Below are positions 1-64,000 of a DNA stretch of 64,000 bases, piece after piece. Source of the stretch: a virus; IMG/VR virus record IMGVR_UViG_3300047560_000724, positions 16,580-80,579 of that record. The stretch is one strand, 5' to 3'. Position 1 is the first letter of the stretch. Every line of letters begins with the position of its first letter. The position numbers and the translations under genes were made by a program. The notes under the pieces were generated by a model. The model was not told the origin of the DNA. It searched no databases and saw only the letters and a list, made by a program, of their open reading frames with translations.

Positions 1-101
1 TCCTTAACAATGATAGCACCTACATGGAGTCTTCGGGCATGACTTAGTTCCGCAAATGTTTCTGCGGTTTCCATATAGGCGGCTTTTAACTTTGTTTTCA
101 T
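1..101 (-). CDS. dCMP deaminase, N-terminal part (runs off window)
   Basis: The last 101 bases, read leftward, open with ATG and encode MKTKLKAAYMETAETFAEL followed by a stretch ending HVGAIIVK. This matches the N-terminus of phage deoxycytidylate deaminases, where the HVGAxIV segment precedes the zinc-binding HxE motif, which lies outside the window. The enzyme would convert dCMP to dUMP and so supply dTMP for phage DNA synthesis. Its start codon overlaps the stop of the clamp-loader gene (ATGA), so the two are co-transcribed leftward. The assignment rests on about 33 residues. Confidence 0.72.
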   Translation of the reverse strand, partial: MKTKLKAAYMETAETFAELSHARRLHVGAIIVK

Positions 102-1012
102 AGATGTGCTAGTCTGATGAGCGTTGCTGCGAGGTTAATCTCTGGATCGCTGACCAGTGTGTGATCAACAAGACCTTGCTTGATAATGAGAATAGCTTTG
201 TCTTGAGTCTGTTCGTCTCCAAAGATGGTGATGTTATCATACAGCCATCTATAAATCTCTTCCATCTCCTCTGGGCGAGCCTGACCGCAGACGAGTTTAC
301 GGGCCTCGCTAATTTTGCCCGCTTTGAATAGCTGGACCATTTCAAGTTTGTAATCTGCTTCACCGGTATCACCCTTTTCTGGAGTGTGCAATTTTCCATC
401 TAAACTATTCATCTGCACAGTATTAATACATTTACGCAAGTCTGGGTAAGTTGCCTTGACAAATGTATCAAGTGTATCGAGATCGAACTCGATATTTTCT
501 TCTACCAAAATCGTAGCAACACGAGCAGTGAACTCAGTAACATCAACACGCTCAATATGAAAACCCTGACATCTACTGTGTAGGGCAGGAATAATTCTAT
601 TAGGATAATTGCAAGTGAGGATAAACCTAGCAGTAGTATGGTATTCCTCCATAACCCCGCGAAGCGCCGCTTGAGCGTTGGGAGACAAATAATCTGCTTC
701 ATCTAATAGTACTACCTTAAAGTCTCCAAACGGGATCATTTGGACAAAGTTAACAATCTTATCACGAACATCTTCAACTGAGTTAGTGCGTGAAGCGTTA
801 ATCTCTAAAATGTCTAACGGATTAACATCTAGTTCATTAAACAAGATCTTAGCAAGTGTTGTCTTACCAATACCTGCATTACCACTAAACAACAAGTGTG
901 GTATAGTGCCTTGTTTAATCCAGCTTTGTACTTGTTCCTTTTGATGGTTATCTCTAAAAACATAACCGTCAATTTTGCTAGGGCGATACTTCTCTACCCA
1001 CAATTCTTTCAT
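98..1012 (-). CDS. Sliding-clamp loader ATPase subunit (T4 gp44-like)
   Basis: A 304-residue AAA+ protein of the replication factor C small-subunit / T4 gp44 family. It opens with the typical WVEKYRP box, has Walker A GNAGIGKT at about residues 44-51, Walker B with DEAD at about 104-107, and the SRC motif at about 146-148 that supplies the arginine finger to the neighbouring subunit. The role is ATP-dependent loading of the sliding clamp at primer-template junctions. Length is close to T4 gp44 (319 residues). The C-terminal collar domain (about 200-304) is diverged, as usual. It lies directly upstream of dCMP deaminase in a leftward replication operon. Confidence 0.95.
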   Translation of the reverse strand: MKELWVEKYRPSKIDGYVFRDNHQKEQVQSWIKQGTIPHLLFSGNAGIGKTTLAKILFNELDVNPLDILEINASRTNSVEDVRDKIVNFVQMIPFGDFKVVLLDEADYLSPNAQAALRGVMEEYHTTARFILTCNYPNRIIPALHSRCQGFHIERVDVTEFTARVATILVEENIEFDLDTLDTFVKATYPDLRKCINTVQMNSLDGKLHTPEKGDTGEADYKLEMVQLFKAGKISEARKLVCGQARPEEMEEIYRWLYDNITIFGDEQTQDKAILIIKQGLVDHTLVSDPEINLAATLIRLAHL

Positions 1013-1245
1013 ACTAGTTCCTCTACAATGCCTAATGCCTCAGCGACAATAAGACCTACACCGCACCATATTGGGAATCCAACTACTAAACAGACACCTG
1101 CCGTAATACGGATAAAACTTTTAGCAAGGCTAACATATAAATGCTTTTTGGCATCTGGATGCTTAATTCCTTGCTCTGGACGGATAGAATCTAATGCTTC
1201 TTTTGCTTTTTTAATATCTTCTAATGCTTCGCTATGTGTACTCAT
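1009..1245 (-). CDS. Small membrane protein, unknown function
   Basis: The frame is open from 1308, but the ATG at 1245 (MSTHSEAL) is preceded by AAGGAG at good spacing and is the likely start, giving 78 residues. The N-terminal half is charged and helical. Residues about 45-70 form one hydrophobic segment (ITAGVCLVVGFPIW), suggesting a single-pass or hairpin membrane protein. It overlaps the clamp-loader start by a few bases. A near-consensus sigma70 promoter sits just upstream, so this may be the first gene of the operon. I do not recognise the family. Confidence 0.7.
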   Translation of the reverse strand: MSTHSEALEDIKKAKEALDSIRPEQGIKHPDAKKHLYVSLAKSFIRITAGVCLVVGFPIWCGVGLIVAEALGIVEELV

Positions 1246-1263
1246 AAGGTTCTCCTTTTTTAT

Positions 1264-1292
1264 ATTATAAAGGAGAGGACAGGGCTTGTCAA
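1264..1292 (-). promoter_or_regulatory. Sigma70-type promoter
   Basis: Reading leftward: TTGACA (1287-1292), 17-bp spacer, TATAAT (1264-1269). Perfect consensus hexamers; it faces the operon beginning at 1245. Confidence 0.85.
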
Positions 1293-1311
1293 GAGCCCTG
1301 TTACTCAAAGT

Positions 1312-1704
1312 TTATAGATTGACGAAGTCTTGTGGGTTGTGTACAGACCCGTGTGACGGAGTAGCATGAGCACCAAACATAATATCGTTTGGCTTATCAT
1401 CTGCTGACAGTAAAATTGCTTTAGTGTCTACACGCCTAATGATAATCTCATCACCGTTTTCATCTTCAACGGTTACACCGCGGGTCCAACGACCGTGTTC
1501 AATTAAAATCCATTCACCGACTTTAACATCAATTTGTTCTGGACCAATTGCCCAAACACGACCCCACCGAGGTTTAATACCTTCAGTTTTTCCATCATCA
1601 CTGCGGAGGATAATTCCGCTAGCCGTTTTCTGTTCATCAAAACTCATATCCGTAATTAAAACATTATCACGGAGTGGTTTTAGTTTACCCTGAACTACAT
1701 TCAT
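1312..1704 (-). CDS. GroES-like co-chaperonin (gp31-like)
   Basis: A 130-residue protein with the GroES fold pattern: KPLRDNVLI at the N-terminus, a mobile-loop-like stretch (EQKTASGIIL, about residues 24-33), the roof/beta-barrel segment GRVWAIGPE and VKVGEWILI, and a C-terminal KAILLS strand. It would cap host GroEL (or a phage chaperonin) during folding of phage proteins, as T4 gp31 does for the capsid protein. It is somewhat longer than bacterial GroES (97), with about 25 extra C-terminal residues, as in several marine T4-like phages. Confidence 0.88.
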   Translation of the reverse strand: MNVVQGKLKPLRDNVLITDMSFDEQKTASGIILRSDDGKTEGIKPRWGRVWAIGPEQIDVKVGEWILIEHGRWTRGVTVEDENGDEIIIRRVDTKAILLSADDKPNDIMFGAHATPSHGSVHNPQDFVNL

Positions 1705-1706
1705 TG

Positions 1707-1952
1707 TTAGGCCTTTCTTCTAGGTGTAACTTCGTCCGGAACAGAATTTTGATTCGCACTTTCATACGATTTTAATACATCTTCTCTTGTACGGACAATT
1801 CTGCCACCTGGGCCTAATTCATCACCGCGAGCGTTAACTTTTACATTACCCACGGCAACTGTCATCTCGTTTTGTAAAGCTAGTTTACCCATGTCAATTT
1901 CTTTGCCCTGCATTGAGCGATAAGTTTGACGCTGTTGTTCTTTCATTGCCAT
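1707..1952 (-). CDS. Conserved small phage protein, unknown
   Basis: An 81-residue soluble protein immediately upstream of the groES-like gene (2-base gap), so in the same transcript. It has a glutamine- and lysine-rich N-terminus, a glycine-rich middle (DELGPGGRIVRTRED) and a basic tail. The composition resembles small proteins next to groES-like or structural genes in marine T4-like phages, but I cannot name a family. No signal peptide or membrane segment is visible. Confidence 0.6.
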   Translation of the reverse strand: MAMKEQQRQTYRSMQGKEIDMGKLALQNEMTVAVGNVKVNARGDELGPGGRIVRTREDVLKSYESANQNSVPDEVTPRRKA

Positions 1953-1978
1953 ATTAATCTCCTCGATTATAATACTAC

Positions 1979-2491
1979 TTATCTCAGGAATTCACGCCAG
2001 TCTAAATTATATTTGATAGGATCTATGCTGTGTACTCCGATTAAGTATAGCACATAACTTGCTACACTTGATCCTCGTCCTAGCCCCCACAACACTTGCT
2101 CTTTTGTACAAGTGTCAACAAAGTATTTTAACCACCTAAGCAAATCAATCATATTTCGAGCTTTAAACTCAGCAAGCTCTTCTTGCAATCTAGTTGCTTC
2201 TGGATCCCAAGGTGGCGCCTGCTCAAATAGCCATTTTTCAATGTCTAATGTTTTGTACTCGTCTGGCATGAACCAATCGGATTGTAATGCTTGATCATAG
2301 TCTGCAATACTAATTGAGTCTAAGTCGTTGTTATATTTTTTAAATGTAATTTCTGATATAGTTTCTAAATTAGAAATTTCAGTGCTTGGCTCAACTGTTA
2401 GCTCAGAAAGAAAATCTGTTTGACCCTTATAAAGGATATCAAACAGATCTTGTTCATTAAAAATAGGATTACCAAACTTGTCTACATTCAT
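1979..2491 (-). CDS. DnaE-like fragment (DNA polymerase III alpha palm-entry segment)
   Basis: A 170-residue protein. Residues about 135-170 read LWGLGRGSSVASYVLYLIG then HSIDPIKYNLDWREFLR. This matches the DnaE/PolC stretch GRGSxAGSLVAYxLGIT.xDPxxxxLxFERFL that lies just before the catalytic PDxDxDF motif of C-family polymerases. The protein stops exactly there, so it lacks the catalytic aspartates and cannot be a polymerase. The N-terminal 100 residues are acidic and unlike DnaE as far as I can tell. It could be a decayed or repurposed domain that binds DNA or dNTPs. Confidence 0.7.
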   Translation of the reverse strand: MNVDKFGNPIFNEQDLFDILYKGQTDFLSELTVEPSTEISNLETISEITFKKYNNDLDSISIADYDQALQSDWFMPDEYKTLDIEKWLFEQAPPWDPEATRLQEELAEFKARNMIDLLRWLKYFVDTCTKEQVLWGLGRGSSVASYVLYLIGVHSIDPIKYNLDWREFLR

Positions 2492-2497
2492 TGCTTG

Positions 2498-2526
2498 AGT
2501 TTAACTGATATTAATCAATTTGTCAA
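2498..2526 (-). promoter_or_regulatory. Possible weak sigma70-type promoter
   Basis: Leftward TTGACA (2521-2526), 17-bp spacer, TAAACT (2498-2503). The -35 is perfect and the -10 is weak; faces the gene starting at 2491. Confidence 0.45.
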
Positions 2527-2728
2527 GCCCATTGTCCTGGTTTTTCTGTGCATCTTCCCATTGTTTGGCGCTGCGTACTTCGACTTCTGCGTTGTACATA
2601 TCCAAAACATTAGCAATCTGCATTTTGACCTCTGAGTTAGTTGTCATAAAATATTTTCTGGTTAACTCAGAAATACGGTTTTGAAGGTCCGGATCCTTCA
2701 AAGTAGATAAGTCTACTAACGGGTGCAT
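2501..2728 (-). CDS. Small helical protein, unknown
   Basis: The frame opens at 2782, but the likely start is the ATG at 2728 (MHPLVDLSTL), which overlaps the stop of the upstream gene as TAATG, the usual coupling here. That gives 75 residues, mostly helical and charged (ISELTRKYFMTTNSEVKMQ). No recognised motif. It follows the structural gene at 2728-3285 and may be a small virion or assembly protein (inference from position only). Confidence 0.6.
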   Translation of the reverse strand: MHPLVDLSTLKDPDLQNRISELTRKYFMTTNSEVKMQIANVLDMYNAEVEVRSAKQWEDAQKNQDNGLDKLINIS

Positions 2729-3285
2729 TAGTATTCGCCTAAGTATCTCAAGTAAACAGTACCGCCAGCATCGTATGTCCACGCTTCAAACACTTTTTCA
2801 ACTTGAGTAGTTGGTAAGCTAACTGGTGTAGTTACTGATGCTTCAGCAATTACAGTACCGTTATTTTCTGTACTAATAGTACAAGTTCTAATAGACACGC
2901 CGTCACCTTTAAGATGTAATCTTACTTGTCCAAAATGTCCTGCATCAGGCCATCCTGCAAAAGTTAAAGTAACATCAGCACCTAAAACAAAAGTCTGTAA
3001 AGTACCATCGGCGATAGTAACATTAGTATTTTGTGTAATTGTGCCAGCGTCTTTAGTAATGTTGTACAAACGGCTAACTTCGGCGTTGTCAATTAAGACA
3101 CCGTTAAAATTATTGTCAGTGTTTAATTTTGCTGAATTATTTTGTAAATCAGTGATTTCGCTTTTTGCAACTGAGAATGCTGTTTTAATCGAGTTGAAAT
3201 TGTCACGGAATCCTTGACTATTATTGTCCTGTCCTGCTACTGGGTAAGTAGCATCAATTGTTGATGTGGTAATCTGGCTGGTCAT
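2728..3285 (-). CDS. Virion structural / tail-fibre-associated protein
   Basis: A 185-residue protein starting MTSQITTSTIDATYPVAG and continuing QDNNSQGFRDNFNSIK. This N-terminal pattern, with the phrase GFRDNFNSIKTAFSVAKSEI, recurs at the N-termini of tail-fibre and neck proteins of marine T4-like phages; the larger protein at 5511-10520 has the related GDGIRESFKKVNENFNEIY. The rest is beta-rich. It starts 4 bases inside the end of the 731-residue structural gene (ATGA) and so belongs to the same late transcript. Confidence 0.7.
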   Translation of the reverse strand: MTSQITTSTIDATYPVAGQDNNSQGFRDNFNSIKTAFSVAKSEITDLQNNSAKLNTDNNFNGVLIDNAEVSRLYNITKDAGTITQNTNVTIADGTLQTFVLGADVTLTFAGWPDAGHFGQVRLHLKGDGVSIRTCTISTENNGTVIAEASVTTPVSLPTTQVEKVFEAWTYDAGGTVYLRYLGEY

Positions 3286-5477
3286 ACTGTTGTCCTGTCC
3301 TTAGTGAATGCAAGATATTTATCGCTATTATTGCCGGTCACTGCGTCAATTATATATCGATCTACAGTGAAGTCGATAGATTTAAAATCGAAGTCACTGT
3401 GCTTAATGTTTAGAATCATATCGTCTGCTGATCCTGGATTACAGAAGCAAATTGGCATGGCTAGCACATAATCGAGCTCAAATAATGATCCGGGCTGTAT
3501 GCTACTCATCCATTGCGGTAGATATGTTCTTTCTAAATCGCCCACAGTTTCAATTGTCTTGCGCCAATTTGTAATACTGTTAGCATAATTATTTTCGGTA
3601 TTCTTAATATACTTTCCGTTAACTTCTAACGGATCTATAACTGTAATGTAAACAACTTCGTATAAAACAGCACCAGTTAATTTATCTATTGCTGATGCTT
3701 TTTTAACATCACCGAACTTTAACTTTTTAGTTTCGTTTGACATTGCCATTGCTGTAACATAAGATGCCGCGGTTGTTGTTTCAATACCTGCATAAACTAA
3801 CACTCGCATATCTTTTCTTACACCATAGTTTGGATCTAACGGACGATACAAATAGTCTAGATCAAAAATTGTATTATCTTCAATAAACTGATTCCATACT
3901 TGTCGTTGAGATTGTTTAACTAACGGTCTAATATAAATGTTGCTGTATTGCTTGTCATCGAACGCATCGACAGAAAGTGTAAATGTCTTAGTGTTGTATG
4001 CGTAACCGTATTGGTCGCTAGCTTCAACAGTAAATGTATAAGTTCTATCAATGATTGTTTCACCGCTGTCTAGTGTAAAATCACTACCGTCAATAGTTGT
4101 AAGACCTGGATAGATGCTATCTGGGAACTGACGGACCTTGCCTGCAATTTTGCCGTCAGGTGTAAGTGCCAAGCCTGGCGGTAACTCACCGCTAATTAAA
4201 TTATAAATTACTTCTGCATCAGGTACTGTAGTAGTTGCTTCTATTTGTAAAGTAGAAAGTCTATTAGCTCTAATAGTTCCAATGTGTGCATCAGTTACCC
4301 ACGAAATAAAGCTATCAACTTCACCAATAATTTTTACACTAAATGATCTACTAGATGAAGTTTCATCGTGGTTAGTACCATATCGAGTCGCTGTTATAGT
4401 CCAAGAATACGATTTAATTAAACCTGCTTGATACGGTACAACACCATAAACATCTCCAGTGCGTGGATTAAATTCTAATCCAGGCGGTAGATTATCTAAG
4501 CTATCAATGTCGTATTGTATATTGCCGGTGTCATAGGCATTAAAAGTTTCAATTACTAAAGTGATATAATTGTTAGCTCGATAAACACCTAAGTCCGATG
4601 GAGTGATCCAGATTGGTTCTCTTAGATAGGTCACATCGGCTGTGAATAAGCCAAAGTCTGCTTCAGTGTTGTCTGCACGGAAATAATCATCCCCAACTAC
4701 AAATATACCAAATTTCTTTTTGCTAACAGTATCACCGTCAGTTACTGAAACATAAAATTCGTATCTGCGATTAAGTTTTTCTTTAGCTATAAATGGAGTA
4801 ATGAAATCAAAGAACGCTGTGTCATATCGATAGGTATCATATCCGTTAAATGGCTTGCGCCCGTAATCGTACAATACAGTATCGTAATAAGTATCATCAT
4901 AAGTACCGTCACCTTCTTTAGGTTTGATACTTAGTACCGCTTGTATAAAACCAGATATTAAACCAGTTCTACTTAATGTTAGTCCGGGAGGTAACTCACC
5001 GTCTCCGCTACCGATGAAGAAACTTAATTGTTGCCCGGTTGAAAGATCGTCATCAATTGCTTCTATCTGATAATTGATCCATGAATTATCTAGAGCATAT
5101 AACTGTGTTAAGTAATCATCAAATGGGTGTATTGGGTATACATTAACTGGCGGTAAAACACCAACAGGTAAGTAACCAGCATTTGAAGTTATTAGCGGAC
5201 TGTCTGCGCCTGCAACAGTCATAGTAAACACGCGATCGCTAATTTCGCCGTTTGAACTAGCTCTTATACAAAATGTTGAAGTTCTTGGTCTAGGAACCTC
5301 GTGCGGAATACCAACTAAGCGGTCGTCAATTAACCGTACCCCAGCTGGTAATTTCCCAGAAATAACTGAATATGAAACACTCGGATCTGATACAACAGGT
5401 AAGCTAAGATCTAGCTCTTCTCGCTCCTGATATACGCCAAGGTTAAAGCCAGTAGATTGTGTCCAAACAGTAAGCAT
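3282..5477 (-). CDS. Large virion protein with putative Ig-like (He_PIG) repeats
   Basis: A 731-residue protein containing at least four copies of the signature LPPGLxLxxxGxIxGxx: LPAGVRLIDDRLVGIP (about residue 45), LPPGLTLSRTGLISGF (about 165), LPPGLEFNPRTGDVYG (about 330) and LPPGLALTPDGKIAGK (about 435). This is the hallmark of putative Ig (He_PIG/cadherin-like) domains found in phage tail and baseplate decoration proteins. The C-terminal 200 residues are different and may be a trimerisation or attachment domain. No signal peptide. It lies between two other structural genes, supporting a tail or fibre location. Confidence 0.8.
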   Translation of the reverse strand: MLTVWTQSTGFNLGVYQEREELDLSLPVVSDPSVSYSVISGKLPAGVRLIDDRLVGIPHEVPRPRTSTFCIRASSNGEISDRVFTMTVAGADSPLITSNAGYLPVGVLPPVNVYPIHPFDDYLTQLYALDNSWINYQIEAIDDDLSTGQQLSFFIGSGDGELPPGLTLSRTGLISGFIQAVLSIKPKEGDGTYDDTYYDTVLYDYGRKPFNGYDTYRYDTAFFDFITPFIAKEKLNRRYEFYVSVTDGDTVSKKKFGIFVVGDDYFRADNTEADFGLFTADVTYLREPIWITPSDLGVYRANNYITLVIETFNAYDTGNIQYDIDSLDNLPPGLEFNPRTGDVYGVVPYQAGLIKSYSWTITATRYGTNHDETSSSRSFSVKIIGEVDSFISWVTDAHIGTIRANRLSTLQIEATTTVPDAEVIYNLISGELPPGLALTPDGKIAGKVRQFPDSIYPGLTTIDGSDFTLDSGETIIDRTYTFTVEASDQYGYAYNTKTFTLSVDAFDDKQYSNIYIRPLVKQSQRQVWNQFIEDNTIFDLDYLYRPLDPNYGVRKDMRVLVYAGIETTTAASYVTAMAMSNETKKLKFGDVKKASAIDKLTGAVLYEVVYITVIDPLEVNGKYIKNTENNYANSITNWRKTIETVGDLERTYLPQWMSSIQPGSLFELDYVLAMPICFCNPGSADDMILNIKHSDFDFKSIDFTVDRYIIDAVTGNNSDKYLAFTKDRTTV
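3316..3322 (-). promoter_or_regulatory. Late-promoter-like ATAAATA motif
   Basis: Leftward GATAAATATC about 30 bases upstream of the start at 3285, matching the T4 late -10 element (TATAAATA). Confidence 0.5.
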
Positions 5478-5510
5478 GTTTCGTCCTTGATGCTATATTT
5501 ACCACTAATT

Positions 5511-8500
5511 TTATGTTCTGCCTACTGCTACTTCGATAACCCCTAAGTTGCCATCTTCTTTATCTTCTAGTGCTTTTCCGATAATTGCACCCAATGTTGG
5601 GTTTAACGCTTTTACAGCGTACCCGGCAGTTGCACTAGTTGTTAGCATATCGCCTTTTTTAATTCTACCTAATACTTTACAAGGTACACGACCCTGCAAT
5701 GCTATACACACTCTAGTACCAGTTAATCCTTCGTTCATTACATACGCAGGATCTGTAGTAACAACCCCAGCTAATCTAGTGTCGTTAACAATCTTAGTAG
5801 TAGTTGTTTCAGCAGCACCGCCAAACACAACTACAGTTCCGGGCTCGTATTCTGCATCTGAAGAATAGTATTCTGCCAAGTCAGCATAGGTAGCATTTAA
5901 TTGCGAACCAGCTGTTAAGCCCCACTTACCTGTAATAGTACCAGTAGTAGTTGCTAGTCCAGTAGTAATCTTTCTAGTATTAATAGCACCAGTTGCTGTT
6001 GTTTTTACAAGACTATTTGCTGCACTAACTGTTGAAATAGGTGTTGACGAATATGTATTATTAGTACCAACTGTAACAGTTAATGCACCAGAAGTTGATA
6101 CAATTGAATCAAACCCTTTAGTTACTACTGTACTTAAACTAACTTCTTGAGGATATGTACTTGCACCGCTAACATTACCTAAAACTTTAGCAGTACTCAT
6201 ATTTGCCATTTGTTGGCGAGTAACTGTGCTTGGCGGAATAATAAATCTTAACAACCCGTTGTCGTATGTTAAAACTCCGTCACCAGTCATAGTAGCGTTG
6301 TTCCACATACTAGTATGACCGTTATAGACTAGCATATCTGCATTGCTAGTGACTGCTGTTAATTTAATGCCGTCTGGTAATACACCGTTTGAGAATACTC
6401 CAGGATCACTACTGTAACTTAAAGTTACACTAGTCAGTGATCTTGCTGTTGATGTAAACACACCGTTGTATGCTAGCGGTCGAACATTTTCAACTATAAA
6501 CAATGTACCAACCGGATGCGTTGGCTGTCCTGGGAATGTAAATGTTACTAACCAGCTACCGCCATTTGAAATCTTTGACTGATATGATATTGGCCCAGTT
6601 ATGGTAGTGTTTAAATCTAAATGAACATCTTCTAGTCTGCTTAGTCGTCTGTAAGTCCAGTTAACATAGTCAACATAATATTTGTTAGCAGCATCTGATA
6701 ATGTTTCAGGAGCATCGAAGTTAACTCCTCGATTACCACTTAGGTTTAAGTTGCCCTTCATAGGAAGGCTACCGTCTAATGGTAAGTATCCTGGGCCAAT
6801 TAGTCTACCAGCAGAAACTGTACTGCCTGTTTGAGTTTTACCTAATCTACGGTCTACATAATTTCTAACAGCAGATTGCGTAGGTACAATATCAACAGCG
6901 TTAGCGGTCATTGAATCATCTGTTGAAAACTCGTTAATTACAACACCGCGCTTAAATCCTAGGCCATCAAGATTGCTTAATGCGGCTGATCCTGAGATAG
7001 AAATAGTACCAGTGTTTTGATCAACACTAAAATATCTACCAACTCTAAATACACCGTCTTGGTCTGTTGTTGTATAAATTACAACACCTGACGCTTGTTC
7101 TAAAACTTCTTTATCTTGAGAAACAGTACCTGCTGGTACTCCATTTAGTTTTTTAGGATAGTTAGAAGCATTAATGCCGCCGCCGCCGATGTCAACAAAG
7201 GAATGGTTAATAGCATAACACACACTCATGTCGGTTATAACATTAGCTGATGCGCCTGCAACTGGCCCTGCTCTTAATACTACAGGGCTACTAAATCCAG
7301 TGATGTTTGCTGTTAGAGCAGGAGAAAAGTTTAATCGACCGTAGAGTGCTCCGGTAACTGTGGGAGTATCAAAACTTGTAACAGTATGAATAGTTCCCTT
7401 CCATCCAAACTGGTAGCCTATGATTCTAGTTCTATCAGCGGTAGATAAATTATAAACAGCAATTTTAGTATCGCCTATTGTACCATGAGTAGCAGGTTGT
7501 GATATGAAACTAGTCACATCAATGTAACTGTAATGTTCTCTAAGATTTGCTAAAGAATATCCAGCAACAGAATTGTCAACGCTAATAATTCTATAAGTTA
7601 AATCAGTACTATCGGCAAATACTAGTGATTCATCTTCAGCAAGTTCTGTAGTTACACTAAAATTAATAGAACCAAGACATCTAACAGTCATTGGTGTGCC
7701 ATTTGGAATAGTTGCCGCTAGGGCAAAATCCGGCGATAAGTTGTTTTGATACTGTCCAAGATTTAATTTTGCAACGCCAACAGGTAAAGTTCCGCCTTCT
7801 TCAACATTGGTTATAAAATATCTTTTTACAGTTGTGCCTTCTACAATTTCAATCTCAGACTGACCTCTTGGCAAATAGGTATAGCTGGTAACATATACTG
7901 ATATGTCACCTTCTGCATTAGTATATGAGCCAGTTGTGTACGCTGTTACACCTTGTGACAAATCTTCAGTAGTTGCTACAGTTGCTGGTGTGCGATTTAA
8001 ATTGTAACCATATGATCTTAAACCATAGTCACCAAAAGTGTTTGTACTTAGGTTTGAACGAATTTGGCCGCCATATAGTGTATAAAAACCTACATGACAG
8101 AATTCTGTTTTAACATTTTCTAAATCAGCTGAACCAGTATTTGTTGCTAATACACCATAACCTAAGTCTGATTTAATTGTAGTATTAGTTACTTGTATTC
8201 CAGTATATCCAGCTGCCTCTAAAGTAATAACAGTACCAACAGATCCTGAATACGGAGTTGCCGGATCTAATGTAATTGTAGTGTTACCTGAACTAGGTGT
8301 ATATGCGGTAATGCCAATTACTTTGTATTCTACTCCGCCTTCAAAGAATGAACTAGGAACATGCGGTTCTCTAGACTGTAACCCATAACCGCCAGTTAGT
8401 GCAATAGTTTTACCGCTGTTAGTTACAGATGCAACTGTGCCTCTTAGTCTACCAGCATAACCGTCAACAAATGCACCACCACGAATATTATGCTCGTTGG

Positions 8501-10520
8501 AACTTGCACTTATGAGTATACAATTTGATATTTCAGGCAAACTATTAACAATATTACCAGCGGGGTCTAATACTGCCGCAAACGCATTATAGCGATCAAC
8601 TGTTAAGTTTTTAATTACACTTGAATCGTTTAATAAAAATACATCAATGTCGTTATTATTTTTAGCTGCACTAGATTCATCTGCAATATCTGTTAGGTAA
8701 TGACGACCATGATTAGCAGAAGTAAACGGTAGTGTATCTACTGTAATATTTCTAAAAAAGTATACTTGAGTTAGACCGCTTTCACTAATACGATCTAGTG
8801 GACGGATGATAGTTCTTTCTTTATCATCGCCTATAATTGATACATTGGCCGGAACACGAATTGGAAAGTCTTCCTCATATACTCCTGATTCAACATAGAT
8901 AGTAATACCTAATGATGGAGCGCCGTGAGCAAATTCAATAGTTTCGCCTGCCTCAAAGAATACTGGTTTTGTTAAATGTAATGTAAATGTATCATAAGCC
9001 TCTCCGGTAACAGGAAAGTCGCCTTGTGTATATGATACAATATCAGCAACAGCAGATGTAATAATTCCTTTTAATACTTTGCCTGGAATTATTTCACAGT
9101 TAGCAGGATCGCCCTGCATAACAGAAACAGCTTCGCCATTATTAATTCTAACTCGATATACACCGGTGCCAAAAGTATAGTCTGGCGCTGAGTTAGCACC
9201 ATTGGTTATAATACTAATAAATGTATTAAGATTGCTGTCTACGCTATTCTTAGCAGGTACAGATGATACTTTAGATAAATCAGTTACTTGAACAACCGAA
9301 GTTTGGTATCTAGTTGTTGTAACATTATTAAGAACTTGTAAGACTACAGTTTTAAAATAATTAATTGCGCCAATGCTATTAGTAACTTGGTCAGCATGGT
9401 CTTCAGCTTTTACCTTTACATCATAGTATTGATCTTTGGCAGCATGGATAGATTGGTATGTGCCACCTGTAATTAGATCAATTAATAATCCGTTTACAAG
9501 ATTTCCAATAACAGCTTGATATTCTAATGCGTTATATGGAAAGGCACTATACACCTCAGCAACATACGCTGTAAGCTCTGCAATTAAAAAATTCTTATTG
9601 TGCTCTAATAACCAGTAAGCATTAGTGTAACCAACTACAGTAGCATTGCCATTAATAAATTCTGCTGTTGAAACAGTAGAGAAATTAGTACCCGATCCAT
9701 TGTCGTAAGTTATTAGTTGTTTGAAAGAATTAGGTTCTTTTACAGACTGTGCAATTAATTGTTCAGCAGCTTCACAGGCTGCACGAATTGATCTAAATGA
9801 ATGAGATAAGCTACGACCTTCTTTTCCAGACGGTGAATTAGTTTGACTATCGTCACCACTTGTAGATACAAAGAAATTAATTTCGCTAGCAAATGCAGAG
9901 TTATCCACATAGAATTTTGTAGCAGCATCTTGGTCGTCAACTGGCTCGCCAACATTTTTAATTTGGTTTGAATTTACATCTATTGAATCAGTTACTTCTA
10001 AATTAGTAGCTGTAAGTGTACCTTCTTGAGTAGCCGAGCCACTAATGGGCAAATAGTTACTATCAGCATACCCGCGAGTCATTGCTAGCGAGTTTACATT
10101 TGGAATTGTAATTCCAAGCGGCCCGTAAATTGCATTAAAGGCATCGACAATTTCTTGTGTTGGATCTGGCAAGTTACCGAGAGCAAATCCATCTGCATTA
10201 ATCGGACCTTCTAGTGTAGGAGTAGGATTAGATGCTGTAATAATAACTTCAGAGTCTGAAGATGCATCGATATCGATACCTGTACCTGCAACAAGGTCTC
10301 TTGCTGTTAATCTATTGCCTTCATTGTTTGCAATAATTATTTGATTTGAGTCATAGTCGGTAGGAGCGTCAGAAAGTTTTGTAAATGGAATAGTTCCGTC
10401 TATACCTAAAACTGTATAGATTTCGTTAAAGTTTTCATTTACTTTCTTAAACGACTCACGGATACCATCACCGGTACCGTCATTACCTTGTACACCAATA
10501 TCAATTATCTGTTTTGCCAT
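5511..10520 (-). CDS. Very long tail-fibre / adhesin-type virion protein
   Basis: A 1669-residue protein. The N-terminus (IGVQGNDGTGDGIRESFKK) is a phage fibre attachment pattern. The middle (about 550-800) contains right-handed beta-helix-like stretches (IYVESGVYEEDFPIRVPANV, then SIIGDDKERTIIRP), typical of pectate-lyase-like fibre domains. The C-terminus has LNATYADLAEYYSSDAEYEPG followed by a GVVTTDPAYVMNEG / KKGDMLTTSATAGYAVKA module seen at the ends of phage fibre proteins, possibly an intramolecular chaperone or head-binding domain. It probably forms a trimeric fibre contacting the host surface. Low-complexity Thr/Ser/Val composition fits. Confidence 0.85.
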   Translation of the reverse strand: MAKQIIDIGVQGNDGTGDGIRESFKKVNENFNEIYTVLGIDGTIPFTKLSDAPTDYDSNQIIIANNEGNRLTARDLVAGTGIDIDASSDSEVIITASNPTPTLEGPINADGFALGNLPDPTQEIVDAFNAIYGPLGITIPNVNSLAMTRGYADSNYLPISGSATQEGTLTATNLEVTDSIDVNSNQIKNVGEPVDDQDAATKFYVDNSAFASEINFFVSTSGDDSQTNSPSGKEGRSLSHSFRSIRAACEAAEQLIAQSVKEPNSFKQLITYDNGSGTNFSTVSTAEFINGNATVVGYTNAYWLLEHNKNFLIAELTAYVAEVYSAFPYNALEYQAVIGNLVNGLLIDLITGGTYQSIHAAKDQYYDVKVKAEDHADQVTNSIGAINYFKTVVLQVLNNVTTTRYQTSVVQVTDLSKVSSVPAKNSVDSNLNTFISIITNGANSAPDYTFGTGVYRVRINNGEAVSVMQGDPANCEIIPGKVLKGIITSAVADIVSYTQGDFPVTGEAYDTFTLHLTKPVFFEAGETIEFAHGAPSLGITIYVESGVYEEDFPIRVPANVSIIGDDKERTIIRPLDRISESGLTQVYFFRNITVDTLPFTSANHGRHYLTDIADESSAAKNNNDIDVFLLNDSSVIKNLTVDRYNAFAAVLDPAGNIVNSLPEISNCILISASSNEHNIRGGAFVDGYAGRLRGTVASVTNSGKTIALTGGYGLQSREPHVPSSFFEGGVEYKVIGITAYTPSSGNTTITLDPATPYSGSVGTVITLEAAGYTGIQVTNTTIKSDLGYGVLATNTGSADLENVKTEFCHVGFYTLYGGQIRSNLSTNTFGDYGLRSYGYNLNRTPATVATTEDLSQGVTAYTTGSYTNAEGDISVYVTSYTYLPRGQSEIEIVEGTTVKRYFITNVEEGGTLPVGVAKLNLGQYQNNLSPDFALAATIPNGTPMTVRCLGSINFSVTTELAEDESLVFADSTDLTYRIISVDNSVAGYSLANLREHYSYIDVTSFISQPATHGTIGDTKIAVYNLSTADRTRIIGYQFGWKGTIHTVTSFDTPTVTGALYGRLNFSPALTANITGFSSPVVLRAGPVAGASANVITDMSVCYAINHSFVDIGGGGINASNYPKKLNGVPAGTVSQDKEVLEQASGVVIYTTTDQDGVFRVGRYFSVDQNTGTISISGSAALSNLDGLGFKRGVVINEFSTDDSMTANAVDIVPTQSAVRNYVDRRLGKTQTGSTVSAGRLIGPGYLPLDGSLPMKGNLNLSGNRGVNFDAPETLSDAANKYYVDYVNWTYRRLSRLEDVHLDLNTTITGPISYQSKISNGGSWLVTFTFPGQPTHPVGTLFIVENVRPLAYNGVFTSTARSLTSVTLSYSSDPGVFSNGVLPDGIKLTAVTSNADMLVYNGHTSMWNNATMTGDGVLTYDNGLLRFIIPPSTVTRQQMANMSTAKVLGNVSGASTYPQEVSLSTVVTKGFDSIVSTSGALTVTVGTNNTYSSTPISTVSAANSLVKTTATGAINTRKITTGLATTTGTITGKWGLTAGSQLNATYADLAEYYSSDAEYEPGTVVVFGGAAETTTTKIVNDTRLAGVVTTDPAYVMNEGLTGTRVCIALQGRVPCKVLGRIKKGDMLTTSATAGYAVKALNPTLGAIIGKALEDKEDGNLGVIEVAVGRT

Positions 10521-10526
10521 ATTGTT

Positions 10527-10850
10527 TTAAACCCCAAAGCTGCTACCGCAACCGCATGTGTTAGCCGCGTTGGGATTTTTAATTGTAAAACTTGAGCCCA
10601 TGAGGTCTTCTTTGTAATCTATTTCTGCGCCTTGCAGGTATTGCATACTCATAGCGTCTACTAACACTTTCCACGCACCGCACGGCACTTCAAAATCGTC
10701 TTCGTTCTTCTCACTGTCAAATGTAAATCCATAGCTAAACCCTGCACAACCGCCACCTTGAACAAAGGTGCGTAGGCACAAGTTTTGGTTGTTTTCTTCT
10801 GCTAGCAAGTCTTGTATTTTTATCTTTGCTGATGGTGAAATTGTGATCAT
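10527..10850 (-). CDS. A-type iron-sulfur carrier (IscA/ErpA/HesB family)
   Basis: A 107-residue protein with the complete A-type carrier signature: C35 in [11 protein letters not shown] and the C-terminal NTCGCGSSF with C99 and C101, the three cysteines that hold a [2Fe-2S] or [4Fe-4S] cluster. Such proteins deliver clusters to apo-enzymes. The window also holds at least three radical-SAM-like enzymes that would need such clusters, a plausible reason to carry this gene. HesB-like genes are known auxiliary genes in marine phages. Length matches ErpA (114). It sits 6 bases upstream of the fibre gene. Confidence 0.93.
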
Positions 10851-10867
10851 AATCAGTCCTTATGTGA

Positions 10868-10874
10868 TATTTAT
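10868..10874 (-). promoter_or_regulatory. Late-promoter-like ATAAATA motif
   Basis: Leftward GATAAATATC about 20 bases before the start of the Fe-S carrier gene, the same decamer as at 3316. Confidence 0.55.
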
Positions 10875-10904
10875 CAATAGCATTTTATAAGACTTGCAGC
10901 CAAG

Positions 10905-10926
10905 AAAAAAGCGTCCTAAGACGCTT
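10905..10926 (-). terminator. Rho-independent terminator
   Basis: Leftward AAGCGTC-TTAG-GACGCTT hairpin followed by a T-run; it lies just after the superoxide dismutase stop. Confidence 0.85.
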
Positions 10927-10947
10927 ATAAGTGAATGTAGTGTAGTT

Positions 10948-11508
10948 TTACTCAGCTAATCCTGCTCTAGCACTAATTACATTCCAATTGATGATTTTCC
11001 ATTGGTTTTCTAAGTACTTCTTCTTGTCTGCTTGATAGTCTAATGCCCAAGCGTGTTCCCACCAATCAATAAGCAATACAATATCAAACTTAATATCGTG
11101 GTTCTTTATAGTCTTTATTTTTCCATCTTTTGCCAAGTATACCCATCCGCTACCTTGAATTGCCATCGCTTCTTTAGCAAATGCTTCTTTAAACTTGTCA
11201 AAAGTCTTAAAATGTTTAGTAATAAGTTCACTTGCTGAACCGCTAGGAGCATTAGAATTTGTTGGCTTTTGAAATTGTGTAAAGTACAGATCGTGTAAGA
11301 ATGCACCTGCTTCATTAAAGTCTGCATCGCCTTCTCCGTTATTAAACCGGTCAACATAGGCTTTATATAACTTACCATAATGGTAATCTAATGACTGTTT
11401 ACTTAAACTTTTACCTAACTCATTACGGTCGTACGGTAACGCTGTCTGTGTTAAAGTTTTAGGTGCTTTGCCTTCATTTAATGAAACATATCTGATAAAG
11501 TTATACAT
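10948..11508 (-). CDS. Superoxide dismutase, Fe/Mn family
   Basis: A 186-residue protein recognisable as Fe/Mn superoxide dismutase. All four metal ligands are present: H43 (SLDYHYGKLYKAYV), H72 (AGAFLHDLYF), D148 and H152 (LIDWWEHAWALDY). The N-terminal helical hairpin and C-terminal alpha/beta domain are in normal order and length is close to the family (about 195). It would remove superoxide in the infected cell. The region around H72 is diverged from the usual NHxFYW. It is followed by a terminator, so it may be transcribed alone. Metal preference cannot be read with confidence. Confidence 0.93.
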   Translation of the reverse strand: MYNFIRYVSLNEGKAPKTLTQTALPYDRNELGKSLSKQSLDYHYGKLYKAYVDRFNNGEGDADFNEAGAFLHDLYFTQFQKPTNSNAPSGSASELITKHFKTFDKFKEAFAKEAMAIQGSGWVYLAKDGKIKTIKNHDIKFDIVLLIDWWEHAWALDYQADKKKYLENQWKIINWNVISARAGLAE

Positions 11509-11690
11509 AATGATATTTAGCTATAAATAACACGGTCAAGCGGTCAACTGGGCATCCAAGGATCCTTAAGCCACTGCTTTCTCAGTTTTCAAGTGGCACA
11601 GCCAATGTGGCTACAGGCAAATTGGCGCTTGACATTTTTATAATAATGGGTTTTTTTATTATAAATAAAAAACCTAAGGAGACACATAAA
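11509..11690 (+). promoter_or_regulatory. Divergent control region with late-promoter-like motif
   Basis: The 182-base gap between the leftward SOD gene and the rightward basic-protein gene. It holds TATAAATA on the + strand at 11660-11667, an exact T4 late -10 element, about 24 bases before the ATG at 11691. A second TATAAATA lies near 11522. A TTGACA at 11629-11634 has no -10 at correct spacing. No ORF seen. Confidence 0.6.
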
Positions 11691-11936
11691 ATGTTAGGAT
11701 TATTGAAAAAACTATTTGGCGGTAAGCCAGCAGAAGCAGCACCATACAAGGTTGAAACTCCAACCGCAGAAGCAGCACCACAACCAGCTGTTGCTGTTGA
11801 AGGTGCCGGCGCTGTTGAAGTTGTTGCTGAAAAGCCTGCTAAACCAGCCAAAGCTAAAAAGGCACCAGCTGCTAAAAAGCCAGCTGCACCAAAAGCTAAA
11901 AAGCCACGCAAGCCTAAAGCTAAGCCACAGGCATAA
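11691..11936 (+). CDS. Basic Ala/Lys/Pro-rich protein, histone-H1-tail-like
   Basis: The start is the ATG at 11691, preceded by TAAGGAG at ideal spacing; 81 residues. The N-terminus MLGLLKKLFGG is an amphipathic helix. The rest alternates acidic-neutral (AEAAPQPAVAVEGAG) and strongly basic (KAKKAPAAKKPAAPKAKKPR) low-complexity sequence, like the C-terminal tail of histone H1 or bacterial H1-like proteins. It could bind DNA or RNA non-specifically, perhaps in the virion (inference). It is the only + strand gene in this part and its end overlaps the end of the convergent UvdE gene by 17 bases. Confidence 0.75.
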   Translation: MLGLLKKLFGGKPAEAAPYKVETPTAEAAPQPAVAVEGAGAVEVVAEKPAKPAKAKKAPAAKKPAAPKAKKPRKPKAKPQA

Positions 11937-12954
11937 TACCTAGTTCTATTGCTTGCTCGTATAGAGCATAGCTAGCTAAGTTTTTACCTTTGGATTCGCA
12001 CATGATATCGTGCGTGCCTGCAAAGCTCAGAGCCCATTCGTTAGATTTTTTATTCCAATAAAAATCAGAGTGCGCTCTGAGCTTTTGCTTTTTATATCCG
12101 TCTAGAAGGAGCTGGGCATGAACAGGTGCGGTAAGCCGGTCATGGTCCACAAGATAATCTTCACGACTAACTGAATAATGAAGTGTAGGGCGCACACCGC
12201 GCCAACTATCCACAACACGGCTAATGCGAGGATCGTCCGCAGAGATGTATTCCCCTTCACGGATCCAATGGTGATGTATATCGAGCACAATAGGAACGAT
12301 ATCGCTAATAGATAAACAGTCATTTAATCCCCATGCGTTTTCTTCGTTTTCGATAGTAATACAGTTTCTTGCTTCTGGCGATAATTTTGCGTAGGCACTG
12401 CGGATACCGGCTGGACCTTCTTTACCGGAGATGTGGACATTGATCTTGAAGTCCTGAAAGGACTTGCCGTAACCCATCCAACGAGCCATATCCGCATGAT
12501 ATTCAAATTCCTCTATTGACCGGTTGACAATACCGGGGTTGCTAGATGCCAAAACTGTAAACTGACCAGGATGCATACTAAGTCGAACACCGTGAGCTCT
12601 AGCAATATCACCCACTCGTTTAAAGTTGGTTTCGGCGTATGATACAACAGAAGGTTCGCGCCAATAACTAGCATAATCGTCGTGAGTATAAACAGGCAGA
12701 ATGTCGCTAGACAAGCGTACCATACGCAAAGGTTCAGGAAGCTGGCTAACACGCTCTACCAACTTGCGAGTTGCTTCGATATTGCCTACCATTAGGTCCC
12801 ATAGTTTTTGCTCCGCGACATCTCTTGATTGTCTATTTAACCAAGCTACGGTAGTTGTGCTAGTATTGTATTGTTTTGCATCGTCTTTGGCGCCGATGCC
12901 ATTAACTTGTTCAGGATGATCGATCCATTTACATGCGAAGCCTATTTTGCCCAT
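11920..12954 (-). CDS. uvsE: UV-damage endonuclease UvdE/UvsE
   Basis: A 344-residue TIM-barrel endonuclease of the UvdE family. Hallmarks: MGKIGFACKW at the start, RLSSDILP, RLSMHPGQFTVLASSN, INVHISGKEG, LTIENE-like CITIENEENAW, VLDIHHHW and the C-terminal HSDFYW with AGTHDIMCESKGKN. The metal-binding His, Glu and Asp residues of the family are all present. The enzyme nicks DNA 5' of pyrimidine dimers and other distortions in an alternative excision-repair pathway. Full length. Useful to a phage in sunlit water. Its 3' end overlaps the convergent H1-like gene. Confidence 0.95.
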   Translation of the reverse strand: MGKIGFACKWIDHPEQVNGIGAKDDAKQYNTSTTTVAWLNRQSRDVAEQKLWDLMVGNIEATRKLVERVSQLPEPLRMVRLSSDILPVYTHDDYASYWREPSVVSYAETNFKRVGDIARAHGVRLSMHPGQFTVLASSNPGIVNRSIEEFEYHADMARWMGYGKSFQDFKINVHISGKEGPAGIRSAYAKLSPEARNCITIENEENAWGLNDCLSISDIVPIVLDIHHHWIREGEYISADDPRISRVVDSWRGVRPTLHYSVSREDYLVDHDRLTAPVHAQLLLDGYKKQKLRAHSDFYWNKKSNEWALSFAGTHDIMCESKGKNLASYALYEQAIELGIMPVA

Positions 12955-12961
12955 TTGTGCC

Positions 12962-13126
12962 TTACCAGTGACGGATTACTCCTGCCACAATAAAAATGTT
13001 AGTGATAATGTATGTTAACACAATACAAGTACGAATGCAAGCAATTCGGTCCGCTTCTGCGTCCGAATTACCTGCTTTTTCTCCTAATGCTTTAGCCCAA
13101 AGTCGCCAAACTTTATTGTTTATCAT
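12962..13126 (-). CDS. Small single-pass membrane protein
   Basis: A 54-residue ORF starting MINNKVWRLWAKALGEKAGN. The N-terminal half is charged; residues about 33-50 (IVLTYIITNIFIVAGVI) form one membrane helix. The pattern WRLWAKALGEKA plus DAEADRIACIRT and a terminal helix is one I associate with small conserved proteins of marine T4-like phages; function unknown. It overlaps the end of the upstream 48-residue ORF. Start chosen as the first ATG after that gene. Confidence 0.65.
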   Translation of the reverse strand: MINNKVWRLWAKALGEKAGNSDAEADRIACIRTCIVLTYIITNIFIVAGVIRHW

Positions 13127-13259
13127 CTTTCGGTACTACAATGCCATATTGCTTGTACATCCAATTGATAAAATGTTCAATAGGATAGCTAGGGCCTACT
13201 TCTTTTGTATAAGCCTTATATGCAATACTTACACGCTCTAGCCATTGTTTATCGTTCAT
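13113..13259 (-). CDS. Small soluble protein, unknown
   Basis: A 48-residue ORF beginning MNDKQWLERVSIAYKAYTKE and ending in a charged tail. The ATG overlaps the stop of the QueD-like gene (ATGA), supporting translational coupling in a leftward operon of queD-like genes and membrane protein. Aromatic-rich (HFINWMYKQYG). No recognised family. Confidence 0.6.
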   Translation of the reverse strand: MNDKQWLERVSIAYKAYTKEVGPSYPIEHFINWMYKQYGIVVPKDDKQ

Positions 13260-13771
13260 GCAAACAAATCCTCGTTCCATTCACGATGACCTTCACGGAA
13301 AGCCATATTGCTTTGTGTTTCTCTAACTTCTACACGATAGCACCATAGTCTTGCTGCTTCGCCTGGGCCCCACATTTCTGGAATGTAAACACCGTTAACA
13401 TATTTGTAAAGCATATCGCTAAGACCTTCACAACCTAGTCTTGGTAGTACCACTACCTTAGCCATTTTCTTTTCTACTAACAGCTTATATGTTTCCATTT
13501 CTGGATCATCAGCGGCTACAATAAGTGTGTGGTCAAATTGATCTTCTAATGTTTTCTTTAGTTCTTTAAGACCACCGTAGTCAGCAGCCCAATTACGGAC
13601 ATCTAAATCGTTGGTGCCAAAGTAAAATTTCATACTAAATGAATAGCCGTGAATTAGATTACAATGACTATCAGCTCGCCATTGGCGATAAGCGCAGGGA
13701 AATGCGTCGTGATATTCTTTTGTACTTGTATATTTGTATGTGATTGGTTTTGGATCAATTATTGTTGTCAT
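13256..13771 (-). CDS. QueD/PTPS-fold paralogue lacking two zinc histidines
   Basis: A 171-residue protein of the 6-pyruvoyl-tetrahydropterin synthase / QueD fold. Aligned with the neighbour at 13772-14197, the zinc ligands H16, H29, H31 correspond here to Y28, H41 and Y43, so two of three are tyrosines. The catalytic cysteine is kept (C37, same spacing CxxxH), as is the FDHTL motif. A zinc-free or altered enzyme, or a non-catalytic partner of the adjacent QueD, seems likely. A 30-residue C-terminal extension carries REGHREWNEDLF. It overlaps the next small gene by ATGA. Confidence 0.8.
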   Translation of the reverse strand: MTTIIDPKPITYKYTSTKEYHDAFPCAYRQWRADSHCNLIHGYSFSMKFYFGTNDLDVRNWAADYGGLKELKKTLEDQFDHTLIVAADDPEMETYKLLVEKKMAKVVVLPRLGCEGLSDMLYKYVNGVYIPEMWGPGEAARLWCYRVEVRETQSNMAFREGHREWNEDLFA

Positions 13772-14197
13772 TTATATTCCTACGGTTACATTGCATTTTC
13801 TTGTTTCTTCAATATTAACTGATACTAGTTTAACACCAGTGCCATCTAATTGTCTAGGACCTATTTCGTCAATTAAATACTGTCCCATATTTTCTGCGGT
13901 TGGATTAAAGTCTACTACTACTACACCTTCTGGGTCTGCTAAAGGCAATGTTTTTGCCAAAGGATCTTTATCCCAAACAAGAAATTTGTGATCCCATTCT
14001 TCCTCTAGCCAGTAGCCCAGTCGTTCTTTAATTGCGGAAAAGTCCATAACACGCCCGACTGAATCGAGTTCGTCTGCTTCCACTGTTAAATGGATTCTAT
14101 AGTTGTGGCCATGTAAATGGGCGCACTTTGATTCGTGTCCGTAAACACGATGACCTGTTGAAAAGTCGTGATAGCGAGTTGCTGTGATTTTTGCCAT
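13772..14197 (-). CDS. queD: QueD-like 6-carboxytetrahydropterin synthase
   Basis: A 141-residue member of the QueD/PTPS family with an intact active site: zinc ligands H16 (FSTGHRVYG), H29 and H31 (LHGHNYRI), catalytic C25, and the WDHKFLV Asp-His pair. QueD turns 7,8-dihydroneopterin triphosphate into 6-carboxytetrahydropterin, the second step of preQ0 synthesis for queuosine or for 7-deazaguanine DNA modification. No queC, queE, queF or folE is obvious nearby, though two radical-SAM genes lie 3-5 kb away. It directly precedes its diverged paralogue in the leftward transcript. Confidence 0.9.
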   Translation of the reverse strand: MAKITATRYHDFSTGHRVYGHESKCAHLHGHNYRIHLTVEADELDSVGRVMDFSAIKERLGYWLEEEWDHKFLVWDKDPLAKTLPLADPEGVVVVDFNPTAENMGQYLIDEIGPRQLDGTGVKLVSVNIEETRKCNVTVGI

Positions 14198-14268
14198 TGT
14201 TAATCTCCATTAAGCAATGACACGCAGAATTTATAATGCGGGATGAGCGTCTAAGGCCGCATACTGTA

Positions 14269-14296
14269 ATTATACAGTATTTGATATTAATGTCAA
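14269..14296 (-). promoter_or_regulatory. Sigma70-type promoter
   Basis: Leftward TTGACA (14291-14296), 16-bp spacer, TATAAT (14269-14274). It faces the queD-like operon starting at 14197. Confidence 0.75.
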
Positions 14297-14298
14297 TG

Positions 14299-16176
14299 TT
14301 ATTGGCGTCCAATACCGCCAAATGGTTCCCATTGTCCTGGAGTACCAGTTACTACACAAACCCAACCTACATAACTGTGAACTTGTGGTTTGGTATTCCA
14401 ACAGATATCACCTACTTGGAATGAACCTTGGGTAGGTACTTCGGACCCAGTGATAAATTTCTTACCATCAATCCTTGCAGGGCCTTTTACAGTTAAGTCA
14501 ACATCTGCGTCTGGGTTGTTAACACCAACGCTTAGTTTTCCGTAAACATTAATAATCTTTGCTGGATCTAACTTGTTGCCAATACCAAAAGTATCTTTTG
14601 TAATTTGTAAGCGGTTAAATCCGTAAAATCCAACATTGAATGAACTAGTTGGATTAACACCAGTTGGTGTAAATGTTAAAGTATTAACATCATCTTTTAC
14701 AGCAATGCTGCTAGATAAAATCTTATTAGCGTTAAGCTCTCCTGAAAATTCAGATGCGCCTTGTACGCTTAGTGTCTTTAGTGCGCCTAGTGTAGTTAAT
14801 TTTGATTCTACCACTGAGTCGCCGAGTGCGGTTTCTGTGATAACCGTCTGCTTGTTTATGCTGAATACTTTTGTTTTAGCAAGATCGATAGATTCAGTTG
14901 ACCAAATTCTATCAGGACCATTCATTAACATAAATTGCTTAGGACCTCTAGGACTAGACCATAGCAAGCCCATACCATATACAGGGTTATCTGGAGTTTC
15001 CGCAAACTCTAACGGAGTTGATCTAGTTAGTCGTGTATCGCTAACAACTTTATCAGCATGAAGTTCGCCGAACACTCTTAGGATACCGTTACGGGTACTT
15101 TCGTTTCCAATATGTACCTCACCATTACTTTTTAATATAATGCGATCAGTGTTGTCTGTAACCAGTGATAAGTCATGACTAGTATGAGTACCAATCTTAC
15201 CTTTACCAAGAGTAGGTGCTCCAAACACAAGTTCTACATCATTTTCTGCAAGACTTAAAAGCGCATTTGGAACATCAGTACCTAAGCCTAAACGACTGTC
15301 AGTAAAGAATGCAAATTGACTAATGTTAGCATTACCATTAACTGTTAATGAAGTTAAGTTACCTAATCGTCTTAGGTTACTGCTTACAATTGAATCGCCA
15401 AGCCTGTCTGCAAGGATAACAGGAATGTTGTTTACACGATATGATTTATCTTTAGGAATATTAAAGTTAGCATCAGTAAAGATGTTACCACCTGCTTGGT
15501 ATGCTAGTTTGTAGTTTAAAGAATCAATGTGCCATGACAAACCTTTATTAACGACATCAGCATCTACAGCACCTTTAAATTTTCCAAACTCTAATGTTGA
15601 GCCGTCTTCTGTTAAGATGTTTTTTGCTTTGATTGTTTCGGCTTCAATGCCTTTTACTTTTAAAAGTCCAGTAACTGTTAGTGTTTTAGATGCAGCATTT
15701 ACTTCGACAAAACTTGATAATTTTACATCGCCGCGAACATCTAAAGTTAATAGCTCACCAACTTTAGTTAAGTTACTGTTTGTAACAGTATCACCAATTG
15801 TTGTTGTATTAATTACTAATGAGTTGTTAATCTTGTATTCTTTATCTTTAGCTAGATTAACACTAGTGTCTGCAAAAATTGTTCCGTTAGCTTGATATAC
15901 TAACTTGTAAGATTTTGCATCTGTGTGCCAGAACATACCTGTATTTTGTATGCCAGCATCTTCCATACTGCGGTATACACCTGGCTCTGCGTAGGATCCG
16001 TTGTCTGTAACAATTTTGCTGGCTCTTAGCACACCGGTTACAGTTAGGTTATTGTTAACATCAACCGCACCCGCTACAATTAATTGGCCAGTATGGTTAA
16101 CTGTGCCCTCTATTTGTGCAACTTTAAGTTTGTTAATAACGACCTTGTCGTCTTCAATATTGAAAATTTGGCTCAT
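14299..16176 (-). CDS. Tail-fibre-type protein with internal repeats
   Basis: A 625-residue beta-rich virion protein. Repeats of about 140 residues are visible: the phrases GxxWHTDxxxYKLxYQAxGxIFxDxxxNxxKDKxYxxNN and GDxVxxSNLxxxGxLxxLxVxG recur three times (about residues 75-160, 205-290 and 385-470). Such repeats are typical of long tail-fibre shafts. The C-terminus (DICWNTKPQVHSYVGWVCV) resembles fibre tips of marine T4-like phages. Likely host recognition. Its start is preceded by a late-promoter-like ATAAATAC, as expected for a virion gene. Confidence 0.82.
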   Translation of the reverse strand: MSQIFNIEDDKVVINKLKVAQIEGTVNHTGQLIVAGAVDVNNNLTVTGVLRASKIVTDNGSYAEPGVYRSMEDAGIQNTGMFWHTDAKSYKLVYQANGTIFADTSVNLAKDKEYKINNSLVINTTTIGDTVTNSNLTKVGELLTLDVRGDVKLSSFVEVNAASKTLTVTGLLKVKGIEAETIKAKNILTEDGSTLEFGKFKGAVDADVVNKGLSWHIDSLNYKLAYQAGGNIFTDANFNIPKDKSYRVNNIPVILADRLGDSIVSSNLRRLGNLTSLTVNGNANISQFAFFTDSRLGLGTDVPNALLSLAENDVELVFGAPTLGKGKIGTHTSHDLSLVTDNTDRIILKSNGEVHIGNESTRNGILRVFGELHADKVVSDTRLTRSTPLEFAETPDNPVYGMGLLWSSPRGPKQFMLMNGPDRIWSTESIDLAKTKVFSINKQTVITETALGDSVVESKLTTLGALKTLSVQGASEFSGELNANKILSSSIAVKDDVNTLTFTPTGVNPTSSFNVGFYGFNRLQITKDTFGIGNKLDPAKIINVYGKLSVGVNNPDADVDLTVKGPARIDGKKFITGSEVPTQGSFQVGDICWNTKPQVHSYVGWVCVVTGTPGQWEPFGGIGRQ

Positions 16177-16194
16177 AATAAGTCTCTCGTCCAG

Positions 16195-16201
16195 TATTTA
16201 T
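16195..16201 (-). promoter_or_regulatory. Late-promoter-like ATAAATA motif
   Basis: Leftward GATAAATACTGG 19 bases before the fibre gene start at 16176. Confidence 0.55.
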
Positions 16202-16227
16202 CTTAGACTGTGAGCATTACTTGAGCC

Positions 16228-16255
16228 AAAAAAAAGCGGCATTTAAGCCGCTTTT
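16228..16255 (-). terminator. Rho-independent terminator
   Basis: Leftward AAAAGCGGC-TTAAAT-GCCGCTTTTTTTT follows the stop of the 400-residue gene and separates it from the late fibre gene. Confidence 0.88.
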
Positions 16256-16258
16256 GGG

Positions 16259-17461
16259 TTATGCTACTTTGAGTAGAATGGTGTCTTCGTTGAGACGACC
16301 ATTCATTTTAGTGTCTGTAGCGTTGATATCTTCTAGGAACTTACGCAACTGTACCTTACCCGCCGCTTTAAACTCTTTGAGCTTTTCTTCTGGCTTGCGG
16401 ATAGTTTTACAGATACTCTTGAACTCGTCGAATCCTGTAAGACTTGTGCCTTTAACCCCTAAATCCGCAAACTCAGATGCAACATACTTGCCTAGCTTAC
16501 GAGTTTTAGTGTTATAGATCCAAAGCTCTTTTGCACCAATGATATCTGTAGGGCTAACTGATACCAGCTTCAACGGTTCGTCACTCTTCTTAAATTTAAG
16601 TTTAGCAACAACCTTCTCTGCTGGTACTGTCTTTTTAGCACGAGGCTTGCGGTTAACCTTAGCTTCTTGTGCAAGCATTGTACAAGCAGAGTCAACTTCT
16701 TGATAGAATGCAATTAGAGCTTTAATCTGCTTCTTGCTACGGTGTGAGTAACCTTCACGCAACTGTTCGTCAGCTTTGCCGCTAGCAAGCTCAAGCAATT
16801 CATTCAAGTCTTTGCTATAAAAGTCTTTGATAATACGAGCATGAGCGGCTTTGGCTTCTACAGCCTTGAGCAAGTTAAGAACCTTAAATGCTTTTGGATC
16901 AAAGTTCTCAGCATCTGTTTGGAAACTTTCAATCGCATTTTCGATTTCCTCAGTCATACGATAAGCGGCTTCACGAACACGCTCTTGAATTGACGGAGTA
17001 TAAACTGCAGGCTTGTCTGCTTCTTTAGCCTTTTCTGCTTCTTCGTCGATGTCATCTTTACCTTGAGAAATCACATCGACAATTTGTTTACGCAACCATT
17101 CAGCAGTATCACGACCTTCGTTGAAGTCTGCTCGCTGAGGAGTCATTCCGCGAAGCAAACAAGATGCAATAGCACCCATTGTTGATCCGCAACGGTTGTC
17201 TTTAGTTTTCTTAAATGCGGCAATGTCAGCTTTAGTGCAACCAACTTTTTCCATCCACTTAATTACAGCAGGCTTGAAACTCTTGCTGTCTGCTTCAAGG
17301 CGATAGTAGTTCATTGCCACTCGAAAGTGTTTATGGAACTGATCAGCAGGCCAAGTTTCGCAACCATCCCAAGTTGGGCTATAGTCCTTAGCCGCCTTAG
17401 TGCGGTGGGCAATAACTTGCTTTTTGGTTACACGAGTTTTGGTTGCAGATTTTGTAGCCAT
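16259..17461 (-). CDS. Conserved phage protein, unknown (Lys/Ala-rich, helical)
   Basis: A 400-residue, highly charged, largely helical protein with basic tail-like segments at the N-terminus (MATKSATKTRVTKKQVIAHR) and around residues 270-285 (NRKPRAKKTVPAEKVV). The stretch DNRCGSTMGAIASCLLRGMTP (with two cysteines) and the C-terminal KELWIYNTKTRKLGKYVA stand out. I do not recognise a family by name. It has its own sigma70 promoter and terminator, so it is expressed alone and probably early. A nucleic-acid-binding role is possible from composition but not shown. Confidence 0.7.
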   Translation of the reverse strand: MATKSATKTRVTKKQVIAHRTKAAKDYSPTWDGCETWPADQFHKHFRVAMNYYRLEADSKSFKPAVIKWMEKVGCTKADIAAFKKTKDNRCGSTMGAIASCLLRGMTPQRADFNEGRDTAEWLRKQIVDVISQGKDDIDEEAEKAKEADKPAVYTPSIQERVREAAYRMTEEIENAIESFQTDAENFDPKAFKVLNLLKAVEAKAAHARIIKDFYSKDLNELLELASGKADEQLREGYSHRSKKQIKALIAFYQEVDSACTMLAQEAKVNRKPRAKKTVPAEKVVAKLKFKKSDEPLKLVSVSPTDIIGAKELWIYNTKTRKLGKYVASEFADLGVKGTSLTGFDEFKSICKTIRKPEEKLKEFKAAGKVQLRKFLEDINATDTKMNGRLNEDTILLKVA

Positions 17462-17491
17462 TTAAGTCACTCCTAACTGTTAATATGTATT

Positions 17492-17520
17492 ATTATAGCA
17501 CGAACAATAGGTTGTGTCAA
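17492..17520 (-). promoter_or_regulatory. Sigma70-type promoter
   Basis: Leftward TTGACA (17515-17520), 17-bp spacer, TATAAT (17492-17497), 30 bases before the start at 17461. It overlaps the end of the radical-SAM gene. Confidence 0.85.
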
Positions 17521-18587
17521 CCGGGCTGTTGCTGATTGAATTCGAATACTTTGTCCAAATCTTCTTGTGTGTAGTCCGAACGCAATTGGCTACCATCAAC
17601 AATATCACGCATTGGTACCATATCAAATTGGACCCGATGCTTACTGTTATCGTCAAAGTTGTGCCAGCCAATTTCTGCTTTTAAGCTATCGGCAAAATTA
17701 ATACTCTGTTGGATTTCTCCAGGTTTAGTCATTAATTTGACAATTATTTTTTCTAATCGAGTAGGATTATTTCTTATTACTTCAACCACTTTGGAAAAGT
17801 TTTTTGTAAACAATTCCGGCTTCATAAATTCAAAGTGAGCACTAAAAATTAATATGTTATAGTTGTCTGCATTCTTAGCCCAATAACTAGGGCCTTGACT
17901 TCCATTGGATACTAGCATTACATGTTGGTTGCGTTGAGCAAGATGTTCAACAAACGGTTCAAAGTCTGGATTAAGTGTAGGTTCACCGCCACCAAAGTAC
18001 CAACGGATAGGATTACCTTCACTCCAATTGTCAATTATGTTGTCTGCTGTTCTTGTTAGCAATGCTAGTGACTTATGCGGATCAGTAGTGTTATGTACTC
18101 CCGGCCAGCAATAACTACAGCTATAGTTGCATCTCCTACCAATATCCCATAATACTTGTTTTGGTATTTTTACTTTTAATTTTAATGCAGACGGGCTAGT
18201 GATATTTTTTAAAGGTATTAATGTGTAGGTAAAATTGTCTTTTAAGAATTCTGTAGGGCTGTCTTTACATTTTGTAATAACAATGTCAGAACCGCACCCG
18301 CAACTATTGTAAGGGCATACTACTCCCGTCTTAGGTAGTACATATTCTTTTCGTATATTACCGCGAAACCCCCAAGGCCGCAAACCACTCTTTATATCAT
18401 AGTTTAGCCTAGCATCTGAACTTGCACAGTTAGCGACCCACATATAACCATCAAAGTCTATATACAAGTTTTCAACTCCTGCAGAACAGTTCCATCCTTT
18501 AAAAGAATTAAGTTTAGACGACACAAGATCTTCAATGCTTGCTTCTGCTATTCCGCTCTCGCCTTGTAAAATTAAAGTCTTGCTCAT
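17517..18587 (-). CDS. Radical-SAM enzyme with auxiliary Cys module at the N-terminus
   Basis: A 356-residue protein. The radical-SAM motif CNYSCSYC (C153, C157, C160) sits in the middle, followed by YFGGGEPTLNPDF and LVSNGS, as usual for the barrel. The first 110 residues contain another cysteine cluster (C34, C54, C91, C96, C98, C107) with GWNCSAGVENLYIDFDGYMW. The neighbouring protein carries this same module at its C-terminus (GWKCYAGLEQLIVDMDGTVH). The module resembles SPASM/twitch auxiliary Fe-S domains, which are normally C-terminal, so the domain order here is inverted. Substrate unknown; peptide or nucleoside modification are options. Start overlaps the upstream gene's stop. Confidence 0.85.
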   Translation of the reverse strand: MSKTLILQGESGIAEASIEDLVSSKLNSFKGWNCSAGVENLYIDFDGYMWVANCASSDARLNYDIKSGLRPWGFRGNIRKEYVLPKTGVVCPYNSCGCGSDIVITKCKDSPTEFLKDNFTYTLIPLKNITSPSALKLKVKIPKQVLWDIGRRCNYSCSYCWPGVHNTTDPHKSLALLTRTADNIIDNWSEGNPIRWYFGGGEPTLNPDFEPFVEHLAQRNQHVMLVSNGSQGPSYWAKNADNYNILIFSAHFEFMKPELFTKNFSKVVEVIRNNPTRLEKIIVKLMTKPGEIQQSINFADSLKAEIGWHNFDDNSKHRVQFDMVPMRDIVDGSQLRSDYTQEDLDKVFEFNQQQPG

Positions 18588-19531
18588 TCTTCTTTAGTAC
18601 ACATAATGTCAAAGTTACAATGACACATTGTTTTATTACATACTATTGGCTCATCTGGAAATGTTAAGTTAGGATCGTCAATACGGCCAATAGGTCCGCC
18701 TACCTTACACCAACCTCTGTGTACAGTACCGTCCATGTCTACAATTAATTGTTCAAGTCCTGCATAACATTTCCAACCTGACCAGTCATTTGCATTCCTA
18801 GCAATAAACTGGTGTGCGCCTGCAATTTTAAATTGCCCTGCAGAGTTTACCATCTTCATAGCACCGCGATATGTTCGCATTTCTTTATCATGCTTAATTT
18901 TAGGTGTAAACACTTGATGTTGGGTATCAAACACTTTCTTTTGTTCTTCAGTGTAATTGTACAGCGTATCACCAAAATCAACAATCAGCGGCTGTAGTGC
19001 CAATGATATGTTTGAGTATTCTACTACACGCTCTGCAAGTTTGTAACACTCGTCAAACTTTTCAGGACTCATCATAACATTGACATGCGTTCTTATGTCG
19101 TTATGTACGGTGCCTAGTATTTTTAAAAAGTGTTCAGGATCTGCAAATTCAGGATGGAAACTTAAACATACATGATCAAACAGTAGTTTATTTTCTTCCC
19201 ACCAGCGTTGTGTTCTAGAGCCGTTTGATATTAGACCAATCTTTACATCTTGATCTTTACAGAACTGTGCTAGTTCTAAGAAATGTTTGTAGACTGTAAC
19301 TTCACCACCGGTGAATTCAAAGTATAGTTTCTTATTAGCAAAGCGTTCTTTAACTTTAAGAATAAAGTTTTGTATTGTTTCTAGTGCCGGCCAACCTTGG
19401 CTACCGTCATGTAACCCTTTAGGGCAATATGAACAAGCATAGTTACAAGTGTTACCGAGACACCAATTTACTACAAACCAATCGGCATTTGTAGGATCAG
19501 CATGGACAAGTTTAATATATTTTTTAGGCAT
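18584..19531 (-). CDS. Radical-SAM enzyme with C-terminal auxiliary Cys module
   Basis: A 315-residue radical-SAM protein with CNYACSYC (C29, C33, C36) at the N-terminus, EFTGGEVTVYKHF and ISNGSRTQRWW in the barrel, and a C-terminal cysteine cluster beginning GWKCYAGLEQL and ending CNKTMCHCNFDIMC, typical of a SPASM/twitch-like auxiliary cluster. Order and length are normal for such enzymes. It is a paralogue of the downstream gene, which overlaps it by four bases, so the two are probably made together and may form a heterodimer (inference). Substrate not identifiable. Confidence 0.88.
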   Translation of the reverse strand: MPKKYIKLVHADPTNADWFVVNWCLGNTCNYACSYCPKGLHDGSQGWPALETIQNFILKVKERFANKKLYFEFTGGEVTVYKHFLELAQFCKDQDVKIGLISNGSRTQRWWEENKLLFDHVCLSFHPEFADPEHFLKILGTVHNDIRTHVNVMMSPEKFDECYKLAERVVEYSNISLALQPLIVDFGDTLYNYTEEQKKVFDTQHQVFTPKIKHDKEMRTYRGAMKMVNSAGQFKIAGAHQFIARNANDWSGWKCYAGLEQLIVDMDGTVHRGWCKVGGPIGRIDDPNLTFPDEPIVCNKTMCHCNFDIMCTKEE

Positions 19532-19538
19532 ATAGTAA

Positions 19539-19763
19539 TTATGTCCAGCGTAACAAAAACCAGTCTAAGTCCGACTTCTTTTTAAATTCGAAGATGTGAT
19601 ACGCAGTCCGAGCATGATACCCGAGTGTATCTAAGCACCAGTTGTTTATTTCTACATACTGTTCTTCGGCAAACGGTTCAGGCTGTCCAAATTTAGCCGG
19701 AGCATTTTCCGACCAAACTTCAGCCATCCACTTCTTACCTCTTTGCCGTATCTCTATGTCCAC
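19539..19763 (-). CDS. Small soluble protein, unknown
   Basis: A 74-residue protein, tryptophan-rich (KKWMAEVWSEN, INNWCLDTLGYH, DLDWFLLRWT). It overlaps the 276-residue gene by about 10 bases and lies 7 bases upstream of the radical-SAM pair, so it is in the same leftward transcript. The C-terminal FEFKKKSDLDWFLLRW resembles short conserved proteins of T4-like phages; no function known to me. Confidence 0.65.
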   Translation of the reverse strand: MDIEIRQRGKKWMAEVWSENAPAKFGQPEPFAEEQYVEINNWCLDTLGYHARTAYHIFEFKKKSDLDWFLLRWT

Positions 19764-20584
19764 AAACTTTGACGAATTTTAATTAGACGAATCATCATTT
19801 GCTCGTCTTCTTTTTCGTAAGCGGCTTCGATTTTACGAAGCAACTTGTGCGACTTATTGCTCATTTTACGAAGTTCGGCATTATCTTGTTCACCGAAGTT
19901 TAATCTTCCACCGTTGGCCTGACGACTAGCTTCGCAATATTCACTCCACCCGCTAGCATCGTAAGGGTCAGGACGATTGCGATAAGTAACAGTCCACCAA
20001 GTGTAAAGCTCAATAATTTCCTTAGCGGCTTTAGCTTGGTATGTGGGTTCTGCTTTGTGTTTCTCACCTTCTTCAAGGAATTCTTCATTAGTAAGAGTGG
20101 CCGCCCAGCGTAGATATTCTAAGCCAGCTTCTGGGCAACGCCAGGTACGCCAGCGCAACCAACCACTACGATACCAAGGCACATTGAACTTAGTTTTAGC
20201 TTCGTCACTCCAAATGCAGTGATGCCATGCCTGTTCTATTTCAACGAAATCAACAAGCTCATTAAAAAGGCAAGGAAGGAACCGACTGCCAAGATCAGAC
20301 CAACTACCGGGTTTAATGTCTCGGGGATGAGCTGTAAGACTATGAGACCTAGAGACCCAACGATTATTAATATAGTATCTAACATCATTAAGTTTGTCCG
20401 GAATCCAGTAAACAATTTTTTGAGCATAATCTAATCCTTCTTCTGCAATCCACCACCGGACAGGATGTGCAGACTTAGCCTGCTCTTCCCAGTTGTTCCA
20501 TTCTGCACTAGTACCCATTTTAAGTTTTGGTGTACCACGCAACCAATCTGCAAACGGACTAATTGTCCAGTAGTGACTACGCAT
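19754..20584 (-). CDS. Conserved T4-like phage protein, unknown
   Basis: A 276-residue, very tryptophan-rich protein (SHYWTISPFADWLRG, RWWIAEEGLDYAQK, WLRWRTWRCPEAGLEYLRWA). The pattern FADWLRGTPKP....EWxxWxxxxK is familiar from a conserved protein of many large T4-like phages, where no function has been assigned to my knowledge. Soluble, helical, no catalytic motif visible. Coupled to the genes on both sides in the leftward operon. Confidence 0.7.
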   Translation of the reverse strand: MRSHYWTISPFADWLRGTPKLKMGTSAEWNNWEEQAKSAHPVRWWIAEEGLDYAQKIVYWIPDKLNDVRYYINNRWVSRSHSLTAHPRDIKPGSWSDLGSRFLPCLFNELVDFVEIEQAWHHCIWSDEAKTKFNVPWYRSGWLRWRTWRCPEAGLEYLRWAATLTNEEFLEEGEKHKAEPTYQAKAAKEIIELYTWWTVTYRNRPDPYDASGWSEYCEASRQANGGRLNFGEQDNAELRKMSNKSHKLLRKIEAAYEKEDEQMMIRLIKIRQSLWT

Positions 20585-20586
20585 TT

Positions 20587-20724
20587 TTATTCCTTAATCA
20601 AATCGATTGCATATACTTGGCCGAAGCCGGCCTTGTATACGCAAAACATTGTTGCTTCGTGGAAGTTTGGAAAGACTTTGCTGACTAGTGTTCCTCCACT
20701 TAGATAATACTTAACTCTATACAT
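20587..20724 (-). CDS. Small protein (45 aa), unknown
   Basis: An ORF of 45 residues starting MYRVKYYLSGGTLVSKVFPN and ending IDLIKE. The start codon overlaps the stop of the Bax-inhibitor-like gene (TGATG-type coupling) and its stop lies 2 bases before the next start, so it fits tightly in the operon. Beta-strand-rich. Unknown function. Confidence 0.6.
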   Translation of the reverse strand: MYRVKYYLSGGTLVSKVFPNFHEATMFCVYKAGFGQVYAIDLIKE

Positions 20725-21422
20725 CAGTCCTTCTTATCCCCAAACAACTGTAGCAAGCTCAAGAAGATGTTAATAAAGTCTAGGTACAAGGTCAACGCAC
20801 CGATAACTTCAACAGCCGGGCTTGAATCTTCACTGATCATTTCTCGAATTTGTTGTGTGTCGTAAGCGGCTAATCCCATAAAGATGATAATAGCTAACGC
20901 ACTGATAACCATTTGCATTACTGAGCTACCAATAAAGATATTGATGATACTAGCAATGATAATAGCAATTAATCCAACAAACATAAATTTACCAAGGCTG
21001 TCTAGATTCTTCTTGGTAAAGTATCCGTAGAAACTCATAGTGCCAAACAAGACAGACGCACCCATGAATGCACTAAAAATACTGCCCATAGTGTAGACAG
21101 CAAAGATGACAGCAAAACTCAAACCCATTACAGCCGCAAATCCTGCTAACAGAGCGATTGCAATTTCTTTTGGAGGGTTAGAGTTAAGTGCAATAGTAAT
21201 TCCAAACACCGCTAATAGTGGTGCAAAAATTACCACATAGTGCATTATGCCTGTGAAGAAAAATTTCACAAGCTCCGGGCTAGTTCCAACAAAGAAACTA
21301 ACCAACATACTAACTAATGTAGCAAGACCCATGTAACCATATACACGGCCCATTGCCTGATTTACTTCCCCGGCAGTACGGTAGTTAATAATTCCACCGT
21401 CTGTGTAGTTATGTCCAAACAT
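20724..21422 (-). CDS. Bax inhibitor-1 family membrane protein (YccA/YbhL-like)
   Basis: A 232-residue integral membrane protein with about seven hydrophobic helices. Family features are NYRTAGEVNQAMGRVYGYMGLATLVS at the N-terminus, FGTMSFYGYFTKKNLDSLGKFMF in the middle, and the C-terminal AAYDTQQIREM followed by ALTLYLDFINIFLSLLQLFG. The conserved aspartates of the C-terminal half, which form the pH-sensitive Ca2+ channel latch in BsYetJ, are at YDTQ and YLDF. E. coli YccA restrains FtsH proteolysis, so one plausible phage role is tuning host membrane proteolysis (inference). Confidence 0.92.
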   Translation of the reverse strand: MFGHNYTDGGIINYRTAGEVNQAMGRVYGYMGLATLVSMLVSFFVGTSPELVKFFFTGIMHYVVIFAPLLAVFGITIALNSNPPKEIAIALLAGFAAVMGLSFAVIFAVYTMGSIFSAFMGASVLFGTMSFYGYFTKKNLDSLGKFMFVGLIAIIIASIINIFIGSSVMQMVISALAIIIFMGLAAYDTQQIREMISEDSSPAVEVIGALTLYLDFINIFLSLLQLFGDKKD

Positions 21423-21434
21423 AGTATTTTTCCT

Positions 21435-21797
21435 TTATACAAATGGTTTAAGATTAGGTGGCACCCAACCTACTGGTTTTAAAACTTTCCCGTCTTCACG
21501 CTTACGAACTTTGCCAGTATCTTTATCGATCTTGGCAAAGTTAGTTTGCATGACTTCTTTCCACGCACCTTCTGCGTCACTACCCATACTATGGATAGCA
21601 CCAATAGTAACAACTAGAATATCAATAAGAGCATCTAGCGTTTCTAATTGATCGTTATTATTTACAGCAACTTGGAGTTCTTTATATTCTTCATCGATAA
21701 GACCAAGATACATTTTAAATTGTTCCTGGTCAAACTCGCCGCCTGTAGTTTGATCACAGGCCTTCATAAACTTTTCTTGATCTCTAAACGGGTTCAT
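21435..21797 (-). CDS. MazG-like NTP pyrophosphohydrolase
   Basis: A 120-residue all-alpha NTP-PPase-type protein. It has EEYKELQ (ExxE metal motif of helix 2) and DALIDILVVTIGAIHSMG (the ExxD-like partner helix), then the NFAKIDKDTGKVRKREDGKV tail typical of the phage MazG-like/HisE-like subgroup. These enzymes hydrolyse (d)NTPs or ppGpp-like nucleotides and may adjust nucleotide pools during infection. Coupled to BI-1 downstream. Confidence 0.85.
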   Translation of the reverse strand: MNPFRDQEKFMKACDQTTGGEFDQEQFKMYLGLIDEEYKELQVAVNNNDQLETLDALIDILVVTIGAIHSMGSDAEGAWKEVMQTNFAKIDKDTGKVRKREDGKVLKPVGWVPPNLKPFV

Positions 21798-21806
21798 ATC
21801 TTTCCT

Positions 21807-22043
21807 TTAAACACTATTTTCAATTGTTGGCTCAACACCTTCTCGGCAAGGTATTGGATGACCGTAATAATCGAGCATTAATGATCCCCACACCTTACCG
21901 TTTTCTTCAAACTCTACAAACACTCTACCGTAAGCACAGAACGCCCTTGTTTCTGTTGTAGGCTTTGATTTGCTAATAAACAACCAAATCAACAGAGTAA
22001 CTACAATTAGCCACCCGATCACAATGTTTCTTACCAGTTTCAC
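21807..22043 (-). CDS. Small membrane-anchored protein, unknown
   Basis: A 78-residue protein with one N-terminal membrane helix (IVIGWLIVVTLLIWLF) and a short extracytoplasmic-looking domain with two cysteines (AFCAYGRV, HPIPCREGV). It appears to start with GTG overlapping the previous stop. Topology is probably N-in, C-out. No known family. Confidence 0.6.
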   Translation of the reverse strand: MKLVRNIVIGWLIVVTLLIWLFISKSKPTTETRAFCAYGRVFVEFEENGKVWGSLMLDYYGHPIPCREGVEPTIENSV

Positions 22044-22288
22044 TTCATTGCTTCCATGGTCTGCCTCTTAGCCTCTTCTTTAACTTCTTGTTTGTGTATA
22101 GTTTGAAGACCCCTAAACATGTCTTCAACTACATGGATTATAGCATCCTTGCCATCTTCTGTCAAGTGGCTGTACTCTGGACTTACACTACTTTCATGCC
22201 AAACACGCTGATTTTTTACAAGTTCTAGCAATGCACCGTAGAGCATGTCTTTGTGCATACTTCGTTTGATATCAAATTTTCTCGCCAT
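22040..22288 (-). CDS. Small helical protein, unknown
   Basis: The frame is open upstream inside the ligase gene, but the likely start is the ATG at 22288 (MARKFDIKRSMHKDM), 17 bases before the ligase stop. This gives 82 residues. The sequence has winged-helix-like features (MLYGALLELVKNQRVWH, YSHLTEDGKDAI): the pattern of a small helical DNA-binding domain, but this is only a suggestion. Confidence 0.6.
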   Translation of the reverse strand: MARKFDIKRSMHKDMLYGALLELVKNQRVWHESSVSPEYSHLTEDGKDAIIHVVEDMFRGLQTIHKQEVKEEAKRQTMEAMK

Positions 22289-23597
22289 CTTTAAAGCCTC
22301 TGAAATGGAGAAACCGTGGAAAGCGCAAAGAGTAACTACCGTCTTGATTCTGTGTAATGGCGTCGGCTCGTACTTCAACGATCTTCCCAACCACCGCATT
22401 ACGATCCTTCCAATAATCATCCCGGTTGCTATCAGTGAACCCGCTACCAACATTGACCCGTATAGACTTTCCGTCATCTTCACCCTCACATACTAGTGCG
22501 CCTAACTTACCTACATTACGACCAGTGCCTTCTTCAATTGCTGTTACTGTCAAAGACACTTCAATGAACGGCTTCAACTTCAACCATGCTACTGAACGCT
22601 TACACTCATAACCTGCTTCTGGATCTTTAAGCATAATGCCTTCGTATCCCCCAGCAATGGCACTACTATTAATTTCTTTATAACGCTTCTGTCCAGCATC
22701 TGTGTCCAAATCAACAAGTTCGTGTCCGACTACAGTAACATTAGGCAACATGTCTTTGTAAGTCTTGTGCCAGTAGTAAACCATGTCACTGCGTGTTGAT
22801 TGATCTTTATCCCAGAAACCTTTTTCAAAATCTGCTAATGGAATAACATCAAACAAATTAAGGATAGCATCACCTGCTTCTACATTGTCCTTGCGGTGTA
22901 CTTGTTTCATTAAGTCTTGGAAACTGGACGACATAATTTCGCCGTCTAGTACAACATCCATATTTTGACTAGAGCCATGCTTCTTAACTACAGCACTAAT
23001 CTGTTCTACAATGTGTGGAAAATTGACCAGCTCTTTACCATTTCGGCTAAACATATCAACCCGGCCATCAGCACGAACAATCGTAATAACGCGAACGCCA
23101 TCGAGTTTGACTTCAATAAGTTTCTTCCCTGCAACCTTTCCTTCATGATTAGCACTATCATGAGCAAGCTGGCAACTGAAAACAGGAATAGAATATTGTG
23201 CATGGTTCTTACCTACAACTTTGTTAACGGTGGCTTCGCTAAATCCAGCTCGCATGTCTTTGATAAGAATACGGCGGTACCAATCATTCCATTCTGCTTT
23301 TGTAGCAATAGCAAGACACAATTCAATCGCCGTCTTTGCGTCATTGCCTGTTAGTTCACGCTTTTGAAGTTTACTTGCAAGTTCAGTAAACACATTCCAA
23401 GGCAAGCCTTGACCATCTGGGCCACTGTGTGTTGGAACTTTCTTGACACCAAATGTAATCATTGAGTCAAGTGCAAGTTTACAGCCTTCAAAGAATGTAG
23501 AGTTACCTGCGTCTAGTTCTTCTTTAATAATGGATTCTTTAACCAAGCGACTGTTGTCTGCTTCAAGTAGAGAAATTACTTGCCAAGGTTGACGCAT
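22272..23597 (-). CDS. ATP-dependent DNA ligase (T4 gp30-like)
   Basis: A 441-residue ligase. Nucleotidyltransferase motifs in order: motif I EVKLDGVRV with the AMP-accepting K164, motif III FSRNGKE, motif IV VLDGEIM, motif V EGIMLKD and WLKLKP, then an OB-fold domain with FPRFLHFRGFKDGE at the end. It seals nicks in phage DNA replication and repair using ATP. Length is close to T4 ligase (487). A sigma70 promoter lies just upstream, so it is probably early. Confidence 0.96.
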   Translation of the reverse strand: MRQPWQVISLLEADNSRLVKESIIKEELDAGNSTFFEGCKLALDSMITFGVKKVPTHSGPDGQGLPWNVFTELASKLQKRELTGNDAKTAIELCLAIATKAEWNDWYRRILIKDMRAGFSEATVNKVVGKNHAQYSIPVFSCQLAHDSANHEGKVAGKKLIEVKLDGVRVITIVRADGRVDMFSRNGKELVNFPHIVEQISAVVKKHGSSQNMDVVLDGEIMSSSFQDLMKQVHRKDNVEAGDAILNLFDVIPLADFEKGFWDKDQSTRSDMVYYWHKTYKDMLPNVTVVGHELVDLDTDAGQKRYKEINSSAIAGGYEGIMLKDPEAGYECKRSVAWLKLKPFIEVSLTVTAIEEGTGRNVGKLGALVCEGEDDGKSIRVNVGSGFTDSNRDDYWKDRNAVVGKIVEVRADAITQNQDGSYSLRFPRFLHFRGFKDGEKI

Positions 23598-23629
23598 TTT
23601 TGCTCCTAAGAATTTACTGTAATGTATGT

Positions 23630-23658
23630 ATTATACAGCAGAAATCTTAGTATGTCAA
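23630..23658 (-). promoter_or_regulatory. Sigma70-type promoter
   Basis: Leftward TTGACA (23653-23658), 17-bp spacer, TATAAT (23630-23635); drives the ligase operon. Confidence 0.88.
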
Positions 23659-24375
23659 GTGATTTGTGGTCTTAAATGGCTTGCCGATACAGGCGTATTC
23701 TAATTGGGTCATTATTTTACGCTTCATTTGTCGGACTTTTGGATGGTTGTGATTGTATTCAAACGCTTTCATAAAGCGTTCCCAATCATTTGGACGGATC
23801 CGTTTTGTTACCTTAGCATCCATATATTCTCGGATACCTTTTGGATTCCACCCAAATTTATCAATCATCATCTGGGCAATGTTAAAAGCATGGGCACCCA
23901 TTTCATCTCGGTCACCATAATACTCTTGCTGTTTACGATCTCGAGCATAGTAGGCTGTGCTTTCATATCCTGGGATAGGTTTGAAATTACGAGCACGATG
24001 TTGTCTAGCGTGGATAATTTCATGTAGCATTATGTCAGCAAAAACTGTACAAATTCTTTCCCAACGATATGGGCTAGTCTTCATAGTTTGAGCATCTGTT
24101 GGGTAAGCTATCTGGACTTCGATAAAACGCTTCTTACCGGCTTTATCTTCTCCAGAATAATAAACTCCACCTAGCCAAAGCTCGCCCTTTTTAACTGGTT
24201 TGTACTTACCGCTGGTTACTTTTACAGGGAGATGTTGTTTGATATGTTTGCTTAAGAGCTTGACGATTTGACCAATAGGTAATCGCTTGTCTACGATCTC
24301 TGATTTAAGTTCGTAAAGCATAGAGTACAAGGTATCTCGATCCAGTAAGGACCAGTTGAAAGCCTGACGGGCCAT
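23647..24375 (-). CDS. HExxH metallopeptidase-like protein, paralogue 1
   Basis: A 242-residue soluble protein containing HEIIHARQHRARNF at about residues 118-131. The HExxH is a zinc-binding motif, and EYYGDRDEMGAHAFNIAQ downstream could give the third ligand (a SprT/M-type arrangement). It is a distant paralogue of the protein at 30703-31377, which has HEYKHQRQSRKRKF at the same place. No signal peptide, so it acts in the cytoplasm or the virion. Substrate unknown. Confidence 0.75.
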   Translation of the reverse strand: MARQAFNWSLLDRDTLYSMLYELKSEIVDKRLPIGQIVKLLSKHIKQHLPVKVTSGKYKPVKKGELWLGGVYYSGEDKAGKKRFIEVQIAYPTDAQTMKTSPYRWERICTVFADIMLHEIIHARQHRARNFKPIPGYESTAYYARDRKQQEYYGDRDEMGAHAFNIAQMMIDKFGWNPKGIREYMDAKVTKRIRPNDWERFMKAFEYNHNHPKVRQMKRKIMTQLEYACIGKPFKTTNHLTY

Positions 24376-24394
24376 AATACACTCCTAACATAGT

Positions 24395-24402
24395 TATTTA
24401 TA
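24395..24402 (-). promoter_or_regulatory. Late-promoter-like TATAAATA motif
   Basis: Exact TATAAATA on the minus strand, 20 bases before the metallopeptidase-like gene start at 24375. Confidence 0.6.
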
Positions 24403-24433
24403 GTGTACTACGGCCAACCATTATATACGCACT

Positions 24434-25054
24434 TTATGGGCGTTTTGTAACAACTTTATCAGCCAAGCCATAAGCAACGGCTTCTTCTGCGCTTAAAAAT
24501 GTGTCAAATTTCATGGTTTCGAACAGTTCTTCGTAACCCTTACCCGCTGTATTATGGCGAACATACAGTTCTGTAAGACGCTTATTGATACGAACTGATT
24601 CCTCAAACGATCGTTTTGCGTCTTCAAACTGAAGATCCTGCACATGAACTGAGCCACGGGTTCCAGGAGTACCTGAACTTACACGATGGATCATAGTACG
24701 ACTTTCTGGCAACACCATCCGTTTTCCAGGGGTGCCTGCTTGGGCTAGGAAACTACCCATGCTTGCAGCTTGCCCAATTACAATAGTTTGAATCTCGGGC
24801 TTGATAAACTGCATAGTATCGTAGATAGCCAAGCCGGCAGTTACACTACCGCCCGGACTGTTAATGAAGAACTGGATGTCTTCGTTTCCTTGACTCTCTA
24901 AAAAGAGTAACTGAGCCACAATGACACTAGCCGAATGTTCGTTAACATCTGTATCTAGCATTACAATACGGTCTTTAAGCAGACGACTGTAAATGTCGTA
25001 ACTGCGTTCACCTCGAGCTTCTTGCTCAACAACCATTGGTACCAAATGTGGCAT
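24434..25054 (-). CDS. clpP: ClpP-like serine protease subunit
   Basis: A 206-residue ClpP with a complete catalytic triad: S98 in [11 protein letters not shown]123 in [10 protein letters not shown], and D184 in [16 protein letters not shown]. The oxyanion motif [17 protein letters not shown] is present. Length equals E. coli ClpP (207). It would form a tetradecameric chamber working with a host ClpA/ClpX or a phage adaptor; no Clp ATPase is visible in this window. The phage may use it for prohead maturation or to alter host proteolysis (inference). Confidence 0.95.
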
Positions 25055-25063
25055 CTTATTCCT

Positions 25064-25618
25064 TTATTGATCTAATTCTTTAAATGCTTCAGGCGCCCGT
25101 TTAAGAGCGATTTCACGCTGACGAGCCGCCTCTTTTGCCTTACGCAAGATGTTTGCATCACCAGTGGGCAATGCTACTAGGACATAAGTTCTAAAACGAG
25201 GACCTTCGGCAATGCGTTTAATTTCTTTGACCTCTACACCAGTAAGGTCAACTTCTTTACACGAAGCACGAATTGCCTGTTCGCTGAACTCAGTGCTAGT
25301 GTTTTCGGAATCTGTACGGTAAATCTTAGTACGCTGACTAGCGGTACCGCCAGCTGTCATACAAATCTTACCATAAGCGGCTGCTTTGGCTTTTGCATCA
25401 GCCATTGAAAAATCCCCACTAACCGCAGTACCAGCTTCATAAACCGCACTATTACTAATTGGGATATCAGTCATCCACTTAGGAGCCTTGTCAATTGCTC
25501 GCTCGACATATTTTTCTTGTCGTTCGCGTTCGTACTCGGCTCGCTTTTGATAAGGGTCACTAGTACCGCAAGCCACTAACAATGCCGCAACGGGCAATAA
25601 TGTAATAAGTTTTTTCAT
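25064..25618 (-). CDS. LPP20-like outer-membrane lipoprotein
   Basis: A 184-residue lipoprotein: signal peptide MKKLITLLPVAALLVAC with a lipobox cysteine at 17, then a polar linker and a domain with PKWMTDIPIS and AVSGDFSMADAKAKAAAYGKIC, resembling the LPP20 lipoprotein family of Gram-negative bacteria. It would be anchored in the periplasm or outer membrane of the infected cell, perhaps for superinfection exclusion or lysis timing (inference). It is followed upstream by two further tiny envelope proteins. Confidence 0.8.
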   Translation of the reverse strand: MKKLITLLPVAALLVACGTSDPYQKRAEYERERQEKYVERAIDKAPKWMTDIPISNSAVYEAGTAVSGDFSMADAKAKAAAYGKICMTAGGTASQRTKIYRTDSENTSTEFSEQAIRASCKEVDLTGVEVKEIKRIAEGPRFRTYVLVALPTGDANILRKAKEAARQREIALKRAPEAFKELDQ

Positions 25619-25619
25619 T

Positions 25620-25742
25620 TTATTTTCCTGTCATCTTTTCTTTAGTCCAATCTGCCATGCCGGAAATATCGTTTCCAACACCCTTAACTGTACCACAAGC
25701 GGTAAGCATAACAGTGATAAAAATTACTAATGCCTGTTTCAT
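25620..25742 (-). CDS. Entericidin-like small lipoprotein
   Basis: A 40-residue ORF: MKQALVIFITVMLTACGTV, with lipobox cysteine at 16, followed by KGVGNDISGMADWTKEKM. This composition (GTVKGVGxDI...) strongly resembles entericidin-type small cell-envelope lipoproteins. Entericidins influence bacteriolysis or stress in Enterobacteria; a role in phage lysis or host envelope modification is possible. Its start overlaps the stop of the next upstream ORF. Confidence 0.72.
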   Translation of the reverse strand: MKQALVIFITVMLTACGTVKGVGNDISGMADWTKEKMTGK

Positions 25743-25867
25743 TTTGCCATCTCCTGACTCTGTGTCTTAACTGTGTCTACACCTTTATCAAGCATACGAG
25801 CAATGCCGGAGAACCCAACAGTAGCCAGTACCAATCCAAAGATAGTGCCTGCGATAAATGCCTTCAT
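25739..25867 (-). CDS. Small inner-membrane protein (42 aa)
   Basis: ORF MKAFIAGTIFGLVLATVGFS, continuing to MAK: one membrane helix with a glycine-zipper-like face (GTIFGLVLATVGFSG) and a short polar tail. Coupled by ATGA to the entericidin-like gene, and first gene after a sigma70 promoter. Holin-like size, but nothing proves that role. Confidence 0.65.
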   Translation of the reverse strand: MKAFIAGTIFGLVLATVGFSGIARMLDKGVDTVKTQSQEMAK

Positions 25868-25899
25868 AGTGTGCCTCTCTGTGTGTTAATGATGTGTAT

Positions 25900-25928
25900 A
25901 TTATAAATGAACAAAACCTAAAAGTCAA
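25900..25928 (-). promoter_or_regulatory. Sigma70-type promoter
   Basis: Leftward TTGACT (25923-25928), 17-bp spacer, TATAAT (25900-25905), in front of the envelope-protein group and clpP. Confidence 0.82.
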
Positions 25929-25929
25929 G

Positions 25930-26472
25930 TCACCATTTGTCCACAATTAGCCAATCTTCTGCATGACCGCCAGTTTGGCAAATAACTCCGTGATTAACAA
26001 CCATTCTACCCTCTGCCGGGTACTTTTCTCTAAACATACGGCATTTGGATTTGCTATGTGTAAAGTATTGTTCAATGCCTGGAACTTTGGCTACTTCATT
26101 TTCCAAAATAACTTGTCCAATTTTAATTGGCTTAAAGTCTGGATTGATGCCTTCCTTACAAACATTAATCATTTCGGTTTTATATTTGCCACCTAAGTTG
26201 ACTAGAATGTTACTACGGCCTTGGGCGATTGCTTGATGACACAGCATTTCGTCTGGGAGCATACCATTAACCGTTTCGTTTACTTGATATTCTTGTCCAT
26301 CAATTTTAAGTTTGAATTGAACATTACATCGACCAGATGCTTTGTTCTTAACAACATCATACGGTGCCGAAACTGTATATTCGTTTGACAGTTGAGTTGC
26401 CGCCCGCAATGAACATTCTGCGTGTGCAACCACAGATGACAGCAGGTTAATTGTTAGTAGAATCTTCTTCAT
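25930..26472 (-). CDS. Secreted cysteine-containing protein, unknown
   Basis: The frame opens at 26481; the ATG at 26472 gives a clean signal peptide (MKKILLTINLLSSVVAHAE, cleavage after AHA). The mature protein of about 160 residues has six cysteines, suggesting disulfides in the periplasm. Motifs such as CNVQFKLKIDGQEYQVNETV and GVICQTGGHAEDW give no family I can name. It overlaps the upstream lipoprotein gene. Confidence 0.7.
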   Translation of the reverse strand: MKKILLTINLLSSVVAHAECSLRAATQLSNEYTVSAPYDVVKNKASGRCNVQFKLKIDGQEYQVNETVNGMLPDEMLCHQAIAQGRSNILVNLGGKYKTEMINVCKEGINPDFKPIKIGQVILENEVAKVPGIEQYFTHSKSKCRMFREKYPAEGRMVVNHGVICQTGGHAEDWLIVDKW

Positions 26473-26725
26473 AGCGATCACAAGTATATGAATACCACCA
26501 AATGGTTGATTTGAGTCTAGCGTTATAAAGTTGATCTTGCTCGTCTAGCTTTTCTATTTCTTTTGGAAAGGCTTTAATTTTTTGTATTGCTTTGAGCTGT
26601 GCCATTTGAGTTTCTCGCTTGGCACAGCTAACTGGAAATTCTTTTAGCTCTTTGTAAGATAATACCTTGGTAGCATTACTGTCACACCCTGCAAGTATGA
26701 CCAATGCAAAGATAAGATATTTCAT
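26447..26725 (-). CDS. Small lipoprotein, coiled-coil-like
   Basis: A 92-residue protein with signal peptide and lipobox MKYLIFALVILAGC, then a helical, lysine/glutamate-rich region (AQLKAIQKIKAFPKEIEKL). Probably a periplasm-facing lipoprotein. It forms with the neighbours a run of five exported proteins between 25.06 and 26.73 kb. Spanin-like function is conceivable (a small lipoprotein next to membrane proteins), but no inner-membrane spanin partner is evident. Confidence 0.68.
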   Translation of the reverse strand: MKYLIFALVILAGCDSNATKVLSYKELKEFPVSCAKRETQMAQLKAIQKIKAFPKEIEKLDEQDQLYNARLKSTIWWYSYTCDRYEEDSTNN

Positions 26726-27141
26726 CAGTGTCTTTCTTCAAGTGAAGTTGAAGTTAGTTGTGCTAGGTTCTGGAACTTATCCCAAGCACCTTTAAGGGTA
26801 GGATTTTTATCTAGCTCTTCGCTAGGTAATACGGTCTCAACCCAAATGTAGGGCAATCGTCGAGGATGTGCGCCAAACTTACGAGGCTGATGTAGTTTGC
26901 CTTGATTCCAAAGATCAATACTCACTGTACGGAACTTGTCTTCGTCTTCGTTGGGGTAACTAGCCCATTCTGGATTAGAGAAAGGACTGTATCCGTGGTA
27001 TCCTTGCCAAATACCTGCCCACTGATCGTCATTAGTTGGATCAAAATCTGTACGAGAAATAATAACAAGGACATCATCGATGTCAATATTACCATCAACG
27101 ATGTCACGGACGCACCGACTATAACTAAGTCCAATTTTCAT
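26725..27141 (-). CDS. Conserved phage protein, unknown
   Basis: A 138-residue soluble protein beginning MKIGLSYSRCVRDIVDGNID, with DDVLVIISRTDFDPTNDDQW and WQGYHGYSPFSNPEW. The sequence GLSYSRCVRDIVxGxVxxxDVLVIIxRTxFDP is a pattern I recognise from conserved small proteins of T4-like phages of unknown role. Stop-start overlap with the lipoprotein gene. Confidence 0.7.
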   Translation of the reverse strand: MKIGLSYSRCVRDIVDGNIDIDDVLVIISRTDFDPTNDDQWAGIWQGYHGYSPFSNPEWASYPNEDEDKFRTVSIDLWNQGKLHQPRKFGAHPRRLPYIWVETVLPSEELDKNPTLKGAWDKFQNLAQLTSTSLEERH

Positions 27142-27142
27142 T

Positions 27143-27382
27143 TTAACCCCTACTACTGGTTTGTGTTACTGAAATTTTAGGTCCTGCGCTAGTAAAGTCC
27201 ATTCCGGCCATTCTGCCTTCGTAGATTTTACCATTCCATTTCATTGGAAGTTTTACGCTTTTGTTTAGTATAACATCGAGCCGTTCGTTTTCCCTAAAGT
27301 CTTGGACAACCGCTTCAACAAATTTTCCAGTACCTTCTTGTTTGACTTGGCAAGTGTCACTGTGTCTGCGTAGCTGACTCAT
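27143..27382 (-). CDS. Small beta-rich protein, unknown
   Basis: The likely start is the ATG at 27382 (MSQLRRHSDTCQVKQEGTGK), overlapping the previous gene's stop; 79 residues. The sequence is beta-rich and basic (VILNKSVKLPMKWNGKIYEG). No family known. Confidence 0.6.
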   Translation of the reverse strand: MSQLRRHSDTCQVKQEGTGKFVEAVVQDFRENERLDVILNKSVKLPMKWNGKIYEGRMAGMDFTSAGPKISVTQTSSRG

Positions 27383-27695
27383 TTTCTTCCCCAATAGTAA
27401 ACTCTACTCGTTTGATAGAATCCCAACGGAAACTACGCCAAGATTTAGCATCAAGGTCATAAACGGGCATAACATCTTCATTAACCTTTTTAACTTTTGG
27501 AAAGTCAATAGGATTGTCGGTGTTAGTTTCGTGAGCCTTTGATTCAACTAGCGGAACAAGATCTGCATTGGTTGTGCATTTCATTACCCGTTCTGTACCG
27601 TCCTTTTTGGTAAAAACTACAGTTGTAGGTCCGTAAGCCAAATGGCTCTTAAGCCATTTCTTAAACAGCTTTAGTTCTTTTTCGTTTAGGTTCAT
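27357..27695 (-). CDS. Small protein, unknown (KTTVxFTKKDG module)
   Basis: Start chosen at ATG 27695 (MNLNEKELKLFKKWLKSHLA), 112 residues; an upstream ATG at 27710 is also possible. The segment VVFTKKDGTERVMKCTTNADLVP resembles the WYL/SH3-like DUF2693-type small phage proteins (V.FTKKDGT.R.m.CT), and FRWDSIKRVEF closes the domain. DUF2693-like proteins are common in T4-like phages. Function unknown. Confidence 0.68.
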   Translation of the reverse strand: MNLNEKELKLFKKWLKSHLAYGPTTVVFTKKDGTERVMKCTTNADLVPLVESKAHETNTDNPIDFPKVKKVNEDVMPVYDLDAKSWRSFRWDSIKRVEFTIGEENESATQTQ

Positions 27696-27861
27696 TTTGT
27701 TTACTTTCAAGTTCTACAATACGACTTTGCAATCTTACCACTTCTTGTTCTAACTTTTCTATATGTTCAGAAACATAGAACATAAAGTTGCTGGTGTTTT
27801 CACCGGTCACCCGTAGCATATCTGCTACAGATGGTGGTGTTAGGTCTTCAGGATTATTCAT
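27661..27861 (-). CDS. Small coiled-coil protein
   Basis: A 66-residue protein: MNNPEDLTPPSVADMLRVTG, then a heptad-patterned segment (EHIEKLEQEVVRLQSRIVELE) and a basic tail. The coiled coil suggests oligomerisation. Its stop region overlaps the DUF2693-like gene start by about 35 bases. Confidence 0.65.
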   Translation of the reverse strand: MNNPEDLTPPSVADMLRVTGENTSNFMFYVSEHIEKLEQEVVRLQSRIVELESKQNEPKRKRTKAV

Positions 27862-28707
27862 TTAAATCTCCAATACAATGTTAGGATCCCATCCGCTATC
27901 AGGCTCATACCCTTCGTAACCACGGGGATTACAAACAATACGAGTCTCGCCGATCATATAATCAAACGCATGATGAGTGTGCCCATGTGTCCACAGTTTG
28001 ATCTGCGGACGATCTAAGATAAACTCACTCAAGTCACTGTGATAAGCACCATTCATCAAAGTTTCTCCTCTGTACTGTTCATGTACGCTTTGGAAACTTG
28101 GACTGTGATGTCCTACTACAACAAACTTTTCGTCTGGGCGTTCTGCTACTACAGTTTTAATATAGCCGAGCATATGGCGATGGCGCAAGACTGTGTCATG
28201 CGGCTTGAGGTTAGTGTAGCCTTCATCTTCTTTTTTGATAACACGGAAGTCGTTCATCATGTCACGAACAGCATGAAGTGTAAGCGGATCGCCTTTGTTC
28301 ATATCAGTCCATAAGGTTCCACCGATAAATGTTACATCATCAATTTTCTTTGAGCCTGCTTCTAAGAAGTAAACATTAGGAAACTTGCCGCACTCGTCAA
28401 ATAATACCTTAGGTGTACGATTCCACTTTCCGTGGTAGAACTCGTGGTTGCCAGCAACATAAACAGTATGCGGGAATTGGAAACTACAACGCTTTAAGAA
28501 GTCGCGGAACCGTTGGACACGCTGTTGCTTGCGGCCAAGATCTGGAATAGCGCCATACATATTGTAGCTAGGCAATTCCATATGGTCGTAGAGTTCTTCG
28601 GCAATCATAATATCGCCTGAAAGAATTAGCACATCACAATTATTATCGTTTGTGATGTTGATATCAGAAAACTCTAAGTGGAGATCTGATACAAGTTTAA
28701 TCCTCAT
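27862..28707 (-). CDS. Calcineurin-like metallophosphoesterase
   Basis: A 281-residue phosphoesterase with all five motifs: SDLHLEF (I), LSGDIMI (II), VAGNHEFYHG (III), VVGHHSPS (IV) and THGHTHHAFD (V), binding two metals. The insertion pattern after motif III resembles phage and bacterial Icc-like proteins. Substrate could be nucleic-acid ends or cyclic nucleotides; it cannot be told from sequence. A second unrelated-looking phosphoesterase is at 37532. Confidence 0.92.
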   Translation of the reverse strand: MRIKLVSDLHLEFSDINITNDNNCDVLILSGDIMIAEELYDHMELPSYNMYGAIPDLGRKQQRVQRFRDFLKRCSFQFPHTVYVAGNHEFYHGKWNRTPKVLFDECGKFPNVYFLEAGSKKIDDVTFIGGTLWTDMNKGDPLTLHAVRDMMNDFRVIKKEDEGYTNLKPHDTVLRHRHMLGYIKTVVAERPDEKFVVVGHHSPSFQSVHEQYRGETLMNGAYHSDLSEFILDRPQIKLWTHGHTHHAFDYMIGETRIVCNPRGYEGYEPDSGWDPNIVLEI

Positions 28708-29260
28708 CCTGTTCCTCTAACCATTTCTGCGCCTTTTCTTTAGTAAGACGCCCTGCTTCAACTTCTACAAGAGCATGCCGTAGTGCTTCTTCAACAAACT
28801 CGTTAAAGGTCATATCACGCTCGTGCGCCATTTTCATATATTGTAACAGATCTTCATCGGAGAAGTCAACCTCCATTTGGACCCTAGTGTCATAATCCTC
28901 GCCTGCAGCAATAGCTAAACACTTTTGGATAAAGTCGTCATCTACATCTAAGTCAATGTAGTCAACATTATCCCATGCTTCTTTCTTGCTAACATCTCGC
29001 CGTTTGGCTTCCTTTTTCATTTTCTTTTGGAAGTCTTCATTGACCATACGATACGCACGATTATGGACATAGTCGTGTGCTTGTACTTCGTAAACAGTTT
29101 GATCTTTAGTATCAAAAATGATAGTAAAGCTGTGACCATCCTGATCACCATTCCAACTGTCTAGCATATAGGCATTCGGACCGTAACATTCCCAACAGTA
29201 ATTACTACCTTCAGTGATCCGGTAGTCAACGATCTCCATCCATTCTTTTAGAGTAATCAT
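28697..29260 (-). CDS. Conserved acidic phage protein, unknown
   Basis: A 187-residue acidic protein. The first 100 residues (CWECYGPNAYMLDSWNGDQD, YEVQAHDYVHNRAYRMVN) form a domain I have seen in T4-like phages; the C-terminal part DEDLLQYMKMAHERDMTFNE followed by FVEEALRHAL resembles a ribbon-helix-helix/antitoxin-like helical segment. No function assigned. Overlaps neighbours at both ends. Confidence 0.65.
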   Translation of the reverse strand: MITLKEWMEIVDYRITEGSNYCWECYGPNAYMLDSWNGDQDGHSFTIIFDTKDQTVYEVQAHDYVHNRAYRMVNEDFQKKMKKEAKRRDVSKKEAWDNVDYIDLDVDDDFIQKCLAIAAGEDYDTRVQMEVDFSDEDLLQYMKMAHERDMTFNEFVEEALRHALVEVEAGRLTKEKAQKWLEEQDED

Positions 29261-29694
29261 AGTTCCAAGCCATCCTTTCTTGCTTGTTCTTCAATCCGAG
29301 CATTTCGCTCTGCTTCGTGTATATCACACAATGTACGCACCCATCCACCACTACGGCGTGTACCAATACCGCCACATGCTTCACAGGCAACACCAGCCCA
29401 CGACTCTGCCATACTAACTAGCCCATGAACATATTCGTCTCCGCCTTCGTAGTAAAACCTAAGTCCACCGAACTTTTCTTTAACTTGCATTACAACAACT
29501 TGCGGACATACTTCTTCTTTTCTATTAGCAAACTCAATATGTTGCTGAATGCTATGACTCAATCGTTCAATAATTGGCCACCAACCCTTGCCTACGGCAA
29601 ATCCCCCATACGCACCAGGATACATCTTTGGATACGATTTTTCCATACGCTGGGCAAATGCTTCGTAGTCTTTAAATTCTTGATCGTCGTTCAT
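29257..29694 (-). CDS. Conserved phage protein with zinc-like CxxC motif
   Basis: A 145-residue protein with a central KEKFGGLRFYYEGGDEYVHG segment and a C-terminal zinc-ribbon-like pair (VACEACGG and RTLCDIHEAERNA). KEKFGxLRFY with a following CExCG is a pattern seen in small conserved phage and bacterial proteins of unknown role. Soluble, overlaps both neighbours by four bases. Confidence 0.7.
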   Translation of the reverse strand: MNDDQEFKDYEAFAQRMEKSYPKMYPGAYGGFAVGKGWWPIIERLSHSIQQHIEFANRKEEVCPQVVVMQVKEKFGGLRFYYEGGDEYVHGLVSMAESWAGVACEACGGIGTRRSGGWVRTLCDIHEAERNARIEEQARKDGLEL

Positions 29695-29945
29695 TTTATC
29701 TCATCCGATGTTTCAATAAAATCATTAATAATTAAATTCAATGCTTCAATTCTGCGTATGTTACCTGTTACATCTTCTGGGTGTAGCCAGTAACCATCTG
29801 GGTTATCTTCTGTCTTAGGATTCTTTTTCCATTGTGCTAATTCCTTTTTAAGGTAAGAACGATAGTCTTTTAAGTTAAGACTAGTGATTCGATCCGCAGT
29901 TTCCCCGTCAATCCATTGATACGGTTTGTGTTTTGCTTTACTCAT
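29691..29945 (-). CDS. Small helical protein, unknown
   Basis: The likely start is ATG 29945 (MSKAKHKPYQWIDGETADRI), which overlaps the upstream stop; 84 residues. Charged, helical (YRSYLKKELAQWKKNPKTED, NIRRIEALNLIINDFIE). No family recognised. Confidence 0.62.
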   Translation of the reverse strand: MSKAKHKPYQWIDGETADRITSLNLKDYRSYLKKELAQWKKNPKTEDNPDGYWLHPEDVTGNIRRIEALNLIINDFIETSDEIK

Positions 29946-30667
29946 TGTGCGGCCTTTACATAATTTAATCGGGTTACTGGAATTTCGTGTTTCCAATGCT
30001 TGTTGTGGTCTTTGACTTTTGCCTTTACAACAACACACGGGCCAAGTTTTAAATCAACTTTGCTCATCCATGAGACCATCTTATTTTCAATTATAGCATC
30101 AACATTCCAAGCATCAAAGTTTTTTGAGCGTTGGCTTGATAAGATTTCGCAATCCTTATCAAAGATGTTATCGCCAATTAAGCCAACATATTCTTGATCA
30201 AATGTTTTGATACGCTTTTCTATTTGAGTCCTAGCATAGTCTCTTTTGTACACACTTGGTAGGCAAGCAATGAATCCTAACTTATTCAACGGAACTTCTT
30301 CGCTGTTAAGTAGACTGTTAACCTCAGTTTGAAATTCGTTATCACCTTGGATTGCAGAAAATGCTAGCCTTCGAAAATATTTTTGGATATCAGTTGCTAA
30401 TTCTCGATCTTCAAGATTAGTACATAGTAAAGGAGGTTTTGGAATATCACCCCAATTAGCTTTATCCTCTCCTAGTGTGACTAGCATTAAATCTCGGTTT
30501 GAATAGTTGTAATACATCACCTTGCTACCTTTTGAACCAAAAGTATCTTCGGGATCAGCATACACTGGCATGACTGTTTTAATGTAGTCTTTATTGTGCC
30601 GTTGAGCGGCACAGGCAAGCTCAAGGAGTTGCTGTAAAGGATATTTAGGTGCTGTGAAGCCAGGCAT
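29942..30667 (-). CDS. Conserved phage protein, unknown
   Basis: A 241-residue soluble protein, MPGFTAPKYPLQQLLELACA onwards. The sequence GxIGDNIxxKDCEILSSQRSKNF with a C-terminal beta region suggests an ordered globular domain, but no catalytic motif is obvious. It has its own sigma70 promoter and begins the leftward run of small genes to 26.7 kb. Confidence 0.65.
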   Translation of the reverse strand: MPGFTAPKYPLQQLLELACAAQRHNKDYIKTVMPVYADPEDTFGSKGSKVMYYNYSNRDLMLVTLGEDKANWGDIPKPPLLCTNLEDRELATDIQKYFRRLAFSAIQGDNEFQTEVNSLLNSEEVPLNKLGFIACLPSVYKRDYARTQIEKRIKTFDQEYVGLIGDNIFDKDCEILSSQRSKNFDAWNVDAIIENKMVSWMSKVDLKLGPCVVVKAKVKDHNKHWKHEIPVTRLNYVKAAQ

Positions 30668-30699
30668 TCTTGCTCACGATGTTTATTTAAGATAGTACT

Positions 30700-30728
30700 A
30701 TTTTAAACGAAAATCGCGTCTGTGTCAA
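30700..30728 (-). promoter_or_regulatory. Sigma70-type promoter
   Basis: Leftward TTGACA (30723-30728), 17-bp spacer, TAAAAT (30700-30705); faces the gene at 30667. Confidence 0.75.
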
Positions 30729-31377
30729 CTTTTTGTAGCCGTACATAGACTTTTTTGGCTAGTTGTTTTAGGAGTTCCGGGTTGTGATCTTTAAAGTGAG
30801 CTACATACGCATTTAAGTTTGGGCTAACATATTGATCTTTGATTTTAAGTTTGGCTAGTAAAGTAAATTTGGGCATGTATCTTAATGCTCGATACTTGCC
30901 CAAAGTCCTGCACAGTTCGATTGCAATGCTCAAAGCATACGCATCGAGCTCGTCCGGATCTTGCAGGTAGATTTGATATTGTGTGCCACCGTCATGCCGT
31001 TCCCAGAATGTTTGAAACTTTCTTTTGCGGCTTTGGCGTTGGTGTTTGTATTCATGAACTACAGCATCAAAAATTTGTACTAGCAAATCAGTAGTATGTT
31101 TCTGATCCCAGAGGACTTCTTTATTAAAGTTATGATAGATTATAACTTCTATAGGAGTTTCTTTTTGTTGATCTTCTTCAGCATCGTAATATGCGTTAAC
31201 ATAAAACTCTTCTGAATCTAAATATTTTTTAGTTTGTGACTTTAAAGATAAGTCAAAGCCTTGTCGTTTAAATTCTCGGCGGACTAGACTCAACAGTTTC
31301 TGGAAACTTAGGCCATGCTTGCTATTCGCTTTTACTGTAGTGCAAACAGAGCAAACCGTTTCCATTATACTGTTCAT
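30703..31377 (-). CDS. HExxH metallopeptidase-like protein, paralogue 2
   Basis: A 224-residue protein with AVVHEYKHQRQSRKRKF at about residue 115 (HExxH zinc motif) and DPDELDAYALSIAIEL downstream as a possible third-ligand helix. Same architecture as the 23647-24375 protein, so the phage keeps two copies. Start could be MNSIMETV at 31377 or the second ATG four codons later. Function unknown; it lies directly after the IF-1 gene. Confidence 0.72.
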   Translation of the reverse strand: MNSIMETVCSVCTTVKANSKHGLSFQKLLSLVRREFKRQGFDLSLKSQTKKYLDSEEFYVNAYYDAEEDQQKETPIEVIIYHNFNKEVLWDQKHTTDLLVQIFDAVVHEYKHQRQSRKRKFQTFWERHDGGTQYQIYLQDPDELDAYALSIAIELCRTLGKYRALRYMPKFTLLAKLKIKDQYVSPNLNAYVAHFKDHNPELLKQLAKKVYVRLQKVDTDAIFV

Positions 31378-31378
31378 A

Positions 31379-31597
31379 TTATAACCTATAAGTTACTCTA
31401 CCCTTAGATAGATCGTATGGACTTACTTCTATCTTTACCTTATCCCCAAGGATAATTCTAATTTTATGTTGTTTTAATTTGCCACCCATATAGCACAATA
31501 ATGCGTTAGGAATGTTATCAACTTTAACCCTAAACATATTGCCGGGTAACACTTCTTCAACGGCGCCTGTTAATTCAATAATATCGTCTTTAGCCAT
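31379..31597 (-). CDS. infA: Translation initiation factor IF-1
   Basis: A 72-residue protein with the exact length and pattern of bacterial IF-1: MAKDDIIELTGAVEEVLPGN, then MFRVKVDN, KLKQHKIRIILGDKVKIEVS and PYDLSKGRVTYRL. The OB-fold positions and the PYDLSKGRI/V motif, which contacts the 30S A site, are intact. IF-1 in phages is very rare to my knowledge. Combined with the large tRNA set and encoded omega it points to takeover of host gene expression. Coupled to the AbrB-like gene upstream. Confidence 0.95.
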   Translation of the reverse strand: MAKDDIIELTGAVEEVLPGNMFRVKVDNIPNALLCYMGGKLKQHKIRIILGDKVKIEVSPYDLSKGRVTYRL

Positions 31598-31766
31598 TTA
31601 CTTTGGACAGTACCATGGCACCGTCTTTTACCTCAATATTAATTGTATCGCCTTCTTTCCATCCCTGTGCCTCACAGATTTCTGGGGGAAGTTTCATCAT
31701 GACATTATCTGGATCTCCAGGAATGTCTTCAAACAGTTCTTCTACCGTATAGGTTAATTTAGTCAT
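31590..31766 (-). CDS. AbrB/SpoVT-like small DNA-binding protein
   Basis: A 58-residue ORF starting MTKLTYTVEELFEDIPGDPD. The C-terminal part MKLPPEICEAQGWKEGDTI, then EVKDGAMVLSK, is the swapped-hairpin AbrB/SpoVT/MazE fold (LPxEIxExxGWKxGDxIxxxxxDG). Proteins like this are common in T4-like phages. It could be a transcription regulator, possibly of the early genes; no operator is visible. Overlaps the IF-1 start. Confidence 0.75.
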   Translation of the reverse strand: MTKLTYTVEELFEDIPGDPDNVMMKLPPEICEAQGWKEGDTINIEVKDGAMVLSKVNG

Positions 31767-31778
31767 AATGTATTTACT

Positions 31779-32174
31779 TTAAACTCCGTCATCATCGTAT
31801 GGTACAGGAATCCATCCTAGGTCGTAAAGATCTTTGGCAATTTCTTCTGTAACATGGCCTTCTGGCACAAAATTTTTTCTAGCCATATACTCTTCACCTT
31901 CTTTTAAATCGTAAGTAGCAACGCCGCCCATACCCGAACAATAATAGTCCATGTAGTCTTCGCCTTTGCCGCGAAGGTCTGCTATAATCCCGCCAGCACC
32001 TCGCCAACTTGCCGACCAGTATCTTTCGGATAACACCGGCCATAGTTCTCTCTTACACCATTGCATATTGCACCATGCCGCATACAAGTTTTGGGCATAG
32101 TCATCACGAGTCTTTATCTTTTCCATTAGCCACGGACAGTCGCGGATTTCTTCTTGTAAATCGTATTCTTGCAT
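31779..32174 (-). CDS. Conserved phage protein, unknown
   Basis: A 131-residue protein with YAAWCNMQWCKRELWPVLSE, then SASWRGAGGIIADLRGKGED, YMDYYCSGM and a C-terminal GHVTEEIAKDLYDLGWIPVP. The WSASWRxAGGIIAxLRxxGEDYxDYYCSG pattern is conserved in T4-like marine phages, function unknown. Its start overlaps the previous stop. Confidence 0.7.
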   Translation of the reverse strand: MQEYDLQEEIRDCPWLMEKIKTRDDYAQNLYAAWCNMQWCKRELWPVLSERYWSASWRGAGGIIADLRGKGEDYMDYYCSGMGGVATYDLKEGEEYMARKNFVPEGHVTEEIAKDLYDLGWIPVPYDDDGV

Positions 32175-32515
32175 TACTTTTGGCCGTTTTCAGAGTGCCA
32201 ATCACCTTGGAAACAATGTCTAACTTCGTGACCGAGGCTGTGCATAGTAGTATCTTTTCCTGTAACAATGGTACAGGTATTACCTTCCCAAAAAGCACAC
32301 GCTTGGAGAGTAAATCCAAAGTTATGATACCCTCTACTCTTTGCTTCTTTATTACATACAGCTTGAGGATTAGCGGCAGTTTTCCATGTAATAGTAACTG
32401 TCGTGTACCTGTTGCTAGATGTCGAAAAGTTTTGTGTAGGAGATTCGTCATACGCTGGACTTGCAAGTACACTACCTGCAAACATTACAGCAATAATTAG
32501 AGCTAACTTTTTCAT
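32174..32515 (-). CDS. Secreted small protein with HxxxHExxH motif
   Basis: A 113-residue protein with a signal peptide (MKKLALIIAVMFAGSVLASP). The mature part has two cysteines plus TTMHSLGHEVRHCFQGDWH: a His-rich HSLGHEVRHC..GDWH motif compatible with a zinc site (HExxH). It may be a tiny periplasmic metallopeptidase or metal-binding protein. First gene of the leftward block below the tRNA-like RNA at 32541. Confidence 0.72.
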   Translation of the reverse strand: MKKLALIIAVMFAGSVLASPAYDESPTQNFSTSSNRYTTVTITWKTAANPQAVCNKEAKSRGYHNFGFTLQACAFWEGNTCTIVTGKDTTMHSLGHEVRHCFQGDWHSENGQK

Positions 32516-32540
32516 ACTTGCCTTTCTTGTGCCTATAAAT

Positions 32541-32656
32541 TGGTGTAGATGGTAGGATTCGAACCTACAAAGTCGCCCTGTGGGCTAGACCTGTTCCCTC
32601 CGCAACCAGTGGGGGCTGGCTTTGGAGGAGGTATACCATGTTCCACTCACATCTAC
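32541..32656 (-). ncRNA. tRNA-like RNA with extra hairpins (possible class II tRNA)
   Basis: The leftward RNA has a 7-bp acceptor helix (GTAGATG/CATCTAC), discriminator A, encoded CCA, and a perfect T-arm (GTAGG-TTCGAAT-CCTAC). Between these are a variable-arm hairpin (GCCC-ACA-GGGC inside GTC/GAC), a CCTCC/GGAGG helix where the anticodon stem should be, and inside it an extra hairpin GCCAG-CCCCCA-CTGGT. There is no normal D-arm or 7-base anticodon loop, so the anticodon cannot be read; CCA lies near the expected position. At 116 bases with CCA it is too long for an ordinary tRNA. Confidence 0.6.
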
Positions 32657-32662
32657 CTTTGT

Positions 32663-32691
32663 ATTATATATTCTTTTGGACTCAGTGTCAA
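32663..32691 (-). promoter_or_regulatory. Sigma70-type promoter
   Basis: Leftward TTGACA (32686-32691), 17-bp spacer, TATAAT (32663-32668), just upstream of the tRNA-like RNA and the leftward gene block. Confidence 0.87.
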
Positions 32692-32742
32692 CCTGAAATG
32701 GCAGAATATTTTTGGCTAATAATAATAGCACTAAATAACTTC

Positions 32743-33495
32743 ATGAAATATCCATCTCAAATAATGCCAGGTTTCTCAGAAAGTGTTGTCGATTTTTATA
32801 GAGATCGAAATGTAGAGCCACGGTTCAGCGGAATTTATGCTCAAGGTATAGACCGTTGGCTATTAGTTGACGGATACGATCCTTGGATGACTTTTGAAAC
32901 AGCCAAAATTTTATCATCAAAGTTGCCTGTACTTACATTCTTATTGCCTAATAATATTGGATCAATGACTAATCAAAATTGTATGAACTATTATATTTTT
33001 AAGAAGTTACATATCAATACAGGACGACAGACTCCTACCTTTACAAGGATCTGGGATCCTGCACAGATCAACTACTTAGGTGTTCCAGAAGATTTTAAAA
33101 ATGAACAAGGTCTTGCAATGTTAGAAAAGTTACAGGCGTTTGCTAATTTTGTTCATGTTGTAGTGTATGCTGCGTCATGGATGGATGCATCGAGCAACGT
33201 AGACAATACACAAGACATAGCAGAAAGATTTTTACCAGACGGCTGGTCTGACACTATGTTTTCAAATGTTGACCGTTCTCAAACTAAGAACGGAATGGCT
33301 ACTGAAATTAAAAAAATACTGTATAATTCTAATACAATTGAAGAAGCAGATTCTGCAATATACAATTTATGGTTAACTCAGTCTGCTGATATACCTTGGC
33401 AACGAAATGCCTACTATAAAATTCTAGGCCGTGATGTTCCACAAGCCCTTTCTAACTTACCAGGCACTGGTAAATTTACTTATTTCTCAGTATGA
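32743..33495 (+). CDS. Unknown protein paired with PP-loop ATPase
   Basis: The frame opens at 32638 inside the tRNA-like RNA and promoter, so the ATG at 32743 (MKYPSQIMPGFSESVVDFYR) is the likelier start; 250 residues. Soluble, aromatic-rich, with stretches such as SGIYAQGIDRWLLVDGYDPW and VHVVVYAASWMDAS suggesting an alpha/beta fold. No catalytic motif identified. It overlaps the PP-loop gene by ATGA, so the two products probably work together. Possibly a substrate-binding or acyl-acceptor partner (inference). Confidence 0.65.
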   Translation: MKYPSQIMPGFSESVVDFYRDRNVEPRFSGIYAQGIDRWLLVDGYDPWMTFETAKILSSKLPVLTFLLPNNIGSMTNQNCMNYYIFKKLHINTGRQTPTFTRIWDPAQINYLGVPEDFKNEQGLAMLEKLQAFANFVHVVVYAASWMDASSNVDNTQDIAERFLPDGWSDTMFSNVDRSQTKNGMATEIKKILYNSNTIEEADSAIYNLWLTQSADIPWQRNAYYKILGRDVPQALSNLPGTGKFTYFSV

Positions 33496-34739
33496 TTGAT
33501 ATTAACGACACAATTTATTGGCACAACATTAGCCTTAACATCGATACCGCAGATATATGGAGTAGTATTAGAGAACAAGCAAGTCCTGCTGGTCAGTTTT
33601 ACATAGATATTAGTAAACGAATTAACCCTGGTAGGTTTGTTACTCGTAACGGCGAATGGAGTTTACCTTGGAAACAAGAACTACTGCCAGGATATGAGAT
33701 GCCTGTTTACAACCCTAACTATTCTAAATCGTTTGATCAAGTGACTAATGAACGGGCAATAGAGATTAAGCAACGAATTACACATGGTGAGAAGTTTGCT
33801 GTAATGTTTAGCGGCGGCATTGACAGTACAGTTATAATGGCTGCACTGATTAAAAATCTAACAGTCGAAGAATTAAAATCAATTACTGTTTGTTGTAGTG
33901 TACACACTATGTTAGAAAACCCTACTTTCTTTGAAAAGTTTATTCACGGAAAGTTTGACACAATTGATTCGAGAACTATCAAGTATGACGACTTGATTGA
34001 AAGAGGATTTACTCCTATCACAGCAGACGAAGGTGATTGTATCTTTGGAACCATGTTTGGATTAAACATGTATAACAACTTTGAAGTGCTTATCAAAGAT
34101 TTTTCACCTGATGCAAAAGCAAATTTAAGAAAAATTAAGTTTGATGTAGCTAATCCAGATGTACATTACAGTAGGTATAAAGATCTTATCATAAAACATT
34201 TTGGTATAACAACTGATCCAGACTTTGGTCGTTTATTCTACGAGAAGTGTGTTAAGAATGTAGAAACAGCAAGTGTTCCAATTAATAGCTTGCATGATTT
34301 CTTTTGGTGGCTAATTTTTAATATCAAGTATTTGAACTGTGCTGTTAGAGGTGCATTGTATTTTAATGATAGAATTGATTGGCAAGTGTGCATGAATCGG
34401 ATTGTTAACTGGTTCGGGCATCCGGAATACCAACGATGGTCCATGGCTAATAACAACAATGGTCAGAAGATTAGGAAAACACAGTCAACTTACAAGTGGG
34501 CCGCTAGAGAATACATTTACGATTTAGATAAAAACGATTGGTATAAGTTTTTTAAAATTAAATTAGAATCGCTGTATCTAGTAGTTAATCAACAGCCGAG
34601 ACTATTAGATCTCGAAGCAAGTAAGCGTCCTAATTTTAGAGCAGGACTAACTAAAAATTACAAAATGCTCTACTTGCAAGACCAAGAAACACAAGATTTC
34701 TTTAAACATCACCTTGCAAACTACCAACAAGACTGGTAA
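33492..34739 (+). CDS. PP-loop ATPase (asparagine-synthetase C-domain-like) 1
   Basis: A 415-residue protein with the PP-loop FSGGIDSTVIMAAL at residues 107-113 and onward, as in the synthetase domain of asparagine synthetase and other N-type ATP pyrophosphatases. There is no N-terminal glutamine amidotransferase domain (no Cys2). Such enzymes adenylate a carboxylate and form an amide or beta-lactam ring, or thiolate a base. The C-terminal half is helical with many aromatic residues. Closest relatives in the window are 54763-55818 and 60765-61790. Substrate unknown. Confidence 0.82.
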   Translation: MIDINDTIYWHNISLNIDTADIWSSIREQASPAGQFYIDISKRINPGRFVTRNGEWSLPWKQELLPGYEMPVYNPNYSKSFDQVTNERAIEIKQRITHGEKFAVMFSGGIDSTVIMAALIKNLTVEELKSITVCCSVHTMLENPTFFEKFIHGKFDTIDSRTIKYDDLIERGFTPITADEGDCIFGTMFGLNMYNNFEVLIKDFSPDAKANLRKIKFDVANPDVHYSRYKDLIIKHFGITTDPDFGRLFYEKCVKNVETASVPINSLHDFFWWLIFNIKYLNCAVRGALYFNDRIDWQVCMNRIVNWFGHPEYQRWSMANNNNGQKIRKTQSTYKWAAREYIYDLDKNDWYKFFKIKLESLYLVVNQQPRLLDLEASKRPNFRAGLTKNYKMLYLQDQETQDFFKHHLANYQQDW

Positions 34740-34762
34740 GTTAGCCCAAAATCTCCTAACAA

Positions 34763-34769
34763 ATAAATA
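34763..34769 (+). promoter_or_regulatory. Late-promoter-like ATAAATA motif
   Basis: AATAAATACT on the + strand, 51 bases before the DctP-like start; probably drives that gene, which has its own terminator. Confidence 0.5.
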
Positions 34770-34819
34770 CTAGAGCAAGGAAAAACCCTTGCTAAATTCA
34801 TTTAAATGGAGAATTAAAC

Positions 34820-35767
34820 ATGGAAAAAAGACATGTAAAGTGGGTCATTGCCCATGAACCAATTGGTTTATTTTTAAAAGTTGCAGAGCGTTTTGCTAAA
34901 GAAGTTAATGAGCAAACTAACGGTATGTTCGATATCGAAGTTCTTTCATTATCAGACTATAGTGAAAAATACAATGGCGGCAAGCGAGTTACGAAGAACG
35001 ATTTGATGGACCTAATAAATACCGGTGCTATCGAAATGAGTCATATCTACACAACTTGGTTAGCTGACTATAACAAAGATCTACACGCATTAGATCTACC
35101 TTTCTTATTCCAAGATCACGATCATGCTGATCGCGTTCTAGAAGGCGAGATTGGTGCTGAGTTACTTGCAGGTGTTTCTAAACAAAGTAACATTAAAGCT
35201 ATGAGTTTCACATACTCAGGCGGTTACCGTGTTGTTCCTGCTAACTTTGAAGCAGACACAGTAGAAGCATGGGCTGGCAAGAAAGTTCGTACAAGCCGCA
35301 GTCCAGTTGCTGTTGATACATTCAAGCTATTAGGCGCACAACCTTTTGAAGGTATTGCACTTGAAGAAATGAATGAAGCAGCAGACGCAGGTATTATCGA
35401 AGCTGGTGAATCCACTTATGTTCGTGTGTTCCCTCTAGATCAATACAAGAGCTTCGAAGTTGTTAACGATACAGCACACAGTCTGTTCCTAACTTCAATC
35501 ATTGTTAATCAAGACTTCTTTAAACAATTTGATGCTGAAGTACAAGAAATCTTATCAACAGCTGCATTCAATGCTGCTCGTGCAGAGCGCCGTGAATCAG
35601 TTGCCGACATTCCAAACATTCTAGCACAATGCGAAGAAAAGGGTGTTAAAGTTATTAAGATGGATTCAGCAGAAGAAGCAAAGTTCAAGTCAGTTACTTC
35701 TAAAGTATATGACATGTACGCAGACTACTTCACTCCTGGTCTAGTACAAAAGATTCAGTTACACTAA
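34820..35767 (+). CDS. TRAP-transporter DctP-type substrate-binding protein without signal peptide
   Basis: A 315-residue protein of the DctP/TRAP solute-binding family: LFLKVAERFAKEVNEQTNGM near the start, EMSHIYTTWLADYNKDLHAL, DLPFLFQDHDHADRVL, then WAGKKVRTSRSPVAVDTFKL with the family arginine, and the C-terminal helix YFTPGLVQKIQ. The protein starts MEKRHVKWVIAHEP: no signal peptide or lipobox is present, so it should remain in the cytoplasm or be packed in the virion. SD GGAG precedes the ATG. Strong codon-regular sequence and a terminator imply high expression. May be a repurposed virion or tail protein (inference). Confidence 0.88.
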   Translation: MEKRHVKWVIAHEPIGLFLKVAERFAKEVNEQTNGMFDIEVLSLSDYSEKYNGGKRVTKNDLMDLINTGAIEMSHIYTTWLADYNKDLHALDLPFLFQDHDHADRVLEGEIGAELLAGVSKQSNIKAMSFTYSGGYRVVPANFEADTVEAWAGKKVRTSRSPVAVDTFKLLGAQPFEGIALEEMNEAADAGIIEAGESTYVRVFPLDQYKSFEVVNDTAHSLFLTSIIVNQDFFKQFDAEVQEILSTAAFNAARAERRESVADIPNILAQCEEKGVKVIKMDSAEEAKFKSVTSKVYDMYADYFTPGLVQKIQLH

Positions 35768-35784
35768 TCTTTACTAGTCAAAAT

Positions 35785-35810
35785 AAAAGGGCTCTTAGGA
35801 GCCCTTTTTT
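35785..35810 (+). terminator. Rho-independent terminator, probably bidirectional
   Basis: AAAAGGGCTC-TTAG-GAGCCCTTTTTT between the convergent DctP-like and TctC-like genes. Confidence 0.9.
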
Positions 35811-35822
35811 ATTTGTTAAACT

Positions 35823-36740
35823 TTATTTGTTATCTAATTTAACTTTTGATGCAAGTGTTTTCCAGTAGCTAGTATGGAAGGCGAAGAATTTATCTAGCCC
35901 GTCATATGTAACTGTTTGCGGCTCGCAATAGTCAACAGCGTATGCAGCTCGAACAGCATCGGACTTTGCAGCCATAGCAAAGATTTCATGGAACTCTTTA
36001 CGCTTACTTGCTTCAGTCTTTACTGGAATTAGCATATGATGACCGACATTCATGTCAGCAAAGCTCTTATCGAATCCTTGCTTAACTAATGGTTGATATC
36101 CGTTAACAACTTTAGAGCCGGTAATACCTAATACAGTAACCTTACGATCTGATTTAGTATTCTCTTTGCTCCATTGTTCAGCTTCACTAATAAAGCCAAT
36201 GTGGAAATCAGTTTGACCTGAGATCATGCTTAACATTGAATCGTTTGTACTCTTAAAAGGTACAATGTTCATATTAGGATACTTTGATTGAAGTTCAATC
36301 GCGGCCAAGTGTGTTGTAACACCTAAGCCAGAAATGCCTACGCTAACCTTTGCATCACTCTTAACATCCTTCCATGACTTGTATTTTGTACTAGTCACAG
36401 CCATCGGTGCCATACAGTGAACATATTGCTCTTGGTATTGTGTCAAGTCATAACTTTCATTAGGATAAACTACTGGTCGTACAAAGAATGCAGTGCTATG
36501 TGCTAGTATACTGTTTGATTCTTTTAGTACATGGTTGGCTGCAATGGCACCGCCTGCACCCGGTTTGGTATCAAAAACAAAATTATATTTGTCTTGAATC
36601 TTGTTTGCTTCATTAGCAATAGTACGATGGTAATTTGCTACAGAGTCACCAGGGCCCCATGCGTAATAAATTACGATGTTTTCTTTAGCGATTGCTGTAA
36701 GACTTAATGTTGTTAGCAATGTTGCTAATAATTTTTTCAT
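35823..36740 (-). CDS. TctC/Bug-family periplasmic substrate-binding protein
   Basis: A 305-residue protein with signal peptide MKKLLATLLTTLSLTAIAKE and the Bug/TctC fold: YYAWGPGDSVANYHRTIANE (the first motif, related to Bug proteins' PPGGxxD region), TKPGAGGAIAANHVLKE (conserved GAGG), the KSWKDVKS and KVSVGISGLGVTTHLAAIEL segments, and YVDYCEPQ near the end. These proteins bind carboxylates for tripartite tricarboxylate transporters and are hugely expanded in Burkholderiales. No TctA/TctB is here, so it may feed a host transporter. Convergent with the DctP-like gene. Confidence 0.88.
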   Translation of the reverse strand: MKKLLATLLTTLSLTAIAKENIVIYYAWGPGDSVANYHRTIANEANKIQDKYNFVFDTKPGAGGAIAANHVLKESNSILAHSTAFFVRPVVYPNESYDLTQYQEQYVHCMAPMAVTSTKYKSWKDVKSDAKVSVGISGLGVTTHLAAIELQSKYPNMNIVPFKSTNDSMLSMISGQTDFHIGFISEAEQWSKENTKSDRKVTVLGITGSKVVNGYQPLVKQGFDKSFADMNVGHHMLIPVKTEASKRKEFHEIFAMAAKSDAVRAAYAVDYCEPQTVTYDGLDKFFAFHTSYWKTLASKVKLDNK

Positions 36741-36979
36741 GCTGATACTTCCTCTTCTTTAATTTCTTTTCCTGCATCAATTCTATTCCAAGCCCGTTCG
36801 TGGAAGTAGTAAAGGATACTGTTAACGACTAAAGCAAAGCTAACAACGCCTAGCCCTACCGCCCAAGATCCTGATGCTAACCAACCTCCAATGAAGTTTG
36901 TAATTGTAACAAGGATACGCCAAGTAACTACCTTACCTAGACTACGCATTGCTTTTTCGTAAAATTTTGTATTAATCAT
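36737..36979 (-). CDS. DUF2061-like membrane protein
   Basis: Start at ATG 36979 (MINTKFYEKAMRSL), preceded by GGAG; 80 residues with two membrane helices. The motif TWRILVTITNFIGGWLASGS, then NSILYYFHERAWNRI, is the DUF2061 pattern (TWRxxAxxxTxxIxxxxTGS...YYxHERxW). Function unknown in any organism, to my knowledge. It overlaps the TctC-like gene, suggesting co-expression with this periplasmic protein. Confidence 0.82.
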   Translation of the reverse strand: MINTKFYEKAMRSLGKVVTWRILVTITNFIGGWLASGSWAVGLGVVSFALVVNSILYYFHERAWNRIDAGKEIKEEEVSA

Positions 36980-37035
36980 TTTTTCTCCGAATACAGATTG
37001 CATTTTACTTATCATCCGTAGAAATACTAGTCAAG

Positions 37036-37060
37036 AAAATAGGCCCCGAAGGGCCTATTT
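37036..37060 (-). terminator. Rho-independent terminator
   Basis: Leftward AAATAGGCCC-TTCG-GGGCCTATTTT right after the kinase stop. Confidence 0.85.
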
Positions 37061-37523
37061 ACTGTGCGTACCAAATTTGGCTAAAGCCTTCATCTAAGGT
37101 CGGTTCTTCCCATCCGTCAATCATTTGATCTACAACATATTTTGGAATATGCTTACCAGGACGACCTGACAACCTTACATCTAACTCATCGCGATTCGGT
37201 GTACGGAATACAATAGCAATGTGTTCGTAATCCGGCAAGGTATTAAACTTTCGGGTACGACTCGCGATAGTGGTACTAGTCTGATCCCAGATTAAATCCA
37301 AATTGTTTGCTTGACAAATTAATGCTTGATTAACCATTAACTTAACTGCAATTGGCATATAATCTTTAAATACTTCGGAATAAGTTTTACCTTGTTCCTT
37401 AGCATAGGCTTCTACAAACGAATCTGTACAGACTACAGGCATATCCTTAGCCCAATCTTGATTAGAAATCCAGGTGCTTTTTCCAGCACCCGGAACTCCT
37501 ACTAGTTGATAACACTTTGGCAT
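37059..37523 (-). CDS. P-loop kinase (T4 Pnk kinase-domain-like)
   Basis: A 154-residue P-loop protein: Walker A GVPGAGKST at about residues 9-17, D at about 86 in DLIWDQTSTTIASRTRK (the T4 polynucleotide-kinase-type base/lid region), and FRTPNRDELDVRLSGRPGKH followed by IPKYVVDQM, typical of the AAA_33 / Pnk 5'-kinase family. It would phosphorylate 5'-OH RNA or DNA ends or a small molecule. There is no attached 3'-phosphatase domain. Downstream of two phosphatases in a leftward operon, all suited to end-processing or signalling. Confidence 0.85.
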   Translation of the reverse strand: MPKCYQLVGVPGAGKSTWISNQDWAKDMPVVCTDSFVEAYAKEQGKTYSEVFKDYMPIAVKLMVNQALICQANNLDLIWDQTSTTIASRTRKFNTLPDYEHIAIVFRTPNRDELDVRLSGRPGKHIPKYVVDQMIDGWEEPTLDEGFSQIWYAQ

Positions 37524-37531
37524 ACTACTCC

Positions 37532-38137
37532 TTACATCGTTGGGCCGTTGCCCGATCTGAAACCAACAACACCGCCTTCTTCGGCGATACGCTTTAACAC
37601 ATCTTCAAATAAGATAGGTGCAAAGTCCGGTGTTTGTTCCACACAAACGCAATGGTAGCGTGGATCAATTTCATCACCATATAACACTTCGCCGGTCTTG
37701 GCATCAACACCACGAGCTTTCATAACACGATTTGCGTGTAAGTGTCCGTGAATGTTAACACCAAAACGACCTAAGCTATCTGCGTGTACAGGAATATGGC
37801 TTAAGATCATTCCGTTCATAACATGGTATGCTCGTAATTCTCTAAAGTACTGCCTGTACTCGTCATCTCTAAAGATGTCGTGGTTACCACGAATTAAAAC
37901 CTTATCACCGTTCAAGCGATGTAACACTTTTAAGGCCTTGCGGTTAATAACAACATCGCCTAAATGGTAAACCTTGTCAGTAGGCTTGACTCTTTCGTTC
38001 CAAGCCCTGACCATAGCTTCGTCCATTTCGTCCGGGTCATCCCACGGCCTTAACTTTGTAAACCCGTCGTTCCGGGTGAAGCGACATACACCTGTGTGAC
38101 CAAAGTGCGTATCGCTAACTAAAAATACACTAGGCAT
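37532..38137 (-). CDS. Calcineurin-like metallophosphoesterase
   Basis: A 201-residue enzyme with motifs SDTHFGHTG (I), HLGDVVI (II), IRGNHDIF (III), LSHIPVH (IV) and NIHGHLHANRV (V). The short core without caps is typical of phage and bacterial YfcE/Mre11-like single-domain phosphoesterases. Overlaps the phosphatase gene by one base. Together with the kinase it forms a phosphate-handling triad. Confidence 0.92.
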   Translation of the reverse strand: MPSVFLVSDTHFGHTGVCRFTRNDGFTKLRPWDDPDEMDEAMVRAWNERVKPTDKVYHLGDVVINRKALKVLHRLNGDKVLIRGNHDIFRDDEYRQYFRELRAYHVMNGMILSHIPVHADSLGRFGVNIHGHLHANRVMKARGVDAKTGEVLYGDEIDPRYHCVCVEQTPDFAPILFEDVLKRIAEEGGVVGFRSGNGPTM

Positions 38138-38634
38138 TATATGTCTCCTTCATAGTTCTTTGGCACAATCAAACCACTGTCTAATTCAATGCCGTTAATC
38201 GTATGGGGCTCGTTTTCATCGTAAGTCCAACCGAGCACCTTCATCATTTTATGCTTGACCATCAAGTTAGGGCTACGAAAAACTTCAGTATCACGGAAGC
38301 CCATCATAACTCCAACCTCGCAGACTGCACCCGAACGGCACACACCTGCAACACAATGCACAACAACATTCATTCGTTGTTCCATTGCATGTTCTAGCAA
38401 TCGAACAAGTCTTTCGGCTTGCTCGTCTGTAACCTTAAAGTCGTCGCCCCACTTGTCGTCTTGTTCCAAATCCAAGAACTCAAACTGATGAGTTTCACGG
38501 AACTGATGCCTAGGAGTAGGGAACTCCATAGCAGGGTCAACTATTTGAATGAGCATACTGTTAATGCCCGCATCAATGTGATGGCCTTTTGGAATGTCAG
38601 CAAACGAGACATTTTGAATCCACGGGGTTAACAT
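38137..38634 (-). CDS. Protein-tyrosine/dual-specificity phosphatase
   Basis: A 165-residue protein with VVHCVAGVCRSGAVCE at about residues 93-108: the HCxxGxxRS signature of Cys-dependent phosphatases, with the P-loop C and R. DLEQDDKWGDDF upstream could carry the general acid Asp. Targets could be phosphoproteins, or RNA 5' ends as in baculovirus phosphatase; both fit the neighbouring kinase. A sigma70 promoter is directly upstream. Confidence 0.88.
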   Translation of the reverse strand: MLTPWIQNVSFADIPKGHHIDAGINSMLIQIVDPAMEFPTPRHQFRETHQFEFLDLEQDDKWGDDFKVTDEQAERLVRLLEHAMEQRMNVVVHCVAGVCRSGAVCEVGVMMGFRDTEVFRSPNLMVKHKMMKVLGWTYDENEPHTINGIELDSGLIVPKNYEGDI

Positions 38635-38657
38635 GTCGCTCTCCTTATTATTTGTAT

Positions 38658-38686
38658 ATTATAGCACAAAATTTTGGCTAAGTCAA
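38658..38686 (-). promoter_or_regulatory. Sigma70-type promoter
   Basis: Leftward TTGACT (38681-38686), 17-bp spacer, TATAAT (38658-38663); for the phosphatase-phosphoesterase-kinase operon. Confidence 0.85.
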
Positions 38687-38689
38687 TCT

Positions 38690-38716
38690 AAAAAAATAGG
38701 GCCCAAAGGCCCTATT
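38690..38716 (-). terminator. Rho-independent terminator
   Basis: Leftward AATAGGGCC-TTTG-GGCCCTATTTTTTT after the Ro60-like gene. Confidence 0.88.
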
Positions 38717-38743
38717 CAAACTGTGTTGTATTTCTACAACAGT

Positions 38744-40153
38744 TTACAGGTCGTAGCGTGGGACCATTACAGTCTTAAGCATAATACCTTCTGGAGTGAA
38801 CTGATCAAGATCAGCACTCAAAAGAGCTGTCATAATGCTTGGGCTGAACCCTGACACCAAAGCAGCTCCTGTCTTGTCTGCCTTAACAGGTACATTGTCT
38901 GAACTGTTTAGGTTCCAGAAAACAATCTGTGGCATTGCATAGCCAGCGGCTTCGAACTTGCGTTCGATCATTTCCATTGCGCTATCGTCGTAACGGGCGC
39001 ATTGGTTGAATTGCATGTCTGACAAGATTAGTAGCATAGCTGGCATATCGCTAGCAGGAACATTTCCCTTAACTGCTGTGCTTAGGATCTTATCCATAGC
39101 GGCATGCAGGTTAGTACTCATTTCCCAGTTGCTACGAGACATTTGGTCAACCTTTTCAACAATGTTACCCTTTAGAGTAACAAGTTGTGGCTTGCTTGAG
39201 AAAGTCAAGAATGTGTCCTTGAACGCACCCTTGTTCTTGTCTGCAAGGTACAAGCCTAGGCTTACGGCTACATCAAGACAACGAACACTAGTGTCACGAC
39301 CTGCTGGGCAAGTCATAGAACCAGATACATCAACTAGAGGTAGGATACTTGCGTTGCCTACATAGTTTGGCAGAGCATCCCATTGTGCGATCACATGGTT
39401 AGTCTCTGTCTTGTCCAAAGTCTTGTAGCCGTGTGCGATGCCCTTTAGGACATCATGTGGGAAGATTGCGTTGGCGTTAACCTTAACAGTCTTATCCCCT
39501 GCCACCAACTTGGCCACATACTCTGCAAACGCAGGTGTGTGACGGTTGAATGCCTTCTTGTATTGGCGAGCCGCTACAGAAGGAACATGGCTAAAGTTGA
39601 TGTTATCCCAATCTCCTGCACACATTTGGGTTTCAACAACCTTTGTAAGTGCCACAAGGCTCTTACGGTATTGCTTTGGAGTCATGCCAAAGAAGGCACG
39701 GATCTCAGCGGCAATCTGACCCTTACGAGGAGTCCACTTTGCAGCCAAACCGTTCTTAGCACGAAGGGCATCGCCCAACATGGTATAAGCGGCTGACTTC
39801 AGAACTGGGTCTGAGAAGACAAAGATGTCATCCCAACGACCAACTTCTGGAACCTTGCGAAGCAAAGCCAAAGCGGCGTCTGGGTCACGCTTTTCTAGAT
39901 GAACTAGAATGTCGCGGAACAGTTGACGCTCACCTGCACCACCACGGACATCTCGTGCCCATTGTGCAATGCGAAGTGCAACATCAGAGTTTTCCACATA
40001 GGCTGCAGTGAAGTCAGCCTTAATATCCTTACCACGGCTTGCGCCGATCTTGTAGAACAAGTCAACACACGCCTTAGCTGTGGACTTACGAGCCTTCATG
40101 CCATTGGCAGTACGGGCTTCTTGATTTGCGATTGCGTTTACAAATGCGTTCAT
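38744..40153 (-). CDS. Ro60-like protein: TROVE/DUF2828 HEAT-repeat + vWA domain
   Basis: A 469-residue protein. Residues about 1-265 are helical and repeat-like (DVRGGAGERQLFRDILVHLE, RKVPEVGRWDDIFVF), as in the HEAT ring of TROVE and DUF2828 proteins. Residues about 275-469 form a von Willebrand A domain with a MIDAS motif (LVDVSGSMTCP) and LLILSDMQFNQ. Ro60 (TROVE-vWA) binds misfolded RNAs and Y RNAs and, in bacteria, tethers Y RNA to PNPase or assists rRNA and tRNA processing. DUF2828 is a related family common in T4-like phages. Three structured RNAs lie just upstream, one in its 5' UTR; GAGG precedes the ATG. Confidence 0.85.
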   Translation of the reverse strand: MNAFVNAIANQEARTANGMKARKSTAKACVDLFYKIGASRGKDIKADFTAAYVENSDVALRIAQWARDVRGGAGERQLFRDILVHLEKRDPDAALALLRKVPEVGRWDDIFVFSDPVLKSAAYTMLGDALRAKNGLAAKWTPRKGQIAAEIRAFFGMTPKQYRKSLVALTKVVETQMCAGDWDNINFSHVPSVAARQYKKAFNRHTPAFAEYVAKLVAGDKTVKVNANAIFPHDVLKGIAHGYKTLDKTETNHVIAQWDALPNYVGNASILPLVDVSGSMTCPAGRDTSVRCLDVAVSLGLYLADKNKGAFKDTFLTFSSKPQLVTLKGNIVEKVDQMSRSNWEMSTNLHAAMDKILSTAVKGNVPASDMPAMLLILSDMQFNQCARYDDSAMEMIERKFEAAGYAMPQIVFWNLNSSDNVPVKADKTGAALVSGFSPSIMTALLSADLDQFTPEGIMLKTVMVPRYDL

Positions 40154-40163
40154 TTTATTACCT

Positions 40164-40224
40164 CACAGAATGTATTGTTTTTCGATATGCTTGAAAATTG
40201 AAAGTTGCTGTTAACATTCTAAAA
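40164..40224 (-). ncRNA. Y-RNA-like element E, in 5' UTR of the Ro60-like gene
   Basis: Leftward RNA with helix AGAATGT (40214-40220) / ACATTCT (40167-40173), the conserved TTAACAGCAA after the 5' strand and CTGT at the 3' strand. The interior is short (CTTTCAATTTTC..) with no tRNA-like part. Only 4-10 bases after its 3' strand come GAGG and the ATG of the Ro60-like gene. The G-to-A / C-to-T double change against other copies keeps pairing. Confidence 0.75.
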
Positions 40225-40228
40225 TTCT

Positions 40229-40465
40229 AACAGGATGATTGTGCCAATTTGTTTATTATTCTGGTCTGACCAATTACGGCACTCAGACCCTAACAACAAT
40301 TCATGTTGTCTATCTTGTATTGTGTCTGTACAAGCATCATATTACGGATTCTCCGTACCTATCTATTCCTTCGGCGTCTATTTCTAGAAAGCATTTCTGC
40401 TTGTCCTCCGACCGCCTTCTATAGCTGTAGTCGTAGTAGTTTAAATTGCTGTAGTCATCCTATGA
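40229..40465 (-). ncRNA. Y-RNA-like element F (about 235 nt)
   Basis: Leftward RNA bounded by AGGATGA (40455-40461) / TCATCCT (40232-40238) with the conserved ACAGCAA and CTGTT. The interior has several clear hairpins: AAGCA-GAAA-TGCTT and TCTA-GAAA-TAGA (GNRA tetraloops), TACGGA-GAA-TCCGTA, and a D-arm-like GTCTGA..TCAGAC with a GTAATTGG loop. No ORF of note. Confidence 0.75.
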
Positions 40466-40467
40466 CT

Positions 40468-40640
40468 AACAGGATCGTTGTTGACTGCTTTTATTAGACT
40501 CAGGCCATCACTCTGAGCTCGTCCAGGGCATTTCAATAGTTACCTTCAACATACTCGGGCGAACCTCTGTACTCCAATAACTACCATGCACTATCCAGAC
40601 CTTTCATAGTAATATGAATGTTGCTGTGCCGATCCTAAAA
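40468..40640 (-). ncRNA. Y-RNA-like element G (about 170 nt)
   Basis: Leftward RNA bounded by AGGATCG (40630-40636) / CGATCCT (40471-40477), with CACAGCAA and CTGTTAG. Interior contains CTCAG..CTGAG hairpin, TAGTTA..TAACTA helix and a TTCG-containing segment. It is the first element after a sigma70-type promoter, so G, F and E and the Ro60-like gene are probably one transcript. Confidence 0.75.
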
Positions 40641-40668
40641 CTGTTTGTTAATTGCTTAACATGTATCT

Positions 40669-40697
40669 ATTATAGTACAGATTGTACTTCTTGTCAC
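40669..40697 (-). promoter_or_regulatory. Sigma70-type promoter for the Y-like RNA/Ro60 transcript
   Basis: Leftward GTGACA (40692-40697), 17-bp spacer, TATAAT (40669-40674), about 30 bases before element G. Confidence 0.78.
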
Positions 40698-40728
40698 TAT
40701 ATTTTGGCTAAATTCGCAAAATATATTT

Positions 40729-40806
40729 TGGAGCAACGGGAGGGATTTGAACCCCCGGTTTTACGGATTTGCAATCCGTTGCATTGGGCCGCTCTGCCAC
40801 CGTTGC
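40729..40806 (-). tRNA. tRNA-Cys(GCA)
   Basis: Cloverleaf on the minus strand; anticodon loop TTGCAAA, T-loop TTCAAAT, 7-bp acceptor GCAACGG/CCGTTGC, encoded CCA. Last tRNA of the array before the Ro60-like region. Confidence 0.93.
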
Positions 40807-40811
40807 ATATT

Positions 40812-40887
40812 TGGTGGGTCCTGACGGGCTCGAACCGCCGACATTCTGCGTGTAAGGCAGACGCTCTACCAACTGAGCTAAGGACCC
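40812..40887 (-). tRNA. tRNA-Val(TAC), copy 1
   Basis: Anticodon loop CTTACAC, acceptor GGGTCCT-type helix, T-loop TTCGAGC, encoded CCA; all four arms intact. Confidence 0.93.
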
Positions 40888-40894
40888 AAATGCT

Positions 40895-41125
40895 TTACTT
40901 GACTCGCTTCAAGTACTCTTTACCAATCTTACCTTCTTGAATTTCTTCTAAGGCTGTAATGATAGGAAAAATATGTTCTCGCTTAGTGCTTTCTTGATTG
41001 TGTCTTTTGATTTCTCTAGACCTTGCCGCAGCAATTAATACAAGATCAAATCTATTCTCCCCTGCATTAGTAACACACTTGTCAGTGTCAATACCAGTAC
41101 CACGACTATCACTTAGCTTTCTCAT
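40895..41125 (-). CDS. rpoZ: RNA polymerase omega subunit homologue
   Basis: A 76-residue protein matching RpoZ: NRFDLVLIAAARSREIKR (the NRFxLVxxAxxRAR core helix) and IITALEEIQEGKIGKEYL (the TVxALxEIxxGxI motif). The N-terminus is short and diverged (MRKLSDSRGTGIDTDKCVTN). The C-terminus ends right after the second motif, as in betaproteobacterial omegas (KKVP). It would assemble with beta-prime of host RNA polymerase, possibly altering ppGpp response or promoter choice. Phage omega genes are unusual. SD AGAGG precedes the start; it sits between tRNA genes. Confidence 0.9.
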   Translation of the reverse strand: MRKLSDSRGTGIDTDKCVTNAGENRFDLVLIAAARSREIKRHNQESTKREHIFPIITALEEIQEGKIGKEYLKRVK

Positions 41126-41153
41126 ATAATATCCTCTTTGTGTATTTAATACT

Positions 41154-41228
41154 TGGTCCCGTTACCAAGAATCGAACTTGGATCTAATTCTTAGGAGGAA
41201 CTTGTTCTATCCATTGAACTATAACGAG
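41154..41228 (-). tRNA. tRNA-Arg(CCT)
   Basis: Anticodon loop CTCCTAA, acceptor CTCGTTA/TAACGGG (one G-U), encoded CCA. Confidence 0.88.
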
Positions 41229-41229
41229 A

Positions 41230-41319
41230 TGGTCCCCCGTTGAGGAATCGAACCTCATCCTGGACCTTATCTAGATTAAGGTGTTATAAGCACCCCTGCT
41301 CTCCATGAGCTAACGGGGG
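41230..41319 (-). tRNA. tRNA with TAT anticodon and long variable arm
   Basis: Acceptor CCCCCGT/ACGGGGG, compact D-arm GCTC-ATGGA-GAGC, anticodon loop CTTATAA (TAT, would read AUA Ile), T-arm TGAGG-TTCGATT-CCTCA, encoded CCA. The variable region is about 21 bases and can fold (CTAGA..TCCAG), a class II feature unusual for an Ile tRNA. Confidence 0.78.
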
Positions 41320-41326
41320 ATGAAGT

Positions 41327-41400
41327 TGGTTGCGGGTCCCGGAATCGAACCAGGATCTCGAGCTTATGAGACTCGTGAGTTACCGTTTCTCTAACCCGCT
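41327..41400 (-). tRNA. tRNA with CAT anticodon, initiator-like end
   Basis: Anticodon loop CTCATAA. Positions 1 and 72 are A and A (no pair) and D-stem pair 11-24 is A-U, both initiator features. The anticodon stem lacks the three G-C pairs of bacterial initiators. Encoded CCA. Could be fMet, Met or lysidine-Ile. Confidence 0.85.
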
Positions 41401-41406
41401 ATAAAT

Positions 41407-41483
41407 TGGTCGGAGTACAAGGATTCGAACCTTGGACCCCCTGGTCCCAAACCAGGTGCGCTACCAGACTGCGCCACACTCCG
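41407..41483 (-). tRNA. tRNA-Pro(TGG), copy 1
   Basis: Anticodon loop TTTGGGA on stem CCTGG/CCAGG; acceptor CGGAGTG/TACTCCG; encoded CCA. Confidence 0.92.
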
Positions 41484-41485
41484 AA

Positions 41486-41698
41486 TTAAACTGTTGTTTT
41501 CTTTTTCCTAGTCTTCTTAACTGGAATTTCTGCACTCGCTACACTAGCAATAGCTTCTTGGACATCACGCATAAGGGCTTCGTCGTCCCATATAAGTTCT
41601 GTACTTCCGTCTTCAAATGTCTTAACGGTTAGGTGACTACCTTGATTAATCTTTGGCCATCCGTTAGCTTCTACATTTTTTAATTTCTTAGTCGCCAT
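41486..41698 (-). CDS. Small basic protein, unknown
   Basis: A 70-residue protein lodged between tRNA-Pro and tRNA-Gly: MATKKLKNVEANGWPKINQG, a beta-rich core (LTVKTFEDGSTELIWDDEAL), a helix and a KKTRKKKTTV tail. May bind nucleic acid through the basic ends. No known family; start follows a TAAGGA-type SD-poor leader. Confidence 0.65.
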   Translation of the reverse strand: MATKKLKNVEANGWPKINQGSHLTVKTFEDGSTELIWDDEALMRDVQEAIASVASAEIPVKKTRKKKTTV

Positions 41699-41716
41699 TT
41701 GCTAGTCCTTAAAATT

Positions 41717-41789
41717 TGGAGCGGGTAGTCGGATTCGAACCGGCTTCTTTAGCTTGGAAGGCTAAGTCCTCTCCCAGGAGAATACCCGC
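41717..41789 (-). tRNA. tRNA-Gly(TCC)
   Basis: Anticodon loop CTTCCAA on TTAGC/GCTAA; acceptor GCGGGTA/TACCCGC; encoded CCA. Confidence 0.93.
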
Positions 41790-41992
41790 ATAGTGTTTAG
41801 CTACTCCCACCACAGGAGCCCTAAACTGAGCTGTTACTCTGTCCACTAGCCTTTCCATCTAGACGGTGCTGAGGTCCGCCTTTGTGATTTCTCAAGTCGC
41901 TTTACACAAGCCTTGCGGTAGATCCAATGCACCGAGCTATTAAGGTTTAAGCAATTACCTAACTCTATTACGCTGAGTTAACGCGGGGTTTT
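41790..41992 (-). ncRNA. Structured spacer RNA between tRNA-Gly and tRNA-Thr
   Basis: About 200 bases without an ORF. The leftward RNA begins with hairpin TAACTC-agcgtaata-GAGTTA and ends with a long hairpin GTTTAG..CTAAAC enclosing CTCC/GGAG that abuts tRNA-Gly. It includes GTAACAGC but not the flanking helix of the Y-like family. Function unknown. Confidence 0.5.
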
Positions 41993-42068
41993 TGGTGCCC
42001 CTTGTCCGACTCGAACAGACCACCTACTGATTACAAATCAGTTGCTCTACCAGATGAGCTAAAGGGGC
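41993..42068 (-). tRNA. tRNA-Thr(TGT), copy 1
   Basis: Anticodon loop TTTGTAA on ACTGA/TCAGT; acceptor GCCCCTT/AAGGGGC; encoded CCA. Confidence 0.93.
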
Positions 42069-42074
42069 GTATTG

Positions 42075-42335
42075 TTATTTAATTTCGTTACCTGCTAGGT
42101 CTGCTTTTCCAGTCTCATAAAGTTCTTTGCGTCTTGCAAATTCATCTTCACTTAAACCGTGCCAACCAATACACTTGCCAGTTGGGCTACGGCCACACCC
42201 GCATCTTCCAACTTCGTCTATATTTTCTTTTACTCTTACTTGCATATCTTTATCTTTTTTAAAAATTGCATCCCAGTTACTATCAAATGTAGTTAATGGA
42301 ACACTTAACGGTCTTGCTTTACTGCCTTTACCCAT
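42075..42335 (-). CDS. CDGSH-like iron-sulfur small protein
   Basis: The frame opens within the HNH gene, but ATG 42335 (MGKGSKARPLSVPLTTFDSN) is the likely start, giving 86 residues. The motif CGCGRSPTGKCIGWHGLSED (CxC-x2-S-x4-C-x-G-x-H) resembles the CDGSH [2Fe-2S] motif C-x-C-x2-S-x3-P-x-C-D-G-S-H, one residue shorter and with Gly-Trp in place of Gly-Ser. Probably a small redox or Fe-S protein. It sits between tRNA-Thr and the HNH gene. Confidence 0.65.
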   Translation of the reverse strand: MGKGSKARPLSVPLTTFDSNWDAIFKKDKDMQVRVKENIDEVGRCGCGRSPTGKCIGWHGLSEDEFARRKELYETGKADLAGNEIK

Positions 42336-42363
42336 TAGATAATCTCCTGTGTGTTTGGTGGAC

Positions 42364-42750
42364 TTATCGTTTAAGTCCCCTTGCCTGTCTGCCCTTACCT
42401 TTATTCTTAGCAACAAATGTATCTGTTTGACTATGGCAGTTTGGACACAACAGTCTTAAATTTTTTGGCTTATCATTACCTGCATCACCGTCTATATGAT
42501 CTAATTGTAGCACTAAAGGTACATCGTTGTAAACCCCTTCATTGCCACAACTTACACATCTATAACCATGCAAGTGTGTTAAGCATCTTATTAAAGTTCT
42601 TCTTGTAGAAATTTCGCCTTTTAAAAACTTAGACAAAGTTTCTGTTTCAAATTGATGTTGCTGCTGACAAGTGTTATTACAATACTTGTTTGCATAATTC
42701 CTTTTTACAGGATTCTCTTTACCGCAACATAAACAATTGAATGTATTCAT
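42364..42750 (-). CDS. HNH endonuclease (homing-type, in tRNA array)
   Basis: Start at ATG 42750 (MNTFNCLCCGKENPVKRNYA) after an AGAGGAC SD; upstream in-frame codons run into tRNA-Ala. 128 residues: N-terminal zinc ribbon (CLCCGKEN...KYCNNTCQQQ) and an HNH domain (YRCVSCGNEG, LQLDHIDGDAGNDKPKNLRL then LCPNCHSQTDTF). It is of the type seen in free-standing homing endonucleases of T4-like phages, here within a tRNA array that could be its target. An exact TATAAATA late motif precedes it. Confidence 0.88.
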   Translation of the reverse strand: MNTFNCLCCGKENPVKRNYANKYCNNTCQQQHQFETETLSKFLKGEISTRRTLIRCLTHLHGYRCVSCGNEGVYNDVPLVLQLDHIDGDAGNDKPKNLRLLCPNCHSQTDTFVAKNKGKGRQARGLKR

Positions 42751-42767
42751 AATGTAGTCCTCTACAT

Positions 42768-42775
42768 TATTTATA
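42768..42775 (-). promoter_or_regulatory. Late-promoter-like TATAAATA motif
   Basis: Leftward exact TATAAATA, 18 bases before the HNH start at 42750. Confidence 0.65.
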
Positions 42776-42790
42776 CAGAACTCTACATTT

Positions 42791-43471
42791 TTAAAGAACT
42801 TTGGTGGAGGTAACAGGGATCGAACCTGCGACATTTTGGTTGCAAACCAAACGCTCTCCCAGCTGAGCTATACCCCCGAATAACGCTTTTTTAGCATCAT
42901 CAAAATAAACAGCGCCTGGATTAACATCTCTTAATGTTAGCACCATTCTTTCATTTTTTGATTTGCTGTTATCAAAATCGTGAAAAATTTCTGTATTAAA
43001 AAGAATACACTCGCCCTGTTGTGCGGTCATACGCTTTAATGGAGTATGTTTTTTAGAATCAAATCCTAAACATTCTCTACTTTGTTTCCTTTCAATAGGA
43101 TCAGGATCAATTGGGTATTCTTTTAACTCTTCATCGGAATACCAACTTGTAACACAATCGTTATCAAGAATCTTAACTGTATAATTAAGACTGTAGCGAT
43201 GGTCTAACCCGTCCTTATGTGCTCTATAATAATATCCTGGCTGTGTTGTAAACAACGACACTCGCCATTGATTTAATTTTAGTTCTTCATTCAATGGTAT
43301 ACTATCCATAATATCTTTTGCTTGTGCTGTAGGATATATGTGATGTGTAAATCCTTTTGTAAAGGACATACCCCATACATACGCCAGGCATTTAGTTATT
43401 ACAGTATCTAGTCCTTCGTGTGTAAAACGAATATAGTACGGACTACAGTCTTCTATTATAGTATACTTCAT
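42791..43471 (-). CDS. 2OG-Fe(II) oxygenase-like protein reading into tRNA-Ala
   Basis: A 226-residue ORF. Residues 1-197 are a double-stranded beta-helix oxygenase-like domain: YYRAHKDGLDHRYSLNYTV (HxD ligands), then QGECILFNTEIFHDFDNSKS (distal His) and ERMVLTLRD (Arg binding 2-oxoglutarate). The last about 29 residues (GGIAQLGERLVCNQNVAGSI onward) are translation of the tRNA-Ala gene on the same strand; no stop precedes it. So the gene truly overlaps the tRNA, or a stop was lost. ATG lies 4 bases after an ATAAATA motif: probably leaderless. Confidence 0.75.
   Translation of the reverse strand: MKYTIIEDCSPYYIRFTHEGLDTVITKCLAYVWGMSFTKGFTHHIYPTAQAKDIMDSIPLNEELKLNQWRVSLFTTQPGYYYRAHKDGLDHRYSLNYTVKILDNDCVTSWYSDEELKEYPIDPDPIERKQSRECLGFDSKKHTPLKRMTAQQGECILFNTEIFHDFDNSKSKNERMVLTLRDVNPGAVYFDDAKKALFGGIAQLGERLVCNQNVAGSIPVTSTKVL
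42802..42877 (-). tRNA. tRNA-Ala(TGC), copy 1
   Basis: Anticodon loop TTTGCAA; acceptor GGGGGTA/TACCTCC; encoded CCA. Lies inside the 3' end of the oxygenase-like ORF. Confidence 0.93.
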
Positions 43472-43475
43472 TGTA

Positions 43476-43482
43476 TATTTAT
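43476..43482 (-). promoter_or_regulatory. Late-promoter-like ATAAATA motif, 4 bases from ATG
   Basis: Leftward CATAAATATACAATG: motif directly before the start at 43471, overlapping the CCA end of tRNA-Asn. Confidence 0.6.
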
Positions 43483-43558
43483 GGCTCCCCGAGCTGGGCT
43501 CGAACCAGCGACACCTTGATTAACAGTCAAGTGCTTCTACCAACTGAGCTATCAGGGA
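43482..43558 (-). tRNA. tRNA-Asn(GTT), copy 1
   Basis: Anticodon loop CTGTTAA on CTTGA/TCAAG; acceptor TCCCTGA/TCGGGGA; encoded CCA. Confidence 0.93.
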
Positions 43559-43564
43559 ATATTC

Positions 43565-44014
43565 TCATATCTCTTTATGTAGCCTATAAAATTTAGGGTA
43601 CATACCGACCTTGGCCGCTGATGCTAAACGACTCTTGTTGTTTACTTCAACAAGACTACTTAACATATAAGCGCCTAATTTTTTACAATCTGCCTCGTAG
43701 TACTCGTGGCAAATTTGATTTAATCCTCTTCCTCGGAATTCTGGTTCAGTAAAACTAAGAACTAACCAGCCCATTCGTTGATCTGGATAGTATTCATAAG
43801 CAATACCGCCTTGAACATTACCACTAGTATCTTGCACCCAAACAACTCTGTTTGAAATCTTAAATGCAAAAGTGGGTAATGAAAACCCTTTATCAACAAG
43901 TTCAGCCCAAACTTTTAAAAACGGAGCAACAACTGGAGTATATTGCATCGTATCCGATTGCCAAACTTCAATTGGGTTACCTAGCTTGTCTTGAGCATCT
44001 GCTATCTTCTTCAT
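43565..44014 (-). CDS. GNAT-family N-acetyltransferase
   Basis: A 149-residue GNAT protein: VVWVQDTSGNVQGGIAYEYY, beta4 MGWLVLSFTEPEFRGRGLNQ with the acetyl-CoA pyrophosphate loop (RGRGLN), and helix ICHEYYEADCKKLGA, then the C-terminal strand. Substrate unknown. SD AAGGTG precedes the ATG. It is a monocistronic gene between tRNA-Asn and tRNA-Ser. Confidence 0.82.
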   Translation of the reverse strand: MKKIADAQDKLGNPIEVWQSDTMQYTPVVAPFLKVWAELVDKGFSLPTFAFKISNRVVWVQDTSGNVQGGIAYEYYPDQRMGWLVLSFTEPEFRGRGLNQICHEYYEADCKKLGAYMLSSLVEVNNKSRLASAAKVGMYPKFYRLHKEI

Positions 44015-44055
44015 ACTTACACCTTTAAAAATGTAAATTACTTATCACTACTAAT

Positions 44056-44149
44056 TGGCGGTGAGCGAGAGATTCGAACTCTCGATGCAGGTTTATGCCC
44101 ACATGCCTCCTTAGCAGGGAGGTACCTTCGGCCACTCGGTCAGCTCACC
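44056..44149 (-). tRNA. tRNA-Ser(GCT)
   Basis: Class II with long variable arm; anticodon loop CTGCTAA on CCTCC/GGAGG; acceptor GGTGAGC/GCTCACC; encoded CCA. Confidence 0.93.
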
Positions 44150-44352
44150 ATTAGTTGTATTGTCTTGTTATGGACAACAATAACCCTATTGCCGTTTGCT
44201 TTTAACGAGCACAACTTGTATGAGTCCTCCTGCAGAAGGTTGTCTCACTTTCATTATGCATCAACAGTATTGGCCGCGCTAGCTAGACGGAGGACCCATT
44301 GACTGTGCATTACCCAGGTGTACACTGAGTTTTTCCAAAACAATACAACTAA
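44150..44352 (-). ncRNA. Structured spacer RNA closed by a perfect 13-bp terminal helix
   Basis: About 200 bases exactly filling the gap between tRNA-Tyr (CCA) and tRNA-Ser (position 1). Its ends are TTAGTTGTATTGT and ACAATACAACTAA, perfectly complementary. Inside, GTCCTCC/GGAGGAC and ATGCA/TGCAT can pair. No ORF. Confidence 0.65.
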
Positions 44353-44437
44353 TGGTGGACAGGGACGGATTCGAACCATCGTAGCCTGAGGCGGCAGATT
44401 TACAGTCTGCTGGTATTAACCACTCACCCACCTGTCC
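44353..44437 (-). tRNA. tRNA-Tyr(GTA), copy 1
   Basis: Class II; anticodon loop CTGTAAA on GCAGA/TCTGC; encoded CCA directly followed by the spacer helix. Confidence 0.93.
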
Positions 44438-44443
44438 ATTGTT

Positions 44444-44528
44444 TGGTGCGACCTCCCGGAATCGAACCGGGACGACTTTCGTCGAGAGATTTTAAGTCTC
44501 TTGTGTCTACCTATTTCACCAAGGTCGC
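44444..44528 (-). tRNA. tRNA-Leu(TAA)
   Basis: Class II; anticodon loop CTTAAAA on AGAGA/TCTCT; acceptor GCGACCT/AGGTCGC; encoded CCA. Confidence 0.93.
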
Positions 44529-44533
44529 ATATC

Positions 44534-44761
44534 TTACTGACTTCTGCGCTTCATCCAAGTGTAGTCTACACCGTCTGGACACTTTCCGTCATTAACGCTG
44601 TCAGCACCAAAGATGCCAACAATTTCCATTTCGTTACCTTTTATAGTAACAAATTCATTCATGTGCTTTGCAAGGTTCATTGCTTCTGCAAGTGTAAGAA
44701 CCTTAAATGTTTCTTCTTTACCTATTACTTTATACATTGTTAATTTTACTTTCTTTTTCAC
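44534..44761 (-). CDS. Small protein, unknown
   Basis: A 75-residue protein MKKKVKLTMYKVIGKEETFK..., with an alternative start at the ATG eight codons on (MYKVIGKEE). Charged alpha/beta pattern (LAEAMNLAKHMNEFVTIKGN, MEIVGIFGADS) and a basic C-terminus. Located between tRNA-Leu and tRNA-Trp. No known family. Confidence 0.6.
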   Translation of the reverse strand: MKKKVKLTMYKVIGKEETFKVLTLAEAMNLAKHMNEFVTIKGNEMEIVGIFGADSVNDGKCPDGVDYTWMKRRSQ

Positions 44762-44787
44762 TCATCACAACAATGACGACAATTAAA

Positions 44788-44861
44788 TGGCGTACCCCCA
44801 GGGACTCGAACCCCGACCGACAGTTTTGGAGACTGTAATGCTGCCATTACACTAGGGATAC
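44788..44861 (-). tRNA. tRNA-Trp(CCA)
   Basis: Anticodon loop CTCCAAA on CAGT/ACTG; acceptor GTATCCC/GGGGTAC; encoded CCA. Confidence 0.92.
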
Positions 44862-44868
44862 ATGTCCT

Positions 44869-44960
44869 TGGCGGAAGCTGAGAGATTCGAACTCTCGGAC
44901 GGGATAAACCGTCGGCAGTTTTCAAGACTGCTGCAATAAACCGGACTCTGCCAAACTTCC
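44869..44960 (-). tRNA. tRNA-Ser(TGA)
   Basis: Class II; anticodon loop CTTGAAA on GCAGT/ACTGC; acceptor GGAAGTT-type helix; encoded CCA. Confidence 0.93.
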
Positions 44961-44965
44961 ATTAT

Positions 44966-45048
44966 TGGTGCCCCCTCCGAGACTCGAACTCGGACGCTCT
45001 CGCACTGGCTTCTAAGACCAGCGTGTCTACCAATTCCACCAAAGGGGC
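44966..45048 (-). tRNA. tRNA-Leu(TAG)
   Basis: Class II; anticodon loop CTTAGAA on CTGGT/GCCAG; encoded CCA. Confidence 0.93.
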
Positions 45049-45058
45049 ATAATTCTTT

Positions 45059-45152
45059 ACCATATAGAAACACACTAGCGGGCATATCTAGGTTGCCGCT
45101 TATCGCACCTTAGTCCTAGTACTGAGTATAGGCTAGTGCATTTTTATATGGT
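45059..45152 (-). ncRNA. Hairpin spacer element, family 2, copy 1
   Basis: Terminal inverted repeat ACCATATAGAAACAC.. / ..TTTTTATATGGT with about 60 variable bases inside. Its first bases are the 3' ACCA of tRNA-Glu, so the stem starts flush with the tRNA end. Two more copies lie at 47025 and 47122. Confidence 0.65.
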
Positions 45153-45224
45153 ACTCGGTAGGGGAATCGAACCCCTCTTCCCGCCGTGAAAGGGCGGTGT
45201 CCTAGACCGATAGACGAACCGAGC
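45149..45224 (-). tRNA. tRNA-Glu(TTC), copy 1
   Basis: Anticodon loop CTTTCAC on CCGCC/GGCGG; acceptor GCTCGGT/ACCGAGT; encoded CCA. Confidence 0.92.
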
Positions 45225-45284
45225 AAATTAACCGTTAAATTTTTAATGAACAATTATACTACTGTGTTAACAGCGTATGTATCT

Positions 45285-45313
45285 ATTATATAGCCTACCA
45301 AGCATTGTGTCAA
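45285..45313 (-). promoter_or_regulatory. Sigma70-type promoter inside the tRNA array
   Basis: Leftward TTGACA (45308-45313), 17-bp spacer, TATAAT (45285-45290), between tRNA-Arg(TCG) and tRNA-Glu; boosts the distal half of the array. Confidence 0.87.
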
Positions 45314-45344
45314 TACTTTTTTGGCTAACAATGCAAATATATTT

Positions 45345-45419
45345 TGGCCGGGCTTAGAGGAATCGAACCTCTACCTGCGGTTTCGAAGACCGTAATGATA
45401 TCCATTTCACCAAAGCCCG
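45345..45419 (-). tRNA. tRNA-Arg(TCG)
   Basis: Anticodon loop CTTCGAA on CGGT/ACCG; acceptor CGGGCTT/AAGCCCG; encoded CCA. Confidence 0.92.
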
Positions 45420-45421
45420 CA

Positions 45422-45428
45422 ATAAATA
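45422..45428 (+). promoter_or_regulatory. Late-promoter-like ATAAATA motif, 4 bases from GTG
   Basis: + strand AATAAATATTCTGTG: motif, 4 bases, then the GTG start at 45433; same arrangement at 48722. Confidence 0.6.
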
Positions 45429-45432
45429 TTCT

Positions 45433-45975
45433 GTGAAAAATTATTATCCAATACTAGTTGACAATTTAGAATCATTAAGGGAAAAAGTACTTGCCAATCT
45501 TCCTGAACGAGTTTTTAACTTTACTGCCGTTACTTACGACCATGCACTTGCTTATAACATAGCAAGACTACCCGAAGTAGTTTCTGCACTCGAACAGTTT
45601 GGAGGTATTAAACAAATTGAGTCAATTGCGTTTAATGTAACACCACCTAACCGTACTGGGAAGATACATACCGACACTGGCGGATATGCTTACACTTTTA
45701 ATATTCCATTATTAAATTTTAGAAACACATTCTTACGGTTACACAGGAAAACTAAAGAACCTATTTCTAAAACTTATAAAGATCCGCAAGGTAATGATAT
45801 CAATTATCACTTATACAATAAAACAAACTGTGTGTTAGATCAAACAATAGAAACGCTTGAACCACATATATTTAATACAACAGTTCCACATCAAGTAGTT
45901 AATCCTAACGATACTATCAGAATTAATATGCTGATTAGATTGAAGTTAGATACTGACTTTAGTAAATTTAATTAA
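45433..45975 (+). CDS. 2OG-Fe(II) oxygenase-like protein (beta-hydroxylase type)
   Basis: A 180-residue protein with GTG start, in + orientation against the array. Features of a cupin-like 2-oxoglutarate oxygenase: FNVTPPNRTGKIHTDTGGYA (HxD), YTFNIPLLNFRNTFLRLHRK, TTVPHQVVNPNDTIRINMLI (His, then Arg for 2OG). Related in style to those at 42791 and 49978. Peptidyl or small-molecule hydroxylation is likely; substrate unknown. No SD; the ATAAATA motif 4 bases upstream suggests a leaderless mRNA. Confidence 0.72.
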   Translation: MKNYYPILVDNLESLREKVLANLPERVFNFTAVTYDHALAYNIARLPEVVSALEQFGGIKQIESIAFNVTPPNRTGKIHTDTGGYAYTFNIPLLNFRNTFLRLHRKTKEPISKTYKDPQGNDINYHLYNKTNCVLDQTIETLEPHIFNTTVPHQVVNPNDTIRINMLIRLKLDTDFSKFN

Positions 45976-45976
45976 C

Positions 45977-46051
45977 TGGCACCGCGAGTTGGATTCGAAC
46001 CAACATCTTACACTTTAGAAGAGTGTTGCCTATCCCTTAGACTATCGCGGT
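45977..46051 (-). tRNA. tRNA-Arg(TCT)
   Basis: Anticodon loop CTTCTAA on CACT/AGTG; acceptor ACCGCGA/TCGCGGT; encoded CCA. Confidence 0.92.
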
Positions 46052-46052
46052 A

Positions 46053-46126
46053 TGGTGCTCTTAGATAGAATCGAACTATCATTACCTCCATACCAAAGAG
46101 GCGTTCTACCATTTAACTATAAGAGC
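46053..46126 (-). tRNA. tRNA-Thr(GGT)
   Basis: Anticodon loop TTGGTAT on CCTCT/GGAGG; acceptor GCTCTTA/TAAGAGC; encoded CCA. Confidence 0.87.
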
Positions 46127-46128
46127 AA

Positions 46129-46207
46129 TGGTACCCCTGCTCCGATTCGAACGGAGAACAACTTCTCCTTTTGAGAGAGACGACTTTACCAATTTGTCCA
46201 CAGGGGC
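46129..46207 (-). tRNA. tRNA-Leu(CAA), short variable region
   Basis: Anticodon loop CTCAAAA on TCTCT/GGAGA; acceptor GCCCCTG/CAGGGGT; encoded CCA. The variable region is only 7 bases, unlike the class II arm of normal tRNA-Leu, so charging identity is uncertain. Confidence 0.8.
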
Positions 46208-46482
46208 ATAGAATTTGTCTTAGATTGTTCACCGCACAATCTAAGAAAGCGGGGGTCTGTTGAATTTGTAAGTAGTTCCCCCATCGTTATAGGAACCATT
46301 CACCCGTGTAATTAAGCCGGCCGGGACTCGGTACGCCACTAGGGATACTAGTCCAGTTTAGCAACCTGTTTGCAACCGTCCTTCCGGGCGGCCGGGAGTT
46401 GAACCCGCAACCTTCTACTATTTCGGTCCTTCGAAGAAACCTAGATAGCGTGACATTCTCTTGCTGACACTTACAAAACTGT
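46208..46482 (-). ncRNA. Structured RNA H: tRNA-mimic-like element plus hairpin
   Basis: No ORF. Leftward RNA has terminal helix TTTGTAAGT/ACTTACAAA (9 bp) with GTCAGCAAG after the 5' strand, a weak match to the Y-like family. Inside are a T-arm (GCGGG-TTCAACT-CCCG) followed by a stem CCGCCC-GGAA-GGACGG closed by a GNRA loop, as in the capped acceptor stems of elements A and C. The 3' part ends with hairpin CTTAGATTGT/ACAATCTAAG. Confidence 0.55.
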
Positions 46483-46558
46483 TGGGGTGCTAGATGGGGA
46501 ACGATCCCATACTATCGCTTTCACAGAGCGAGGTGCAGACCACTACACTACTAACACC
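46483..46558 (-). tRNA. tRNA-His(GTG)
   Basis: Anticodon loop CTGTGAA on TCGCT/AGCGA; extra G at -1 opposite C73, the histidine identity pair; encoded CCA. T-loop is atypical (ATCGTTC). Confidence 0.9.
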
Positions 46559-46567
46559 ATAGAAAAA

Positions 46568-46690
46568 ACAGGATACATTTTATAGCGCACTACCAATTGT
46601 GCTAACTTGGCATGAAGCCAAATGTTGGACTCGAACCAACAACCTCTCGCTTAGAAGGCGAAAATTGTTTGCTGTTAGTATCCTAAACTT
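46568..46690 (-). ncRNA. Y-RNA-like element A with circularly permuted tRNA-like domain
   Basis: Bounded by AGGATAC (46678-46684) / GTATCCT (46570-46576), with TAACAGCAAA and CTGTTT. Inside, in RNA order: anticodon-type arm TTCGC-CTTCTAA-GCGAG, T-arm GTTGG-TTCGAGT-CCAAC, acceptor-type helix ATTTGGC/GCCAAGT closed by loop TTCAT, D-arm GCAC-AATTGGTA-GTGC. All tRNA parts are present but permuted, with no free acceptor end and no CCA. Confidence 0.82.
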
Positions 46691-46765
46691 GGAGCGGGAG
46701 ACGAGGTTCGAACTCGCGACATTTACCTTGGCAAGGTAATGCTCTACCAACTGAGCTACTCCCGC
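46690..46765 (-). tRNA. tRNA-Gly(GCC)
   Basis: Anticodon loop TTGCCAA on TTACC/GGTAA; acceptor GCGGGAG/CTCCCGC; encoded CCA. Confidence 0.93.
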
Positions 46766-46773
46766 ATGAGACT

Positions 46774-46850
46774 TGGCGCGGTGGACGGGGCTCGAACCCG
46801 CGACCCTTGGCGTGACAGGCCAATACTCTGACCAACTGAGCTACCACCGC
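46774..46850 (-). tRNA. tRNA-Asp(GTC), copy 1
   Basis: Anticodon loop CTGTCAC on TTGGC/GCCAA; acceptor GCGGTGG/CCACCGC; encoded CCA. Confidence 0.93.
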
Positions 46851-46873
46851 GTAATTTTAATTATCTTTTATTT

Positions 46874-46947
46874 TGGTTCCTCCAACAAGAATCGAACTTG
46901 TAATGACCGGTTATCAGCCGATTGTTATACCATTTAACTATAGAGGA
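46874..46947 (-). tRNA. tRNA-Ile(GAT)
   Basis: Anticodon loop CTGATAA on ATCGG/CCGGT; acceptor TCCTCTA/TGGAGGA; encoded CCA. Confidence 0.9.
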
Positions 46948-46953
46948 ATAATT

Positions 46954-47028
46954 TGGTGGTGATGAGTAGAGTCGAACTACCACCAGACTCCGTATGAAGG
47001 AGGCGCACTACCATTATGCTACATCACC
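46954..47028 (-). tRNA. tRNA with CAT anticodon (elongator Met or Ile2)
   Basis: Anticodon loop TTCATAC; normally paired acceptor GGTGATG/CATCACC; encoded CCA. The paired 1-72 position argues against an initiator. Confidence 0.88.
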
Positions 47029-47120
47029 ATATAGAAACACACTCGTGCCTTTTTCGTCAGAGGAAGGTGGCCTTTCCCAGTACCCGGACTATGTCCGGTG
47101 TCGAATATGTTTTCATATGG
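47025..47120 (-). ncRNA. Hairpin spacer element, family 2, copy 2
   Basis: Terminal repeats ACCATATAGAAACACAC / TTTTCATATGGT; its end overlaps the first bases of the CAT tRNA. About 60 variable bases inside; back-to-back with copy 3. Confidence 0.6.
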
Positions 47121-47121
47121 T

Positions 47122-47210
47122 AATACCATATAGAAACACACTGGCTTGCAAGACTTCTACTAACCTTTCGATGGATGTCGCAGTTAGTATTCAATGTGTT
47201 TTTATATGGT
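47122..47210 (-). ncRNA. Hairpin spacer element, family 2, copy 3
   Basis: Terminal repeats ACCATATAGAAACACAC / TGTGTTTTTATATGGT; begins with the CCA of tRNA-Lys(TTT). Interior has ACTAAC..GTTAGT hairpin. No ORF. Confidence 0.65.
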
Positions 47211-47280
47211 AGGGGCACAGAGAATCGAACTCTGATTAATAGGTTAAAAGCCTACTACTTTGCCGTTAAGTTATACCCCC
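47207..47280 (-). tRNA. tRNA-Lys(TTT)
   Basis: Anticodon loop CTTTTAA on TAGG/CCTA; acceptor GGGGGTA/TGCCCCT; encoded CCA. Confidence 0.9.
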
Positions 47281-47283
47281 GTA

Positions 47284-47358
47284 TGGTCCACGCTCTGAGA
47301 ATCGAACTCAGTTCCTCCGGGTAAGAGCCGGTTACTTCGCCACTAAAGTTTAGCGTGG
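47284..47358 (-). tRNA. tRNA-Lys(CTT)
   Basis: Anticodon loop CTCTTAC on CCGG/CCGG; acceptor CCACGCT/AGCGTGG; D-arm ACTT/AAGT; encoded CCA. Confidence 0.9.
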
Positions 47359-47392
47359 TTGGTCGTAATTAAATTGATTTAATGTGCCAACC
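47357..47392 (-). other. Hairpin flush with tRNA-Lys(CTT) 5' end
   Basis: GGTTGG / CCAACC enclosing ATTAAAT / ATTTAAT. It abuts position 1 of tRNA-Lys(CTT); possibly a processing signal. No T-run, so not a standard terminator. Confidence 0.5.
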
Positions 47393-47419
47393 AGGACCAA
47401 TACGGGGTCAAGGTCGACA

Positions 47420-47440
47420 CTAGCGTTTACCGCGTTTCAT
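47420..47440 (-). CDS. Possible 6-residue leader-type ORF (MKRGKR)
   Basis: AAAGGAG sits 8 bases before an ATG encoding MKRGKR and a TAG stop, in the gap between element B and the hairpin at 47357. A perfect SD before so short a frame is unexpected; it may be a leader peptide or a remnant of a deleted gene. Confidence 0.3.
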   Translation of the reverse strand: MKRGKR

Positions 47441-47470
47441 GTCGTTCTCCTTTTGAACATTGTTGAAATA

Positions 47471-47541
47471 AACAGGATGTATTTTTACGGTTTTGATTAA
47501 AAGTCAAATGTATAAATTTTTGCTGTTAACATCCTTAACTT
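47471..47541 (-). ncRNA. Y-RNA-like element B (short, anticodon-arm-like hairpin)
   Basis: Bounded by AGGATGT / ACATCCT with TTAACAGCAAA and CTGTTTA. The interior has one hairpin TTTGA-CTTTTAA-TCAAA, which looks like an anticodon arm of tRNA-Lys, without other tRNA parts. Confidence 0.75.
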
Positions 47542-47614
47542 GGTGCTCCATCGAGGAATCGAACCCCAATTGCCGGACTACAAAACCGGTGTCTTACCAT
47601 TAAACGAATGGAGC
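47541..47614 (-). tRNA. tRNA-Thr(TGT), copy 2
   Basis: Anticodon loop TTTGTAG (pair 31-39 is T-T, mismatched); acceptor GCTCCAT/ATGGAGC; encoded CCA. Diverged from copy 1. Confidence 0.78.
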
Positions 47615-47621
47615 AAATTTA

Positions 47622-47742
47622 AACAGGATAGAATTTAACATAGTGCTACCGTTACACCAAACCTTTCGGCTGCGGAGTCGAACCGCTCCCTTACTTTTCA
47701 AGAGTAGTGAGTTAATTATTTTTGCTGTTACTATCCTTAACT
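47622..47742 (-). ncRNA. Y-RNA-like element C with GAAA-capped tRNA-like domain
   Basis: Bounded by AGGATAG (47731-47737) / CTATCCT (47625-47631), with TAACAGCAAA and CTGTTTA. Inside, in order: anticodon-type arm TACT-CTTGAAA-AGTA, T-arm GCGG-TTCGACT-CCGC, stem AGCC-GAAA-GGTT (acceptor helix closed by a GNRA tetraloop), D-arm GTG-TAACGGTAG-CAC. Same permuted order as element A; cannot be aminoacylated. Confidence 0.82.
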
Positions 47743-47815
47743 GGTACCTCGTTACAGAATCGAACTGTCATCAACGGTATGTAACACCGTGGTTCTGCCA
47801 TTAAACTACCGAGGC
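47742..47815 (-). tRNA. tRNA-Val(TAC), copy 2
   Basis: Anticodon loop GTTACAT on ACGGT/ACCGT; acceptor has one mismatch (7-66); encoded CCA. Diverged from copy 1. Confidence 0.85.
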
Positions 47816-47821
47816 ATAAAT

Positions 47822-47897
47822 TGGTCTCCCTACCAGGATTCGAACCTGGACCACACGGCCCCAAACCGTGTACGCAACCTGATAACGCTTTAGAGAG
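47822..47897 (-). tRNA. tRNA-Pro(TGG), copy 2
   Basis: Anticodon loop TTTGGGG on CACGG/CCGTG; acceptor CTCTCTA/TAGGGAG; encoded CCA. Confidence 0.9.
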
Positions 47898-48053
47898 ATA
47901 AAGGTTGGGCGCCACACTATCCTCCTGGGAGGACTCGCATGATTGTCTCGAATAGTCAAGTCTAATACCACTCCTAACCGTTCTTGCGCTGTCACATAGC
48001 TGAGTCACTATGCTAGGTTGGGTGGGACTCTAAACTACCGTCTATCCCGAAAT
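47898..48053 (-). ncRNA. Uncharacterised structured spacer
   Basis: 156 bases with no credible ORF. Hairpins GCATAG..CTATGT and CCTCC-CAGGAGG are visible in the leftward RNA, and CCCAACCT occurs near both ends. No match to the helix of the Y-like family. Confidence 0.4.
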
Positions 48054-48128
48054 TGGTGGAGGCCGAGGGAGTTGAACCCTTCTAGTCAGCAACCTTGCAA
48101 GGGTTACCCGTAGCCCGCTACTGCCCCC
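48054..48128 (-). tRNA. tRNA-like gene, TGC anticodon (Ala copy 2?), tiny D-loop
   Basis: Anticodon loop CTTGCAA on AACC/GGTT, T-arm AAGGG-TTCAACT-CCCTC, encoded CCA. The D-arm is GTAG-CGGG-CTAC with only 4 loop bases, and the acceptor has a mismatch; function doubtful. Confidence 0.65.
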
Positions 48129-48138
48129 AAATTCTTTT

Positions 48139-48215
48139 TGGCACCCGAGGAAGGATTCGAACCTCCGACTCCAATGTTCGTAGCATTGTACTCTAGTCCA
48201 CTGAGTTACACGGGT
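48139..48215 (-). tRNA. tRNA-Arg(ACG)
   Basis: Anticodon loop CTACGAA on CAATG/CATTG; acceptor ACCCGTG/CTCGGGT; encoded CCA. A34 would need TadA deamination. Confidence 0.9.
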
Positions 48216-48300
48216 ATAAATTAGTGTTAGTTTCTATACCACCCATTGAAACTAACAAACATTGAGAAGCCATGCATCAAAACAAGACTTCTATTTGCCC
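48216..48300 (-). other. Spacer with perfect 10-bp hairpin
   Basis: TGTTAGTTTC..GAAACTAACA hairpin (near 48228-48261) between tRNA-Phe and tRNA-Arg(ACG). No ORF; possibly an RNase III or RNase E site. Confidence 0.5.
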
Positions 48301-48376
48301 TGGTGCCGCCTCTAGGGATCGAACCTAGTTCCACGGTGCTTCAAACCGGTGCTATGACCACATCAGCTAAAGCGGC
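48301..48376 (-). tRNA. tRNA-Phe(GAA)
   Basis: Anticodon loop TTGAAGC on CCGGT/ACCGT (outer pair mismatched); acceptor GCCGCTT/AGGCGGC; encoded CCA. Confidence 0.85.
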
Positions 48377-48380
48377 AAAT

Positions 48381-48455
48381 TGGCGCCACGGACGAGAATC
48401 GAACTCGCCTTAGTCGGATAGACAATCCGTTGCCCTCCCAGAGAACTACCGTGGC
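48381..48455 (-). tRNA. tRNA with GTC anticodon (Asp copy 2), atypical
   Basis: Anticodon loop TTGTCTA (T at 37, unusual) on CGGA/TCCG; acceptor GCCACGG/CCGTGGC; encoded CCA. Confidence 0.75.
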
Positions 48456-48501
48456 ATATAAGTCTACACATCCTGCCTCTATGAGGCAGGGGTAGCATAG
48501 T

Positions 48502-48577
48502 TGGTATCGCGGACGGGAATCGAACCCGCCTAGTCAAGTTGAAAGCCTGATGACCTAACCCAGAAGTCCACCGCGAT
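48502..48577 (-). tRNA. tRNA-Glu(TTC), copy 2
   Basis: Anticodon loop CTTTCAA; acceptor ATCGCGG/CCGCGAT; encoded CCA. Sequence differs greatly from copy 1. Confidence 0.87.
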
Positions 48578-48583
48578 ATAATA

Positions 48584-48646
48584 AACAGGATACATTCTTT
48601 TTCACCATTTGAAAGTTGATTAAGATTTGCTGTTAGTATCCTTAAA
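48584..48646 (-). ncRNA. Y-RNA-like element D (short)
   Basis: Bounded by AGGATAC (48636-48642) / GTATCCT (48587-48593), with TAACAGCAAA and CTGTTTA. The 43-base interior (AATCAACTTTCAAATGGTGA) resembles element E and has no tRNA-like part. Confidence 0.75.
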
Positions 48647-48647
48647 C

Positions 48648-48721
48648 TGGCACCCGGACTAGGGATCGAACCTAGACTAACAGAGTCAAAGTCTGTTGTG
48701 CTACCATTACACAATCCGGGA
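48648..48721 (-). tRNA. tRNA-Gln(TTG)
   Basis: Anticodon loop CTTTGAC on ACAGA/TCTGT; acceptor TCCCGGA/TCCGGGT (1-72 T-T, as weak as in normal tRNA-Gln); encoded CCA. Confidence 0.9.
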
Positions 48722-48728
48722 ATAAATA
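48722..48728 (+). promoter_or_regulatory. Late-promoter-like ATAAATA motif, 5 bases from GTG
   Basis: + strand AATAAATATTTGTGTG directly before the GTG at 48734; near-identical to 45422. Confidence 0.55.
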
Positions 48729-48733
48729 TTTGT

Positions 48734-48898
48734 GTGAAGACTTATAATCACATAACCCCACAGGGATTATACTTTCATCTTTGCTTGTACGAAGGTGTGT
48801 GCTGTGTCATGGTACAAGATGTATATGATAACACTTACTTTGAACTGCAATACTTCACAGATGTCAACAAAGCCTTACGCTTTATCAACAACTTGTAA
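48734..48898 (+). CDS. Small protein, GTG start, probably leaderless
   Basis: A longer frame opens at 48698 inside tRNA-Gln, but the GTG at 48734 follows the ATAAATA motif by 5 bases exactly as for the gene at 45433. This gives 54 residues: VKTYNHITPQGLYFHLCLYE, then CCVMVQDVYDNTYFELQYFT. Alpha/beta pattern, soluble, two adjacent cysteines. Unknown function. Confidence 0.55.
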   Translation: MKTYNHITPQGLYFHLCLYEGVCCVMVQDVYDNTYFELQYFTDVNKALRFINNL

Positions 48899-48899
48899 T

Positions 48900-48978
48900 T
48901 GGCTCCGTGTGTGAGGATCGAACTCACCTAATCACTGATTAACAGTCAGGTCCTTGCACCATGCTTGGATTTCACGGA
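48900..48978 (-). tRNA. tRNA-Asn(GTT), copy 2
   Basis: Anticodon loop CTGTTAA on CTGA/TCAG; acceptor TCCGTGA/ACACGGA (inner pair mismatched); encoded CCA. Confidence 0.85.
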
Positions 48979-48987
48979 ATAGAATTT

Positions 48988-49076
48988 TGGTGGACCTTGA
49001 TAGAATCGAACTACTTGCCAGCCACCCCACTTAACAATGGCCACCGGGTTACAGCCGGCGATGGGGAACAAGATCC
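48988..49076 (-). tRNA. tRNA-like gene, GTA anticodon (Tyr copy 2), no normal D-arm
   Basis: Acceptor GGATCTT/AAGGTCC, anticodon loop CTGTAAC on CCGG/CCGG, long variable arm (GCCA..TGGC), T-loop TTCGATT, encoded CCA. Only about 10 bases separate acceptor and anticodon stems, so the D-arm is missing. Its CCCC could instead pair with GGGG of the variable arm. Confidence 0.62.
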
Positions 49077-49513
49077 ATAACACACTCTTTAGAATGTGTG
49101 TATTAAAGTACACTTGATTAAGGAATTCCGGACTAGGCGCTAGCACCGTCTGCTAGATCGTCTGCCTTCATCATTACTGCCTACATACTCCGCCGCTTCT
49201 CTGAGCATTTCTGCTCGGCTTCATGACCTGGACTAGACTAGTATCCGTCGATACTACAATCTTCCCAGAGCCCTAACGGTGTAGGTAACCTTAACCTCCA
49301 TATACGGCGTGGAGCCATATACGAATAAAGTATACTTTAATACGCTGTAATTTTTCACCCCACAAAAGGAGCTTCATCCTACAGGCCGCCCATTTGCCCA
49401 TGTTTTAAGTGCGGGCTAGGATCTCGTTTCCTATACACACTTTTTCGAAAGTCTTAAAAGCAAAACCCCAGGGTGTTTAGTCCTGGGGTCCTTTGGGTAA
49501 AATTGTGTAGTGT
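49077..49513 (-). ncRNA. Structured noncoding leader of the tRNA array
   Basis: About 440 bases without an ORF, transcribed from the tandem promoters. Leftward hairpins: TAGTATC-GACG-GATACTA, GAGCA-GAAA-TGCTC (GNRA; the same hairpin as in element F), CTAGC-agacg-GTGCTAG, a repeated CGTATATGG, and the terminator at 49466. I compared it with tmRNA and RNase P RNA and saw no match. Confidence 0.55.
49464..49489 (-). terminator. Rho-independent terminator / attenuator
   Basis: Leftward CCCCAGG-ACTAAACA-CCTGGGG followed by TTTTGCTTTT, just after the 48-residue ORF and before the structured leader; read-through into the tRNAs may be controlled here. Confidence 0.82.
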
Positions 49514-49660
49514 TTAGTTACACGATCCTCCACTGGACCCCGGGGTAATCCCCTCTGGTGTGCGATCATATGACAGACTATTAATCGCTAACCAAGAGGT
49601 GGGCATCACGCCTGCCTGTTTGGCTATCGTATTAAAATGTTGTCTATTAAATGATTGCAT
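49514..49660 (-). CDS. Small protein (48 aa) at head of the tRNA transcript
   Basis: ORF from ATG 49660: MQSFNRQHFNTIAKQAGVMP, continuing TSWLAINSLSYDRTPEGI and ending GSSGGSCN. It is the first ORF after three tandem promoters and is followed by a hairpin terminator, a leader-peptide-like arrangement. A weak AGAG serves as SD. No known family. Confidence 0.55.
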   Translation of the reverse strand: MQSFNRQHFNTIAKQAGVMPTSWLAINSLSYDRTPEGITPGSSGGSCN

Positions 49661-49720
49661 TTTAGTTTCTCTTTAAATCCTTTGTTGCTAACAAGCACCA
49701 TTGCTTGCTAACTAGTCTCT

Positions 49721-49749
49721 ATTGTAGCACCTTCCGGTGCTCCTGTCAA
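49721..49749 (-). promoter_or_regulatory. Sigma70-type promoter, tandem unit 3
   Basis: Leftward TTGACA (49744-49749), 17-bp spacer containing an extra hairpin GCACCGGAAGGTGC, TACAAT (49721-49726). Confidence 0.85.
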
Positions 49750-49821
49750 CAACTTTTGGAAAATTCTTTTGTTGTATTTTTACAACGCTTTGAAAGTTAC
49801 ATTGTTTGCTAACTTGTTTCT

Positions 49822-49850
49822 ATTGTACAGTTATTTAGTTCTGTTGTCAA
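49822..49850 (-). promoter_or_regulatory. Sigma70-type promoter, tandem unit 2
   Basis: Leftward TTGACA (49845-49850), 17-bp spacer, TACAAT (49822-49827). Confidence 0.87.
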
Positions 49851-49904
49851 CCTGGTTTTGCATTTTTGGCAAAAAGATTTACACCAACTATCTAACTAGT
49901 CTCT

Positions 49905-49933
49905 ATTGTACTGTATATATGTCGTTGTGTCAA
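49905..49933 (-). promoter_or_regulatory. Sigma70-type promoter, tandem unit 1
   Basis: Leftward TTGACA (49928-49933), 17-bp spacer, TACAAT (49905-49910). Confidence 0.87.
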
Positions 49934-49977
49934 GACCGGTGTGATAATGTGGCTTTTTTGCCACTTTTTGAAAAATG

Positions 49978-50463
49978 TTAACTTTCTACTACACCGACTA
50001 GGTGCAAGCGGGCCTGCTCGGAACAATTCATGAAAGTATGTAGTTTGCGTGTGTCAGTCCAGTAAACTGAGTCAACACTCAAGTGTTGTGGTGCGGAATC
50101 CTTAAACACAAAGTAACAGTTAGGGTTGGTCACTAACGGAATGTGAACCCTTGGTGTTTCATCCCTGTGCATACTGTAACAAGCATAAGGGCCAACCCAC
50201 ATGAGTCTTGTTCTTAGCAGCCGGTACTTAGTGATTAGCTCTTCAAAGACTGTGCCCTTAAAGAAAGGATTTAGCTCAGTGTAACTAGTTTCGTTGCCCT
50301 TACTTCTGCCGACCGCACTCGTCCACGCATCTTCACCTAGTTTAAACTGAAGGCCACATTGTTTACCCTTGTGGCCATAGTCAGTCCATTGTATATCTAA
50401 TTCAAGATCAGTGTACTTTGTTAAGATAGCAGAAGAACTTATACTATCTAATACTTTGATCAT
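49978..50463 (-). CDS. Aspartyl/asparaginyl beta-hydroxylase-like 2OG oxygenase
   Basis: A 161-residue cupin-type oxygenase: MWVGPYACYSMHRDETPRVH (HxD and the PxxxxxxHxDxxPRxHI motif of Asp/Asn beta-hydroxylases), IPLVTNPNCYFVF, then VYWTDTRKLHTFMNCSEQAR with the second His and R that binds 2-oxoglutarate. Complete active site. It could hydroxylate a product of the adjacent PP-loop ATPases. Overlaps the 374-residue gene by four bases; last gene of the leftward island. Confidence 0.85.
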   Translation of the reverse strand: MIKVLDSISSSAILTKYTDLELDIQWTDYGHKGKQCGLQFKLGEDAWTSAVGRSKGNETSYTELNPFFKGTVFEELITKYRLLRTRLMWVGPYACYSMHRDETPRVHIPLVTNPNCYFVFKDSAPQHLSVDSVYWTDTRKLHTFMNCSEQARLHLVGVVES

Positions 50464-51584
50464 GAACGACCAATTCTTGACGGAATTGCTTTAACTTGTG
50501 CCCCAGTATTTGTTTGGTAGGCAATTAATGCGTTTTCATGCGGAGTGGTTAGGTAACTTACTAGTTCCGGAATTGTCAGTACCACGGCTTGACTGTCAGA
50601 ACTTCCTTGTGCAGCCTTTTGGATCATTTTATAGTAAATGCCCTTGCGTGTTTTAACATCATCGTAAATTTCTTCAAAACCAGTATACTTTCTAGCTTGG
50701 ATAATCTCAGGCCAGTTCTTAACAGTCATCATAGGTTTGTAGAACTGTTGAAACAAACTCCACCAGCGGTACGGGTGCTTGATGTTGTTACAGAACACTT
50801 CATAAATTTGCTCTTGTACTGCATAAAAGCGTTGACAAACATCGTCTGTAAGATATGACACAGTTAGTTCTGGAGTATACAAGAAATACTTACTAGTACC
50901 TTCGTAGCCTTGTTCCATCATGTGTCGCATAATAGGTTGTGGTGTTTGGATCCATACAGGTACTGTTGCTCCGTTAGCCATCCGTGGTAAACGCTTAGAA
51001 ACATAATCTGGGCTAATTGGTTGCATCATTGGGTCACCCCCGCCCATGATGTAGCAAAAATCCTGACCAACAAAGTCCATTGTAGCACATTGTACTAAGG
51101 TAGCTAAGTTTGTAAACCCGTATTTTCCTGCGTAACGCTGTGCAAGCCCGCGATAATATGCATCTAAATTAATTGTAAATTGAATGCTTTCGATTCCGTA
51201 TCTGCGGCAAAACTCATAAGCTGTTTTAATATCATGCTCGTTGATCAGTTCGTTAGCAACATCAAACATATGAACAATAACAACCTTAAATGGGACTTTT
51301 GCTTCCATGAGGCTCAAACAAACCATTTGGCTATCACTACCACCGCTGAGGCCAACAATGATCGGTTTTGTTGCTTTATTAGCGATTAGACTAGCGGCAT
51401 GAATACATTCTTCACGGAATGATTTAACTTCGCGAGTAGTATGTCCTAATTGCAATTTAAATGTTCTCGAAGGATCTGGGTCATTGTACCATTCGTCTTG
51501 GTTAGATACATGGTCCTCGTATGGATCCACTCCCCATCCCCATTTAAAATGGTTGCCTTCTGTATAGTCGAATTTTAATTCCAT
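50460..51584 (-). CDS. PP-loop ATPase, NHFKWG subfamily, member 1
   Basis: A 374-residue protein. N-terminus FDYTEGNHFKWGWG is a signature shared by four genes here. Then FREECIHAASLI and the PP-loop IIVGLSGGSDSQMVCLSLME (residues about 77-91), then a Rossmann-like adenylation domain and a helical C-terminus with EGTSKYFLYTPELTVSYL. N-type ATP pyrophosphatases adenylate a carbonyl or carboxylate. Related to 51604, 55815 and 57950. Function unknown; I know no characterised relative with this N-terminus. Confidence 0.8.
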   Translation of the reverse strand: MELKFDYTEGNHFKWGWGVDPYEDHVSNQDEWYNDPDPSRTFKLQLGHTTREVKSFREECIHAASLIANKATKPIIVGLSGGSDSQMVCLSLMEAKVPFKVVIVHMFDVANELINEHDIKTAYEFCRRYGIESIQFTINLDAYYRGLAQRYAGKYGFTNLATLVQCATMDFVGQDFCYIMGGGDPMMQPISPDYVSKRLPRMANGATVPVWIQTPQPIMRHMMEQGYEGTSKYFLYTPELTVSYLTDDVCQRFYAVQEQIYEVFCNNIKHPYRWWSLFQQFYKPMMTVKNWPEIIQARKYTGFEEIYDDVKTRKGIYYKMIQKAAQGSSDSQAVVLTIPELVSYLTTPHENALIAYQTNTGAQVKAIPSRIGRS

Positions 51585-51603
51585 GATGTGCGTTCTTTAA
51601 AAG

Positions 51604-52728
51604 TTATCTATTTATTAGGTGCTGTTCGTCGTCAAGACGATCTTTGAATTCTTGTGTTAATTGTATAGGCGCAGGATCTGCAAGTGGGATTGATTCTAGC
51701 GCATGAGTGTGCGGAGTAGTAATGTATTCGATTAGATCGGACATTAAAATTGGTATGACACAGCCAGAACCTTTACCATCAGCTGCGTCTCTTAACAGAT
51801 ATTGATAGTATCTCTGTAAGTCTGGTTCCTTATCAATTTCTTCAAATCCGGTTAACTTTCTATTTTGAATAATTTCGGGCCAATGCTTGTTAGTAAGAAG
51901 AGGTTTAAACATCATATGGAATAATGTCCAAAAGTTCTTCTTTTGCCAAACCATGAATGATTCGTACATTGTAGTCTGTGACGCATAAAAATATTTGCAA
52001 ATTGGATCTGTTAAGAATGACGCAATTAATTCAGGGGTATACAAATAAAATTTACTAGTACCTTCGTACCCCATTTCCATCATGTGCCGCATCACTGGCT
52101 GAGGAGTTTGCCACCACACTGGTCCATAGAAGTTTCCAGCAACAGGAGTCATGTTAGACATATCTTGTCCAGGAGTAAGTACTGGATGATATAAAGTCAT
52201 CATTGGATCGCCACCTGCCATTATATAACAATGCTTAGATCCGATGTAGTCCATGACAGCACATTGTACAATAGTTTGTTGTCCAGTGAAACCATAGTAA
52301 CTAGCATACTCTCGACCAATAGTTCTGTAATAGTAATCTAGATTAAGATCAAAGTTATGATAGCTAATGTTATATGTTTCACAGAACTTATAAGCCGTAG
52401 CAATGTCGTGTTGATTGATAATATCATTGTTATTGTTCCTAAGCCTAGCAATAACAACACTGAATGGAATGCCTGCTTCTCTAAATGACAAGCAGGCCAT
52501 TTGACTATCACTACCTCCGCTGAGTCCCACGACAATAGGCTTTGTTGCCTTTTGTCCTATAAGTCTAGCTGCATGAATACACTCTTCTCGAAATGATTCA
52601 ACCGGTCTAGTACAGTAACCTAAGTGTAGTCTAAACTTGCCGCTTCTGTCAGCGTCATTGTACCAACCGTCATCTCCAAACCCCCATTTAAAATGGTTGT
52701 TCTCTGTGTAATCAAATTTCAAATCCAT
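51604..52728 (-). CDS. PP-loop ATPase, NHFKWG subfamily, member 2
   Basis: Start at ATG 52728 (MDLKFDYTENNHFKWGFG), which aligns with member 1; the frame is open further upstream. 374 residues, the same length as member 1, with SFREECIHAARLI and PIVVGLSGGSDSQMACLSF at about residues 67-84, and MMEMGYEGTSKFYLYTPELI in the C-terminal half. About half identical to member 1 by eye, so a tandem duplication. It overlaps the DUF3750-like gene by 17 bases. Confidence 0.8.
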   Translation of the reverse strand: MDLKFDYTENNHFKWGFGDDGWYNDADRSGKFRLHLGYCTRPVESFREECIHAARLIGQKATKPIVVGLSGGSDSQMACLSFREAGIPFSVVIARLRNNNNDIINQHDIATAYKFCETYNISYHNFDLNLDYYYRTIGREYASYYGFTGQQTIVQCAVMDYIGSKHCYIMAGGDPMMTLYHPVLTPGQDMSNMTPVAGNFYGPVWWQTPQPVMRHMMEMGYEGTSKFYLYTPELIASFLTDPICKYFYASQTTMYESFMVWQKKNFWTLFHMMFKPLLTNKHWPEIIQNRKLTGFEEIDKEPDLQRYYQYLLRDAADGKGSGCVIPILMSDLIEYITTPHTHALESIPLADPAPIQLTQEFKDRLDDEQHLINR

Positions 52729-53236
52729 GCGTACTCTTCCACCATTCTTGATTTCTAAATCCAACAGAACGCAATGGTCTCTTGAAGTCTAAGTTAAACG
52801 CTAAGATAAGATAAGAACTGAAAGTATTGCAATTTTGTGTTAGCAATTTAAATTCTGTAACAGGATAGTTAACGCAAGCATTAACAATGTCATCGATATC
52901 AATACCTGGATTAATTTGTTTTCCGATAATGATTGGCATTCCACCAAACCATTTTTGTGTAGGATCTCTGTCTGTAACAAACGGCCCTTTCTCAAGCCAA
53001 CCCTGAACATTGGAGTGTAGAATGTTTCCATTCTGTATATCTACTGTTTCAGCATCTGTGTTTTCAATCACAAGCCATTTGTTGAGTTTGTTAGACCAAA
53101 CAGTCATCCAGGAATGTGTACCGCCTAAATATCCCTTCATGGCCCATGCTCTCGCATGGATCCAGTAAATGTAGTTTTTGTCTAAGCCTAAGTCAACTGA
53201 CGAGATATCACATAATCGCCAATCTTTAAAAAACAT
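52712..53236 (-). CDS. DUF3750-like / papain-fold-like protein
   Basis: A 174-residue protein. IHARAWAMKGYLGGTHSWMT followed by VWSNKLNKWLVIENT and, near the C-terminus, NYPVTEFKLLTQNCNTFSSY. A His in HSWM and a Cys/Asn in QNCNTF recall DUF3750 (HxWI ... GPNSNTF) and NlpC/LRAT-type permuted papain folds. If active it may be a transferase or amidase of lipids or peptides, fitting the lipid-type neighbours. It lies between PhyH and PP-loop member 2. Confidence 0.65.
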   Translation of the reverse strand: MFFKDWRLCDISSVDLGLDKNYIYWIHARAWAMKGYLGGTHSWMTVWSNKLNKWLVIENTDAETVDIQNGNILHSNVQGWLEKGPFVTDRDPTQKWFGGMPIIIGKQINPGIDIDDIVNACVNYPVTEFKLLTQNCNTFSSYLILAFNLDFKRPLRSVGFRNQEWWKSTHGFEI

Positions 53237-53238
53237 TC

Positions 53239-54078
53239 TTATACCCTTTCTTCCATTTTTGCATAAGGGTTGGAAGCGGGGGTTTGCTCCATCTTGTAGT
53301 AGTTGTCATGCTGACGATCATATGCCTTGCGCCAGTTAACTTTGTCAACTTCCCAATCACCAGTTGGAGCAGGATCGTGTAGCATATAATTGTATTCATC
53401 TACGCCTGCAACCATAACGGTAGACTCTGGAGCAATATTTAAAATAGGTTTGCATTCTGTACTTGCAAGAATCATACCCATTGCAACACGAGGAGTTGAT
53501 GCTTGATTAGGCCCAGAACCATGAATAATGTAAGGACTATGAAGTAATACATGTCCGGCTGGCACTCTAGTTTTGACACGCTCTTTGGGTAGATCTTCGT
53601 CTACTGTTTGGCCACGCATTAGTAAGTTAGTATCAGTTCTAACATCCTTGTGGCGGCGTTGGAATACTTTATGGCTACCTTGTACATATTCAATGCTACC
53701 GTGTTCTTCAGTAACATCATCAAATGCAAACCATGCCGTTACTGAAAGATGTTTCTTATCATAGTTCCAATAAGTTGCATCTTGATGGAAGCTAACATCC
53801 TTACCGTCTCCTGGTTTCTTAACCCAGAATAGTGTGTCCCAGCAGTGAATGTTAGGTCCAATGAGTTGTGTCAGTGCTTCAATTAGTTTTGGGCTACGGC
53901 TAATCCTATCAACAAATGGGAATAGCACATTGCTCTTACAGCGATAATCACTGTTCATCAAGTTAATCTTTTCTTCGGCTTCTAACACTAGTTTCTTCAT
54001 TTCTAGTGCTTCTTCACGGCTCATAATTTCGATGGGACCTACCCATCCGTTTTGTTCAAATTGTTCTTTTAGGGTCAT
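53239..54078 (-). CDS. Phytanoyl-CoA dioxygenase (PhyH) family oxygenase
   Basis: A 279-residue PhyH-family protein. Iron ligands are in VSFHQDATYW (HxD) and LHSPYIIHGSGPN (second His), with R in STPRVAMGM binding 2-oxoglutarate; AWFAFDDVTEEHGSIEYVQG is the typical PhyH strand-turn. Members hydroxylate lipids, amino acids, antibiotics intermediates or halogenate carriers. Its own sigma70 promoter is upstream. First gene of the leftward PhyH-DUF3750-PP-loop-PP-loop-hydroxylase operon. Confidence 0.92.
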   Translation of the reverse strand: MTLKEQFEQNGWVGPIEIMSREEALEMKKLVLEAEEKINLMNSDYRCKSNVLFPFVDRISRSPKLIEALTQLIGPNIHCWDTLFWVKKPGDGKDVSFHQDATYWNYDKKHLSVTAWFAFDDVTEEHGSIEYVQGSHKVFQRRHKDVRTDTNLLMRGQTVDEDLPKERVKTRVPAGHVLLHSPYIIHGSGPNQASTPRVAMGMILASTECKPILNIAPESTVMVAGVDEYNYMLHDPAPTGDWEVDKVNWRKAYDRQHDNYYKMEQTPASNPYAKMEERV

Positions 54079-54099
54079 TATATATCCTTATTATTGTAG

Positions 54100-54128
54100 A
54101 TAATACAGTCTACTTGTTTCAATGTCAA
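54100..54128 (-). promoter_or_regulatory. Sigma70-type promoter
   Basis: Leftward TTGACA (54123-54128), 17-bp spacer, TATTAT (54100-54105); 22 bases before the PhyH gene. Confidence 0.8.
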
Positions 54129-54134
54129 GCATAT

Positions 54135-54776
54135 TTAATCGTTTAGAGTAGAGAACTTCGTCTTCATGGTGCGGATCTCTCGATCAGCAACGCCTGGGTG
54201 ATGTAGGAGTTTAATACCAATGCGTCTGTGGGCATCAAATACTTCGTCAAGTGTATTAGCTCGTCTAAGCTCAATAGAATGCTCGTACCTAACTGATTCA
54301 AATTCTGTTATAATATTTTCGTATTCAGCTGTTTTAAATCGAATTAGTCTAGAAGCATTTTCAAGAGAGCATTGATGAATTCGACTTAGCGTTTTGGCTA
54401 ATTGTGTATCATCTTGATCTTGTTTAGCATGAACTCTGAAAGCATTGTACACACGATCAAGTTCGAGAAAATTTTCAGATAGGGTATTAATTCTGTAGTC
54501 TACATATCTCAGTGACAAGCACTTCATACGCAACATTAATGTCCGTGCAATAGTATCAGAAAAATCACAAGATTCAAATCGACCGTCTACCCAAGAAAGC
54601 CTACCATGACGATACTCTTTCATGATTGCTACAGGGCTAGTGCCTATGTAAGGAATGTAGTCAAATCCAATTCCAATTTTTGGAATGTATGCAGGCCCTT
54701 CTCTATTAGTTAACCAGACAACTTGATTGTCTTCTTGGTTAACTAACATTCTTAAGTTATATTCAATTGCCGCCAT
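54135..54776 (-). CDS. Unknown helical protein coupled to PP-loop ATPase
   Basis: Start taken at ATG 54776 (MAAIEYNLRMLVNQED), overlapping the PP-loop stop; 213 residues. The N-terminal 60 residues are beta-rich (NQVVWLTNREGPAYIP), then long helices (ELDRVYNAFRVHAKQDQDD). The same arrangement, a roughly 200-residue helical protein next to an Asn-synthetase-like ATPase, occurs at 60226 and perhaps 32743. No named family. Confidence 0.65.
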   Translation of the reverse strand: MAAIEYNLRMLVNQEDNQVVWLTNREGPAYIPKIGIGFDYIPYIGTSPVAIMKEYRHGRLSWVDGRFESCDFSDTIARTLMLRMKCLSLRYVDYRINTLSENFLELDRVYNAFRVHAKQDQDDTQLAKTLSRIHQCSLENASRLIRFKTAEYENIITEFESVRYEHSIELRRANTLDEVFDAHRRIGIKLLHHPGVADREIRTMKTKFSTLND

Positions 54777-55818
54777 TTTTATAAACCTTTGCATTAAAGT
54801 CCCAAGATAGGTCTTCTCTAATTTCTGTTTTGTAAATCATACGCATCGATAGTCGTTGGCTCCATGTCTTCTTCTTGTTTAAGAAATTTTCATCGCCTGT
54901 AAAATTAATAACATACTTCTTGGGCCATAATCTTACATCATCCGTTTTATTAAACAACGGGCGAGTACTCATATATTCAAAACTAAATGTCATAAACAAA
55001 TCGTGATAGAAGAACCTATACATTTTATCATTAGTTGGCAATGTACTTAGATCAGTAATTCTTGACCACACATAGGGCTTAACAAGGTCTGCTTGAATAC
55101 ACATTGCATTATTAAACCACCATTGTATTTGATGTGCTGTTTCTAATGGGAATGGTGCTTTATTAATTAGAGTAGTATATGCTCTAACTACCTCACCGTT
55201 AGGATCGTTCCTTCCGATGAACGAACGGAATACAGGCCACTTAGCATTACCTGCTTCAGTACCTTTGGTAATAGACATTAACTCATTTGAGCCAATTAAG
55301 TAGTCTCCAAGTTCACCTGTGATGACTAACGAGTCTTCGTTCATGTGTACATCATAGTTCATTGGTACTAATGGGATTTTATTTTCTTGAATAAAGTTCC
55401 AGAAGAATAATGGATACTCATCAATGCTTAATGAAGTTAATGAAACTTCAAATTTTCCAGCATCAAGGAATTCTTTAAACTTAGAATTCTTCATAAGTGC
55501 TACTAAGATACAAACGCTGTCAACACCACCGCTGTACATCATGGTGATCTTTCTATCACCCGCTGTTAGGTAAACATCTTCAGCAACTTGATCGCATATA
55601 GAATAAAAACGATCTTCCCAGTCAGATGTTAAATTTTCTAAATTATATACAGGTGCCTTAACAATATTTGTACAGTCGTACACATCTGGAACTTCTAACA
55701 AATTAAATCTATCAACTAAGAAGTCCCAGTTGCCTTGTTGTTTAGCATATCCGTGCCTAAATGAATCTAACGGATAGCTTACATTATTTCTACATAACCA
55801 AACAAACTTATCACTCAT
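54763..55818 (-). CDS. PP-loop ATPase (asparagine-synthetase C-domain-like) 2
   Basis: A 351-residue protein with PP-loop MMYSGGVDSVCILVALMK at residues about 93-110. Similar to 33492-34739 and 60765-61790 in the mid region (e.g. PLETAHQIQWWFNNAMCIQA against a helix with WWLIFNIKYLNC). No amidotransferase domain. The first 70 residues differ between the three. Overlaps both neighbours, so translationally coupled with the NHFKWG member 3 upstream. Confidence 0.8.
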   Translation of the reverse strand: MSDKFVWLCRNNVSYPLDSFRHGYAKQQGNWDFLVDRFNLLEVPDVYDCTNIVKAPVYNLENLTSDWEDRFYSICDQVAEDVYLTAGDRKITMMYSGGVDSVCILVALMKNSKFKEFLDAGKFEVSLTSLSIDEYPLFFWNFIQENKIPLVPMNYDVHMNEDSLVITGELGDYLIGSNELMSITKGTEAGNAKWPVFRSFIGRNDPNGEVVRAYTTLINKAPFPLETAHQIQWWFNNAMCIQADLVKPYVWSRITDLSTLPTNDKMYRFFYHDLFMTFSFEYMSTRPLFNKTDDVRLWPKKYVINFTGDENFLNKKKTWSQRLSMRMIYKTEIREDLSWDFNAKVYKNGGN

Positions 55819-56867
55819 CTTAAAACCTTTGTCGAAACAAAATCTAAAGTTATTTCCCCGCGAAGGTGTTTTACTAGATCATGTATGGGTGTTACTACTG
55901 CCTGCGTCTTGTACTGAGCATTACTGTTCTTCTTAACTAACTTAGTATAGTTTGTCATCTGTATAGCACCCGCCGGATCAAGCCACGCTTTTTCAAATCC
56001 TGTATACTTACGCCCTTGCACTATCTCGGGCCAGCTTGAAACTACAACCATTGGCTTGTAGAAAAACTCAAACAGTTTCCATCTTGCTTTTGGATTTTTA
56101 GTCCAGTCACAATACACACTATACAATTGATCATGGGCATTTAAGAACGCACTGATAACTGGGTGGTCAAACATTGCTAAAAGAATTTCTGGGGTGTATA
56201 ACAAAAAGCTAGTAGTACCTTCATAGTTGTTTGCAATCAAGTGTTGCATAATTGGTTGTGGATTCTGCCACCACACTGGTACAGTTAAACCGTTGGTCAT
56301 CAGTGGAAGTTCTAGATCAGGTGTTGCTGTATTATTATACGGCATTACATTGATTGATCCCTCGCCTGATACATAACAAGCATCATTGCCTAACTTATCG
56401 ATAATATCGGTATGTATAATAGATTCTACATTCCAAAAGCCGTACTGTTTAGCATACTGTACACCCTTTGTTTTATAAAAATTAGCGAGGTAAATCTTAT
56501 GTTCTTCCCAGCCTATGTTATGATCAATACAAAATTGATATGCTTTTTTAGTATCTTGGCTGTTGATAATAGCACCAGTTGAATCGTACAATGATGCAAT
56601 TATTGTCGTAAACTCTACACCTGCTTCTTTAAATGCTAGGCAAATTGCTTGACTGTCAGTGCCGCCACTAAAACTTACTACAATAGGTTTTGTTGCGGCT
56701 TCTGCAATCTTTCTAGCTACATCTATACACTCGTGCCTAAACGACCCTACTTCTCTGGAAACCTGCCCGACTGACATTTTAAATTTTGATTCGGGGATCA
56801 TAGGGTTGAACCATTCGTCGCCCCACCCCCATTTTAGATGGTTGTCTTTTGTATACTCAAAACTCAT
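55815..56867 (-). CDS. PP-loop ATPase, NHFKWG subfamily, member 3
   Basis: A 350-residue protein: MSFEYTKDNHLKWGWGDEWF, then SFRHECIDVARKI and IVVSFSGGTDSQAICLAFK at residues about 62-80. Same C-terminal pattern as members 1 and 2 (NYEGTTSFLLYTPEILLAMF, KPMVVVSSWPEIVQGRKYTG). So the subfamily has a strongly kept C-terminal domain, likely substrate-binding. First gene of the leftward transcript from the promoter at 56903. Confidence 0.8.
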   Translation of the reverse strand: MSFEYTKDNHLKWGWGDEWFNPMIPESKFKMSVGQVSREVGSFRHECIDVARKIAEAATKPIVVSFSGGTDSQAICLAFKEAGVEFTTIIASLYDSTGAIINSQDTKKAYQFCIDHNIGWEEHKIYLANFYKTKGVQYAKQYGFWNVESIIHTDIIDKLGNDACYVSGEGSINVMPYNNTATPDLELPLMTNGLTVPVWWQNPQPIMQHLIANNYEGTTSFLLYTPEILLAMFDHPVISAFLNAHDQLYSVYCDWTKNPKARWKLFEFFYKPMVVVSSWPEIVQGRKYTGFEKAWLDPAGAIQMTNYTKLVKKNSNAQYKTQAVVTPIHDLVKHLRGEITLDFVSTKVLR

Positions 56868-56902
56868 TATTAACCTTTTAATGTGTCATATTTACTCTTC
56901 CT

Positions 56903-56931
56903 AGTATAACACATATAGAAATTATGGTCAA
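56903..56931 (-). promoter_or_regulatory. Sigma70-type promoter
   Basis: Leftward TTGACC (56926-56931), 17-bp spacer, TATACT (56903-56908), for the operon starting at 56867. Confidence 0.75.
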
Positions 56932-56957
56932 AAGAATAGGGCCCAAAGAGCCCTATA
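56931..56957 (-). terminator. Rho-independent terminator
   Basis: Leftward TATAGGGCTC-TTTG-GGCCCTATTCTTTT after the 101-residue gene. Confidence 0.82.
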
Positions 56958-56972
56958 CTGTGTTAGTTTAAC

Positions 56973-57278
56973 TTAAACTTCAGCAAATGTTTTAGTAACT
57001 TGTTCGCCAGCACTAACTGCGTGTTGTAGAAACTGTTTCATTTCTGTAGTTTCTAAAGCAGCGGTAGCTGCGGCCACCCATGCAGCTTTGTTTGTCCAAG
57101 TGTGTTCTGTAAGAAACTCAGATGCGTTATCTGGGTTAACAGTCCAAGAACCGCTTACAAAGCCAGGTTGAGCTTGGAAGAACGCTTTAATTGCGTTGAA
57201 CGATGTTGGGTTCGCATTTTGGAACCACTGTGTGCTTGGGTCTGTTTTTACTGTAACAGCAGAATATTTAAATGCCAT
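56973..57278 (-). CDS. Small alpha/beta protein, unknown
   Basis: A 101-residue soluble protein: MAFKYSAVTVKTDPSTQWFQ, then FNAIKAFFQAQPGFVSGSW, EFLTEHTWTNKAAWVAAATA and a helical C-terminus. The beta-alpha-beta rhythm with a central helix resembles dimeric alpha/beta-barrel (antibiotic-monooxygenase-like) domains, but this is only by pattern. It has its own ATAAATA motif upstream and a terminator downstream, so it is likely late and abundant. Confidence 0.62.
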   Translation of the reverse strand: MAFKYSAVTVKTDPSTQWFQNANPTSFNAIKAFFQAQPGFVSGSWTVNPDNASEFLTEHTWTNKAAWVAAATAALETTEMKQFLQHAVSAGEQVTKTFAEV

Positions 57279-57320
57279 AATTTGTTCTCCTATTCGTTTC
57301 CGAACAATGTTTATTACTTT

Positions 57321-57327
57321 TATTTAT
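57321..57327 (-). promoter_or_regulatory. Late-promoter-like ATAAATA motif
   Basis: Leftward GATAAATAAAAG about 43 bases before the start at 57278. Confidence 0.5.
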
Positions 57328-57356
57328 CCTTCAGCAGTAAAAAGGTAAGTAAAACT

Positions 57357-57953
57357 ATGAAAAATGCCGATTCTTTTTTAGTCGTTGATACAGCAAAAAA
57401 CCGCGACTACGACTATTTGTGGGCAGATTTCTTTAAAGTATTAGAGCAAACAGACGACCCGTTAAAAGCAAACTATACAGGGCTAGACCCCACTCAATTT
57501 GCAAGTTTACCTGTTGTGATCAAGGATGACAAGATTGTATGTTTTAGTGGCCTACAAGTTATTCCTAGCAAGTGGGGGAATGGTATTGCCCGTTGCAGTG
57601 CGAGAATGTGGTACCACCCAGACTACCGATTGAAAGGGTTGAGCAAATTTACAGGCGGTGATAAATTTTTAAATTCTACATTTTGTATGCCTATCCAACT
57701 AGCGGTAGCAAGGCAATTAGGATTAGACTGCTTATTCATCAGTAGAGAAAGTAACATCAAGGGGTTTGAGCAATACCTTAACTTGCTCAAGGTTAATGCT
57801 CATGTTGATTTTACATTAGAGCCAGATTGGTATAATGTATGCGGAAAGCTAGATCCTGTTCCACATAGTTGTAAACAAGTAGTTGCGCTACACTACCTAA
57901 CTAGCCAAGGCGCTAGTGTTTGGCAGAATAATATGCTACAATTTAAGTTATGA
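57357..57953 (+). CDS. GNAT-like acyltransferase, island member 1
   Basis: Start at ATG 57357 (MKNADSFLVVDTAKNRDYDY) after AAGGTAAG; 198 residues. Features suggest a divergent GNAT fold: VVIKDDKIVCFSGLQVIPSK (beta2-3), RCSARMWYHPDYRLKGLSKF (strand 4 and the acyl-CoA loop position, degenerate), PIQLAVARQLGLDCLFISRE and NIKGFEQYLNLL (strand 5 and helix). Begins the rightward operon to 61.8 kb; stop overlaps the next ATG. Confidence 0.65.
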   Translation: MKNADSFLVVDTAKNRDYDYLWADFFKVLEQTDDPLKANYTGLDPTQFASLPVVIKDDKIVCFSGLQVIPSKWGNGIARCSARMWYHPDYRLKGLSKFTGGDKFLNSTFCMPIQLAVARQLGLDCLFISRESNIKGFEQYLNLLKVNAHVDFTLEPDWYNVCGKLDPVPHSCKQVVALHYLTSQGASVWQNNMLQFKL

Positions 57954-58867
57954 TATTTTCAAAAAACAATCATATTAACTATTGGTACAACAATGATCCT
58001 AGTTGTTTGACTAGGACTAATGAATATGACATTTTAAATTTTAGCATCGGCTCAATAAACAGAGCCCCGTTATCATTTAAAGAAGAGTGTATTATTGCCG
58101 CAAAAGAAATACATCAAACATACCCAGACATTCATATAGGACTAACAGGTGGACTCGATAGTAATATATGTTTGGACAGTTTTATGTCCGCGGGTATAAC
58201 ACCAGGAATTTTTATTATTAAATTTCCTAACGGGTTAAACAGTTTTGATGCAGATTACGCAGAAGCAAAATGTACACGACTAGGTATTAAGCCGATTGTT
58301 ATCGACTTTGATCCTTTAGAGTTCATTAGCACTAGGCTAATGGCAACAGTTGAACAGTATCAGATTTATTCCTTGTATCAAGCGATACACATAGATGCTT
58401 GTAAAACTTTAAGTGTTCCACATATTAGCGTTGACGAAATTGAATTACGCAGAGATGTTGCTCCGGAGATAGAATGGTGTTTTGTTAAAAAAGAAGATCA
58501 AGACATGTGCTGGCGGAGGTATGCATCTATTGACAGTATACCTGCACTGAATAATTTCTATACTTGGAGTCCTGAGCTTATGCTATCTTTCTTACAATTA
58601 CCTACAATTAAGAAACTAGCAAATAATGAGTTAATCGGTAAACTAGCATGGAACAGCTCTAAGTATGCAGTCTACACAGAAGGCGGTTTTGGCAATGTAC
58701 CTAATCGGCCTAAGACTTGGGGTGTAGAAAAGATCTACAACGAATGGGAAAATAGTCAAGCAGACATTGATCAACAGGTCATAGGGCCACCTAGATCTTG
58801 TTATGTTGGCTATAACGAATTGATCACAGCATTAGAACACGGAGGCGGACAGTGGAAGTACATATAA
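57950..58867 (+). CDS. PP-loop ATPase, NHFKWG-related, divergent member 4
   Basis: A 305-residue protein: MIFSKNNHINYWYNNDPSCL is the degenerate counterpart of the NHFKWG N-terminus, then LSFKEECIIAAKEI and HIGLTGGLDSNICLDSFM, a PP-loop with Thr for the first Ser. Shorter by about 50-70 residues than members 1-3. Its C-terminus keeps NNFYTWSPELMLSFLQLPTI, matching YTPELxxxxL of the others. Overlaps GNAT-like genes at both ends, so acylation may follow adenylation. Confidence 0.78.
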   Translation: MIFSKNNHINYWYNNDPSCLTRTNEYDILNFSIGSINRAPLSFKEECIIAAKEIHQTYPDIHIGLTGGLDSNICLDSFMSAGITPGIFIIKFPNGLNSFDADYAEAKCTRLGIKPIVIDFDPLEFISTRLMATVEQYQIYSLYQAIHIDACKTLSVPHISVDEIELRRDVAPEIEWCFVKKEDQDMCWRRYASIDSIPALNNFYTWSPELMLSFLQLPTIKKLANNELIGKLAWNSSKYAVYTEGGFGNVPNRPKTWGVEKIYNEWENSQADIDQQVIGPPRSCYVGYNELITALEHGGGQWKYI

Positions 58868-59421
58868 GAAAATTAATACAAGAAGATCTAGCAGAACTAT
58901 CTGCTATGGCTAAAGACAAGACCTCTGCAAATAGAGAGGGCTATGCAGACTTTGCAGGTATCGGTAACGATACGATCTTTCACTTGTATGTACTACCCAG
59001 TGATGTCCGTGGCTCACAGTTATTTTCAAGTTACGGATATTTTGTAGATGGACAAATGGTTGCTGCCATTGGTACTAGAGCTTTAAACTTAACACCTAGT
59101 TGGATTCTAAGTTTCATTGTAACCCGTCCAGAATGTATTAGTAGCGTGTCTGCAATTAAAGACTTAATCGATTATGTGATTGCCGAGCAAGAACGCAAAG
59201 GCTACTTCCATTGGTATGTAGTGTCTGCTAACAAGAGATTCAGTGTGTGGCAACGATTGTTCAAACACTTACGAGAGAAGTACCATCACTTTACCTATGC
59301 GGTAGTTCCTGCTAATCAGCCTCCGGAGAAGTTAGACCTTTTGGACATAACCGGAAGGAAGATGTTTCCCTACGATATCACGATAAGTATGTATGTCTCT
59401 AAGAGCTTATGTACATCATGA
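58852..59421 (+). CDS. GNAT-like acyltransferase, island member 2
   Basis: A 189-residue protein with a GTG start after GGAGG. MEVHIRKLIQEDLAELSAMA is a classic GNAT N-terminus (IRKxxxEDLxxL). Beta strands GYFVDGQMVAAIGTRAL and SWILSFIVTRPECISS follow, with AIKDLIDYVIAEQERKGYFH as the helix; the acetyl-CoA loop is degenerate. Its stop overlaps the desaturase start. Confidence 0.7.
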   Translation: MEVHIRKLIQEDLAELSAMAKDKTSANREGYADFAGIGNDTIFHLYVLPSDVRGSQLFSSYGYFVDGQMVAAIGTRALNLTPSWILSFIVTRPECISSVSAIKDLIDYVIAEQERKGYFHWYVVSANKRFSVWQRLFKHLREKYHHFTYAVVPANQPPEKLDLLDITGRKMFPYDITISMYVSKSLCTS

Positions 59422-60251
59422 AAAATACATTTTTATACAACATTCTTTATCCTGTCCATGCTGTTGCATGGATTGGTTTAGCACTATACTTGTGCTTCTT
59501 TGACTTCACATGGGTCAATGCACTACAGGTATTTTTTGGTTGGGTTATTATTGAAGGGCTAGGAGTTGCTGTTGTGCTACATCGTCTAGTATCACACAGG
59601 GCTGTAGAAATCCGCCCAGGTCTCAAACCTATTCTACTTTGGATTAGCTGTTTAAGTTTACAAGGTAGTCCACTGGGGTGGGCTGCTATTCACCGTGGCA
59701 GTCACCATAGATATGCTGATACTGAGAAAGATGCACATAGTCCGCTCCACGGTACGCTGTACTCTTGGCACTTGTGGTTAAGAGATTGGGACAAATACTT
59801 TAATCCTAAGTATGCTATTGACCTTATAAGAGATCCAATGCACATGTGGTTTGCCAAGCATTACAATTATATCATCATAGGCACTTATATTGTTGTAGGA
59901 TTATTCAGCTGGCAACTGTTGCTATTTGGATTTATGATTCCAGCGGCAATTAGCCTATACCAAGAAAGCAATATCAATGTGTTTTGCCACAGACTAGGAT
60001 TTGGTTACAGAAATTTTGATACTAAAGATTGGAGTAGAAACATACCTTTCCTAGCATGGATTACATGGGGACAGGGATGGCATAACAATCATCATGCTAA
60101 AGCAGCCGCATACGACTTTGGTACAACTACTAGCGGCAACCCTGCAGAATGGGACATGAGTCTTATCTTTGTTCCCCTAATTGCTACTAAAGAAAGTAGA
60201 ACTAAAATATTTGAAGGTCGTAAAAATGCAATGGCGAACACTAATAGTTAA
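59418..60251 (+). CDS. Fatty-acid desaturase (acyl delta-9 type)
   Basis: Start at ATG 59418 (MKNTFLYNILYPVHAVAWIG), in the ATGA overlap; 277 residues, four or more membrane helices. The three histidine boxes of the delta-9 desaturase family are exact: HRLVSH, HRGSHHRY (HxxHH type) and WHNNHHA. They bind the di-iron centre that inserts a double bond into an acyl chain. Length is close to bacterial DesC/stearoyl desaturases. Desaturases are very rare in phages, to my knowledge. It may alter host membrane or a lipid product of the island. Confidence 0.93.
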   Translation: MKNTFLYNILYPVHAVAWIGLALYLCFFDFTWVNALQVFFGWVIIEGLGVAVVLHRLVSHRAVEIRPGLKPILLWISCLSLQGSPLGWAAIHRGSHHRYADTEKDAHSPLHGTLYSWHLWLRDWDKYFNPKYAIDLIRDPMHMWFAKHYNYIIIGTYIVVGLFSWQLLLFGFMIPAAISLYQESNINVFCHRLGFGYRNFDTKDWSRNIPFLAWITWGQGWHNNHHAKAAAYDFGTTTSGNPAEWDMSLIFVPLIATKESRTKIFEGRKNAMANTNS

Positions 60252-60768
60252 TCCAGAAAATTGGGTTGTAGGTGAGTCTAATATTAAAGATGTTATGTTG
60301 TGGGCAATTACTGACATGCCTTGGTTGCATATTAGAACCCACGGCGGACTAGCAGAAACTAGATTCCCCTTCCAACTAAAAACATCTAGTTGGACAAGCG
60401 TCAGTATCAACGAAGACGCATGGATTGATCAAGATGTTGCAGACCTTGCTACTAAGTTAAAGAAACGAATTGTATTGCTACAAGAGTTGTATTACCGTTT
60501 AGAAATTGCACATCAGAATCAAGGATTAGGTAATGCTAACTTTAACATTATTGATTTCTACAACTATCTTGTAGACAAGAAAGTTATCGCTGGAGAATCT
60601 CCAGCTGATGCTTCAATTACCTTTGAAAACAAAATACAAGTCATGAAGCACTTAGATAGTATTAAACGCAAGACCATTGACGAATGTTTAACTTGTAATA
60701 CTGACGAAGACTTTGCACAGGCAAAGAAAAATATGGAACGCTTGTTCTTTACTAATATACTGTTATGA
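60226..60768 (+). CDS. Unknown helical protein coupled to PP-loop ATPase
   Basis: Start at ATG 60226 (MQWRTLIVNPENWVVGESNI) after GAAGG; 180 residues. N-terminal beta part (MPWLHIRTHGGLAETRF) and C-terminal helices (VADLATKLKKRIVLLQELYY). It overlaps the desaturase by 26 bases and the PP-loop gene by four. Similar genomic pairing to 54135/54763. No known family. Confidence 0.65.
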   Translation: MQWRTLIVNPENWVVGESNIKDVMLWAITDMPWLHIRTHGGLAETRFPFQLKTSSWTSVSINEDAWIDQDVADLATKLKKRIVLLQELYYRLEIAHQNQGLGNANFNIIDFYNYLVDKKVIAGESPADASITFENKIQVMKHLDSIKRKTIDECLTCNTDEDFAQAKKNMERLFFTNILL

Positions 60769-61790
60769 ACTTAGTATATTATCACCCAATTGCATTGCAC
60801 ACAATGAATGGAATGCAAAAGTCTGTCAACCCACTAATTAGTGTAATGGATCGTACAGGATTGAACTGGCCTGATCTTAATTGTAAAGTCTTGTTTCCAA
60901 TGCCTTACAATCTACACGCTGTTGATTTTTATCAAGCGTCTGCTAATAGAATAACAGAAATTACTAATCGAGAAGGGCTAATAACAATCCTTTGGAGTGG
61001 CGGCATTGACAGCACTTATATATTTTGTCTAATGCTTGAAACTGGTATTGCTCAACGGTTATCTAGTGAAGGTAGATTATGTATTGCCCTGAACGCAGAT
61101 AGCATTAGAGAAAATCCTAATATGTATAACAACATTATTAAGAAAGGATTCTTTAATTGTGTTGTTCAATCAGATCGTGTATTAGATAACCCGCATCTAT
61201 ATCCTACTATCATTACAGGTGAAATGGCTGATAACCTAGTTGGCAGCTTAACTATGAAAAGTTGTGTAGACTACTATAATGACTTTAGTGTGGTACACGA
61301 GGATTGGCGCCAGCGTGGCATAGAATGGTTTGTTAGAAACCGTGATAGCGCAGAAACAACAGAAGTTAGAAACCTAATTGACGCTATGTTAGAGAAGAGT
61401 CCAATTGAAATTAAAACAAGTCACGACTTATTTTGGTATCTTAATTTTAATCTTAAATGGCAAGCAGTTAATTTTAGAATCGCTAGTCACGCAAAAGACA
61501 ATCCTGTAGGCAACAGCTTAATCAACAACCTAGTACATTTCTTTAATACAGAAGAATTCCAAATATGGAGTCTAACTGAAGGTCACTACTTTGAAGGAAC
61601 TAGCTGGAGTGATTATAAGCGTGTGATGAAGAAAAAGATTTTTGATGTAACTAATGATGCAGATTACTTTAAGTATAAAACAAAGTACCCATCACTTCCT
61701 GGCCTATTGCGTTATAAAGATACTTTTGACTTTATATATCAAGACGGTGACAATTATCAATTCTCAAAAACTCTTATAAGTCTTGAATAA
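60765..61790 (+). CDS. PP-loop ATPase (asparagine-synthetase C-domain-like) 3
   Basis: A 341-residue protein with PP-loop ITILWSGGIDSTYIFCLMLE at residues about 73-92. It shares TGEMADNLVGSL and EIKTSHDLFWYLNFNLKWQA with the 33492 protein (TADEGDCIFGTM, HDFFWWLIFNIKY), the acidic motif probably completing the metal/AMP site. No amidotransferase domain. Last gene of the rightward operon; its end overlaps the end of the convergent hydroxylase gene by 27 bases. Confidence 0.82.
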   Translation: MNLVYYHPIALHTMNGMQKSVNPLISVMDRTGLNWPDLNCKVLFPMPYNLHAVDFYQASANRITEITNREGLITILWSGGIDSTYIFCLMLETGIAQRLSSEGRLCIALNADSIRENPNMYNNIIKKGFFNCVVQSDRVLDNPHLYPTIITGEMADNLVGSLTMKSCVDYYNDFSVVHEDWRQRGIEWFVRNRDSAETTEVRNLIDAMLEKSPIEIKTSHDLFWYLNFNLKWQAVNFRIASHAKDNPVGNSLINNLVHFFNTEEFQIWSLTEGHYFEGTSWSDYKRVMKKKIFDVTNDADYFKYKTKYPSLPGLLRYKDTFDFIYQDGDNYQFSKTLISLE

Positions 61791-62198
61791 TATATCCCAT
61801 GCTGGAGTAAATACTCCGTAATTTACTTTTGAGTTAGAGTGGTGTAATAAGTGCCACTTACCACTAGTTAGCCAAGGGTATATGTTAAAATGTTTATTGT
61901 GCTCAATAGCTTCTTGTATTAATGCAGCCCACACATAATAAAATACTGCAATCCACCAGTGTCCAGTTAGCCAGCAAAACAATAGTGTAGGAATAACTTC
62001 AGTTATCCATTGATCAGCTGTACTCTTAACAGTATCAACATACAAGAATAAAGTTTTCCAGTTCCAGCCTACTGATTCTTGTATAACTTGTTTATGGTGG
62101 TCAGCATGTATGTTTCTCACATAGGGCAACATATGAGCTAGCCTATGATTTACATACAGCATTAAAGTCCACGCTATGAACGCAACAATATAAATCAT
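61764..62198 (-). CDS. Fatty-acid hydroxylase / sterol-desaturase superfamily protein
   Basis: A 144-residue membrane protein with the di-iron histidine motifs in order: NHRLAHMLPYVRNIHADHHK (HxxxH and HxxHH), IEHNKHFNIY (HxxxH-type) and KWHLLHHS (HxxHH). This is the ERG3/FA_hydroxylase family, short form. It would hydroxylate or desaturate a lipid tail. Overlaps the B12-radical-SAM gene by four bases, so made from the same leftward transcript. Confidence 0.87.
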   Translation of the reverse strand: MIYIVAFIAWTLMLYVNHRLAHMLPYVRNIHADHHKQVIQESVGWNWKTLFLYVDTVKSTADQWITEVIPTLLFCWLTGHWWIAVFYYVWAALIQEAIEHNKHFNIYPWLTSGKWHLLHHSNSKVNYGVFTPAWDILFKTYKSF

Positions 62199-63670
62199 AG
62201 GTCTAGTAATCGTTGGTAATAAGTTTTAAACCAAATAGTTGCCCGCTCACGCATTTCGTCCTTACTGAAGCTAGATCTCTTTGCTGTTCTAACATGATCC
62301 CATTCGTATCCCAATGTCATCATGCTAATAGCACCCCAGCTATCCCATTTTAATCCACGGCGTTGTTTATTTAAAATGTCCTTGGCAATGTAAGTAGCAT
62401 TGTCGTATGTCCATCTAGTTGCTTTGTGTTGCCAGTAACCGTACCGTTCATCATCAGGATGATAATACCCGTATTTGTCTGCGTTAAGACTAAACTCACT
62501 ACTAAATGCACGGCCGTCATATTTTTCAATACCTAGTGGTTTGAAGTTCCAAGACCCGATCTTATTTTCTAAGAACCACTTTGATGATTCTTGTAAGTCT
62601 TCAACAGTTTCAGTTACACCGTCTTCTCTAGCAAGTCCTACAATCATACTAATATGAATTACAACTTCATCATTCCACGCTTCATGTATTAACCAAGGTA
62701 GCCATTCTTTTGCGTGTTTGCCACTCCAGCCTTTACCGATAAGTTTACTCATCTCAGGATGGAAGGTTTCAATACCAAAGTGTGCGCCACGGAGTCCTGA
62801 ATCCTTTAGCATCTGAATAGTTTCAGGAAAACGATGTAACAAGTCTGCTCGTAAGTATGTAGCATACCTAATTTGAAATGGCAGGGTCTGCGTCATTTCA
62901 TAGAATGATTTTACTTTATCAACCGTATCGTTAAATGTATCATCTAGCAAATAATAGTTTGTAGTTCCAAAGCGTTCGTAGTTATCTACTAGTTCAGCCC
63001 GGATGTGTTCCATCTTTCTTGTGTAGTCATTTTTACTACGGCCTAATAACGGATACTGACAGAACTTACATTTAAAGATACACCCTCTACTAATTTCAAG
63101 AGGTAGAGTTTCACCTGGCATGATCAAATCGTTGTCTGCCCATTTATGATCACACTCTTCAATGTTGAATCTTGTTTGATTAGATTCTCTATAGAACTTT
63201 ACCTTATGTGGTAACTCTCTAACGCCCTTAGGTTCGCCTGTACCAGTGTCACAAAATTCAACAAGCTCTAGTAGTATGTCTTCTGCTAGTCCGACTACAA
63301 CACAATCAAACAATGCTGTAATCTCTGGGCTGTATGTTTCAGCTTTATTTCCACCAAGCACAAGTTTTATATTGGGATATTTCTTTCTAACCTTTTTAAG
63401 TACCTTAGCAATGTTATCAGGAAACTCACGCTTCATAAAGAATGTTGAGCTAACACCAAGCACTAGCGTTTCGTCAGAAACAAACTTTTCAGTTAAGTTC
63501 CATAGTGTACTAACTTTATATTTGGCCTGGGATCCTTTTACAACAAAGTCAATGACTTGTGTTGAATACCCATGCTTTCTAAGCCAATGTGCTAATTGGT
63601 AGGGGCCAATATATCTCTGCGCTAACAAAAAACTATTTTGCAGGGCAGACCAAAATACTACTTTCGCCAC
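62195..63670 (-). CDS. B12-binding-type radical-SAM enzyme
   Basis: A 491-residue protein. The first 160 residues are a Rossmann domain as in B12-dependent radical-SAM enzymes (RYIGPYQLAHWLRKHGYSTQ, LVLGGNKAETYSPEITALFD, VVVGLAEDILLELV), although no DxHxxG cobalamin motif is obvious. The SAM motif is ISRGCIFKCKFCQYPL (CxxxCxxC) at about 195-203, followed by a barrel with LDDTFNDT and LRGAHFGIETFHPEM. Such enzymes methylate or cyclise unreactive carbons. Late-type ATAAATAC lies upstream. Substrate unknown. Confidence 0.88.
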   Translation of the reverse strand: MAKVVFWSALQNSFLLAQRYIGPYQLAHWLRKHGYSTQVIDFVVKGSQAKYKVSTLWNLTEKFVSDETLVLGVSSTFFMKREFPDNIAKVLKKVRKKYPNIKLVLGGNKAETYSPEITALFDCVVVGLAEDILLELVEFCDTGTGEPKGVRELPHKVKFYRESNQTRFNIEECDHKWADNDLIMPGETLPLEISRGCIFKCKFCQYPLLGRSKNDYTRKMEHIRAELVDNYERFGTTNYYLLDDTFNDTVDKVKSFYEMTQTLPFQIRYATYLRADLLHRFPETIQMLKDSGLRGAHFGIETFHPEMSKLIGKGWSGKHAKEWLPWLIHEAWNDEVVIHISMIVGLAREDGVTETVEDLQESSKWFLENKIGSWNFKPLGIEKYDGRAFSSEFSLNADKYGYYHPDDERYGYWQHKATRWTYDNATYIAKDILNKQRRGLKWDSWGAISMMTLGYEWDHVRTAKRSSFSKDEMRERATIWFKTYYQRLLDL

Positions 63671-63770
63671 GAGATGTTAACTCCAAAAGAAAATCGACTG
63701 TTCAATTTCATACTAACCTTTATTAAAAATTCCTAGTATTTATTGATACAGTCGATTGTATAAAAATAAG
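63671..63770 (-). promoter_or_regulatory. Intergenic control region with ATAAATA motif
   Basis: ATAAATA at 63737-63743, leftward (CAATAAATACTAGG), about 67 bases before the radical-SAM start. Nothing else seen. Confidence 0.5.
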
Positions 63771-64000
63771 TTAGCTATTTAATACCTTAGCAACACTATT
63801 CATAACACTAGCAATGCGACCGATGTCACGAAGTTGTTCTACGGTGTAGCCTTCCTTCTTGAGCGTGTCATAATGTGCCTTAACACAGGTTAATCTTTAT
63901 CTTTCAATCTTTCCCACGAGGCATTAGCAGTATCTTGATTTTTCTTAGCATACTTAGGATCAGTGTCTGCTTGCTTAGAAGTCACTCTATCTACTGCTCG
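63771..64000 (-). pseudogene. Frame-disrupted AhpD/CMD-like gene (runs off window)
   Basis: Two minus-strand frames join near 63890. The first (64000-63890) reads RAVDRVTSKQADTDPKYAKK, ending ASWERLKDKD and a stop. The second reads LTCVKAHYDTLKKEGYTVEQ, then LRDIGRIASVMNSVAKVLNS and a stop at 63771, with no start codon of its own. The CVKAH / LRDIGRIASVxNSxAKVL pattern resembles carboxymuconolactone-decarboxylase/AhpD proteins. A one-base shift would fuse them, so it is a frameshift, a programmed slip or an assembly error. Confidence 0.6.

What the first reader, a model, noticed from the sequence alone, without database searches (positions are those of the whole stretch)
40164..48646. Family of at least seven RNA elements with a covarying end helix: candidate phage Y RNAs
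Elements A-G share, in the leftward RNA, a 7-bp closing helix followed by ACAGCAA on the 5' side and CTGT on the 3' side. The helix sequences are AGGATAC/GTATCCT (A, D), AGGATGT/ACATCCT (B), AGGATAG/CTATCCT (C), AGAATGT/ACATTCT (E), AGGATGA/TCATCCT (F), AGGATCG/CGATCCT (G): six versions, every change compensated. That is strong evidence for a selected RNA structure. ACA of the invariant motif could pair with TGT of the other side, giving a pseudoknot. Interiors range from about 40 to 215 bases. Three lie directly upstream of a Ro60-like gene, four inside the tRNA array. Established: bacterial Y RNAs are closed by an end helix that Ro60 binds. Inference: this is a multi-copy phage Y-RNA family with a new Ro-binding motif.
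Basis: partly seen in the sequence, partly recalled or inferred. Interest (0 to 1): 0.93.

Follow-up and report, generated by a model that had tools for sequence, protein, structure and literature searches.

The report
Phage Ro60-partner RNAs mimicking tRNA anticodon arms
Next to a gene for a Ro60-like RNA-binding protein, this virus encodes seven small RNAs that share one conserved closing stem but carry different cargoes, some of which imitate the anticodon arm of transfer RNAs; the same stem recurs beside this protein family in phages and bacteria of many phyla, which points to an undescribed family of Ro60 partner RNAs.

Summary
All seven elements are at the stated places with perfect 7-bp helices. 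In 277 relatives chosen by invariant letters only, both variable pairs are Watson-Crick in 263, against 41 expected. The downstream protein has the Ro60 fold: the ten best solved-structure matches are all Ro60/Rsr/TROVE. It belongs to the DUF2828/DUF7788 branch. The motif, narrowed to helix-NNN-CAGCAA...helix-GT, lies within 700 nt 5' of the gene in 61 of 62 close relatives. It recurs at this family's genes in Listeria, Enterococcus, Staphylococcus and Mycobacterium phages and in Clostridia, Chloroflexi and spirochaete genomes. It is absent from ten TROVE-type Ro60 loci, so it is a second Ro-associated motif, not the YrlA one. The pseudoknot is unsupported. Best mechanism: Ro60-tethered decoys for tRNA-cleaving enzymes. 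Identity is strong; binding and function are untested.

The parts
38744..40153 (-). Ro60-like protein gene (469 aa; DUF2828 + DUF7788; vWA domain with the metal-site motif DVSGSM)
   Evidence: Pfam; AlphaFold2 pLDDT 91.7; the ten best PDB fold matches are all Ro60/Rsr/TROVE; phrog_850
40165..40220 (-). Element E, 56 nt: helix AGAATGT/ACATTCT, TA, ACAGCAA, small hairpin; a GAGG ribosome-binding-like site and the ro60-like start codon follow at once
   Evidence: sequence; median 13 nt from element end to start codon in relatives
40230..40461 (-). Element F, 232 nt: helix AGGATGA/TCATCCT; large structured interior of unknown kind
   Evidence: conserved in close relatives
40469..40636 (-). Element G, 168 nt: helix AGGATCG/CGATCCT; large interior of unknown kind
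   Evidence: conserved in close relatives
46568..46684 (-). Element A, 117 nt: helix AGGATAC/GTATCCT around a permuted tRNA mimic
46646..46662 (-). Anticodon stem-loop in A (UUCGC-CUUCUAA-GCGAG, anticodon UCU)
   Evidence: the anticodon is replaced by GCA or UAU in homologues
46624..46640 (-). T arm in A (GUUGG-UUCGAGU-CCAAC)
46606..46622 (-). Hairpin in A that joins the two strands of the acceptor stem, so that no free CCA end exists
   Evidence: YrlA alignment
46587..46602 (-). D arm in A (GCACAAUUGGUAGUGC), 3' of the T arm
47472..47535 (-). Element B, 64 nt: helix AGGATGT/ACATCCT around a single anticodon stem-loop
47492..47508 (-). Anticodon stem-loop in B (UUUGA-CUUUUAA-UCAAA, anticodon UUU); 15 nt identical to E. 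coli tRNA-Lys lysT
47623..47737 (-). Element C, 115 nt: helix AGGATAG/CTATCCT around a second permuted tRNA mimic (T loop 47676-47682, D-loop GGUAG 47646-47650)
47691..47707 (-). Anticodon stem-loop in C (CUACU-CUUGAAA-AGUAA, anticodon UGA)
   Evidence: anticodon GUA in the homologue L030c
48585..48642 (-). Element D, 58 nt: helix AGGATAC/GTATCCT, small hairpin without a clear anticodon loop

Best explanation
The elements are Y-RNA-like partner RNAs of a Ro60-like protein of the DUF2828/DUF7788 branch. All share one handle: a 7-bp helix of the two ends, followed by N-CAGCAA on the 5' side and GU on the 3' side. I infer that the Ro60-like protein binds this handle. The interior is a swappable cargo. 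Several cargoes imitate tRNA: an anticodon stem-loop alone (B), or a whole tRNA reordered so that its acceptor ends are joined and it cannot be charged (A, C). Most likely the protein displays these mimics as decoys or baits for host enzymes that cut tRNA anticodon arms during phage defence, while the real phage tRNAs and repair enzymes keep translation going. Element E lies directly before the ribosome-binding site of the protein gene and probably lets the protein regulate its own synthesis. Shown: sequence family, covariation, genetic linkage to the Ro-like gene, the protein's Ro60 fold (predicted structure), tRNA mimicry. Inferred: binding, decoy action, autoregulation.
For: Helix covariation 263/277 against 41 expected. 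Strict scan, sense hits against three control strands: close relatives 225 vs 0/0/1; distant viral 160 vs 1/11/1; phage records 20 vs 0/0/0; bacterial and archaeal genomes 50 vs 1/0/0. 61 of 62 close loci have an element in the 700 nt before the gene; no control hit. Contigs found by the RNA seed alone: Ro-like gene on 18 of 26 with a full element and 0 of 14 with the seed only (Fisher P 2e-5). Ro60 fold. Anticodon arms in 70 of 162 short elements against about 4 in shuffles, maximum 9; T arms in 60 of 359 elements against less than 1 expected. Arm stems chosen by the loop letters CTNNNAA alone are fully paired in 25 of 63 against 4.3 with shuffled partners. Anticodons are swapped between homologues of A and C. 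B shares 15 nt with E. coli tRNA-Lys(UUU). The AriB nuclease of PARIS cuts tRNA-Lys(UUU), Thr(UGU) and Asn(GUU), which share UAAU at positions 36-39 (PMC12409363); 34 of 77 mimic arms have it against 109 of 1217 tRNA arms at the same loci. The RNA ligase RtcB lies beside this gene in 12 of 80 bacterial loci and four genes downstream in Listeria phage WIL-1.
Against: No binding or transcript data. Elements D, E, F and G show no tRNA mimic, so decoy action cannot explain every cargo. The UAAU enrichment was examined after reading the PARIS paper and is partly helped by AU-rich stems. No RtcB or RNA_ligase family match in this 80.6-kb record, which may be a fragment. Element recall drops with distance: 36 of 156 distant viral loci and 14 of 52 bacterial loci have one in the 700 nt upstream, and none was found in three Ro-like phage loci (Felixounavirus L459, Campylobacter L461, Ochrobactrum L464).
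Confidence: 0.5

Rival explanations
1. Scaffold or sensor for tRNA repair or turnover: the mimics recruit tRNA-handling enzymes (RtcB, kinase/phosphatase, modification enzymes, a nuclease) to the Ro particle, so that damaged or misfolded RNA held by the protein is repaired or degraded, as in the D. radiodurans Ro/Y RNA/PNPase machine.
For: RtcB beside the gene in 12 of 80 bacterial loci; rsr-Y RNA-rtcBA operons and tethering of PNPase by Y RNA are described (PMC7790460; PMC4726728); phosphatase, phosphoesterase and kinase-like genes lie just downstream here.
Against: Does not by itself explain many different anticodons on one handle; no ligase family match in this record.
Confidence: 0.28
2. 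Autoregulatory leader elements: the protein binds elements in its own 5' leader (G-F-E) and represses translation; copies in the tRNA array titrate the protein.
For: E ends a median of 13 nt before the start codon in relatives, with GAGG directly after the helix here.
Against: Four elements lie kilobases upstream among tRNAs; tRNA mimicry is unexplained; in bacterial loci the distance to the gene is larger (median 145 nt). Probably true for E in addition, not instead.
Confidence: 0.12
3. Debris or processing signals of the tRNA array: degenerate tRNA genes flanked by repeats.
For: Four of seven lie in the tRNA array; A scores just below the tRNA threshold (26.7 bits against 29).
Against: Compensatory helix changes, the invariant CAGCAA, anticodon arms without any other tRNA part, and occurrence outside tRNA arrays on bacterial chromosomes.
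Confidence: 0.02
4. Classical YrlA Y RNAs that Rfam misses because of divergence.
For: A and relatives share the T arm-acceptor-D arm order of YrlA (28.3 bits here; 39.8 and 45.9 bits in other phages).
Against: All are below the gathering score of 69; the Rfam end helix does not align with the element's own end helix; ten TROVE loci lack the CAGCAA element. Common descent of the tRNA-like module remains possible.
Confidence: 0.08

Closest known systems
YrlA, bacterial Y RNA-like RNA (Rfam RF02553), partner of TROVE-type Rsr
   Same: Ends form a helix; lies beside a Ro60-superfamily gene, sometimes with RtcB; tRNA-like module in the order T arm, acceptor hairpin, D arm (elements A and C).
   Different: Different end motif (CAGCAA handle); intact anticodon stem-loop kept as a separate hairpin; short forms with the anticodon arm alone; up to seven copies with different cargoes; partner is DUF2828/DUF7788, not TROVE.
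Metazoan Y RNAs bound by Ro60
   Same: A seven-base-pair terminal helix is the reported Ro60 binding site (PMC4726728); variable interior.
   Different: No bulged-cytidine motif; the invariant letters here are CAGCAA on the 5' strand; no tRNA mimic known there (own knowledge).
Ro60/Rsr proteins (1YVR, 2I91, 2NVO; phage phiLo Ro60 9L5Y)
   Same: Same overall fold over the full length (best TM 0.65 to 2I91_A; E 1.8e-9 to 1YVR); vWA domain with a metal site.
   Different: No significant PDB match by single sequence; no TROVE Pfam match; 11-18% identity in the structural alignments.
Phage tRNAs that rescue tRNA cleavage (PARIS/AriB, PrrC, retron PtuAB; PMC12409363, PMC11555353)
   Same: Phage RNA with tRNA anticodon arms that could counter tRNA-cutting defences.
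   Different: Those are functional replacement tRNAs; these have no free acceptor end and are linked to a Ro60-like protein, so they would act as decoys.

Membership tests
Bacterial Y RNA (as a functional kind) | Encoded next to a Ro60-superfamily gene | tested here: met
   61 of 62 close loci have an element in the 700 nt upstream; 18/26 against 0/14 contigs
Bacterial Y RNA (as a functional kind) | 5' and 3' ends pair in a helix | tested here: met
Bacterial Y RNA (as a functional kind) | Bound by the Ro60 protein | not testable with these tools
   needs pull-down or gel shift
YrlA (Rfam RF02553) | Score at or above the gathering score (69 bits) | tested here: not met
   Best in window 28.3 bits, element A; YrlA also scores 24.8 bits on a real tRNA
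YrlA (Rfam RF02553) | tRNA-like module in the order T arm, acceptor hairpin, D arm | tested here: met
   Elements A and C only; not B, D, E, F, G
YrlA (Rfam RF02553) | Same terminal helix and flanking motif as TROVE-partner Y RNAs | tested here: not met
   0 CAGCAA elements in 10 TROVE loci; several of these show a GGGCCG..GGTTAYC-type sequence instead
Ro60 protein superfamily | Ro60 fold (HEAT-like ring plus vWA) | tested here: met
Ro60 protein superfamily | vWA metal-site motif DxSxS | tested here: met
   DVSGSM; D275, S277 and S279 invariant in 65 sequences
TROVE family (PF05731) | Pfam TROVE match | tested here: not met
   DUF2828 and DUF7788 only
tRNA gene | Full cloverleaf in normal order, with free 3' end | tested here: not met
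   ARAGORN calls none of the seven; T arm precedes D arm, acceptor strands closed by a hairpin

The most novel reading that the evidence does not exclude
A second, previously undescribed Ro60 system exists across phages and bacteria: DUF2828/DUF7788 Ro-like proteins with their own RNA family, marked by a helix-CAGCAA handle, that carry exchangeable tRNA decoys, including bare anticodon stem-loops for many tRNAs. In phages it protects translation from tRNA-cutting defences such as PARIS and PrrC by sequestering or inhibiting the nuclease.
Probability: 0.35. Interest if true: 0.95.

Novelty: new variant of a known kind. Interest (0 to 1): 0.85.

Why it matters
What Y RNAs do in bacteria is an open question. 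A family in which the presumed protein-binding handle is constant and the cargo changes, with cargoes that imitate identifiable anticodon arms, makes that question directly testable. It gives the widespread DUF2828/DUF7788 proteins, found in at least 682 phage records and, by fold, in giant viruses, a likely RNA partner. It also suggests a counter-defence principle, RNA decoys tethered to a Ro particle, besides replacement tRNAs.

Tried and rejected
My first scan demanded TGT after the seventh pair and missed the window's own elements; the register was corrected. ACA/TGT pseudoknot: rejected as unsupported. A single consensus structure for G and F: consensus folding gave the end helix and only scattered inner pairs, so their interiors remain unassigned. 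Rfam at E<=1 gave no family for E, F or G. A 14-letter seed scan of all viral contigs: partly chance hits, usable only with the full-helix filter, then used as a case/control test. That anticodon arms are copies of the phage's own tRNAs: not supported, same-anticodon identity is 8-13 of 17. RtcB or RNA ligase in this record: none found. Chen et al. 2014 and later Y RNA reviews were not held, so overlap with them could not be checked.
Full report
OBSERVATION. A script looked for a 7-nt strand, a 1-3 nt linker, ACAGCAA, a variable interior, and the complementary strand followed by GT. The six helix versions are as stated. To avoid circularity, 277 unique elements were then chosen in all fetched loci by invariant letters only (AGGAT, CAGCAA, ATCCTGT). 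Both variable pairs are Watson-Crick in 263; shuffled partners give 41 on average and 63 at most. The first letter of ACAGCAA is not invariant, and the proposed ACA/TGT pseudoknot has no covariation behind it.

PROTEIN. The gene at 38744-40153 matches Pfam DUF2828 and DUF7788, not TROVE, and has no significant PDB relative by single-sequence search. An AlphaFold2 model from 65 homologues is confident (mean pLDDT 91.7, pTM 0.91). Foldseek against the PDB gives Ro60-family structures as all ten matches with E below 0.001: Xenopus Ro60 1YVR and 2I91, the Thermus phage phiLo Ro60 9L5Y, a TROVE domain 9KOP, D. radiodurans Rsr 2NVO and human Ro60. Some phage records already name relatives 'Ro-like RNA binding protein'.

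LINKAGE. In 80 close viral loci the strict scan finds 225 sense elements against 0, 0 and 1 on the control strands. In 61 of 62 loci with enough upstream sequence an element lies within 700 nt of the gene, ending a median of 13 nt before the start codon. Distant viral loci (roughly 40-57% identical to the query used): 160 against 1, 11 and 1. Phage records: 20 against 0; these include Listeria A511 (three elements just upstream), Enterococcus EA1 and Mycobacterium DirkDirk. Bacterial and archaeal genome loci: 50 against 1, 0 and 0, among them Clostridia, Chloroflexi and the complete Breznakiella chromosome. In the reverse direction, contigs found by a short RNA seed carry the Ro-like gene in 18 of 26 cases if the full element is present and in 0 of 14 if it is not (Fisher P 2e-5).

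NOT THE TROVE MOTIF. Ten loci with TROVE-type Ro60 (five prokaryotic; five Mycobacterium, Streptomyces and Gordonia phages) have no CAGCAA element; several show a GGGCCG..GGTTAYC-type sequence instead. Rfam YrlA matches element A only below threshold (28.3 against 69 bits), through the tRNA-like module. In Mycobacterium and Enterococcus phages the YrlA model scores 39.8 and 45.9 bits but does not align its end helix with the element's end helix. So two Ro branches appear to have two RNA handles.

CARGO. Element B is the handle plus one hairpin, UUUGA-CUUUUAA-UCAAA: a textbook anticodon stem-loop with anticodon UUU, identical over 15 nt to E. coli lysT. Of 162 short relatives 70 have a hairpin with loop YUNNNAA; dinucleotide shuffles give about 4, at most 9. 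Chosen by the loop letters alone, 25 of 63 have five paired flanks against 4.3 expected. Many anticodons occur, most often UUU, UGU and UCU. Elements A and C contain an anticodon arm, then a T arm, a hairpin that joins the acceptor strands, and a D arm: a tRNA opened between D arm and anticodon arm. Of 67 T-arm elements, 42 have a recognisable D arm after the T arm. Homologues of A and C have different anticodons on the same frame (UCU, GCA, UAU; UGA, GUA). Such molecules have no free acceptor end, so they cannot serve in translation (inference). F and G have large interiors that I could not assign.

MECHANISM. Phages carry tRNAs that rescue tRNA-cutting defences (PMC11555353; PMC12409363). 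AriB of PARIS cuts tRNA-Lys(UUU), Thr(UGU) and Asn(GUU) and its targets share UAAU at positions 36-39. Among unique mimic arms 34 of 77 have UAAU there, against 109 of 1217 tRNA arms at the same loci (P 1e-14), and against 105 of 772 when only tRNAs with YU...AA loops are compared (P 1e-9). This test was devised after reading that paper and composition may contribute, so it is a lead. [quoted passage not shown] I therefore favour Ro-tethered decoys or baits for tRNA-cleaving enzymes (about 0.4), with a repair or turnover scaffold as main rival, and autoregulation through E as an addition. That the RNAs are partners of the Ro-like protein I hold at about 0.85.

LIMITS. There is no expression or binding evidence. 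Adjacency and covariation cannot prove binding. The record is an 80.6-kb viral contig and may be partial. The key Y RNA papers were not held; the searches of the held library that I made turned up no description of this handle or of anticodon-arm Y RNAs, but not every paper found was read.

Noticed in passing
window 45060-45153, 47028-47123, 47126-47213 (minus strand): A second family of three RNA-like elements in the tRNA array with long imperfect inverted ends (CCATATAAAAACACA...TGTGTTTCTATATGG); its 3' end sequence recurs in about 30 fetched loci.
   Followed up: partly
window 41790-41992, 44150-44352, 46208-46482, 47898-48053: Further noncoding stretches in the tRNA array without tRNA or Rfam matches; 46208-46482 contains a T-arm-like sequence.
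   Followed up: no
window 37059-38634: Downstream of the Ro-like gene: an AAA_33 kinase-like protein, a metallophosphoesterase and a dual-specificity phosphatase-like protein, possibly RNA end-healing enzymes.
   Followed up: partly
window 50460-51584 and 51604-52764: Two similar adjacent genes; the first matches PP-loop/NAD synthase families.
   Followed up: no
L030:3288-3406: A relative with a different permutation: T arm, hairpin, D arm, then an anticodon-arm-like hairpin (CUUCCAA loop) at the 3' side.
   Followed up: no
BFVD fold matches of the Ro-like model: DUF7788/DUF2828 proteins of giant viruses (Pithovirus, Cafeteria roenbergensis virus, Mimiviridae) share the fold; their neighbourhoods were not searched for the RNA handle.
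   Followed up: no
L485:5240-5895: A Clostridia genome with three near-identical 127-133-nt elements in tandem before the Ro-like gene.
   Followed up: no
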